Source of the DNA: an uncultured Opitutales bacterium | Lineage (GTDB): Bacteria > Verrucomicrobiota > Verrucomicrobiia > Opitutales > Oceanipulchritudinaceae | Assembly (NCBI GenBank): GCA_913056355.1 | Contig: CAJXMX010000009.1 | Span: forward strand, 1 to 34,300 | Direction of reading: 5' to 3' | Length of the DNA: 34,300 bases | In this document: one piece after another, positions 1-34,300 of the stretch | Layout of the letters: the number at the start of each line of letters is the position of its first letter | Numbering within the stretch: position 1 is the first letter of the stretch | Program-made: the position numbers and the translations under genes | Notes under the pieces: generated by a model | What the model saw: only the letters and a program-made list of their open reading frames with translations | Database searches by the model: none | Told to the model about the DNA's origin: nothing

Positions 1-732
1 CCGGAGGAACGGGCCGGGGCGGCCTCCATCGAGGTTCCCCGCGATCCGGACGCGATGGATACACCGCCCAGCAAGCTCCCCTACATCGTCTGCATCGTGG
101 ACGAGCTGGCCGACCTGATGATGGTCGCCCCGGCCGATATCGAGACCGGGATCGCCCGCCTGGCCCAGCTGGCCCGCGCCGCCGGGATCCACCTCATCCT
201 GGCCACCCAGCGTCCCTCGGTGAATGTCATCACCGGGGTCATCAAGGCCAACCTGCCCAGCCGGATCGCTTTCAAGGTCGCCTCCAAGGTCGATTCCCGG
301 ACCATTCTCGACACCATGGGAGCCGACCACCTCATCGGCAAGGGGGACATGCTCTTCCTGCCCCCGGGTTCCGCCGATCTGGTGCGGGCCCAGGGCGCCT
401 TTGTCGGCGATGACGAGATCACCAACATCGTCCACCATATCCGCGAGGTGAACGGCGAACCCGAGTTCGACGAGTCCTTCCAGAAGAACATCGACAATCC
501 CGAGGAAGCCGGCGCCGGAGGGGTCGATGGCGAATGGGACGACGAGCTGGTCCCGGATGCCATCGAGGTGATCCGCAATTCCAAGCGTGCGTCCACCTCC
601 ATGCTCCAGCGCCGACTCAAGATCGGCTACAACCGCGCCGCCCGGATCATGGAAATCCTCGAGGGCGAAGGCATGGTCGGTCCGGAAAACGGGTCCAGCC
701 CCCGGGAAATCCTGATGGACCTTGATCCCTGA
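1..732 (+). CDS. ftsK: DNA translocase FtsK, C-terminal part (5' truncated by window edge)
   Basis: The frame is open from base 1, so the gene starts upstream; about 243 residues are visible. FtsK is the membrane-anchored, hexameric ATP-driven DNA pump that clears and aligns chromosome termini at the division septum. The fragment shows the Walker B region (IVDELADLMM), the ATQRPSVNVITG segment and KASKVDSRTILD-like residues typical of the RecA-like motor (read here as KVASKVDSRTILD). After an acidic linker comes a C-terminal winged-helix gamma domain (SKRASTSMLQRRLKIGYNRAARIM), which in the family reads KOPS sequences and contacts XerD. The ATG at position 55 is internal. gmk follows after 17 nt, so the two are probably co-transcribed. 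Confidence 0.95.
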   Translation, partial: PEERAGAASIEVPRDPDAMDTPPSKLPYIVCIVDELADLMMVAPADIETGIARLAQLARAAGIHLILATQRPSVNVITGVIKANLPSRIAFKVASKVDSRTILDTMGADHLIGKGDMLFLPPGSADLVRAQGAFVGDDEITNIVHHIREVNGEPEFDESFQKNIDNPEEAGAGGVDGEWDDELVPDAIEVIRNSKRASTSMLQRRLKIGYNRAARIMEILEGEGMVGPENGSSPREILMDLDP

Positions 733-749
733 GCCATATCCTCCAGCCC

Positions 750-1382
750 ATGACTCCCCTACCCTCTTCACCGACGCACGTGATCATCATCAGCGGTCCG
801 GCCGGGTCGGGCAAAACCACCCTCTGCGACCGCCTGCTGGAGGAATTCGGCGACTCCATCCGCCGGGTGGTGACCAGCACCAGCCGGCAACCCCGTCCCG
901 GCGAGGTTGACGGCGTCGATTACCACTTTCTCGGGAAGGAGGAATTTGCCCGGAGAATCCGCAACGGCGATTTCATCGAATGGGCCCTCGTGCACGGACG
1001 CTACTACGGGTCGGAGCGGGCCCACATCCTGCGCATGCTGGAGGGAGGCCATGACATTCTCCTCAACATCGACGTCCAGGGAGCGGAAACCTTCCGCCTC
1101 AAGGCCAGGTCCAGCCCGGAGCTGGAAGGCAAGGTCCACACCATTTTCATCAAGCCCCGTTCCCTGGAACAGATCCGGGAGCGCCTCTTGCACCGGGGCT
1201 CCGATGACGAAGCCGAGATCCAGCGCCGCCTGCGCAGCGCGGAGGAGGAAATCAAGGTCGCGGACCACTTCGACCACGTCATCCTGAGCGGATCCCGGGA
1301 GGCCGACTATACAGCCTTGCGGGCCCATTACCTTGACCTAAAATGCCACCCTGCTGACTCATCCAACAATACCCAGAAATGA
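750..1382 (+). CDS. gmk: Guanylate kinase
   Basis: Guanylate kinase phosphorylates GMP to GDP with ATP in the cytoplasm (purine salvage and GTP supply). The 210-residue length is normal. The P-loop GPAGSGKT is at residues 16-23, followed by the GMP-binding signature TSTSRQPRPGEVDG (about 42-55). DYHF and the lid/LID-core region (VHGRYYGS, NIDVQGAE) are also intact. The start ATG has no Shine-Dalgarno sequence. The stop codon overlaps the start of the response-regulator gene (ATGA at 1379-1382), suggesting translational coupling; the upstream neighbour is ftsK. The last ~20 residues (CHPADSSNNTQK) are not conserved in the family. Confidence 0.95.
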   Translation: MTPLPSSPTHVIIISGPAGSGKTTLCDRLLEEFGDSIRRVVTSTSRQPRPGEVDGVDYHFLGKEEFARRIRNGDFIEWALVHGRYYGSERAHILRMLEGGHDILLNIDVQGAETFRLKARSSPELEGKVHTIFIKPRSLEQIRERLLHRGSDDEAEIQRRLRSAEEEIKVADHFDHVILSGSREADYTALRAHYLDLKCHPADSSNNTQK

Positions 1383-2014
1383 AATCCATATACGTCATTG
1401 AGGACCAGCAGATCCTGCGGGAGCTGGTTTGCCGCCTGATAGAAGATCAATCCGACCTGCACCTGGCCGGCCAGTCCGGAGACGGATTGGAAGGCCTGCA
1501 GGCCTGCAAGGAAATGAAGCCGGACATGGCCATTATCGACATCATGCTGCCCAGCCTGAACGGCCTGGAAATTGTCCGGCAGCTGCGCAAGGCATTCCCC
1601 TCGATCAAGCTGCTGGTCTTCTCCGGGCATCCCTCCCGGGAACGGGTGCAGGCTTCCCTCAAGGCCGGGGTCAACGGCATCGTCCATAAAAACGCCTCGG
1701 TCGACGAATTGGAGACAGCCATCAAGAGGGTCCTGAACGGAGAATCCTTCATGAGCACCCAGGTCCTGGAGATCATGCGGGAGATCATGCTCAATCCCCA
1801 AGTGACCGATTCCCTCGATCAACTGACCCGGCGTGAGCGCGAGATCCTGCAGCTGATCGCGGAAGGCCACACCACCAAGGAAGTGGCAGTCCGCCTCGAC
1901 ATCAGCGTCAAGACCGCGGACACCCACCGGTCCAACGTGATGAGCAAGCTGGACATCCACGATGTGGCCAGCCTGACCCGGTTCGCCATCCAGCAGGGAC
2001 TGGTCGAGGCCTGA
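1379..2014 (+). CDS. NarL/FixJ-type response regulator
   Basis: A 211-residue two-domain response regulator. The receiver domain has the acidic pocket E8/D9, phospho-acceptor D54 (MAIIDIMLPSLNG), switch residue S82 and conserved K104. A short linker leads to a LuxR/GerE-type helix-turn-helix at roughly residues 147-205 (LTRREREILQLIAEG, then TVKTADTHRSNVM-like SVKTADTHRSNVMSKL). It is therefore probably a phosphorylation-controlled DNA-binding transcription factor. No histidine kinase lies in the window, so partner and regulon are unknown. The gene starts inside the gmk stop codon (ATGA) and converges on an exbD gene only 12 nt away. Confidence 0.9.
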   Translation: MKSIYVIEDQQILRELVCRLIEDQSDLHLAGQSGDGLEGLQACKEMKPDMAIIDIMLPSLNGLEIVRQLRKAFPSIKLLVFSGHPSRERVQASLKAGVNGIVHKNASVDELETAIKRVLNGESFMSTQVLEIMREIMLNPQVTDSLDQLTRREREILQLIAEGHTTKEVAVRLDISVKTADTHRSNVMSKLDIHDVASLTRFAIQQGLVEA

Positions 2015-2026
2015 GGGAAGGTCCGC

Positions 2027-2452
2027 TCAGGGCAGGTGCACCTGTTCGATCCCGGTCAGCGAGACCGCGTCGAGGGTGCTGACCAGCGCCTGGTGCGGGG
2101 CATCCCGGTCCGGCAGGATCTGTAGCGAGGCTTCACTACCGGCAGACCGGCAGGTCTGTTCGAAGGCGGCCAGGCGCTGCCGCAGCGGGGACAGCCCGGA
2201 GCCGTCCAGCATGTCGAAGCGGGAACCGTTCCAGAGCACCGTTCCCGCGGCATCGATGGCCAGCCGCTGCTCATCGATTTGCGGCAGCGGGTCGCTGGCC
2301 AGGCCCGGCCGGCCGGCCGGGAAAGGGAGGTCGGCCTCCGACTTCTCCAGGGAACTGGTGGTCATAAAGTAGACCAGCATCAGGAAGACGCAGTCGATCA
2401 TGGGGGCGATGGGGATCTCCGGTGTATCCAGAAACTGGCGACGGCGGCTCAC
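2027..2452 (-). CDS. ExbD/TolR-family biopolymer transport protein (second of a tandem pair)
   Basis: ExbD/TolR proteins are one-pass inner-membrane proteins that work with ExbB/TolQ to convert proton motive force into work on TonB or Tol systems. This 141-residue protein starts MSRRRQFLDTPEIPIAPMID, followed by one membrane helix (CVFLMLVYFMTTSS) and a periplasmic domain. D20 sits at the position of the proton-carrying aspartate. I chose GTG at 2452 because GAGGAG lies about 9 nt upstream and residues before it are not ExbD-like, although the frame stays open upstream to 2668 inside the preceding gene. The gene lies 7 nt after the other exbD. No exbB or tonB gene is nearby, so the energised partner is unknown. 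Confidence 0.85.
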   Translation of the reverse strand: MSRRRQFLDTPEIPIAPMIDCVFLMLVYFMTTSSLEKSEADLPFPAGRPGLASDPLPQIDEQRLAIDAAGTVLWNGSRFDMLDGSGLSPLRQRLAAFEQTCRSAGSEASLQILPDRDAPHQALVSTLDAVSLTGIEQVHLP

Positions 2453-2459
2453 GGCAGGT

Positions 2460-2879
2460 TCACTCCTCGAAGGTGGCGAAGACCAGGTCCCGGATCCCGG
2501 CTTCCCGGACCAGGGCGAGGATCCGTTGCCATTCCGACCAGGGGAGCTCCGGTCCCCCGCGCAGGAGGAGCTGCGAGTCGGGATTCCGGGCCGATTCCCG
2601 GAGGAGTGTTTCCAGCTGGTCCAGTTCAACCTGGCGGTTCCGCCAGTAAATCCGCGACCCGGTATCATCGCGGAGGACGGTCAGGATATCACGCGGCGGG
2701 GCCTCCTCGGGGACCCGGGCGGTCCGGGAAAGGGCCAGGTCCAGCTCCGGGCGGGCCTCCCTGGCAAGGGTGCTGACTGTCATGAAAAAGACCAGCAGCA
2801 GGAACACCATGTCGATCATGGGGGCCATCTGGAAAGGCTCCTCGGGGGGTCTGCTCTTGCGTCGGGGCATGGGGACCAT
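2460..2879 (-). CDS. ExbD/TolR-family biopolymer transport protein (first of a tandem pair)
   Basis: Inner-membrane proton-channel accessory protein of the ExbD/TolR family. It has a basic N-terminus (MPRRKSRPPEEPFQ), the signature MAPMIDMVFLLLVFFM with the key aspartate at residue 23, and a periplasmic alpha/beta domain ending LVFATFEE. The start is uncertain: GTG at 2909, ATG at 2879 and ATG at 2870 share the frame and none has a clear Shine-Dalgarno sequence. The MPRRK start (2870) looks most like family members. The GTG at 2909 would begin almost at the base of the rny terminator, so I disfavour it. The stop at 2460 is 7 nt from the next exbD start. The two paralogues differ clearly in their periplasmic parts. 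Confidence 0.85.
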   Translation of the reverse strand: MVPMPRRKSRPPEEPFQMAPMIDMVFLLLVFFMTVSTLAREARPELDLALSRTARVPEEAPPRDILTVLRDDTGSRIYWRNRQVELDQLETLLRESARNPDSQLLLRGGPELPWSEWQRILALVREAGIRDLVFATFEE

Positions 2880-2909
2880 GCTGGCCGGCGCACCGGGAAA
2901 GGCGGGCAC

Positions 2910-2934
2910 AAAAAACGCCTGAATTCAGGCGTTT
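2910..2934 (-). terminator. Intrinsic terminator after rny
   Basis: A perfect 22-bp palindrome at 2913-2934 (AAACGCCTGAA and its complement) can form an 8-bp stem around a GAATTC loop. Read on the - strand, it is followed by a run of six T ending at 2910. It starts 7 nt past the rny stop codon. It should end rny transcripts just before the exbD pair. Confidence 0.75.
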
Positions 2935-2941
2935 CGAAGGA

Positions 2942-4471
2942 TCACAGGGCGGTTTCCTCGAACCGCTGTTCCCGGACCACAGTGACCTTGATGGTGCCCG
3001 GGTACTGCAGCTCGTCCTCGATCCGGCGGCGAATTTTGCGGGCCAGGATGGAGGCATCGGCCTCGGAGACCTTGTCCGGACAGACGATGACCCGGATTTC
3101 CCGGCCGGCCTGGATGGCGTAGGCCTCGTTGACCCCGGGCAGGGAGGTGGCGATCTGTTCCAGGCTGCGGATGCGCTGCAGGTAACCGTCGAGGCTGTCG
3201 CCCCGGACGCCGGGACGCATCGCGCTGAGGCTGTCTGCGACCATGACCAGCCCCACGTAGGGACTTTCCGCGGGCACCTCGCCATGGTGGGCGGCCACGG
3301 CGTTGATGACCCGTGGATCCTCGTTGCCGACCCGCTTCAGGAAATAGGCCCCGGCCTTGGCATGGCTGCCCTCGTGCTCCTGGTCCAGGACCTTGCCGAT
3401 GTCGTGCAGGAGTCCGCAGCGTTTGGCGATTTCGGTTTCCAGGCCCAGTTCGGAAGCCATCAGCGAGCAGAGATGGGACACCTCCAGGGAATGCTCCAGG
3501 GAATTCTGGTTGTTGGACAGGCGGAAGCGCAGTTTACCGAGAGCGGACACCACCTCCGGATGCATCCGGCTCAGGCGCAATTGCCGCAGGGCGTCCTCAC
3601 CGCTGGCCACCACGCTGTGCTTGACGTCCTCCTCGGCCCGCTTGACCGCTTCCTCGATGCTGCTGGGATGGATCCGGCCATCCTTGATGAGGGATTCCAG
3701 GGCCAGGCGGGCGGTCTCCCGGCGGACCGGGTCAAAAGAGGAAATCAGCACGCTGTCCGGGGTCTCGTCGATCAGGAGGGTGGTCCCGGTCATGGACTCG
3801 AAGGACTTGATGTTCCGGCCCTCGCGGCCGATGATCCGGCCCTTCATGTCGTCACTGGGGAGGGAGACGATGGTCGCCGTGATATCCTCATGCGGGGCCG
3901 CGCTGAGCCGTTGCATGCAGGCAATCAGGGTCCGGCGGGCCTCGTTCTCGATGTCCTTCTCGGCCCTTCCGAGGACCTCGTCCTTCATGGCCCGGACCTC
4001 GTCCTCGCATTCGCGCTGGGCCAGTTCGAGCAGGTGCTCGCGGGCCGCCTCCATGCCCATCTGTCCGGTTTCCTGGAGGCGGTTGCGGTATTCGCTGATC
4101 AATTCGCGCAGGCGGTCCTCGGATTTCTCAAGGGTCTCGTACTTCTCCTCGATCTCGGTTCGGCGGCGTTCCAGCGCGTCGCGGTCCTTTTCCGCCGACA
4201 TGAGGACCCCGTTGGCTTCCTCCTCGCGGCTTCGCAGTTCCAGTTCGCGCTCCCGGAAATCCCGCTCCAGTTCCGAGACCCGGCGCTCGTATTCCAGCTC
4301 CTTGCGGTTGGTCCATTCCTCCATGTGGAGCTGCTTTTCCCGCTCGGCAATCCGGCAGCGTTCGCGAACCCGCTCCTCGCCGATTTTTTTCAGCCGCATG
4401 TGAAGCAGGTAGCAAACCACTCCCGAGAACAGGAGGCCTAAGAGGAAGGCTATGATCATTTCGGATCCCAT
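2942..4471 (-). CDS. rny: Ribonuclease Y
   Basis: RNase Y is a membrane-anchored endoribonuclease that starts mRNA decay. The 509-residue protein has the standard layout. An N-terminal membrane helix (IIAFLLGLLFSGVVCYLL) is followed by a long charged coiled coil (about 30-190). A KH RNA-binding domain follows, with GRIIGREGRNIK near residue 212. The HD domain has HSLEVSHLCS and LLHDIGK (about 320-420), with the metal-binding HD pair near residue 355. The C-terminal RNase Y domain contains the GREIRVIV strand. The start ATG follows AGGA by 5 nt, a weak Shine-Dalgarno. A candidate promoter lies at 4539-4566 and a terminator follows the stop, so it may be a single-gene transcript. Confidence 0.97.
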   Translation of the reverse strand: MGSEMIIAFLLGLLFSGVVCYLLHMRLKKIGEERVRERCRIAEREKQLHMEEWTNRKELEYERRVSELERDFRERELELRSREEEANGVLMSAEKDRDALERRRTEIEEKYETLEKSEDRLRELISEYRNRLQETGQMGMEAAREHLLELAQRECEDEVRAMKDEVLGRAEKDIENEARRTLIACMQRLSAAPHEDITATIVSLPSDDMKGRIIGREGRNIKSFESMTGTTLLIDETPDSVLISSFDPVRRETARLALESLIKDGRIHPSSIEEAVKRAEEDVKHSVVASGEDALRQLRLSRMHPEVVSALGKLRFRLSNNQNSLEHSLEVSHLCSLMASELGLETEIAKRCGLLHDIGKVLDQEHEGSHAKAGAYFLKRVGNEDPRVINAVAAHHGEVPAESPYVGLVMVADSLSAMRPGVRGDSLDGYLQRIRSLEQIATSLPGVNEAYAIQAGREIRVIVCPDKVSEADASILARKIRRRIEDELQYPGTIKVTVVREQRFEETAL

Positions 4472-4538
4472 GGATTCCTAGTAATGTGGAGCCTCCGGCG
4501 GGCCGGACCTCCGGAACTCACTCAGACGCATATTGTTA

Positions 4539-4566
4539 GCGATAAACGCGCCCGGACCCTTGTCAA
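4539..4566 (-). promoter_or_regulatory. Candidate sigma70-type promoter for rny
   Basis: On the - strand a perfect -35 hexamer TTGACA (4566-4561) is followed after 16 nt by TATCGC (4544-4539), a 3/6 match to the -10 consensus. It lies in the 103-nt gap between sdhB and rny and points into rny with a leader of about 60 nt. Only the -35 element is strong. Confidence 0.4.
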
Positions 4567-4574
4567 GAGTACCC

Positions 4575-5357
<783 letters not shown>

Positions 5358-5391
5358 GATTTAATCCGTCTTTGTGGTTGGCTGTCGTTCC

Positions 5392-7338
<1,947 letters not shown>

Positions 7339-7354
7339 GTTCCTCTCCTCTAGC

Positions 7355-8146
7355 TTAATGGACCGCAACCAGCGGGGTGATGGGTTCGATGAGACCTGTC
7401 AGGCAGGCCACGGGAATGGAGGCGAAGCCGACAAAGACCACCAGGGAAATGACCAGGGCAATCCGGTCCAGCCGGACCCGCCAGATGGCGTTGCGCAGGC
7501 CCAGGCTCTGGAACATGCTGCTGATGCCGTGCATCAGGTGGTAACAGAGCAGCCCCATGGAAATGATGTAGAAGACCGAGACGTACCAGTACGTCGGACT
7601 GAAGCCGATGGCCACCATGCTGTAGACGTCATGGACGGCAAGGGCCTCGCTTTCCGGAAATTCGCCGTGTGCGGAGAGTTTGTCGTAAACGCCCCAGATG
7701 GTGCGCGATTCCAGGCTGCCATGACTTCCGGAAACGCCCTCCAGCCTTACCTCCAGGTCCTTGAACTCCGGATGAACGTTCTGGATGGTGAAGTGCATCA
7801 GGTGGAAAATGATGAAGAAAAACAGGATGAAGCCGGTGTAGCGCATGGTCCGGCTGGCGAAGCTGGCCTGCAGCGTGTCCCGGGCGACATACTTCTCCGG
7901 CCGGGCCCGGTGGTTCTCCAGGACCAGCATGACCGCGGTGATGACGTGGGCCACCACGGCGATCAGCATCACCGTCCGCACCACCCAGAGCAGCCCGTAG
8001 GGCAGGTGCTGCAGCTTGTAGGCGTACTCGTTGATCCAGTCGCTATGCAGGAACATCTGCAGGTTCCCAAGCATGTGCCCGCACACGAAGCCGACCAGTA
8101 CCAGTCCGCTGAGGGCCATTATGTATTTTTTTCCTAGTGAACTCAT
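7355..8146 (-). CDS. sdhC: Succinate dehydrogenase cytochrome b subunit (single large SdhC)
   Basis: A 263-residue integral membrane protein with about five hydrophobic helices: [73 protein letters not shown], and [18 protein letters not shown]. Histidines within them suit di-heme ligation. It corresponds to the fused B-type anchor, so no SdhD is expected and none is present. It anchors SdhAB and passes electrons to menaquinone (family knowledge). The gene heads the sdhCAB operon. The 139-nt gap upstream (8147-8285) is AT-rich and must hold the promoter, but I could not pick convincing hexamers there. Confidence 0.94.
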
Positions 8147-8285
8147 TGCCTGTAGTTGAAGGGATATAAATCCTGTTCTTCTGAAAACCTAAGGGGTTAA
8201 TAAGCAGCGCTGATACAGTAAAGCCTTTAAGCCTGACCACGAAAAACGCGTCCGGTATATAAGAAAACATATTTCGATGATTAAG

Positions 8286-9434
8286 CTAGGCTAATCCCAG
8301 GCGGCGGACATTTCCCTCCCAGGAGAAGGACTCGCGGACGAAGCGGGAGCCGGCCATTCCCATCGCGCGAAGGCGTTCCGGGTTCTCCAGCAGCTCACGC
8401 AGAGCGCCGGCCAGCGCATCGGCATTGTCCGGGGGAACCAGAATTCCCGTCTCCCCTTCCCGCAAGGTCTCACCGATGCCGCCGATGCGGGACCCGACCA
8501 CGGCACAGCCGAAGTGCTGGGCCTCGACCAGGGTCAGGCCGAAGCCCTCGATGCTGGTCCGGTAGGCCCGGCTGGGCATGACCAGGACATCCGCATGGCT
8601 GTAGGCTTCCTGGAGGGCCTGCAAGCTGACCGGACCCTCCAGGACTGCGGGGATCCGGTGCCGCCGGATAAGGTTCATTAATAGATTTGCATAAGCCGGC
8701 CGGACCAGGGGCCCGAGCAGGCGGACCCGGACCTTCCCCCGGAGGCTTTCCGGCAGCCGCGCCAAGGCCTCCAGGAGGACGTGCTGACCCTTTCGCGGGT
8801 GGACCCGGCCGACCTGGAGAATCTCGAAAACCTCCGGAACCGGAACTCTCTCCGGGACGGGCAGCTCCCGCCAAACCGAGCGGACCGCGCCGGGCACCCG
8901 GACCAGCTTGTTCCCGACGCCGGGCCAGAGCCGCTGCACCAACTCTCCCACGGGGGATGAAATAACCGCCACCCGGTCGGCTTTGCGCAGGAGCCGCCCC
9001 AGGAGCCAGCGCCGGTGGGGGAGCCGGGCCAGGCCGGCCGCCTCCGAACCGTGCAGCAGGACCACCAGGCGCTCCGGCACCGGCAGGCGCATCAGGGACG
9101 GATAGAGGAACAGCCGCAGGGGACCCGGCTCGGCGAGGAGCGTGGTGCCGGGCATGCGGCCATCCGGAAAGGACTTTCTCAAAGCCATGGCCATCCGGCG
9201 GCGGCAGCCCCAGTCCTGCCGGCCCCGCGGCATCGGGACCCGCTGCACGGGAAAGGGAAAGGTTTGGCGGGAAGGCTTCCCGTAATCGGGGGCCCAGACC
9301 CTGGTATCGACTCCCATCGAGGCCGCCGCCCGGGCCGTTTCCTCGATGTAGACGGCGATCCCTCCCGTGAAGGGGGCAAACTCGTGGGTCAGGATCCGGA
9401 CCGGGCCGGCGGACTGGTCCTCAGCGCTCTCCAT
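8286..9434 (-). CDS. Family 4 glycosyltransferase (GT-B fold)
   Basis: A 382-residue GT-B glycosyltransferase that probably moves a sugar from a nucleotide-sugar donor onto a surface glycan or lipid carrier. It has the N-terminal glycine-rich loop (HEFAPFTGGIAVYIEE), the donor-domain start LQVGRVHPRKGQHVLLEAL (R210, K215) and the retaining-GT4 motif EGFGLTLVEA with E296 and E304. The frame is open to 9563, but residues before MESAEDQ at 9434 are not GT-like. This start also leaves 121 nt to the divergent SDR gene. Donor and acceptor cannot be told from sequence. An AT-rich codon stretch (AYANLLMNLI, around 8674-8697) stands out from the GC-rich gene. Confidence 0.88.
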   Translation of the reverse strand: MESAEDQSAGPVRILTHEFAPFTGGIAVYIEETARAAASMGVDTRVWAPDYGKPSRQTFPFPVQRVPMPRGRQDWGCRRRMAMALRKSFPDGRMPGTTLLAEPGPLRLFLYPSLMRLPVPERLVVLLHGSEAAGLARLPHRRWLLGRLLRKADRVAVISSPVGELVQRLWPGVGNKLVRVPGAVRSVWRELPVPERVPVPEVFEILQVGRVHPRKGQHVLLEALARLPESLRGKVRVRLLGPLVRPAYANLLMNLIRRHRIPAVLEGPVSLQALQEAYSHADVLVMPSRAYRTSIEGFGLTLVEAQHFGCAVVGSRIGGIGETLREGETGILVPPDNADALAGALRELLENPERLRAMGMAGSRFVRESFSWEGNVRRLGLA

Positions 9435-9555
9435 GTCCGGTCCCGCTTCTGCATTCCACGCGCATCCTTCCCCTCTAGATGATGGGTCCGCTAAACGGAA
9501 GTCCCATTTTTCTCCAAGCTTGCCTCCTCCAGTTTCGCGTCCAAAGCTGCGCCCC

Positions 9556-10386
9556 ATGTCCAACCCGCCCGAGGGGCTTTCCGCCAGCTACTCCACGGCC
9601 CTCGTCACCGGCGCCTCTTCCGGCATCGGCCGGGCCGTAGCCCGCCAGCTGCACCGGGCCGGCCTGACCGTCTATGGCACCACCCGGGATCCCGACCGGG
9701 AAGGACTCGATCCGGACATCCGCTGGCTGGCCCTGGAGGGGGCAACGCAGGACGGGTGGAAGGGTTTCGCAAGGGATAACGAGCATTTGTTAATTAAATT
9801 GGATATTCTGGTTAACAATGCTGGATCAAGCCTTTATGGGCGGCTGGAAGCCCTGCCCGAGGAAGGACCCCCCGAACAGTTCCGCCTGCTTCTGGAGACC
9901 CCCGTGGGTCTGGTCCGGGCAGTCCTGCCCGGGATGCGCCAACGGGGCCGCGGGGCGATTGTCAACGTCAGCTCCCTGGCTGCTGTATTTCCCCTCCCCT
10001 ACATGTCGACCTACAGTGCCGGCAAGGCCGGCCTGAGTGGATTCACGCAAAGCCTGATCCTGAGCGAGAAAGGCTCCGGCCTGGTCATCATCGACTTTCA
10101 ACCGGGCGACTACCGGACCGCCTTCAACGAGAACATGCAGGCCCACGGGGAGCTGTCGGGCGCAACCGGCCGGGCCTGGAGACGCATGGAGGAGAACCTG
10201 CAGGCGGCCCCGCTCCCGGAGAAGGCGGCGGAGGACCTGGTGCGGCGGATCGCCGGGGGTCGCAGCGGTACCTACCGGAGCGGCGACTTTTTCCAGGCCG
10301 TGCTGGCCCCGATGGGGATTCGGCTTTTACCGGGGCGGATCCTGCTGTGGGCCATCGGCCGCTACTATCAACTGGGCGGCAAATGA
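9556..10386 (+). CDS. Short-chain dehydrogenase/reductase
   Basis: A 276-residue classical SDR, an NAD(P)-dependent oxidoreductase. It shows the cofactor loop TGASSGIG (18-25), NNAG (87-90), the catalytic serine at about 139-140 (VNVSS) and YSAGK with Y153 and K157. These are intact, so it should be active; the substrate is unknown. ATG 9556 is chosen because residues upstream (open to 9367) are proline/serine-rich and overlap the divergent GT4. No Shine-Dalgarno is seen. The stop overlaps the next glycosyltransferase start (ATGA, 10383-10386), which hints at a role in lipid or sugar modification with that enzyme. A run of AT-rich codons lies at 9786-9819. Confidence 0.88.
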   Translation: MSNPPEGLSASYSTALVTGASSGIGRAVARQLHRAGLTVYGTTRDPDREGLDPDIRWLALEGATQDGWKGFARDNEHLLIKLDILVNNAGSSLYGRLEALPEEGPPEQFRLLLETPVGLVRAVLPGMRQRGRGAIVNVSSLAAVFPLPYMSTYSAGKAGLSGFTQSLILSEKGSGLVIIDFQPGDYRTAFNENMQAHGELSGATGRAWRRMEENLQAAPLPEKAAEDLVRRIAGGRSGTYRSGDFFQAVLAPMGIRLLPGRILLWAIGRYYQLGGK

Positions 10387-11486
10387 AGATCCTGATCGTC
10401 CAGGATTACCTCCGGGTGGGCGGCACGGAGCGTCAAAGCCTGTTCCTGGCCCGAACCTTTACGGCCGCCGGTCACGGGGCGGAGATCCTGACCTTCCGCC
10501 CGGGCGGACACCTCAACGATGCGCAGCACCTGGGCGACATCCCGGTCCAGGTCCTGCAGTCCTTCGACACCGGGCTTCCCCTCCTGGCCCCCGGGTTGAT
10601 GAAGCGGATCAAAGAGCGGGCACCGGACATCATCCTCTGCATGGGGCGAACCGCCAACTGCTATGCCGGATTTATCCAGCGGCGGTTTCCGGCTATTCCG
10701 GTGGTCGCCACCCTGCGGACCGGAAAGACCCTCTTCCCCCTCCATTACTGGTCCCTGGGCGTGGTACGGGCGGTGCTGGTCAATTCCAACTGGTGGAAGC
10801 GCCGCCTGCTGGAGAGGAATTTTCCGGAGGAAAGGATTCATGTGGTCCACAATGCCGTCCTGCTGGAGCGGAACCTCGGGGAGTACAGGCGCGAACGGGC
10901 CCGGATGCGGGCGGAATATCGGATCGGCGACCAAACGTGCCTCTTTCTCAACGTCGCCACCTTCCGGCCCGGAAAGCGGCACCTGGACCTGCTCCGGGTG
11001 TTCCGGGAGATGAGGGACCGGCATCCCGACCTGGACTGGCGGCTGTGGCTGGTCGGGGACGGCAAGGAGTATCACCGCTGCAAGCACTGGGTGGCCGCCA
11101 ACGGACTCGGGACCCGGGTCCGCTTCTTTCATTTCCAGCACGATACCCTCCCCTTTTATGCCGCCGCGGACATGGCGGTTTCCGTATCCCGGGAGGATTC
11201 CCTGCCCAATTTCCTCATTGAGGCCCAGGCCTCCGGCCTGCCGGTGGTGGCCTATGATTGCCGCGGCGTGGCCGAGACCTGCATCCCCGGAAAAACCGGG
11301 GTCATCCTGCCGCCGGGAGACAGCGAGGGACTGCTGGAGACCCTGTCCGGCCTGATCCGCGATCCGGTCTGGCGTTGCGACCTGGCTTCCCATGCCCCGG
11401 AGTTTGCCCGCGAACGCTTCGCTCCGGGACCCCAGGCCGCGTCCATCCTGAACTTCCTCGAGAGCCTGCTGAATAATCCTGCTTAA
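10383..11486 (+). CDS. Family 4 glycosyltransferase (GT-B fold)
   Basis: A 367-residue retaining GT-B enzyme. It opens [20 protein letters not shown], with the acceptor-side GGTE loop. The donor domain begins [18 protein letters not shown]. The nucleotide-sugar motif is [13 protein letters not shown], in which D272 stands where the first glutamate of the usual E-x7-E is expected, with E271 adjacent and E280 conserved. The start at 10383 gives the 4-nt ATGA overlap with the SDR gene, so translation is likely coupled; an earlier ATG at 10347 would lie inside the SDR gene. lysA follows after 50 nt. Substrate is unknown. Confidence 0.88.
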
Positions 11487-11498
11487 GCCTCTCGGAAC

Positions 11499-11527
11499 TT
11501 GTCATGGGGCCGGAATCCCCCTTTAGA
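11499..11527 (+). promoter_or_regulatory. Candidate promoter for lysA, possibly giving a leaderless mRNA
   Basis: TTGTCA (11499-11504, 5/6 match) is followed by a 17-nt spacer and TTTAGA (11522-11527, 3/6 match). Transcription would start about 11534, only a few bases before ATG 11537, which has no Shine-Dalgarno. The evidence is pattern matching only. Confidence 0.3.
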
Positions 11528-11536
11528 TGGCCGGAA

Positions 11537-12790
11537 ATGCCCAATTCATTCCTATCCCGCGAGACTGCCAGCGCCATTGCCTCCGCACATGGGACACCGG
11601 TCTACGTCTATGACGAAGCCAGCCTGGTCCGGCAGGCCCGGGCCGCCCTGGCCTTTCCGGCGCCGTTCGGGCTGACCGTCCGCTACGCCATCAAGGCGGT
11701 CTCCAACCGGAATATCCTGAAGCTCTTCGCCGCCGAGGGCCTGCATTTCGACGCCAGTAGCGGCTACGAGGTGGAGCGCCTGCTCAAGGCCGGCATCGGG
11801 GGCGACCGCATCTCCCTCAGCACCCAGGAGCTACCGTCCAACTTTGCCGACCTGGTCAACCGCGGTATCAGCGTCAATGCCTGCTCGCTAAGGCAGCTCG
11901 ACCAGTTCGGCCGGGCCTTCCCGGGCGGCAGCCTGGGCCTGCGCTTTAATCCCGGGCTGGGTTCCGGCAGCACCCAGCGGACCAATGTCGGGGGTCCTGC
12001 CTCCAGCTTCGGCATCTGGCATGCCTACGCCGACAAGGCGCGGGAACTGGTCAACAAGCACAACCTGACGGTGTACCGGATCCACACCCATATCGGCTCC
12101 GGTAGCGATCCGGAGATCTGGAAGCGGGCCGCCTCCCTCAGCCTGAAGCTGGCCGAATCCTTCCAGACGGTGAGCCATTTCAATCTTGGCGGGGGCTACA
12201 AGGTGGCCCGCATGGAAAGCGAAAAGGCCACCGATCTGCAGGAAGTTGGGGCGCCCGTGGCCGGGCTGCTCAAGGATTTCGCCGAACGCACCGGCCGCCA
12301 GCTTCACCTGGAAATCGAGCCCGGCACCTTCCTCGTGGCCAATGCCGGGGCCGTCCTGGCCCGCGTCCAGGACATTGTCGACACCGGGGAAGACGGCTAC
12401 ACCTTCCTCAAACTGGACTGCGGGATGACCGAAGTCCTCCGGCCCTCCCTCTACGGGGCCCAGCATCCGATCCGTATCCTGCAGGAGAAGCCCTCCCCCG
12501 GGACCGCGCCGGTGATGGTGGTCGGCCATTGCTGCGAATCGGGGGACATCCTGACCCCGGCCCCCGGCGATCCCGAGGGCCTGCAGACCCGTGACCTGCC
12601 GGAAGCCCGAGTCGGCGACCTCGCCGTGGTCGAGGGATCCGGAGCCTATTGTTCGGCCATGAGCGCCAAGAATTACAACTCCTTTCCGGAAGCCGCCGAG
12701 ATTCTGCTCCACCCCGACCAGAGCTTCAGCCTGATCCGGCGGCGACAGACCCTGGACCAGGTCCTGGCCAACGAAGTCGATCCGGCCTGA
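11537..12790 (+). CDS. lysA: Diaminopimelate decarboxylase
   Basis: A PLP enzyme of alanine-racemase fold that decarboxylates meso-diaminopimelate to L-lysine. With the start at 11537 it has 417 residues, normal for LysA. The PLP lysine is K53 (RYAIKAVSN), the phosphate-binding HIGSGS is at 185-190, GGG at 218-220 and EPG at 261-263. CESGD (333-337) supplies the active-site cysteine from the partner subunit. [16 protein letters not shown] has the substrate/PLP tyrosine Y371. An ATG 11 codons earlier (11504) is possible, but [11 protein letters not shown] fits the family start better. CESGD and HIGSGS favour LysA over carboxynorspermidine decarboxylase. Confidence 0.88.
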
Positions 12791-12818
12791 TTCTTCCCCC
12801 ATTCCCGGAACAGCCGCC

Positions 12819-14333
12819 ATCAGCCAAGACGCCTCCAGTCCATTCAAAGCCTATCCGCTGGGCCATTCCATCAACGGCAGCCCCCACAGCGTCTGTGTCA
12901 ACCTGCCTGCCATGGCCGACGTCATCGGGTACGAGGAGAAGGAGCCGCGCGTCCTCAAGTCGTTCGAGGCCGGCTATCCCCGGTTTTTCCGCAATCCCCT
13001 GCTCGCCGAACTGGCGCAACGGCTGGCCGCCGAAGGCTGCATGGGACCTGAAGATCCGCTCCTCCCGACAGAAGCGGCCGCCCTGGACCTGTGCAGCTTC
13101 CTGGGACTGGGAATGGACTGCGCGGCCCCGGTACAGGATCTCTGGACCATCCGGCTGCCCGACTCCGCCCACGTTCGTCAGGAATGCCGGGCCTTCCTCC
13201 AACATACCGGCTGCGGCCTCTCTTCACGCGAGGCGGAAGACTTCATGGAAATCCAGTTTGGCCGGCGGCCTTATTCCGAGGAACGCTCACCGGCCGGACC
13301 GCGGGAAAATGCCGGACGGATCCGCGCCCGGCTGCACGACATTTACGGAACCGCAGCGGAGACCGACATCCGCCTCTTCCGCAGCGGCATGAATGCCTTT
13401 TACTCGGGCTTCCGGGCCCTGCAGTCGATCCAGCTGGACAACAACCGCGACCTCTGGATCCAGCTGGGCTGGCTCTACGTGGATACCACCCGTATCCTGC
13501 AGCGCTTCGCCCTCCCCGAAGCAAGGCCGGTCGAGGTCTTCCAGGTCATGAACCTGACCGAGCTGCGCAATGTCATGGCCGCCAACAAGCACCGGGTGGC
13601 GGGCATCGTGACCGAGGTCCCGACCAATCCCATGGTCCAGACCCCGGATGTGGAGGCCCTCCGCGAACTGGCCGACAAGTACCGGGCGGCCCTGATTCTG
13701 GACCCGACCCTGGTCAGCCCGCACAACGTCAACGTCCTCCAGTACGCGGACCTGCACATCAACAGCCTGACCAAATACGCCGCCAGGGAAGCGGATGTCA
13801 TGATGGGGGCCCTGGCCCTCAACGCCCGTTCCCCCTTCTACGACGACCTCCTGCCGGTCGCGGCGGCCTTCGGAACGCCGCCCTCCAGCGGCGACCTGGC
13901 GCGGATGGCGGTCCAGATCGAGCATTACCCGGAGACCATCCACCGGATCAACGAGTCCACCCTCAAGGTGGCTGAATTCCTGGAGAGCCACTCCGGGGTC
14001 AGGGAGGTCTTCTGGGCCCGCAGCCAGCCCTCGGGCTACAATTACAACTGGCTGCAGCATCGCGAAGCCGGCCCGGGCGGCATCATTTCCTTCACCACCC
14101 GCAAACCGCTGGCCGATTTCTACGATCCCTCGCGCCTGGTCAAGAGCCCCAGTTTCGGGGCCCGTTTCACCATGATGTGCCCCTTCATGTACCTGGCCCA
14201 CTTCGACCTCGTCCGCTCGCCGGAGGGGCGCCAGCATCTGCTTAAACAGGGAGTCGACCCCGACTTGATCCGCCTCTCGATCGGACTGGAACCGGTCGAG
14301 GCCATCATCGCCGAACTGGACCGGACACTCTAA
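12819..14333 (+). CDS. Cystathionine gamma-synthase-like PLP enzyme with an apparent non-ATG start
   Basis: A fold-type I PLP enzyme of the Cys/Met-metabolism family, probably acting on an activated homoserine or a cystathionine-like substrate. The PLP lysine lies in NSLTKYAAREADVMMG (residue 288 counted from the ATG at 12912), with DPTLVSPHN upstream as the PLP-binding aspartate region. The closest resemblance I recognise is fungal-type cystathionine gamma-synthase, whose conserved N-terminus runs LGxxIxxSPHxVxVxLPxxxDVxGYEE. Here YPLGHSINGSPHSVCVNLP is encoded in frame before the first ATG (12912), back to at least 12846. From the upstream TGA at 12732 to 12912 there is no ATG, GTG or TTG. 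ATC at 12819 (ISQDASS) or ATT at 12801 are candidate starts. It follows lysA by 28 nt. Confidence 0.8.
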   Translation: MSQDASSPFKAYPLGHSINGSPHSVCVNLPAMADVIGYEEKEPRVLKSFEAGYPRFFRNPLLAELAQRLAAEGCMGPEDPLLPTEAAALDLCSFLGLGMDCAAPVQDLWTIRLPDSAHVRQECRAFLQHTGCGLSSREAEDFMEIQFGRRPYSEERSPAGPRENAGRIRARLHDIYGTAAETDIRLFRSGMNAFYSGFRALQSIQLDNNRDLWIQLGWLYVDTTRILQRFALPEARPVEVFQVMNLTELRNVMAANKHRVAGIVTEVPTNPMVQTPDVEALRELADKYRAALILDPTLVSPHNVNVLQYADLHINSLTKYAAREADVMMGALALNARSPFYDDLLPVAAAFGTPPSSGDLARMAVQIEHYPETIHRINESTLKVAEFLESHSGVREVFWARSQPSGYNYNWLQHREAGPGGIISFTTRKPLADFYDPSRLVKSPSFGARFTMMCPFMYLAHFDLVRSPEGRQHLLKQGVDPDLIRLSIGLEPVEAIIAELDRTL

Positions 14334-14373
14334 AACCTTGCCTCAACAATCCTGAACCTTAGCCATCCAGAAC

Positions 14374-14670
14374 ATGCAGGACCGACCTGAAATTGACATT
14401 GAGAAGCTGGCCGTGCTGGCCCGCATCGAGCTGACCGGGGAGGAAAAGACCGCCCTGTCAGCCCAGGTGGCGGACATTCTCGGTTTTTTCCAGAAACTGC
14501 AGGAGGTCGACGTCAGCGGCATCACGCCGATGGCCCATCCCTTTGAAGCGGCCGCCCCCCTTCGCGAGGATGTGCCGGCCGATCCGTGGGCGGCGTCACG
14601 TTCCCTCGCCAACGCCCCCGCTTCCCGGGACAACCAGGTCGTGGTGCCGAAAGTCGTGGAGGATGCCTGA
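14374..14670 (+). CDS. gatC: Aspartyl/glutamyl-tRNA amidotransferase subunit C
   Basis: The small subunit of GatCAB, which converts misacylated Glu-tRNA(Gln) or Asp-tRNA(Asn) to the correct amide; GatC wraps around GatA and GatB and stabilises them. The 98 residues match the family in length and motifs: DIEKLAVLARIELTGEEK at the N-terminus, a QVADILGFFQKLQEVDVSGITPMAHP core, and a C-terminal tail ending VVVPKVVEDA. It heads gatC-gatA-gatB, 40 nt after the PLP-enzyme gene. The ATG lacks a Shine-Dalgarno sequence. Confidence 0.95.
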   Translation: MQDRPEIDIEKLAVLARIELTGEEKTALSAQVADILGFFQKLQEVDVSGITPMAHPFEAAAPLREDVPADPWAASRSLANAPASRDNQVVVPKVVEDA

Positions 14671-14674
14671 GACC

Positions 14675-16153
14675 ATGGACGCGAAGACCCTTATCCAGTC
14701 CACCGCCTTTGACCTTGGCCGCGCCCTCCGGAAGGGGAATACCACCGCCACGGAAATCTGCACCGCCTGCCTGGAACAGGTTGCCCGGACCGATGACCAG
14801 GTGCAGGCCTTCGTCAGCCTTGATCCGGAAAAGATCCTCGCCGCGGCGGAGGCCAGCGACCAGCGCCGGAAAAACGGCCAGGAGCTGAGCCCGCTGGACG
14901 GCCTGCCGGTCGGCCTGAAGGACATCATGGCCATCGAGGGCGCCCCCCTGACCTGCTCCAGCCGGATCCTGGAGAAATTTGTCTCCCCTTACACAGGTAC
15001 CGTCGGGGCCAAGCTCCTCTCCGCCGGGATGATTCCCTTCGGCCGGCTCAACATGGACGAGTTTGCCATGGGTTCCTCGACCGAGAACTCGGCCTTCCGG
15101 AAGACCCGTAATCCATGGAACACCGACCACGCCCCCGGCGGCAGCTCGGGCGGCAGCGCGGCCGCGGTGGCGGCCCGCCAATGCCCCTGGAGCCTCGGCT
15201 CGGACACGGGCGGCTCCATCCGGCAGCCGGCCGCCTTCTGCGGGGTGATCGGCCTCAAGCCCACCTACGGGCGGGTTTCCCGCTTCGGCCTGGCCGCCTT
15301 TGCCTCCAGCCTGGACCAGATCGGTCCCTTTGGACGGACCACCGACGACGTGGCCGCCCTGCTGGACATCATCAGCGGACCGGACCCGTACGACTCCACC
15401 TCCTGGCCGGAATACCTGGAACCGGCCATGGTGCAGCTGAACCTGCCGGAGGAACCGGCTGTTCTCGGCCTGCCCCGGGAATACTTCGGCGAAGGCATCG
15501 ATCCGGAAGTGCGCTCGCAACTGGAACAGGTCATCGAGGCCTACAAGGGCCGGGGCTTCACGATCAGGGAAATCTCCCTTCCCCACACCGAGCTGGCCGT
15601 CCCGACCTACTATATCATCGCCACCGCGGAGGCCTCCTCCAACCTGGCCCGTTACGACGGCGTCCGCTACACCCGCCGCTCGACCGAGTCCAATGACGCC
15701 GTCGACATGTATTTCAAGTCCCGCGGCGAGGGCTTCGGCCCGGAGGTCAAGCGCCGCATCATCCTCGGCAGCTACGTTCTCAGCAGCGGCTACTACGACG
15801 CCTATTACAAGCGGGCCCAGCAGGTGCGGACACTGATCCGGGATGATTTCCTGAAGGCCTTTGAATCGGTGGACGCCATCCTGACCCCGACCACGCCGAC
15901 GCCTGCCTTCCGGATCGGGGAGAAAATCGACGATCCGATCTCCATGTACCTGGCCGACATCTTCACAATCTCGGTCAACCTTGCCGGCCTGCCCGGCCTG
16001 TCGATGCCTTGCGGACTATCCAAAGACGGCCTGCCGATCGGCTTCCAGCTGATCGGGAAACCGTTTGAGGAGGGCCGGCTGCTCCAGATCGGAAAAACCT
16101 ACGAACAGGCCAGTCCCTTCACCGGACGTCCGGCCATCGCCAATCCCAGCTGA
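14675..16153 (+). CDS. gatA: Aspartyl/glutamyl-tRNA amidotransferase subunit A
   Basis: The glutaminase/amidase subunit of GatCAB; it releases ammonia from glutamine for tRNA-bound Glu or Asp. The amidase-signature triad is intact in the 492-residue protein: K82 (GLKDI), cis-Ser S157 (PGGSSGGSAA) and nucleophile S181 (GSDTGGSIRQPA). ATG 14675 is preferred because GGAGG lies 12 nt upstream; an alternative ATG at 14663 overlaps the end of gatC and sits directly against that GGAGG. gatB follows after 9 nt. Confidence 0.96.
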   Translation: MDAKTLIQSTAFDLGRALRKGNTTATEICTACLEQVARTDDQVQAFVSLDPEKILAAAEASDQRRKNGQELSPLDGLPVGLKDIMAIEGAPLTCSSRILEKFVSPYTGTVGAKLLSAGMIPFGRLNMDEFAMGSSTENSAFRKTRNPWNTDHAPGGSSGGSAAAVAARQCPWSLGSDTGGSIRQPAAFCGVIGLKPTYGRVSRFGLAAFASSLDQIGPFGRTTDDVAALLDIISGPDPYDSTSWPEYLEPAMVQLNLPEEPAVLGLPREYFGEGIDPEVRSQLEQVIEAYKGRGFTIREISLPHTELAVPTYYIIATAEASSNLARYDGVRYTRRSTESNDAVDMYFKSRGEGFGPEVKRRIILGSYVLSSGYYDAYYKRAQQVRTLIRDDFLKAFESVDAILTPTTPTPAFRIGEKIDDPISMYLADIFTISVNLAGLPGLSMPCGLSKDGLPIGFQLIGKPFEEGRLLQIGKTYEQASPFTGRPAIANPS

Positions 16154-16162
16154 TTTTCCGCC

Positions 16163-17632
16163 ATGCCCGAATACGAAGCCGTCATCGGACTTGAGGTCCA
16201 CGTCCAGCTGAAAACCGCCTCCAAGATGTTCACGGATGCGCCGGCCGGGTTCGGCCAGCCGCCCAACAGCCTGACCAACGCCGTGGTCATGGGGCTTCCG
16301 GGAACGCTCCCGGTCCTGAACCAGGGCGCCATCGAGCAGGCCATCAAGTTCGGCCTGATTTTCGATTCCGAAATTCCCGAGCTCTTCCAGTGGGACCGGA
16401 AGAACTACTTTTACCCGGACAGCCCCAAGAACTACCAGCTGACCCAGAAGGACGCCCCGGTCTGTATCGGGGGGGAGGTGGAAATCGAGCTGGCCGGCGC
16501 CTCCCGCAACCTGGCCGGCGAGCACAAGGTCATTCACCTGGACCACGCCCACCTGGAAGAGGACGTCGGGAAGCTGACCCACTTTGCCACCGATTCCCTG
16601 GTCGACTACAACCGGGCCGGCACCCCCCTGCTGGAAATTGTCACCAAGCCGGACCTGCACAGCGCGGAGGAAGCGGTGGCCCTGCTGCAGTCGATCCGCA
16701 TGCACCTGACCTCGGCGGGAGTCTCCGACTGTGACATGGAAAAGGGACAGATGCGCTGCGACGCCAATGTCAGCGTGCGTCCGGTCGGCCAGGAGGAGCT
16801 CAATCCCCGCGCGGAGATGAAGAACCTGAACAGCATCACCGGGGTCAAGAACGCCATTTCCTACGAGATTCGCCGCCAGGCCCGCGTCTACGAGAAAGGC
16901 GGCACAGTCGCCCAGGAGACCCGCCGCTGGGATGCCGATGCCGGCAGGACGACCTCCATGCGCTCCAAGGAGGAAGCCCACGACTACCGCTATTTCCCGG
17001 ACCCGGACCTGCTCCCGGTCCATTTCCCGCGCCACCGGATAGAGGAATTGAAGGCGGAGCTTCCGGAGAATGTCTTTGACCTGCAGCGCCGCTACGAATC
17101 CGAGTACGGCCTGCCCTACACCCTGACCTCCGTCATCTGCTACGACCATGAACTGGCCCGCTATTTCGAGGCCGCCATGGTGGTTTATGACAAGAACCCC
17201 AAGGCCCTGGCCAACTATGTCGCGAACGAGCTGCAGCGGGAACGCTCCCAGGCCGAGGGCGACGGGTACCTGCCGATGGAGCAGGTGCGCCTCAGTCCGC
17301 GGAACCTGGCCGGCCTGGTCCGCCTCATCGACGAGGGCAAGCTGACCAAACAGCTGGCCAAGGAGGTCATCGTGGACATGTTCCAGGGCGGAGACCCGGC
17401 CGAGGCGGTCATGGAAGCCAGGGGAATCAAGCCCGTCCAACAGGATTCCGGCCAGTTGGAGGAATGGTGCCGCGCCGCCGTGGCCGGCAACGCCGTGGCT
17501 GCGCAGCAGGTCCGCGACGGCAACGACAAGGCCATCAACAGCTTCATCGGTCCGGTCATGAAAGCCTCCAGGGGGACCGCCAACCCGCAGGCGGTGCGGG
17601 AGATGCTGCAGAAAATCATCAGCGAGGGCTGA
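16163..17632 (+). CDS. gatB: Aspartyl/glutamyl-tRNA amidotransferase subunit B
   Basis: The tRNA-binding kinase/transamidase subunit: it phosphorylates the Glu or Asp on the tRNA and accepts ammonia channelled from GatA. The 489 residues begin YEAVIGLEVHVQL and contain HLDHAHLEEDVGKLTH and DYNRAGTPLLEIVTKPD. KGQMRCDANVSVRP and SKEEAHDYRYFPDPDL follow, and a YqeY-like tail ends NPQAVREMLQKIIS. Length and motif order are normal. It ends the gatCAB run and converges on a glycan operon across a nonamer repeat. Confidence 0.96.
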   Translation: MPEYEAVIGLEVHVQLKTASKMFTDAPAGFGQPPNSLTNAVVMGLPGTLPVLNQGAIEQAIKFGLIFDSEIPELFQWDRKNYFYPDSPKNYQLTQKDAPVCIGGEVEIELAGASRNLAGEHKVIHLDHAHLEEDVGKLTHFATDSLVDYNRAGTPLLEIVTKPDLHSAEEAVALLQSIRMHLTSAGVSDCDMEKGQMRCDANVSVRPVGQEELNPRAEMKNLNSITGVKNAISYEIRRQARVYEKGGTVAQETRRWDADAGRTTSMRSKEEAHDYRYFPDPDLLPVHFPRHRIEELKAELPENVFDLQRRYESEYGLPYTLTSVICYDHELARYFEAAMVVYDKNPKALANYVANELQRERSQAEGDGYLPMEQVRLSPRNLAGLVRLIDEGKLTKQLAKEVIVDMFQGGDPAEAVMEARGIKPVQQDSGQLEEWCRAAVAGNAVAAQQVRDGNDKAINSFIGPVMKASRGTANPQAVREMLQKIISEG

Positions 17633-17639
17633 TCTTATT

Positions 17640-17693
17640 TCAGACCTGTCGGACATGCCGGACAAGTCAGACGCTTCCGACCAGTCCGAGCTC
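17640..17693. repeat. Degenerate 9-bp tandem repeat, six units, consensus TCNGACNNG
   Basis: Six consecutive nonamers fill most of the 69-nt space between the convergent gatB and glycan genes: TCAGACCTG, TCGGACATG, CCGGACAAG, TCAGACGCT, TCCGACCAG and TCCGAGCTC. The period is exactly 9. It lies just after the gatB stop. Function is unknown; there is no T-tract, so it is not a classical terminator. Confidence 0.7.
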
Positions 17694-17701
17694 TCCGGGA
17701 A

Positions 17702-18799
17702 TCACACCCCCGCCCGGAGCCGCTGGACGCGCTCGTACCAGCGCACGGGGGTCCAGCCGGAGACGGGTTTGCGCTGGCGCAGCTTGGGCGGATTCCGGGT
17801 CAGGATCCGGTCCTTGGTTTGCTCCCAATGCTCCATCCAGCCGGGATCTGAATTGCCCAGCAACCGGTCGGCCATCTGCCGGCGGAGGAGCTCGTTGCGC
17901 CAGCGGTGGAACTCGGGCAGGAGCTGCTCACGGGACTCCCGCCACTGGCCCAGCAACCCGATGGCGGCAGCCGTGTCGCCCCATGGATAGGGTGTGGGCG
18001 CGGCATCCACGTCCCAGGTCCCGGTGCGGGCCAGGCCTTCCCCGTCCGGGACCAGCGGGAAGCAGTCCAGGGCCAGGGCCTGCAGGAGCCACGGGGAATC
18101 CAAGGTATAATCGTTGAGCAGGATGGTGCTGTCCCAGGTGTAGAGGCGGTAAAGGGCAAATTCCAGCGGCATGCCGGCGCTCCAGGTCAGGTGGTCCTTC
18201 CGGGACCAGCCCGGCCGGCCCTTTCCATCGACGATGATTTCCAGTTCCCCGGCCTCCGCCGGCCAGCGGTCGACAAAGGCCCGCAGGCGGTTCCCATATT
18301 GTTTCCATTGACGCCCGTGGAGCCAGATTCCGGTCCGGCGGCCGGGTGCCTTGCGCTCCTTGCCGGACAGGCTGTCCGGCAGCACCGGTTGGGGGACGCA
18401 GTAAAGGTAGCGCTCCGGAATCCAGCTGAAGCGCTGGTGCAGCCGGGTGACCAGTTCCGGATCGCTGAGGAGGGCTTTCCCGGCACAACGGATCTGCCAC
18501 TCGAAATTGCGGTCCCAGCGGGGAAACCAGTGGTGCTGGAAAATCACCTTCTGCGGGCAGGGATCGAGGGGGCCCAGGGCATCGACTCCGGCGGCATCGT
18601 GGTAAATGGTGATCTCCGCCTCCTTGGTGGCCTGCAGCCAGCGCTGGAACTCGCGCTTGACCGACTTGAAGAAGACGCCCTGGACAATCCCGGCGCGGCT
18701 GCCCCAGACAAAGGCCGGCTCGCCGGTGGCCTCGCGCCAGGCCAGGGCCCGGTCGGTACCGGACGTCTCGGAATGAAAAATGTGTCGGGCTTTGCTCAT
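17702..18799 (-). CDS. Unfamiliar protein, possibly a GT-B-like glycosyltransferase
   Basis: I do not recognise this 365-residue soluble protein with confidence. Two alpha/beta halves are suggested. The first contains VIFQHHWFPRWDRNFEWQ and ALLSDPELVTRLHQRFSWIPERY, resembling an acceptor-side domain. The second begins TGIWLHGRQWKQYGNRLRAFVD and includes STILLNDYTLDSPWLLQALALD, placed like the donor-binding E-x7-E segment of GT-B enzymes but without its glutamates. There is no signal peptide or membrane helix. It is the last gene of a four-gene - strand operon with three glycosyltransferases (6 nt after the GT31-like gene), so a sugar-transfer or sugar-binding role is likely by context. The C-terminus is rich in Arg and Lys. 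Confidence 0.7.
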   Translation of the reverse strand: MSKARHIFHSETSGTDRALAWREATGEPAFVWGSRAGIVQGVFFKSVKREFQRWLQATKEAEITIYHDAAGVDALGPLDPCPQKVIFQHHWFPRWDRNFEWQIRCAGKALLSDPELVTRLHQRFSWIPERYLYCVPQPVLPDSLSGKERKAPGRRTGIWLHGRQWKQYGNRLRAFVDRWPAEAGELEIIVDGKGRPGWSRKDHLTWSAGMPLEFALYRLYTWDSTILLNDYTLDSPWLLQALALDCFPLVPDGEGLARTGTWDVDAAPTPYPWGDTAAAIGLLGQWRESREQLLPEFHRWRNELLRRQMADRLLGNSDPGWMEHWEQTKDRILTRNPPKLRQRKPVSGWTPVRWYERVQRLRAGV

Positions 18800-18805
18800 G
18801 GATTG

Positions 18806-19561
18806 TCAGCGGGGGGCGCCGCCGCCCGGGAGCCGGGTCCAGAGCGACATCAGGGTTCGGCGGAAAGGAGTCCGGGGCCACGTCCTCATACGCTCCAGGC
18901 GGTGCATCCAGGCCGGCGGCACATAGTGGTTGGAAATGAGGTCCGGCCGGCTGTACAACGGCGGCCGCAGGTCGGGATGAAAGCGCCGGTCCGCCCGGAG
19001 GCGGATTCCCGCCTCATGGAGGAGGCTTCCGATCATGACATCCTCGATACTGACCGATTCGCGATACCGCTTCTCCCCCAGTTTGCGCATCCGGCTGTTG
19101 CCTTTGAACCAGGGGGCGGCGGCGTGCTCCGCAAAGGGCCGGGAGACGACCGCCTGCACGGCCTTGCAGCTCAGCCAGTAGCAGCCGCCCTGGGCGTAGG
19201 GTTCGAACTGGGGCTGGTCCGGAGGGGGATTTCCGGCATAGTCCCCGAAGTCTCCGGAGGCGGCAGCCAGACGCGCGCAATCCAGGTAGGTATCATCGTC
19301 GCACTTGACGAGGGCCCGGAACTCGAGCGTGCGCAGGCAGTATTCCAGCATCCGGTAGCTCTTCTCCGCCAGGTCGGCGTATCCGTCCGGCGCAGACAGG
19401 AGCAGACGATCCTCCTCGATACGGTCCCCGGGGTGGCCGCCTTCGACGTACAGGATCCGCTGGCCCCTTTCCGGCCGTCTGCCCCAGGAGGCCCGGACTG
19501 CGGCCTGCCGGCCCTGACGGTGGGCCTGGCAACTGAGGACGAGGATCAGGAGGTCGGACAT
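18806..19561 (-). CDS. GT31-like (beta-1,3-galactosyltransferase-type) glycosyltransferase
   Basis: A 251-residue protein with the ordered motifs of the Galactosyl_T (GT31) family, GT-A enzymes that use UDP-sugars and a metal. These are RQAAVRASW (W26), GYADLAEKSYRMLEYCLR, VKCDDDTYL (DDD at 88-90, the DxD metal site), YAQGGCYWLSCKAV, and IEDVMIG (173-175). The start at 19561 (MSDLLILVLSCQAH) leaves a 7-nt gap to the upstream GT4. Most GT31 enzymes I know are eukaryotic Golgi proteins with a membrane anchor. This one has no transmembrane anchor and is shorter, as expected for a cytoplasmic bacterial enzyme. Sugar specificity is not readable from sequence. Confidence 0.8.
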   Translation of the reverse strand: MSDLLILVLSCQAHRQGRQAAVRASWGRRPERGQRILYVEGGHPGDRIEEDRLLLSAPDGYADLAEKSYRMLEYCLRTLEFRALVKCDDDTYLDCARLAAASGDFGDYAGNPPPDQPQFEPYAQGGCYWLSCKAVQAVVSRPFAEHAAAPWFKGNSRMRKLGEKRYRESVSIEDVMIGSLLHEAGIRLRADRRFHPDLRPPLYSRPDLISNHYVPPAWMHRLERMRTWPRTPFRRTLMSLWTRLPGGGAPR

Positions 19562-19568
19562 CGGTGGA

Positions 19569-20714
19569 TCAGTGGTTGCGGAAATAACCGGCCAGGCCCA
19601 GCTGGCGGATTTTCTGGCGACGATGGTACATCCAGAGCGGGTACCAGCCGGCAAAGGGCTTCATCTCCGGCGAAGGCTCGACCGCCTCGTGGACGAGGGC
19701 GTCGACCCGTCCGGTGAATTGCCCGAGGTAGGATGTCACGGAACGCGGACCGATGGCCTGCCAGGATTTTTCCCGGTAGGCTGCCCGGTCCGGATCGACC
19801 CAGCGCTGCTCGATTTCCGCAATGACCCCGGCCGCCGCCTTGACGTTTCCCTTCGGATAAAGGAATTCCGGCGACAGGTCGGCCACCCAGTCCTGTCCGT
19901 CATGGAAATCCGGATAGACCGGGATGGCCCCGGCCGCCACCCCCTCGATGAGGGACAGGGGCAGGCCCTCGTAATCGCTCAGGAACAGGATGTAGGTCCA
20001 GGAGAGGAGCGTGTTCCGGTAGGCCTCGCCCTCCAGGTGCTCCAGGAAACGGACCTTGGACCGAAGTCCCAGCTTCTGCTTGAGCGGCTCCAGGTAAGTC
20101 CCGTCTCCAAGGATTTCCATCCGGTAATCGATCCCCTTCTGGTCCAGGGCGTTGAGAAAGCCTGGCAGCCGGTCCAGCCGCTTCTGCTGGATCTGGACGC
20201 GGCCGGAAAACCCGATCACCGGCGGGCGCGGCTTGGGCCGGTTGCGGGCCTCCAGCGGGGGCAGCCGGACCGGCAGGTCGATGGAAAGGACCGGCAGCCG
20301 GTCCGCCCGGCCGAGGCTGCCCAGGATTCCCGCGGCGAGCCGGTCGTTGACGCAGAGGATGCCCCCGCAGTATGGACGCAGCGCGCGGATGAAATGATTC
20401 AGGCCCGGGTAGTCGGAATGCAGATACATCAGGTGCGGCCCCCGCCGCCGGGCGGCATCCAGCCAGTCCAGGGCGTAGCCGTTGTAATGCAGTACGGCCG
20501 CGTCCGGATAAGGAGCCAGGGCCTCCCCGAGCCGCTCAACGCCTTCCCGGACGCGCAGGCCCGGGCGCAGGCCGAGCTGGACCACTCCCGGCCCGGGGTC
20601 ACCCTCCCCGCTCATGGCGATCAGCGGCTCGCCCTTCTCCAGGTGGACGCGGGCGATCCGCTCCATGCCGCCGCCGCAGGGCCAGCGCTTGAGAATGTGG
20701 ATCCGCTTTTCCAT
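19569..20714 (-). CDS. Family 4 glycosyltransferase (GT-B fold)
   Basis: A 381-residue retaining GT-B enzyme. The N-terminal glycine-rich loop is KRWPCGGGMERIARVHL. A MYLHSDYPGLNHFIRALRPY segment lies in the acceptor half. The donor half starts VIGFSGRVQIQQKRLDRLPGF and carries DYEGLPLSLIEGVAAG (E249 and E257, the E-x7-E pair). ATG 20714 (MEKRIHIL) is used; GGAGG lies directly against it, an unusually close spacing. The gene is 14 nt after the GT8-like gene and 7 nt before the GT31-like gene, so it is part of one operon. Substrate is unknown. Confidence 0.85.
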   Translation of the reverse strand: MEKRIHILKRWPCGGGMERIARVHLEKGEPLIAMSGEGDPGPGVVQLGLRPGLRVREGVERLGEALAPYPDAAVLHYNGYALDWLDAARRRGPHLMYLHSDYPGLNHFIRALRPYCGGILCVNDRLAAGILGSLGRADRLPVLSIDLPVRLPPLEARNRPKPRPPVIGFSGRVQIQQKRLDRLPGFLNALDQKGIDYRMEILGDGTYLEPLKQKLGLRSKVRFLEHLEGEAYRNTLLSWTYILFLSDYEGLPLSLIEGVAAGAIPVYPDFHDGQDWVADLSPEFLYPKGNVKAAAGVIAEIEQRWVDPDRAAYREKSWQAIGPRSVTSYLGQFTGRVDALVHEAVEPSPEMKPFAGWYPLWMYHRRQKIRQLGLAGYFRNH

Positions 20715-20728
20715 CCTCCAGGGATTAT

Positions 20729-21427
20729 TCAGGCCAGCCCCCAATCCTGCAACCGTTTGTCGAGGTCGCGCAGCATGACCGCCTTGGAAGCCTGTCCGGC
20801 ATAGTGGACCACCATCGCCTCGCGGCGACGTGCTTCCAGATTCCAGCCATTGCCTCCGTCCGGCATGAAATTGTAAGTGGGATCAAGGACTTCAAGGGGC
20901 AGACCGGCCTGCAGGGAGCGGTAGTTGAGCAGGGTCTGCTCCGGCCAGCGACCCCGGACAAAGGCCTTCCGGTCCATGCGGAAAAGTCCGCGGTGGGAGG
21001 CGTCGAGCACCATCACCCCGGTGTTGAAGTAGCGGCGGTTGCCCTCCGGCAGGGGGCCCAGCCGCGCGGCCCTACGGTCCAGTTCCTCCCGCCCTTTCCA
21101 CGCCTCCCCGCCCAGGTCGTCATAAACACAGCCCAGCCGCCCGGACGGAACCAGCCCCAGCAGGTCCGGACAGCCCGGATGGAGGATGATGTCCGAGTCG
21201 AGGAAGAGGACCCGGTCGAAGCGCTCCAGGATTTCCCGCAGCTGGAACTTTTCCACATGAAACTGCACGCGCCGCTTGATAAGCAGGTTGGGCCGGATCC
21301 GGAAGCGCGGGGTGTCGAGAATGACCAGCTCCAGTCCATGCCGCCTGGCATAGGCCTCGAAAATGGCATGGGTCCGGCATTCCTCCTCCGGAAGCCCGAT
21401 TGCCAATGTGACCAGCGCTTTCTCCAT
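20729..21427 (-). CDS. GT8-like glycosyltransferase (GT-A fold)
   Basis: A 232-residue protein resembling glycogenin/LgtC-type GT8 enzymes. It has VLFLDSDIILH (DSD at 77-79, metal and nucleotide-sugar site), YFNTGVMVLD (FNTGV 134-138), EQTLLN (163-168) and HYAG (208-211, second metal ligand). The order and spacing fit GT8. ATG 21427 was chosen because the frame upstream (open to 21778) runs through the divergent gene and is arginine-rich noise. It is the first gene of the - strand operon GT8, GT4, GT31, GT-like. Its promoter should lie in the 115-nt divergent region. Confidence 0.85.
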   Translation of the reverse strand: MEKALVTLAIGLPEEECRTHAIFEAYARRHGLELVILDTPRFRIRPNLLIKRRVQFHVEKFQLREILERFDRVLFLDSDIILHPGCPDLLGLVPSGRLGCVYDDLGGEAWKGREELDRRAARLGPLPEGNRRYFNTGVMVLDASHRGLFRMDRKAFVRGRWPEQTLLNYRSLQAGLPLEVLDPTYNFMPDGGNGWNLEARRREAMVVHYAGQASKAVMLRDLDKRLQDWGLA

Positions 21428-21449
21428 GCCCCGTCTAGGAGATAGCCTT

Positions 21450-21527
21450 GGGCAATGCCGGGGCAATGCAATTTCGCGCAGCCGGCGAACGGCAACATAG
21501 TCTTGCCCTATTTTCATTCCGGGCAAG
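21450..21527. promoter_or_regulatory. Cluster of GGGCAA sites in a divergent promoter region
   Basis: GGGCAATGC occurs twice, 11 bp apart (21450-21458, 21461-21469). A perfect 7-bp inverted pair CTTGCCC/GGGCAAG (21502-21508, 21521-21527) with a 12-nt spacer repeats the same GGGCAA core. The sites lie between the divergent GT8 and SRDG genes and could be an operator, though none has been tested. Confidence 0.3.
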
Positions 21528-21542
21528 GCTCGGGCCTTCACC

Positions 21543-22796
21543 ATGGAGACCCTCCCCGGCAATCGATCCGCGGATTCCCTGCCCGCCAGCGCCCGGGCCT
21601 TTTTCACGGAACTCGGGCGCAACGTGGCCGCTCCGCTGCTGGCCACGATGGTCGACTGGATGATCGAGCGGGTCCGCCGGCAGCAGCCGGAAATCCTCCT
21701 CTTCCTGAGCCGGGACGGACGCATTATCCGCGAAGTCTGGGAGGCCCGCTGTCCGCCGGACCTGGCCGGATTGCCCACCCGCTATGCCCTCGCCTCCAGA
21801 CGGGCCCTCCGGGTGGCCTCCCTCGAGCGGATCGACGGCGACTTGCTCCGTCTCCTCACCCACCACGCGGAGGGCTTGCCCTTCCGCGAGCTGTTTGATT
21901 CCCTGCACCTGCCCGGCCAGCGGATCGAGGCGGTCATTCGTGAGCATTCCGCGGTCGATCCCCATGCCCCCTACCACCGCCGCCAGGCGGCCACGGCGGC
22001 CCAGGTCCTGCACCTGCTGGGGCAGGATATCCAACGCCGGGCCGGGGAGGAGCGGGAAGCCTACCTGCGCTACCTGGATTCGCTGGAACTGGACGGGGCC
22101 CGCCGGGTCGGGATCGTCGATATCGGCTGGCACGGTTCCCTGCAGGCGGCCCTGGCCCGGCTGCTGCGCCGGCGGAATCCCGATATCGCCACCCGGGGCT
22201 ACTACCTGGCCCTGTTCGGGGGTGCCTCCAAATGGCGCAGTGACAGGGATTCCATGGAAGGCTGCCTGCTGCAGGAGGGCGAACCGCGGGTCCGCGAAGG
22301 CGAACTGGCCGACTGCGTCGAGCTGCTGGAGTTTCTCTTTTCATCGACCGAGCCCGGGCTGCTTTGTTTCCATGAGAAGGACGGACGGGCGGTCCCGGTC
22401 TTCATGGAAGACCGCCGTTCGGCCTACCAGAAGGAAGCCCTGGACGCCTTGCGGGAGGGAATCCTGGAGGAGATCGGGGAATCCGTCCCGGATGCCGGGG
22501 AGGCCTACCGCAGGTTCCGCCGCCTGGCTTTCCACCCGACCCGCGAGGAGGCGCGGTTCCTGGGTCGACTCCAGGCCCGGCGCGGATTTGGCAAGGCCGG
22601 TCTGCTGCAGCCGTTCGCCCAGCCGGGGAATCCCGTCTTCAACATCCTGCATTGGGGGCGCTTGTACCGGAGCTTCAAGGAAGCCCTCTGGCGCAACGGT
22701 TACTGGGCCGCCCTGAGCCGCCCCGAACGCGCGCTCCTGAGGATGATCAGTCCGGTCGGGACTGCCCGCTTCATCCACACCAGCCGCGGCCGTTAA
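21543..22796 (+). CDS. Stand-alone SRDG-module protein of unknown function
   Basis: A 417-residue protein that I cannot assign to a named family. It is homologous along most of its length to the C-terminal half of the HAD protein at 23704 and to the middle of the fusion at 25695. Shared motifs in order: ELGRNVAAPL near residue 23, LFLSRDG (56-59 SRDG), YALASRRALRVAS (84-92), VDIGWHGSLQ (192-200), RGYYLALF (219), and ELLEFLFSSTEPGLL. The module begins almost at the N-terminus, so the HAD domain is absent. There is no signal peptide. It starts a + strand run with GT2 and HAD-SRDG genes, 41 nt before the GT2. Conserved R, D, W and H residues suggest an enzyme acting in glycan synthesis, which is inference. 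Confidence 0.8.
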   Translation: METLPGNRSADSLPASARAFFTELGRNVAAPLLATMVDWMIERVRRQQPEILLFLSRDGRIIREVWEARCPPDLAGLPTRYALASRRALRVASLERIDGDLLRLLTHHAEGLPFRELFDSLHLPGQRIEAVIREHSAVDPHAPYHRRQAATAAQVLHLLGQDIQRRAGEEREAYLRYLDSLELDGARRVGIVDIGWHGSLQAALARLLRRRNPDIATRGYYLALFGGASKWRSDRDSMEGCLLQEGEPRVREGELADCVELLEFLFSSTEPGLLCFHEKDGRAVPVFMEDRRSAYQKEALDALREGILEEIGESVPDAGEAYRRFRRLAFHPTREEARFLGRLQARRGFGKAGLLQPFAQPGNPVFNILHWGRLYRSFKEALWRNGYWAALSRPERALLRMISPVGTARFIHTSRGR

Positions 22797-22837
22797 TTAA
22801 TCTTGAAACTGCCCCTATCCTCGCAGACCGTCCCGGT

Positions 22838-23707
22838 ATGGCTAAGATTGGCGCGATCATGCGGACAAAAAACCGCCCCCTGCTCCTCAGGCGGGCCCTG
22901 CAGAGTGTCTGCAGCCAGACCCTTGAGGATTGGGAAATTGCCCTGGTCAACGACGGCGGGGACCCGGCCGAGGTGGACCAGCTGGTCGACGCCCTGCCCG
23001 ACCGCCATCGCGGAAAGGTGAAGGTCATTCACCATCCTTCCTCCGTGGGCATGGAAGCCGCCTCCAACGCCGGGCTGCGCGTCCTCGAGTCGAAGTACGC
23101 CATGGTCCACGACGACGACGATTCCCTGCAGCCGGAATTCTTCGCCCGGACCGCGGCCTACCTGGACCAGCCTCCGCATCCCTCGATCAAGGGGGTCATC
23201 ACCCATACCGAGCGGATCATCGAGGTCATCGAGGGGGACCAGGTCCGCCAGGTCCGCACCTATCCCTACAACAACTGGCTGCAGTCCATCAGCCTGCGCC
23301 GCATGCTGGCGGAAAATGTCTTCGCCCCCATAGCCTTCCTCTTCGACCGGGAAGCCTGCCTCGAGGCCGGAGCCTTCAGGGAGGACCTCCCGGTGCTCGG
23401 GGACTGGGATTTCAACGTCCGCTTCCTCCTCAGGTACGAGATCGGGGTCATCCCAGAGCAACTGGCCTTCTACCACGACCGCGAAGGCGACGGCAGCGAC
23501 GACTATTTCAGCTCGGTCCGCGCCAAGGCGCACCTCCACGCCCTTTACGACAACCTGCTCCGCAACGAATGGCTGCGCAAGGACATCGAGGCCGGCCGGA
23601 CCGGACCGGGCGTCCTGGCCAACCAGTCCCTGATGCTCTGGGACCTCTCGTGGGACATCAAGCAGGAGTTGAAGAAGCGCAAGTTCAAGATCTTCAAGTC
23701 GAAATGA
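22838..23707 (+). CDS. Family 2 glycosyltransferase (GT-A fold)
   Basis: A 289-residue inverting GT2-type enzyme without membrane helices. It has AIMRTKNRPLLLRRALQSV, VNDGGD (38-42), GMEAASNAGLRVLES and HDDDDS (92-96, the DxD site). LGDWDFNVRFLLRYEIGVIP provides the later acidic motif. ATG 22838 (MAKIGA) is the family-like start; the longer frame to 22652 overlaps the preceding gene. It is a close paralogue of the first ~270 residues of the fusion at 25695. Its stop overlaps the start of the HAD-SRDG gene (ATGA, 23704-23707), so the two are probably made together as a split version of that fusion. Confidence 0.9.
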   Translation: MAKIGAIMRTKNRPLLLRRALQSVCSQTLEDWEIALVNDGGDPAEVDQLVDALPDRHRGKVKVIHHPSSVGMEAASNAGLRVLESKYAMVHDDDDSLQPEFFARTAAYLDQPPHPSIKGVITHTERIIEVIEGDQVRQVRTYPYNNWLQSISLRRMLAENVFAPIAFLFDREACLEAGAFREDLPVLGDWDFNVRFLLRYEIGVIPEQLAFYHDREGDGSDDYFSSVRAKAHLHALYDNLLRNEWLRKDIEAGRTGPGVLANQSLMLWDLSWDIKQELKKRKFKIFKSK

Positions 23708-25704
23708 AGGACGCCTTCGAGAGCCTCCTGGAGCAGGTCCAAGTCCTGTCCCTGGATGTATTCGACACCACCCTGGGCAGGCTCTGCGCCCTTCCGGACG
23801 ACGCCTTCCTTCTCATGGAGGAAGCCCTCGTGGAGCGGCATGGGGAGGTCATGGAGGGTTTCGGCCGCAAACGCTGCGGGGTCGACACCCGCGCCCGCCG
23901 GCGGGCCTGGGACCAGCGCCAGGCCGAGGAGATCACGCTCCTGGACATTCACACCCAGCTGCTGGAGGAGAATCCGGACTGGCCCTGCACGGTGGAGGAA
24001 CTGTCCGGGCTGGAGATGGAGGTCGAGGAGCAGCTGCTCTATCCCCTCCAGCCGGCCCGCGAGATGATCGCCAAGGCCCGGGACATGGGAAAGCGGATCA
24101 TCTTCGTTTCCGACATGTACCTGCCGCAGGCCTTTTGCGAGCAGTGCCTGCGGGACAACGGATTCGGGGACTATGACGCCTTTTACCTCAGCTCGACGGT
24201 CGGGGTCCTCAAGCACTCCGGCAAACTGTTCGACCATGTCATCGAGCAGCTCGGGATTCCGCCCGGGGAGATCCTCCACGTCGGCGACAATTCCCACAGC
24301 GACGTGAAGCAGGCCGAGCAGGCCGGAATGAAGACCTTTCTGGTCGAGAAAGCCATTACCCGGGTGGACCGCTTTCCCGAAAACCCCTGGAAACCGGTGG
24401 CCGGGAAGGCCGACCGCGATGGCCGGGAAAGCCTGCTCCTGGGCCTCTCGGTGGCCGGATGCCTGCGGGAGGAGCGATTCGAGGATCCGCTCTGGTACCG
24501 CACCGGCTACCAGGTCGGGGGACCGCTGGTCTACGGCTATATCCAGTTCCTGATCCGCAGGATCCGCGGCCGCGGCATCAGGAAAGTCTATTTTCTCTCG
24601 CGCGACGGCTACATCATGAAGCAGGTCTACGAACGGCTGACCAGCGGGCTGGAAGACTGCCCGGAAGCCGATTACCTGTACGCCTCGCGCCGGGCCCTCA
24701 ACTTCGCTTCCATCCGCGAACTGGATGCGAAAACCGAGAACTGGCTGGCCGAGGGAATCCAGCTGACGGTGGGGGACTTCCTGCGCCGCATCGGTCTCGA
24801 TCCGGACCGGCACTTGCAGGCCATCCGGGAGACCGGTCTTTCGGGACCGGAGCACAAGGTTGTCGGCGGATGGGAATACACCCGCCTGCGCCAGCTGTAC
24901 CATCGTATCCTGCCCTCGATCCTCGAGGCCGCGGCCCGGGAACGCGAAACCTACCTCCAATACCTGCGCCACAAGGGCGTCTTCGAGGCCAGCCCGTTCG
25001 TCCTTGTCGATGTAGGCTGGATGACCTCCATCCAGCACTCCTTCGCCAGGATGGTCCGGGAAGTGGATCCGGACCTGACCCTCGAGGGCTACTACCTCGG
25101 CACTTATCCGGAGGCGGTCGAGCGGGCGGACGCCCATTCACGCCATGTGCATTACCTGATGGAATACGGCCAGCCGGCCGAGACCCTGCACATCATCCGG
25201 CACTGCGTCTGCCTGATCGAGTTCTTCTTCGCCGCGCCGGAAAAGACCTTCCTTTACATGGAAGGTGACGCCCGGAACGGCTTCAGGCCGGTCCTGGCCG
25301 GTATCCATGAAAACAAGGACGACCTGCCCAAGCTGGAGCAGATCCACCAGGGCATCCTCGATTACAGCGAAGCGGCCACCGCGGCCACCGGAGGGCGCGG
25401 GCTGGGCATCAAGCCGGCCGAGGTGATGCGCCTGCTGCAGCGGATGCTGGCGGAACCGACCGGGGAGGAGGCCCGCCATCTCGGTGAAATCTGCTACGCC
25501 GACGGCTACGGATCCTACTTCCACCACACCTTCATGGCCCGGCCCTCGGGTTTGCGCAAACTGGGGCTGAGCAAGAAAAAGTGGAAGGCCGAGTTCAAGC
25601 ACTGCCACTGGCCCAAGGGCTACTACATGCGCTTAAGCCCGCTGGAGCGGTTTGTCTTCCGGCTGATGCATCCTTCGCACCGCTTCAGCAAACCCTACGG
25701 CTGA
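23704..25704 (+). CDS. HAD-like domain fused to SRDG module
   Basis: A 666-residue two-domain protein. Residues ~10-225 are HAD-like: motif I SLDVFDTTL (D18, with F at +2 and D at +3), motif II IIFVSDMYL, a lysine region VLKHSGKLF, and motif IV ILHVGDNSHSDVKQAEQAG. A cap domain lies between motifs I and II. Residues ~265-600 are the SRDG module: YQVGGPLVYGY, YFLSRDGYIM (299-302), YASRRALNFAS (327-335), VDVGWMTS (435), GYYLGTY, IEFFFAAPEKTFLYM. The C-terminus is basic and aromatic. It resembles proteins annotated as predicted HAD hydrolases in polysaccharide clusters, but neither substrate nor reaction is known to me. Translation is coupled to the GT2 gene; its 3' end overlaps the convergent fusion gene by 10 nt. 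Confidence 0.85.
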   Translation: MKDAFESLLEQVQVLSLDVFDTTLGRLCALPDDAFLLMEEALVERHGEVMEGFGRKRCGVDTRARRRAWDQRQAEEITLLDIHTQLLEENPDWPCTVEELSGLEMEVEEQLLYPLQPAREMIAKARDMGKRIIFVSDMYLPQAFCEQCLRDNGFGDYDAFYLSSTVGVLKHSGKLFDHVIEQLGIPPGEILHVGDNSHSDVKQAEQAGMKTFLVEKAITRVDRFPENPWKPVAGKADRDGRESLLLGLSVAGCLREERFEDPLWYRTGYQVGGPLVYGYIQFLIRRIRGRGIRKVYFLSRDGYIMKQVYERLTSGLEDCPEADYLYASRRALNFASIRELDAKTENWLAEGIQLTVGDFLRRIGLDPDRHLQAIRETGLSGPEHKVVGGWEYTRLRQLYHRILPSILEAAARERETYLQYLRHKGVFEASPFVLVDVGWMTSIQHSFARMVREVDPDLTLEGYYLGTYPEAVERADAHSRHVHYLMEYGQPAETLHIIRHCVCLIEFFFAAPEKTFLYMEGDARNGFRPVLAGIHENKDDLPKLEQIHQGILDYSEAATAATGGRGLGIKPAEVMRLLQRMLAEPTGEEARHLGEICYADGYGSYFHHTFMARPSGLRKLGLSKKKWKAEFKHCHWPKGYYMRLSPLERFVFRLMHPSHRFSKPYG

Positions 25705-28700
25705 TCGGTCGAGCTGCTGTCCGGCAGCTTCCCGGTGACAAGGATCTTCATCAACTGGCCGCGGTTGCGGAGGAGCGTTTCCATGTAGGCCAGACGCCGT
25801 TGCAGGCGGTCCATCTCCGAATCCAGGCTGGCCTTCTGCCCGGCCATCGCTTCCCTGGTCTGCCGGGTTTCCTCGCGGGAAGCGGCCAGGTCGGATTCGA
25901 GGCCCATCCTGAAGGCGGTCAGTTGGGCCAGTTCGGCGTCCAGGCCGGATTTCTCGGAGGCGATCTGCTCTATCTCGGCCTTTAATTCGGCGATGGTGCC
26001 TTCCCGGGCCACGACCTCCTTCTGCTTTTCAGCCCATACCTCCTCGGATTGCTTGATCTTCCATTCCAGGTTGCCCTTGACCTTGTGAACCTCGCGCTTG
26101 AGCTCGTTGACCTCCTCGTCCAGCTCCTTGACCCGCCTCTGAAAGGCGTCGCGGGCCTTTTCCATCAGGCGGGCCTGACCCAGGTTCTCCTCCTTCTCCT
26201 TCCAGAATTCCTCGGCCTGCTGGATCTTGAAGCTGAGGTCGCCACGCAGCTTGTTGATGGTTTTCTCCATGTCCGCGCAGCGTTCCTGGAAGTGCCCGGA
26301 CTCCCACTTCAGGCGCTCCTTCTCGGTCCACAGGTCGTCCGCCTGCCGCGTCTTCCACTCGAGGTCGGCCTTGAGGTCGGCCACCGTGCGGTCCTCGCGC
26401 ACCTTGAGGCGGTCCAGGATGAAATTGCGCTGGTTTTCCGCCAGGGAGGAAAGGAAGCCGCGCTTCCAGTTGGAAGCCCGGTAGGCCCGCATCAGTTCCT
26501 CGCGGTCCATGTCCGGCTCGATGGGCTCCACCAGGGGCTTGTAGATCTCCAGCCCGAAACCCTCCGAATGGAGCATCCCGCCCCACTCGGCCACTTCCGC
26601 CGGGCTGGGCTCGCGCAGGATCCGGTGCAGGACCAGGTTCAGGTAGGCGAAACCGTCCTGTGGGCCGGTGGACGGCAGGCCGCCCTCCAGGATACTGCGG
26701 AGGAATTCCCCGGCCCCGGTCCAGAGGGCTTCCTGCTGTTCTATTGAAAATCCGCTACGCACCTGGTCCGAGAATCGCGGCTCGAATCCGTTTTCCCCTT
26801 CCGCGAAGTCCAGCAGGGTGGCGTACGGGGCGGCGCTCAGGGACTCGATCCAGTTGACCGACTCCCGCACCAGCAGGGCGTGCTCCTCCGGCTTTTCCAG
26901 GTGGACGAAGTAGGACTTGACCTCCACCGGCAGCTCTCCCGGATCGGCCGGACTCCAGGTGCCGAAGAAATAACCGCGGACCCGCCGGGGCTTTTCGATC
27001 TCCAGAAGCCGGGCCACCGCCCGCACACAGGAGGCGTTCCAGCCGATGTCCACCAGGGCGCAGTCGTCGGGTTTGTAGTCGACCTGCCCGAGGGCCTGGA
27101 GCAGGCCGGCCCGGTCCCGCGCAAACAGCTCCTCCAGCTCCGGCTTGAGGAGCAGGAACATGTTGCGCAGCCGCGGACCGAATTCCGGGCGCAGGTAGTT
27201 GCCGCCCGCTTCCCGGGTCACGACCAGGTCCGGATCGGCAAACCCGACGTGCTCCATGATTTGCAGGTGGTCCTCGGCCCGCAATCCCGTGCGGTCGATG
27301 AAGTCGCGGACCCGCAGGGAAGGATTCGGTGTCAGGAGAAACTTCAGGGCCTCCTCGCTCAAGGAACCGAAGGAGGCGAAATTGAGAACCTTGCGGGAGG
27401 AGTGCAGGTAGCTGAACTCGATGCCCAGGGACGACTTTTCGTTGAGCAACTGCAGGGCCTTTTCCCAGTAGTAACCGTCGCGCCCAAGCAGGATCAACTT
27501 GCGCACACCGTCCTTGCGGGCCTGCCCCAGAACCCATGTCATGAAAAACAAATACAGGGGCCCGGCCACCTCGCGGCCCAGCCGCCGGGAACGGTCCGCC
27601 GCGGGATCGACCGGTTCCAGCAGGCCCAGGCGGGTCACCTCGCCGATGGTCCGCAGGCTGAGCAGGTCCCCGCGGTTGTACTGGTAGGGCTCGACCTCGG
27701 AACACCAGGGCGTGTAGTTGAATTCCCGCGACCAGTGGAAGGCCTGCCAGCCGGCTTCCCAGCAGCGCAGGCAGTCGCTGTGGAAATTGTCCCCGACATG
27801 GAGGATACGTCCGGGCTCGACCCCGAGGCGGGCGGCCACATCCGGCTGCAGGGTGCCGTCATGCTTGGAGAGGTGCCGTTCGCAGGAGACATGGACCTCA
27901 GGATCCTCGAATCCGCATCCCTCCAGGAACTGGCGGATGGTCGGGCTGTCGTGGTACATGTCCGAGACGAATATCACCTTCCTTCCCTCCTCCCGGCAGG
28001 CCTTGTACAGCTCCAGCCAGCGCGGATCGGCGTACAGCATCTCCTTCTCGATGCGCAGCTCCAGTTCCATCAGCCGGTCCCGGTCCAGCGGGTCCAGCTG
28101 TAGCCACTTTCCCGCTACCCGGTAGATTTCCGAAAGGGTCACCTCGGGCTGGAAATCCAGGCGGGCCCGCTGCTCCGCCTCCTCGCGGACCAGGGCGTAG
28201 GCCCGGGGCGGAAGCTTCAGCTCCCGGACGGCCCGTTGCTCGAGGAGCAGGAACACGTCCCCGGGCCGGTGGCAGCGGCGAAGCAGGACCGTATCGAACA
28301 CGTCCAGCGAGAGGACCTCAAAGTCGTAGTCGGCCCGGAAATCCGGCAGCGGCCGGGGAGCGGCGGGCTCGTCCGGGCGGAGGTTGAACGGCAGCATTTC
28401 CCCGCCGTCGGGCGGCGGGAACTCGATCCCGTCGATATCGCCCACGGCCCGCTCGGACCGGTCCAGGGCCTCCCGCCAGTAGGTGTTTTTCATCCGGTTG
28501 AGCATCCGGCGGTGCGTATTGCGGCTGCGGGTCACGGTGTTCCCGTGGCTGCCGTATCGCCAGTGGTAGTAGGCGTGGGCGGTGGGAATGACCGTGATGT
28601 CGAAGAAGCGGAGAAAGCGGAGGTTGAAATCGTGGTCGCCGAGGACATCGAATTCCTGCCGGAAGCCACCCACCCGCTCGTGGGCGGCGCGGCGGTAGAG

Positions 28701-29210
28701 GAAGGCGATCGGGGGGAAAATATTCCGGTGCCGCATTTCCCCGAGATTGACGTAGTCAAACGGGTAATACGGGTTCTGCTTGAGACGGACTATCCGGCCG
28801 TCGAGGCAAATCTCCTCCGTGACCTGGGTGGTCTGGGTCACCACCCCCTGGATGCGGCTGTGCGGACCCTGCTCCTCAAGGCAGCCGACGGTCTTCTCCA
28901 GAAAGTCCGGGTACCAGCTGTCATCGTCGTCATGGATGACCACGTAGACGCTTTCGACCGCGGCCAGCCCGGCGTTGGAGGCGTTCTGCATGCCCCGGGA
29001 CCGGTCATGGTGGACCACGCAGACGCGGTCCTGGTAGGCGTCGGCGAAGGTGGTCAGGAGGTCCTCCACCAGGACCTTGTCGCCCCCGTCGTTGACAATG
29101 ACATGAACCCAGTCGGAAAAGGTCTGGTCCAGGACCGACTGGATGGCCCGCTTGAGGAAGACCGGCCGGTCCTTGGTCCGGGTGATGATGGCGACTCGGG
29201 GGTGTTTCAT
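25695..29210 (-). CDS. Four-part fusion: GT2 glycosyltransferase, HAD-like, SRDG module, coiled coil
   Basis: A 1171-residue protein with four parts. GT2 occupies ~1-270 (ITRTKDRPVFLKRAIQSV, VNDGGD, IHDDDDS, LGDHDFNLRFL). The HAD-like domain is at ~295-510 (LSLDVFDTVLL near residue 300, VIFVSDMYHD, ILHVGDNFHSD near 472). The SRDG module is at ~555-880 (REVAGPLYLFF, LLGRDGYYW near 577, SSRKVLNFAS, VDIGWNAS near 720, IESLSAAPYATLL). The final ~230 residues are a long charged coiled coil with repeats. All GT2 acidic motifs are present, so sugar transfer is likely; the other parts are uncharacterised. There are no membrane helices. It corresponds to the GT2 gene plus the HAD-SRDG gene on the other strand, fused and extended. 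The methyltransferase gene lies 25 nt upstream. Confidence 0.87.
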   Translation of the reverse strand: MKHPRVAIITRTKDRPVFLKRAIQSVLDQTFSDWVHVIVNDGGDKVLVEDLLTTFADAYQDRVCVVHHDRSRGMQNASNAGLAAVESVYVVIHDDDDSWYPDFLEKTVGCLEEQGPHSRIQGVVTQTTQVTEEICLDGRIVRLKQNPYYPFDYVNLGEMRHRNIFPPIAFLYRRAAHERVGGFRQEFDVLGDHDFNLRFLRFFDITVIPTAHAYYHWRYGSHGNTVTRSRNTHRRMLNRMKNTYWREALDRSERAVGDIDGIEFPPPDGGEMLPFNLRPDEPAAPRPLPDFRADYDFEVLSLDVFDTVLLRRCHRPGDVFLLLEQRAVRELKLPPRAYALVREEAEQRARLDFQPEVTLSEIYRVAGKWLQLDPLDRDRLMELELRIEKEMLYADPRWLELYKACREEGRKVIFVSDMYHDSPTIRQFLEGCGFEDPEVHVSCERHLSKHDGTLQPDVAARLGVEPGRILHVGDNFHSDCLRCWEAGWQAFHWSREFNYTPWCSEVEPYQYNRGDLLSLRTIGEVTRLGLLEPVDPAADRSRRLGREVAGPLYLFFMTWVLGQARKDGVRKLILLGRDGYYWEKALQLLNEKSSLGIEFSYLHSSRKVLNFASFGSLSEEALKFLLTPNPSLRVRDFIDRTGLRAEDHLQIMEHVGFADPDLVVTREAGGNYLRPEFGPRLRNMFLLLKPELEELFARDRAGLLQALGQVDYKPDDCALVDIGWNASCVRAVARLLEIEKPRRVRGYFFGTWSPADPGELPVEVKSYFVHLEKPEEHALLVRESVNWIESLSAAPYATLLDFAEGENGFEPRFSDQVRSGFSIEQQEALWTGAGEFLRSILEGGLPSTGPQDGFAYLNLVLHRILREPSPAEVAEWGGMLHSEGFGLEIYKPLVEPIEPDMDREELMRAYRASNWKRGFLSSLAENQRNFILDRLKVREDRTVADLKADLEWKTRQADDLWTEKERLKWESGHFQERCADMEKTINKLRGDLSFKIQQAEEFWKEKEENLGQARLMEKARDAFQRRVKELDEEVNELKREVHKVKGNLEWKIKQSEEVWAEKQKEVVAREGTIAELKAEIEQIASEKSGLDAELAQLTAFRMGLESDLAASREETRQTREAMAGQKASLDSEMDRLQRRLAYMETLLRNRGQLMKILVTGKLPDSSSTDQP
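26022..26375 (-). repeat. Three-copy protein repeat in the coiled coil of the fusion protein
   Basis: The ~20-residue segment LKADLEWKTRQADDLWTEKE (from residue 946) recurs as LRGDLSFKIQQAEEFWKEKE (from 988) and VKGNLEWKIKQSEEVWAEKQ (from 1044). Offsets are 42 and 56 residues, both multiples of seven, so the heptad phase is kept. A buried tryptophan and the W-x-E-K ending are invariant in all three. Confidence 0.75.
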
Positions 29211-29235
29211 CGGATACTCACTTTGGGCCGGTGGA

Positions 29236-30291
29236 TTAACTTTTCAAGCCCTCCATGAACCGGTCGCGTCGCTCCCGCGATTGCTTTTCGCGCGACTCGC
29301 CGGCCAGAAGGGCCTCCTTGCGCAGCAGGTCGAGCTCGGCCCGCATCCGCTCCAGTTCCTGCCGCAGTTCCTTTTCCCGGGCGGACTGGGCCTGTTCGAT
29401 CTTTTCCAGGAAATCCTGTTCCGGAGCCTTTCCCCGGGCCAGTTCGTGGTTGTACTTGCCCCAGCTGAGGACGTTGGTGAAGCGGCGCTTGAGATCGCCA
29501 TGGAGAAAGAACAATTCCCGGAACCGGGCCATGATGCGCTGCAGCTCGGCCCCGGCCTTGCCGGAATCGGATGAGAAATTGAGCCAGGCCTGCCGGGAAA
29601 AGGCGACCGGCACCCCGCCCGGCTGCGGCAGCTCCGCGTCCGAGGCCAGGAAGAGCCAGGTGTCGGCCCAGTCCGGGGCGTGCCCGAAGTCGAGCCGCAT
29701 CTGGCGCTGCTCCCCGATCCGGACCACGTCGGCGGGGGATTGGCCCTCCGGCTCGATCAGCGAGCCCAGGTGGAAGCGCTGGCGATACAACCGGTAATGA
29801 CCGAAGGCCTTGCCCAGCAGCGCGGAAAGGTTCTCGCGGTTGAAGTACTGCAGGTGGAACTCGTTATCCTCGGTCCAGTCGGTCTCGCCCGGAACGGACC
29901 CGATGAGGATCCCGGATTCACCCAGGACCCCGCGGATGCCCTGCAGGGCCCGGGCCGGATCCTCCACGTGTTCCAGGGTCTCGAAGCAGACCACCCGGTC
30001 AAAGGTGCCCAGGTCCAGGGAGGGCAGGTCCTCGATCAATCCCGCCTCAAAGCGGACCCGCGGGCTTTTCCAGAGTTCGCGGCACCGGTCGATGGTCGCT
30101 TCATCGCGGTCCACCCCGACCACTTCGGAGGCATTGGCCTCCGCCATCATGCCGGCCCCGAACCCGTGTCCGCAGGCCACGTCCAGAACCCGCTGCTCCT
30201 CCACCAGGGGCTGGATCCAGGCGTATCGCAGCAGGTGGTCGAGGCAAAACCGGTCCTCCCGGCTGAAGGGATCAATGCGTTCAAGGGCCAT
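29236..30291 (-). CDS. SAM-dependent methyltransferase with C-terminal coiled coil
   Basis: A 351-residue protein. The class I methyltransferase domain has motif I VLDVACGHGFG (37-45), D61 in VVGVDRDEATID for the SAM ribose, and FDRVVCFETLEHVEDPARAL as motif II/post-motif. A middle region (about 180-285) follows, then a highly charged coiled coil of ~60 residues (EKIEQAQSAREKELRQELER and onward). Its start lies inside the end of the Wzt-type gene (11-nt overlap), so the two are translated together. In characterised ABC-dependent O-antigen systems a coiled-coil methyltransferase such as WbdD caps the chain and sets its length. The same role is suggested here by layout; no kinase domain is visible. 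Confidence 0.87.
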   Translation of the reverse strand: MALERIDPFSREDRFCLDHLLRYAWIQPLVEEQRVLDVACGHGFGAGMMAEANASEVVGVDRDEATIDRCRELWKSPRVRFEAGLIEDLPSLDLGTFDRVVCFETLEHVEDPARALQGIRGVLGESGILIGSVPGETDWTEDNEFHLQYFNRENLSALLGKAFGHYRLYRQRFHLGSLIEPEGQSPADVVRIGEQRQMRLDFGHAPDWADTWLFLASDAELPQPGGVPVAFSRQAWLNFSSDSGKAGAELQRIMARFRELFFLHGDLKRRFTNVLSWGKYNHELARGKAPEQDFLEKIEQAQSAREKELRQELERMRAELDLLRKEALLAGESREKQSRERRDRFMEGLKS

Positions 30292-31627
30292 CTTGCGGGC
30301 TGGTTGAAAGGTTTTCGATCACGCAGTTTCGGACAGGCAGAGGAGTCAGGCCCCAGAAAGGCTCGGGACCGGAGACTGCCAACTTGGCACAGTCCCATAG
30401 ACAGTCAAGGTCGTACCAGTCGTCGGTGGTGTGGTTGATGGCCAGGCCGATGACCAGCAGGTACAGCTGCGGACGCAGGTCGAGGCGGATCTCAAATCGC
30501 ATGGTCCGCCGGTCACCCGGCCGGGTAACGGAGATGGATTCCCCGGTGAAGAAGGAATGGTAGCCGCCGATGAGCTGGCCGGAGCGGTCCCGGAATCCGA
30601 ATCCCAGCTGGAAATCCTCAACCACCTCGTGGGCCAGCACCTCCACCTCGACTTCCAGCCAGTCCCCCACCCCGGCCCCGCCCTCGATGTCCGGACGGGT
30701 CCGTACGGACTCGATGGTCACCCGGCCGTCGCCGGTCCGTTCCTTGAAGTCGAGGAGCAGCAGTTTCCAGGCTTCCTCGCGGGATGCGCTGTCCGCCTTG
30801 CTGTCCCCGCCCGCCTTCTTTTCCTCCTCATTGATGGCCCGGTTGATGACCGGCTTTTTCCGATGCAACCGGTAATAGAGGTTGGCCGCCTCGGAAACAT
30901 CGGCATCGCAGACCATGTTCCCCTCGTCGAGGACGATTCCGCGCTGGCACAGGCGCTTGATCATGAACATGTCGTGCGACACGCAAAGGAAGGTCTTGTC
31001 CCGCGAGACATATTCCTCCAGCCAGCGGACGCAGCGGGACTGGAAAAAGGCATCCCCCACGGAAAGGGCCTCGTCGATTATGAGAATGTCCGGATCCACC
31101 GCGGTGATGACGGCAAAGGCCAGCCGCAGGCGCATCCCCGTGGAGTAGGTCCGGACGGGCTGGTTGACGAAGTCGCCGATGTCGGCAAAGGACAGGATAT
31201 CGTCCAGCTTCTCCTCGATCCGGCTCCGGGAAAGGCCCAGCATGGCCCCGTTGAGGTAGATGTTCTCCCGCCCTGTGAAATCGGGATTGAAGCCGGACCC
31301 CAGCTGCAGGAGGGCCGACATGCTTCCCCGGACCGCCACCTCCCCGGTGGAGGCCCGCAAGGTTCCCGCGATGACCTGCAGGAGCGTCGACTTGCCGGAT
31401 CCGTTGCGCCCGACAATGGCTACCGACTCGCCCGGATGAATGGTGATGTCCAGCGGCTTGAGGGCCTCGAAATGCCGGAAGCGGCCATGCCGGACCCCGT
31501 AACGGCCCATCAGGGCGTCCCACATGACCACCCAGGAGCCGAGAAAGGTATCCCGCCCGAGGACCGGCATCCGGTAGACCTTGGAAACGTTCTCTAAGTG
31601 AATGGCAGGCCGGTTCGCGGTATCCAT
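30281..31627 (-). CDS. wzt: Wzt-type polysaccharide ABC transporter ATPase with C-terminal sugar-binding domain
   Basis: The ATP-binding subunit of an O-antigen/teichoic-acid-type exporter. The 448 residues contain Walker A GRNGSGKS (73-80), Q-loop LLQLGSGFNP, signature YSTGMRLRLAFA (161), Walker B ILIIDE (181-186) and switch H218. After a charged linker (~275-295) comes a beta-rich C-terminal domain of ~150 residues. It matches the layout of Wzt proteins, in which that domain recognises the modified non-reducing end of the finished glycan before export. The gene overlaps the methyltransferase by 11 nt. The permease gene is divergent, 152 nt away, rather than in the same operon. Confidence 0.93.
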   Translation of the reverse strand: MDTANRPAIHLENVSKVYRMPVLGRDTFLGSWVVMWDALMGRYGVRHGRFRHFEALKPLDITIHPGESVAIVGRNGSGKSTLLQVIAGTLRASTGEVAVRGSMSALLQLGSGFNPDFTGRENIYLNGAMLGLSRSRIEEKLDDILSFADIGDFVNQPVRTYSTGMRLRLAFAVITAVDPDILIIDEALSVGDAFFQSRCVRWLEEYVSRDKTFLCVSHDMFMIKRLCQRGIVLDEGNMVCDADVSEAANLYYRLHRKKPVINRAINEEEKKAGGDSKADSASREEAWKLLLLDFKERTGDGRVTIESVRTRPDIEGGAGVGDWLEVEVEVLAHEVVEDFQLGFGFRDRSGQLIGGYHSFFTGESISVTRPGDRRTMRFEIRLDLRPQLYLLVIGLAINHTTDDWYDLDCLWDCAKLAVSGPEPFWGLTPLPVRNCVIENLSTSPQDGP

Positions 31628-31735
31628 CGTAACGGGGCCGAAGATAGGCCCGGCGGGGCGCGGAAATCAACGCCTAAGTCGCTGCCCCTTCCAGTCCGGT
31701 CCCGGGCGGCCCCGACCGCCGGTACAGGATATTGC

Positions 31736-31765
31736 TTGTCGATTCCGCGAACATGCCCATCTAAT
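31736..31765 (+). promoter_or_regulatory. Candidate promoter for the permease gene
   Basis: TTGTCG (31736-31741, 4/6) is followed by an 18-nt spacer and TCTAAT (31760-31765, 5/6 match to TATAAT). Initiation near 31772 would leave about 8 nt before ATG 31780 and would exclude the GTG at 31768. Pattern evidence only. Confidence 0.3.
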
Positions 31766-31779
31766 CTGTGGCTTTCCGG

Positions 31780-32604
31780 ATGCAAACCAAGCCGACCAGA
31801 CCCAGACCTCCCGCCAGCTGGGCCCGGACCCGGGAGCTGCTCCACCAGCTGTCGGTCCGGGAGATTTCCGAGTCCGTCAAGGGCAGCACCCTCGGTGTGC
31901 TCTGGCTCGTTTTCAGCCCCTTGCTGAGCATGACGCTCTACGTCATCGTCTTCGGGCTGCTTTTCGGCGGTTCCTTCGGCCAGGTCGAGAACGAGTCCCC
32001 GCTGAGTTACGCCATCGGGATCTACATCGGGCTGTCCGTGGTCAACCTGGTCAACGAGACTATCGTCAAGTCCACCAACAACCTGTTCAACCACAGCATG
32101 CTGATCAAGAAGGTGGTCTTCCCGCTCGCCCTGCTGCCGGTGGTCCAGGTCACCGGGACGGCCTTCAAGCTCCTCATCAACACCTCATTGTGGCTCCTCA
32201 TGGGAATCTTCTTCGGCAGCGTCCTCGGCTGGCAGATCCTCTTTCTCCCGCTGATTTTCCTGCCCCTGCTGGCCATGGCCCTCGGCCTGGCCGCCCTGAT
32301 CAGCTCCCTCAGCGTCTATTTCCGGGATATTCAACAGCTGACCCAGGTCATGACCCAGATTGTCTTCTGGTCCAGCGGCGTTTTCTACAGCTCCCAGAAG
32401 GTGATGCAGGTTCCCCAGATCTGGGCCGTCCTGAAATGGAATCCGGTCCTCCTGGCAATCGAGAACATCCGCGACATTGTCCTCTGGGACCTCGCCCCCA
32501 GCCTGCCCCAGATCGGCTACCTCTACCTGGTCGGCTTCTTCCTCCTGGCCATCGGATTTCTCGTTTTCAACCGGCTCCGCAGCGGATTCTCCGATTTTCT
32601 CTAG
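31780..32604 (+). CDS. wzm: Wzm-type polysaccharide ABC transporter permease
   Basis: A 274-residue ABC-2 type inner-membrane permease that forms the glycan channel with Wzt. The cytoplasmic N-terminus ends in an interface segment (LLHQLSVREISESVKGSTLG). About six membrane helices follow, including LGVLWLVFSPLLSMTLYVIVFGLLFGG (approximate span), the region around LSYAIGIYIGLSVVNLV, LLPVVQVTGTAFKLLIN, LPLIFLPLLAMALGLAALI and LYLVGFFLLAIGFLVF. The WSSGVFYSSQKVMQVPQ loop is typical of the family. ATG 31780 is used; GTG 31768 would add four residues. No Shine-Dalgarno is seen. It is divergent from the wzt gene. Confidence 0.92.
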   Translation: MQTKPTRPRPPASWARTRELLHQLSVREISESVKGSTLGVLWLVFSPLLSMTLYVIVFGLLFGGSFGQVENESPLSYAIGIYIGLSVVNLVNETIVKSTNNLFNHSMLIKKVVFPLALLPVVQVTGTAFKLLINTSLWLLMGIFFGSVLGWQILFLPLIFLPLLAMALGLAALISSLSVYFRDIQQLTQVMTQIVFWSSGVFYSSQKVMQVPQIWAVLKWNPVLLAIENIRDIVLWDLAPSLPQIGYLYLVGFFLLAIGFLVFNRLRSGFSDFL

Positions 32605-32666
32605 AAGGTCTGGCCGCGAATGCCTATCTTGTTGCCAATAAACGGATAAGGAATGGCAGAAAGAAC

Positions 32667-32694
32667 TTGCACATTAGGTCCCCGTAAAAATACT
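32667..32694 (+). promoter_or_regulatory. Candidate promoter for the secreted protein gene
   Basis: TTGCAC (32667-32672) and AATACT (32689-32694, 4/6) are separated by 16 nt, about 108 nt upstream of the ATG, in an AT-richer 197-nt gap. This gap otherwise holds only a weak AAACCC/GGGTTT inverted repeat (32736-32760). The high apparent expression of the gene makes a promoter here likely; its exact position is uncertain. Confidence 0.3.
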
Positions 32695-32801
32695 CCAAGA
32701 CCTCGTTTTCCGGCGGAAATTTTTGAGAAATACTGAAACCCCTGCCTGATTCGAGGGTTTAACTACTTGAAAATCCGTTTCTCAGACAAAACCCATAATA
32801 T

Positions 32802-33611
32802 ATGAATACCATGAAAAAACTTATCGCAGCCTTGCTTATCGGCTCGCTTTTCGCGTTCTCCGTGAACGCCCAGACCCCACCGGACGCCACGGTTGACCAG
32901 GACGGTAACCTGGTCCTCAACCCGGGCACCGAAGACGAAGTCACCATCCCCGTTCCGGAAGGTACCGTGGAAACCGACGGCAGCCTCACGGTCGGCGGGA
33001 ACAACATCCCGGCCCCGAATGCCACCGTCAATCCCGACGGCAGCATCACCGTTGACGGCAACACCATGATGGTCCCGGACCTGCCCAAGGGCGGTGCCTT
33101 CCCCGTCAGCTGGCTCGGTTCCGACCTCTACGACTACCAGCCGAATGTCCCCCCGGACCAGGACCAGAACTACTTCAGCTTCACCTTCAAGGACCTCCGC
33201 CACTGGGCCAACGACAACTGGTTCTGGTTCTATGAGTGGAAGGCCGCTGTGTACATCAACCCGAACACCGGTAGCCGCAACCTCGACGAAGGTGTCTGGT
33301 GCTACACCCGTAACCTCTTCCCCGGCCAGACCGAAGGAACCTGGTTCTACCTTGCCCGCAAGTACAACTGGCACGACCTGCGTGACAGCAAGCCCTACGA
33401 TGGAATTCCGGACCTCGGCGACGGCGAAGCCGGCGGCCAGCAGTTCGAAGGTTCCCTCTACGTCAAGAACCCGAGTGGTTATGACACCAAGGGTCAGGGC
33501 TGGTTCGTTCTCGGTGAATACCCGGACGGCAACTGGATCAAGCGCCTCGGCGATTCTTCCGCCCCCTGGGTCAAGCTGACCGATCCGGTCGCTCCTTCCC
33601 CGGCCAACTAA
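32802..33611 (+). CDS. Secreted aromatic-rich protein with N-terminal DGS/TV repeats, function unknown
   Basis: A 269-residue exported protein. KKLIAALLIGSLFAFSVNA is a clear signal peptide with a V-N-A cleavage site. Mature residues ~25-90 hold three related units (ATVDQDGNLVL..., GTVETDGSLTVGGNNIPAP, ATVNPDGSITVDGNTMMVP), likely short beta hairpins. The remaining ~170 residues are very rich in W, Y and F (NWFWFYEWKAAVY, GWFVLGEYPDGNWIKRLG) with one cysteine. I know no family for it. Codons such as GGT, CGT and GTT are commoner than in neighbouring genes, and a strong terminator follows, which suggests abundant monocistronic expression. ATG 32811 is an equally possible start. Possibly a surface or matrix protein associated with the exported glycan (inference from position). 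Confidence 0.85.
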   Translation: MNTMKKLIAALLIGSLFAFSVNAQTPPDATVDQDGNLVLNPGTEDEVTIPVPEGTVETDGSLTVGGNNIPAPNATVNPDGSITVDGNTMMVPDLPKGGAFPVSWLGSDLYDYQPNVPPDQDQNYFSFTFKDLRHWANDNWFWFYEWKAAVYINPNTGSRNLDEGVWCYTRNLFPGQTEGTWFYLARKYNWHDLRDSKPYDGIPDLGDGEAGGQQFEGSLYVKNPSGYDTKGQGWFVLGEYPDGNWIKRLGDSSAPWVKLTDPVAPSPAN

Positions 33612-33643
33612 GCCGAACGGTTTTAATAGAAACCCTTCTCAAG

Positions 33644-33672
33644 TCCCGCTCTTCGGAGCGGGATTTTTTTTT
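33644..33672 (+). terminator. Intrinsic terminator after the secreted protein gene
   Basis: An 8-bp stem TCCCGCTC/GAGCGGGA (33644-33651, 33656-33663) is closed by a TTCG tetraloop and followed by nine T (33664-33672). It lies 32 nt after the stop codon and separates this gene from the sulfotransferase gene. Confidence 0.92.
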
Positions 33673-33719
33673 CTTCCCTTCCGGAAGGAACCGCCAAGCA
33701 TTCAAGGCACCACAGGACC

Positions 33720-34300
33720 ATGCTCAGCAGATTCATCAACAAATTCAGGCAACCGCCGGTGCGTTACATCTTCATCATCTCGGCCATGCGCTCCGGCTCG
33801 ACGCTGGTCCAGCATATCGCCGGGCAGCAGGACCATGTCCTCAGCGCCGGGGAAACCAAGATCGAGTACGTCGAGCCCGGCAAGCTTGAGGAACTCCGGC
33901 AGCATGTGTTCGCCTACAATGCGATTCCGGGAGCGGACCAAAGCCGCCCCGGCTGGGTGTTCCTGGAGAAGTGCGTCCACGACCGCTACCTTCCGGAGAT
34001 GACTCCCATCGAGCGGCCGGACATGCGCTTCATCTTCATCCTGAGGCGGCCGCATGCCTCGCTCTCAAGCCTGATGGAGTTGAAGAACTGGCCCTACACC
34101 GAATCCCTTGAGTCGGCGGCCTGGTACTACAACGAACGCCCCATGCAAATGGTCCGTCTGGCCAACCAGCTGAAGCGGCCGGAAAATGCCTACTTTGTCA
34201 CCTATGAGGATTTTCTGGAAAACACGGAACGTCATCTGCGCGGCTTGTCAGCCTTCCTGAAAATGCCGGACCCCTTGAAGCAGGAATACCGGAAACAGAA
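33720..34300 (+). CDS. Sulfotransferase family protein (3' truncated by window edge)
   Basis: The frame is open from ATG 33720 to the window end, with 193 residues visible. The N-terminal P-loop-like PAPS-binding motif is IISAMRSGSTLVQHIAG (residues 19-35, including SGST), the 5'-phosphosulfate loop of sulfotransferases. RFIFILRRPHASLSSLMELKN (about 103-123, with the basic R109/R110 and S114) matches the 3'-phosphate-binding segment. Such enzymes move sulfate from PAPS to a hydroxyl or amine, often of a sugar. Position beside an ABC glycan exporter suggests a glycan substrate, but lipid or protein cannot be excluded. It is preceded by AGGA 3 nt before the ATG, a weak ribosome site. Confidence 0.82.
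   Translation, partial: MLSRFINKFRQPPVRYIFIISAMRSGSTLVQHIAGQQDHVLSAGETKIEYVEPGKLEELRQHVFAYNAIPGADQSRPGWVFLEKCVHDRYLPEMTPIERPDMRFIFILRRPHASLSSLMELKNWPYTESLESAAWYYNERPMQMVRLANQLKRPENAYFVTYEDFLENTERHLRGLSAFLKMPDPLKQEYRKQ

Follow-up and report, generated by a model that had tools for sequence, protein, structure and literature searches.

Three proteins encoded close together in a 34,300-nucleotide stretch of contig CAJXMX010000009.1 from an uncultured Opitutales bacterium (hereafter the window) raise the question of which enzyme is repeated here, and why it occurs in three different settings. An earlier note, made from the sequence alone, had described an uncharacterised SRDG module that stands alone in one protein, lies behind a HAD-like domain in another and follows GT2 and HAD domains, with a coiled coil, in the third. 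All three open reading frames could be confirmed and are given here under the domain names for which we argue below, i.e. glycan phosphoribosyltransferase (gPRT, or CriT) and its HAD phosphatase (PRP, or CrpP):

21543-22796, + strand: stand-alone gPRT, 417 aa, with SRDG, ASRR and VDIGW PRPP-site motifs intact and without a phosphatase domain
23704-25704, + strand: PRP-gPRT, 666 aa, with PRP at residues ~1-232 and gPRT at ~250-660
25695-29210, - strand: GT2-PRP-gPRT-coil, 1171 aa, with GT2 at residues ~1-260, PRP at ~298-490, gPRT at ~525-930 and a coiled-coil-like tail at ~940-1150, followed by a short amphipathic C-terminal segment

The regions align as homologues over ~400 residues, the 21543 and 25695 copies being 28-29% identical to the 23704 copy, and R48, D49, G50, S76, R77, V183, D184, G186 and W187 are invariant across the three modules. 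A search of the whole genome with the 23704 protein returned the other two copies at E-values of 6e-60 and 1e-32, values that establish homology rather than chance, and detected no fourth copy in the genome. In the order 21543, 23704, 25695, the lead-in reads GRNVAAPL, GYQVGGPL and GREVAGPL, loop 1 reads SRDG, SRDG and GRDG, and the second motif reads ASRRALRVAS, ASRRALNFAS and SSRKVLNFAS; these are followed by VDIGWHGS, VDVGWMTS and VDIGWNAS, by GYY, GYY and GYF and finally by EFLFSS, EFFFAA and ESLSAA. The ordered motif set thus holds as previously read, except that the late glutamate segment is looser than had been written. The three domain contexts are likewise borne out by the HAD domain of the 23704 protein (PF00702, E 1e-10), the GT2 domain of the 25695 protein (PF00535, E 1e-18), behind which its HAD domain lies, and the coiled-coil-like tail. 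The 23704 and 25695 genes run towards each other and share 10 bases at their ends.

The module had appeared new because neither Pfam nor NCBIfam holds any model that matches it. Against the sequences of the PDB, however, a profile built from the three window copies alone found 7SHG (6e-17) and Bcs3 (4e-11) and no other PDB sequence below E 0.5, and with relatives added to the profile these values improved to 8e-27 and 9e-18. Single proteins gave the same answer, with 7SHG at 9e-21 and Bcs3 at 1.4e-19 for the 23704 protein, the match spanning HAD domain and module, 7SHG at 1.3e-10 and Bcs3 at 7.7e-9 for the 25695 protein, and 7SHG at 1.3e-7 (phmmer) for the 21543 protein. 7SHG is reportedly the Thermobacillus composti polysaccharide ribofuranosyl transferase of Kelly et al. 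2022; it is the best sequence match and shares the two-domain HAD-gPRT layout of the 23704 protein, while it differs from the window in its Gram-positive source and in reading SREG instead of SRDG, and from the 25695 protein in that the solved chain lacks GT2 and coiled coil.

Structure prediction led to the same family. For the HAD-gPRT model of the 23704 protein (mean pLDDT 86), the top eight Foldseek matches in the PDB were all chains of Bcs3 or 7SHG, with E-values between 6.5e-25 and 2.8e-22; matches below these were mostly single HAD-superfamily proteins. The AlphaFold2 model of the stand-alone 21543 protein (pLDDT 88, Foldseek 5e-11) displays a PRT-like core with helical bundles and superimposes on CriT of Bcs3 (8A0C, residues 636-1028) with Z 28.2 and 3.4 A over 371 residues, and on 7SHG with Z 26.3 and 3.3 A over 314 residues. 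The next group, type I purine phosphoribosyltransferases, reached only Z 6-8, a level that is no evidence by itself and would, as expected, fit a PRPP-binding core. We rejected a nucleotide-salvage phosphoribosyltransferase on this difference (Z 6-8 against Z 28 for CriT). A membrane polyprenyl-phosphoribose route of the ORF15 type (PMC11127046) seems less likely, since the modules match the gPRT and not the UbiA-like half and annotation of the window brought no gene of that type to notice.

In Bcs3, docked PRPP is contacted by S678, R679 and D680 in loop 1, by S707 and R708 in loop 2, by R712 and, in loop 3, by E818 together with residues after it, and the exchanges D680A and E818A lowered activity (PMC10299916). 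Arginine and aspartate of SRDG align with R679 and D680, the SR of the second motif aligns with S707 and R708, and the aspartate of VD(I/V)GW aligns with E818. RDG and SR are kept in 13 out of 13 compared copies, in which the position of E818 is held by Asp or Glu, and all three window copies carry equivalents of R679, D680, S707, R708 and, as Glu or Asp, E818. The earlier suggestion that the conserved Arg/Asp and Asp-x-Gly-Trp residues look catalytic is thus supported at the level of alignment, in that they fall on the PRPP-binding loops of Bcs3. Two positions count against the assignment, namely that of S678, which is Gly in the 25695 copy, and that of R712, which is Asn in two copies. The alignment to Bcs3 stops at residue 854-856, with the proposed general base E874 and S884 lying beyond; the conserved late glutamate, E506 in the 23704 protein, is a candidate only for the equivalent of E874.

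Members of this family use PRPP to add ribofuranose 5-phosphate to a glycan, whereupon a HAD phosphatase removes the 5-phosphate (PMC10299916, PMC11127046, PMC12096443). Taking family assignment and two-step reaction jointly, we consider it highly probable that the SRDG module is a PRPP-dependent glycan phosphoribosyltransferase. The window proteins would then bind PRPP via the SRDG, SR and VD(I/V)GW loops and move ribofuranose 5-phosphate onto the growing polysaccharide in the cytoplasm with release of pyrophosphate; in the characterised members the linkage is beta. Removal of the 5-phosphate by the HAD domain would then clear the way for addition of the next sugar.

The HAD domain is the partner phosphatase of the gPRT. 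Its motifs LDVFDT, SDMY, K and GDN(x)3D are intact in the 23704 and 25695 proteins, in both of which it directly precedes the gPRT, and the CrpP-CriT pair was matched along both domains. HAD domain and module are not independent partners but make up the two halves of one known two-step ribofuranosyltransferase (PMC10299916, PMC11127046, PMC12096443). The HAD-gPRT form found in the 23704 protein is common. Stand-alone gPRTs are rarer, though not confined to the window: one was encountered in a Desulfobacteraceae (L052), a Lachnospiraceae (L075) and an Oscillospiraceae (L108) genome, each near a HAD-gPRT gene, in a survey that was seeded on HAD motifs and hence undercounts them. Fusion of PRP and gPRT is usual, not obligatory, and of the window proteins only that of 21543 lacks it. 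In E. coli the two can be separate polypeptides (PMC10299916), which makes phosphatase action in trans plausible. We therefore propose that the 23704 protein would carry out both transfer and dephosphorylation, and that the 25695 protein would do the same with its GT2 domain acting next, for which Campylobacter Cj1432 offers a precedent. By itself the 21543 protein would perform only the transfer, its product being dephosphorylated in trans by the borrowed phosphatase of a neighbour.

In this genome of the Opitutales type (Verrucomicrobiota), the surrounding genes place the three gPRTs in an ABC-transporter-dependent polysaccharide locus:

17702-21487 (upper end approximate), - strand: four further locus genes, three of them glycosyltransferases, comprising the following four
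17702-18799, - strand: 365-aa protein without Pfam match, at the locus edge
18806-19654, - strand: Galactosyl_T (PF01762)-type protein
from 19569, - strand: GT4
from 20729, - strand: GT8
22838-23707, + strand: GT2-family glycosyltransferase (PF00535, E 2e-20), between the two + strand gPRT genes
29236-30291, - strand: SAM methyltransferase with a short coiled-coil-like tail (PF08241, E 7e-18), overlapping the Wzt gene
30281-31627, - strand: Wzt, ABC transporter ATPase with a Wzt_C carbohydrate-binding domain (PF00005, 8e-23; PF14524, 1.2e-15)
31768-32604, + strand: Wzm, ABC-2 type polysaccharide transporter (PF01061, 8e-13)

The order on the + strand is gPRT, GT2, PRP-gPRT, with the stop codon of the GT2 gene overlapping the start of the 23704 gene (ATGA) and with a gene order around this GT2 that is kept in relatives; on the - strand, Wzt and the methyltransferase, overlapping each other, precede GT2-PRP-gPRT-coil. 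The role in glycan assembly that had been suggested from context is borne out by this locus and by membership of the gPRT family, and the three paralogues probably serve different acceptors within the one Wzm/Wzt locus. Some neighbours recur in related genomes. The Galactosyl_T-type protein has a counterpart close to the stand-alone gPRT in both G012 and G008, and the 365-aa protein at 17702, which weakly resembles the GT4 protein of the locus, is conserved in G002 (54%) and G003 (42%). Adjoining Wzm, 32802-33611 encodes a secreted-looking protein without Pfam match, which lies beside the same locus in G002 too (56% identity).

Among characterised systems, the Hib Bcs3 CrpP-CriT (8A0C, 8A0M; PMC10299916) resembles the window in the order of HAD phosphatase and gPRT, in the fold shared over 371 residues, in the PRPP-site residues and in the export of the polymer by an ABC transporter, at 14-19% identity over the structural match. 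It differs in being a single copy, in carrying CroT, a CDP-ribitol transferase, together with an SH3b domain, and in that no coiled coil is reported. Campylobacter jejuni Cj1432 combines GT, HAD and gPRT in one polypeptide in the order of the 25695 protein, and each of the three consecutive reactions of its three domains has been demonstrated (PMC12096443); its N-terminal domain is, however, a GT4 instead of a GT2, and its C-terminus is a four-helix bundle rather than a long coil.

A contig search with an alignment of three close orthologues detected relatives, unlike one with the single 23704 protein. All three forms occur in G002, G012 and G015, and G002 in addition repeats the window's arrangement of genes between Wzm and the stand-alone gPRT, with one extra GT2. 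G008 carries the coil and stand-alone forms and a fragment of the third, and G007 carries two forms with frame breaks. A tree resolved three orthologous lines, with support of 100/100 for the HAD form, 100/100 for the coil form and 100/99 for four rows of the stand-alone form, which the G002 stand-alone copy joins at 93/88; the lines fall into one group of the host's family together with the single copies of G003 and G004 (93/90). A sample of 289 genomes from the phylum gave matches in 23, in some cases to the HAD domain only, and outside the host's family no genome had more than one. Several of these loci are imperfect: in G007 (L019 6292-9207) the GT2 and HAD-gPRT genes are broken up among several frames, while the stand-alone gPRT match of G002 (L015 13401-14630) contains one TGA, either of which may reflect sequencing error or decay. 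The short G008 fragment (L018 ~14863-15132), which adjoins the stand-alone gPRT and shares 59% identity with the C-terminus of HAD-gPRT, is apparently what is left of the third copy.

These observations allow other explanations to be weighed. The first reading, a new enzyme class unrelated to known ribosyltransferases, drew its support from the missing Pfam and NCBIfam model and retains practically no probability; it is already refuted, since the module significantly matches, in sequence as well as in fold, two members whose structures are solved and whose biochemistry has been studied. The module can therefore no longer be called uncharacterised, since 7SHG and Bcs3 (8A0C/8A0M) provide precisely the confident match to a family with an established reaction that the earlier note had itself named as decisive against its claim. 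Alternatively, duplication could have left one or two copies without catalytic activity, as relics or as scaffolds. In favour of this, the - strand copy has Gly for Ser in loop 1, and divergence is fastest among the stand-alone copies. RDG, SR and D are, however, kept in all copies across several genera, and each of the three lines persists as a set of orthologues, so that we regard this explanation as very unlikely.

The gPRT assignment leaves the tail of the 25695 protein to be explained, for which two roles come into question. Read from its sequence, the C-terminal stretch of ~200 residues is charged, poor in proline and glycine and coiled-coil-like. Past a fixed NWKRGF-like anchor, the tails of the orthologues measure 159 to 294 residues and end in a similar short segment with a hydrophobic moment of 0.37-0.50, and none of ten further gPRT proteins that also have a long C-terminal extension showed a comparable tail. 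Two orthologous coils contain 42-bp tandem repeats, each unit corresponding to 14 residues or two heptads, with 5.9 copies in G012 (L026 6621-6902) and 2.9 copies in G008 (L018 8411-8530), and the window's own coil contains none. The repeat units of G012 and G008 are unrelated in sequence, which suggests that the coils grew independently by two-heptad steps. Such differences in length from one species to another, some of them made up of 14-residue repeats, suggest a chain-length ruler of the WbdD/WbbB kind found in ABC-transporter glycan systems, in analogy to the coils of K. pneumoniae, which act as scaffold and ruler separating terminator from polymerase (PMC11231755). The K. pneumoniae O4/O7 systems resemble the window in featuring an ABC-transporter locus, a PRPP-dependent ribofuranosyltransferase and a coiled-coil scaffold or ruler, but there the ribofuranosyltransferase is separate and the coil is part of the terminator (PMC11231755), while gPRT and coil are fused in the 25695 protein. 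We put the chances of the coil being a chain-length ruler at about even; in that function it would probably anchor the assembly complex to the membrane and determine chain length.

With the same enzymes, the 25695 protein could instead be the chain terminator itself, capping the finished chain with ribose, or with ribose plus one GT2 sugar; the coil would then keep the protein apart from the polymerase, and Wzt_C would read the cap before export. The variable coil length and the differing 42-bp repeats would fit this reading as well, and so would the Wzt_C domain on Wzt and the layout of the protein, whose catalytic modules lie N-terminal to a coil that ends in a short amphipathic segment, just as the characterised K. 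pneumoniae systems have the terminator at one coil end and the membrane-proximal end at the other. Yet Hib Bcs3 and Cj1432, which contain the same modules, are polymerases, and terminators are more usually methyltransferases, such as the one encoded next door at 29236, which has a short coil itself, so that we consider a terminating 25695 protein rather unlikely. The methyltransferase itself is a candidate chain terminator; compared with solved structures it gave no WbdD match at E < 0.001, with which a terminator role is still compatible. More specific, and in our view doubtful, is the proposal that the 25695 protein joins PRPP-dependent ribosylation to the ruler, possibly as a ribose-adding terminator, and that the 21543 protein acts in trans with the phosphatase of a neighbour or leaves ribose 5-phosphate in the polymer.

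With the module assigned to the gPRT family, one apparent unknown enzyme is removed from the list, and the assignment also bears on annotation, since, with no Pfam or NCBIfam match for the gPRT, proteins of this family are usually named after the HAD half alone. What is unusual is solely the arrangement, in which three gPRTs lie side by side, one without a phosphatase and one as GT2-PRP-gPRT on a variable coil, and which was not found in characterised gPRT members. Three orthologous gPRTs in one locus constitute a natural series for studying acceptor choice. If the coil is indeed a ruler, ribosylation and chain-length control would be united in one protein, functions that the characterised systems keep apart.

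Follow-up and report, generated by a model that had tools for sequence, protein, structure and literature searches.

Combining a chain terminator with a coiled-coil ruler and a carbohydrate-binding module (CBM) on Wzt is a known form of glycan-length control, and the strategy of a coiled-coil terminator with a Wzt-CBM has been described as widespread (PMC11231755). In E. coli O9a, WbdD is a methyltransferase-kinase ruler that operates with a Wzt carrying a cap-binding domain, while the O8 enzyme, which forms a methyl cap and has no kinase, also lacks the O9a residues R203 and H132 and methylates a hydroxyl (PMC3482155). WbdD is described as having a C-terminal membrane and polymerase-recruiting region (PMC11231755, PMC3482155). 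In the systems described in PMC11231755, it is the terminator, and not the polymerase, that the coiled coil carries distally. K. pneumoniae O7/O4 unite a coiled-coil protein, a Wzt-CBM and a PRPP-dependent ribofuranosyltransferase in one export system (PMC11231755). The Wzm-Wzt transporter of A. aeolicus recognizes a 3-O-methyl cap, with Trp362 of Wzt as the cap lid (PMC9445017). In PDB entry 7SHG and in Bcs3 of H. influenzae b, a HAD phosphatase is followed by a PRPP-dependent transferase, whose PRPP pocket consists of an SRD loop, an SR pair and an Asp or Glu on a later strand (PMC10299916).

We analyzed a locus of an uncultured Opitutales bacterium within a DNA stretch of 34,300 nucleotides (contig CAJXMX010000009.1), hereafter the window. 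Its overall plan is that of the E. coli systems; however, this logic appears to be realized here by a methyltransferase (MT) that falls outside the WbdD_O8 clade, and the coiled-coil rod is mainly on the polymerase.

Organization of the export block

The export block comprises the following features:
25695..29210, minus strand: candidate polymerase, 1171 aa (PF00535, 68 bits; PDB 7SHG 4e-11, Bcs3 3.5e-9)
29236..30291, minus strand: class I SAM methyltransferase, candidate chain terminator, 351 aa (PF08241, 65 bits)
29281..29415, minus strand: short coiled coil of the MT, residues 293–337 (COILS window 28; AlphaFold helix 291–329)
30281..31627, minus strand: Wzt, 448 aa, ABC ATPase carrying a cap-binding domain at its C-terminus (can be aligned with the O8 and O9a Wzt of E. 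coli over its full length)
30347..30742, minus strand: Wzt_C carbohydrate-binding domain, residues 296–427 (PF14524, 58 bits; profile match to 8DKY/6O14)
31768..32604, plus strand: Wzm, ABC-2 permease, divergent from wzt (PF01061, 49 bits)

The first-pass annotation of this DNA had proposed an MT gene overlapping the gene for a Wzt-type ATPase. Both reading frames are real: they share 11 nt, show coding-like GC3 and encode proteins with Pfam domains. The order wzt-MT-large polymerase is that of E. coli O8 (wzt-wbdD-wbdA). Unlike in O8, wzm is divergent here, and the polymerase is a fusion of GT2, phosphatase and ribosyltransferase modules with a rod of its own. A Wzm homologue of 68% identity adjoins wzt in genome G002.

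Wzt and its cap-binding domain

Wzt contains an intact ATPase (ABC_tran, 82 bits) and, as previously annotated, an additional C-terminal domain, identified as Wzt_C. For comparison, E. coli WbdD and Wzt sequences were taken from strains IAI1 and HS, which we assume to be of serotypes O8 and O9a, respectively; product names in these records belong to the O8 and O9 families. The label WbdD for their enzymes reflects our reading of the gene order, since the records name them class I SAM-dependent methyltransferases. The window Wzt can be aligned end to end with both transporters (34% identity over 383 residues for O8 and 35% over 437 for O9a), and its best PDB match is A. aeolicus Wzt (5e-62). 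A profile of ten cap-binding domains (CBDs) likewise matched the A. aeolicus CBD best (2.5e-25), followed by 2r5o (1.1e-9) and 5hno (1.9e-5), presumably the O9a and O12 CBDs, respectively. The C-terminal domain may bind the capped end of the chain.

Trp404 of Wzt aligns with the cap-lid Trp362 of the A. aeolicus protein (PMC9445017). The lid residue is also a tryptophan in O8 Wzt and a methionine in O9a Wzt. We rejected it as a marker of methyl caps, since the tryptophan is also present in many Wzt_C domains that have no detected MT in their neighborhood.

The methyltransferase and its short coiled coil

The AlphaFold model of the MT (19-row alignment, pLDDT 73, pTM 0.64) places the methyltransferase fold at approximately residues 14–217. 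Confidence is low across most of residues 188–286, after which the tail forms two helices (residues 291–329 and 332–350; block pLDDT mostly 70–86, with 55 for the last block). VIA fold comparison returned Z-scores of 17–19 to generic class I MTs. As a test of kinship with WbdD this comparison is uninformative, and the absence of WbdD among the 50 matches listed excludes nothing. A phmmer search against the PDB found no WbdD entry among 28 matches at E ≤ 0.01.

The earlier annotation of an MT without a kinase domain holds: a Pfam search identified no kinase family, and the ∼74 residues between the end of the core (∼217) and the start of the coiled-coil helix (291) in the model leave no room for one. 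The MT thus resembles O8 WbdD in its arrangement of a kinase-less MT followed by a short coiled coil. A methyl-phosphate cap made by a cryptic kinase has a precedent in K. pneumoniae O7, where 223 residues between the MT and the coiled coil are reported to hold one (PMC11231755). It is very improbable here, given the much smaller space and the absence of O9a phosphate-binding residues R203 and H132 in a rough alignment.

The coiled coil had been annotated as ∼60 residues long. Its presence is confirmed, but at a reduced length of 31–45 residues, since COILS (with a reimplemented scoring matrix) places it at residues 300–330 (window 21) or 293–337 (window 28). When the 66-residue tail was shuffled 500 times, 10 and 17 of the shuffled sequences reached the observed score, so composition accounts for much of it. 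Nevertheless, a coiled coil of 25–37 residues (COILS window 21) occurs in all five members of the MT family, the window protein included, and we therefore regard it as real but short. Full-length relatives of the MT were found in four of 54 other genomes, each with the coiled coil. Only 14 residues follow it in the window MT, which therefore has no C-terminal anchor or recruitment region; neither a membrane helix nor a polymerase-recruiting region of the WbdD type was identified at its C-terminus.

These dimensions bear on whether the MT is terminator and ruler in one, measuring with its own coiled coil as WbdD does. The conservation of the coiled coil throughout the family agrees with such a role, as does the likewise short COILS-scored stretch of WbdD_O8 (residues 259–294). 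However, ∼130 residues follow that stretch in WbdD_O8, and the coiled coil of the O9a enzyme is far longer than that of the window MT. With no anchoring or recruiting region on the MT, and with a long, length-variable coiled coil that ends in a conserved basic helix on the polymerase instead, the coiled coil of the MT fits poorly as the ruler suggested by the first-pass annotation, and we consider this role unlikely.

Relationship of the methyltransferase to WbdD

Similarity of the MT to WbdD is weak, amounting to 32% identity over 79 residues for the O9a enzyme. In a 36-row tree, the window MT family constitutes a separate group (98/93), with two MTs from a different family of the same order next to it (95/96), and by this placement the MT is outside the WbdD_O8 clade. 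Four other MTs of the order join WbdD_O8 (98/85 and 99/87, within a 100/99 group). The branch of O9a WbdD is very long, and its placement is unsure. To this extent the tree does not support the first-pass reading of a WbdD-like pair. Considering both the weak similarity and the separate grouping, the MT-Wzt pair would work like WbdD_O8-Wzt without the MT being a WbdD.

The four MTs grouping with E. coli WbdD_O8 are located beside Wzt_C loci (L069, L070, L073 and L075), so true relatives of O8-type WbdD do occur in the order. Two further MTs of the order, each directly after wzt, have long coiled coils extending to residues 540 and 445 (L031, 3581–5314, minus strand; L035, 3898–5328, minus strand), and their layout comes closer to that of classical WbdD than the layout of the window MT does.

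Linkage of methyltransferase and Wzt across the order

Members of the MT family adjoin the polymerase at all five of their loci, four directly and one with a single intervening gene, and the MT is directly after wzt in four of the five. The exception is genome G007, where wzt lies 4.1 kb away and on the opposite strand. The G007 polymerase is found in two overlapping frames (L023, 12288–15750, plus strand), due to either a broken gene or an assembly error.

Among 372 genomes of the order, Wzt_C was detected in 128, and a match to the MT profile (E ≤ 1e-12) in 35. This profile was built from 14 MTs, most of which adjoin a wzt, and it may therefore favor wzt-linked MTs. Neighborhoods were counted for 115 of the best 116 ranked Wzt_C places with surroundings; L034 and L036, which were below the rank cut and fetched for their MT, were left out, and G304:C125 was missed. 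At 21 of these 115 loci the MT is directly downstream of wzt on the same strand, compared to two with the MT directly upstream on that strand. It is fused to Wzt at three loci, directly beside wzt on the other strand at one, and further away (151–4101 bp) at six. No profile-detectable MT was found within ∼4 kb at 81 loci, and at the one remaining locus no NBD was detected. The three fusions, each from a different genome, are proteins of ∼870 aa in which a Wzt ATPase and Wzt_C are joined to two MT-like domains:
L025, 9461–12064, minus strand
L032, 1638–4247, plus strand
L033, 3232–5847, minus strand

The downstream bias and the fusions are evidence that MT and Wzt are functionally connected. 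Since the gene order also matches that of O8, the two proteins likely form a capping and export pair of the O8 (WbdD-Wzt) type. In this respect the first-pass annotation, which had read them as a capping and recognition pair, agrees with the synteny, the fusions, the full-length O8-like Wzt and the lack of a kinase.

Most Wzt_C loci, however, manage without a detectable MT of the kind represented by the profile, and other caps must therefore exist. The same 81 loci favor an alternative in which the MT acts on an internal, side-chain or reducing-end sugar, Wzt_C reads a different terminus and the two genes merely share an operon; the MT fold is generic, and not every sugar MT has to terminate a chain. 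The asymmetry of 21 downstream against two upstream positions and the fusion in three genomes speak against such an arrangement, and we regard it as rather unlikely, although less so than a ruler on the MT.

Polymerase and ribosyltransferase modules

The neighboring GT2 fusion with a long coiled coil was correctly recognized in the first-pass annotation, as the 1171-residue protein contains a GT2 domain and a scored coiled coil. That label missed two enzymatic modules: the GT2 domain (residues ∼1–270) is followed by a HAD phosphatase (∼295–500), a PRPP-dependent ribose-5-phosphate transferase (∼501–930) and the coiled-coil tail. The middle part matches PDB 7SHG, annotated as 'Ribofuranosyl transferase', and Bcs3. 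Related genes are found next to the polymerase:
21543..22796, plus strand: ribosyltransferase-type paralogue without HAD phosphatase (active-site motifs preserved in an alignment with the other two modules)
22838..23707, plus strand: separate GT2, paired with the next gene (PF00535, 73 bits; start picked by eye within the ORF 22652–23707)
23704..25704, plus strand: HAD phosphatase and PRPP-dependent ribosyltransferase, 666 aa (7SHG 9e-21, Bcs3 1e-19)

The row at 21543–25704 (plus strand) thus encodes a GT2 together with a HAD phosphatase-ribosyltransferase and a ribosyltransferase-type protein that lacks the phosphatase. With the polymerase, the locus has three ribosyltransferase-type modules, of which two are accompanied by a HAD phosphatase. 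A profile of five phosphatase-ribosyltransferase proteins matched 7SHG at 1.8e-45 and Bcs3 at 1.1e-40. The active-site signatures correspond, with the PRPP-pocket residues kept in the alignment (SRD, SR and VD motifs) except for a serine to glycine change in the polymerase fusion. Judged from sequence, both CrpP-CriT/PRP-gPRT modules are present with their PRPP-pocket residues, and their putative activity is the transfer of ribose-5-phosphate into the glycan. The glycan probably contains ribofuranose. In contrast to 7SHG and Bcs3, the module of the polymerase is preceded by a fused GT2 and followed by a coiled coil built of repeats. The window and K. pneumoniae O7/O4 share coiled-coil, Wzt-CBM and PRPP-dependent ribofuranosyltransferase modules, differently distributed over the proteins: the coiled coil is on the terminator in K. 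pneumoniae, whereas the long one of the window is on the polymerase (PMC11231755).

The coiled-coil rod of the polymerase

Two features were mapped in the polymerase tail:
25761..26390, minus strand: long coiled coil, residues ∼941–1150, with three copies of a DLxWKxxQ-type motif
25725..25778, minus strand: basic C-terminal helix, residues 1145–1162, conserved in aligned relatives

The rod, of ∼200 residues, lacks proline and scores as coiled coil in several stretches. Its motif copies start at residues 949, 991 and 1047, at spacings of 42 and 56 residues, and the best internal 20-residue match has 11 identities, compared to a maximum of 10 in 100 shuffles. Spacings in relatives are 42 and 42, 49, 77 and 49, 49, and 49, so that, with the two of the window, nine of nine are whole heptads; the three single spacings of 49 are not independent, since they come from one genus. 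The polymerase coiled coils of that genus also contain 42-bp (14-residue) tandem repeats in differing copy numbers (4.3, 5.9 and 6.7):
L022, 391–569
L173, 3633–3879
L174, 288–570

In that genus the distance from the first motif to the end of the protein is 168, 203 and 196 residues. Similar 14-residue units were seen by eye in the polymerase coiled coil of L175 (5442–8660). In two relatives, the tail has an identity of 34–36%, compared to 53–71% for the rest of the polymerase. The basic C-terminal helix is kept despite this divergence, and possibly contacts the membrane.

The rod provides what a ruler needs, a heptad-register spacer that changes its length by whole units. This register is no proof of a ruler, because any continuous coiled coil must keep it. 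The polymerase head would occupy the distal end of the rod, opposite to the arrangement in described rulers (PMC11231755), so that either a ruler would need a different geometry or the rod may only tether and assemble. In favor of a scaffold for polymerase, MT and membrane that measures no length are the reversed orientation, the differing rod lengths among relatives and the rod-bearing polymerase with 14-residue units in genome G008, where no MT of the window family was found at E ≤ 1e-12. Length changes by whole heptads and 14-residue units argue against a mere scaffold, although this constraint is common to any continuous coiled coil; we consider the scaffold a real possibility, short of probable. 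Our preferred, tentative reading is that chain length is set by the rod of the polymerase and not by the coiled coil of the MT. The titles and abstract openings of the literature searched describe no ruler on a ribofuranosyl polymerase. If the ruler idea is correct, the natural rod variants, differing by whole heptads or 14-residue units, are a ready-made length series with which to test it.

Strict coupling of rod and MT was considered and rejected, as G008 is an exception. In genome G286, the polymerase fusion has no coiled coil, and the same MT profile search found no MT of the window family.

Proposed mechanism

We propose that wzm, together with wzt, MT and polymerase, forms the polymerize-terminate-export core of an ABC-transporter-dependent surface glycan. 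The GT2 module of the polymerase would add a sugar and the PRPP-dependent module ribose-5-phosphate, from which the HAD phosphatase would strip the phosphate so that growth continues. The MT would O-methylate a hydroxyl at the non-reducing end and thereby stop growth. The methylated end would be the mark bound by the Wzt C-terminal domain, such that mainly finished chains are exported. Chain length would be set mainly by the polymerase rod, with the catalytic head held at a fixed distance from the basic C-terminal helix, while the short coiled coil of the MT may oligomerize or dock onto the polymerase complex. The account draws on the domains, ribosyltransferase catalytic signatures, synteny, fusions and coiled-coil repeats observed here, and we judge the chances of the whole (polymerization, methyl cap, rod-set length and export by Wzt) to be about even. 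More speculatively, the ruler may have moved to a GT2-phosphatase-ribofuranosyltransferase rod that evolves by 14-residue units, with a non-WbdD MT as the capping enzyme and a Wzt that exports capped chains only. The reading predicts ribofuranose in the glycan.

Flanking genes

A row of GT8-, GT4- and Galactosyl_T-like sugar-transferase genes occupies 17702–21445 (minus strand) and includes a 365-aa protein without an assigned family (17702–18799). On the other side of the block, the gene at 32802–33611 (plus strand) encodes a protein without an assigned family whose start resembles a signal peptide; a homologue (56% identity) adjoins wzm in G002. It is followed at 33720–34298 (plus strand) by a gene of the sulfotransferase family (PF13469), truncated by the contig end, which might contribute a further modification of the glycan.
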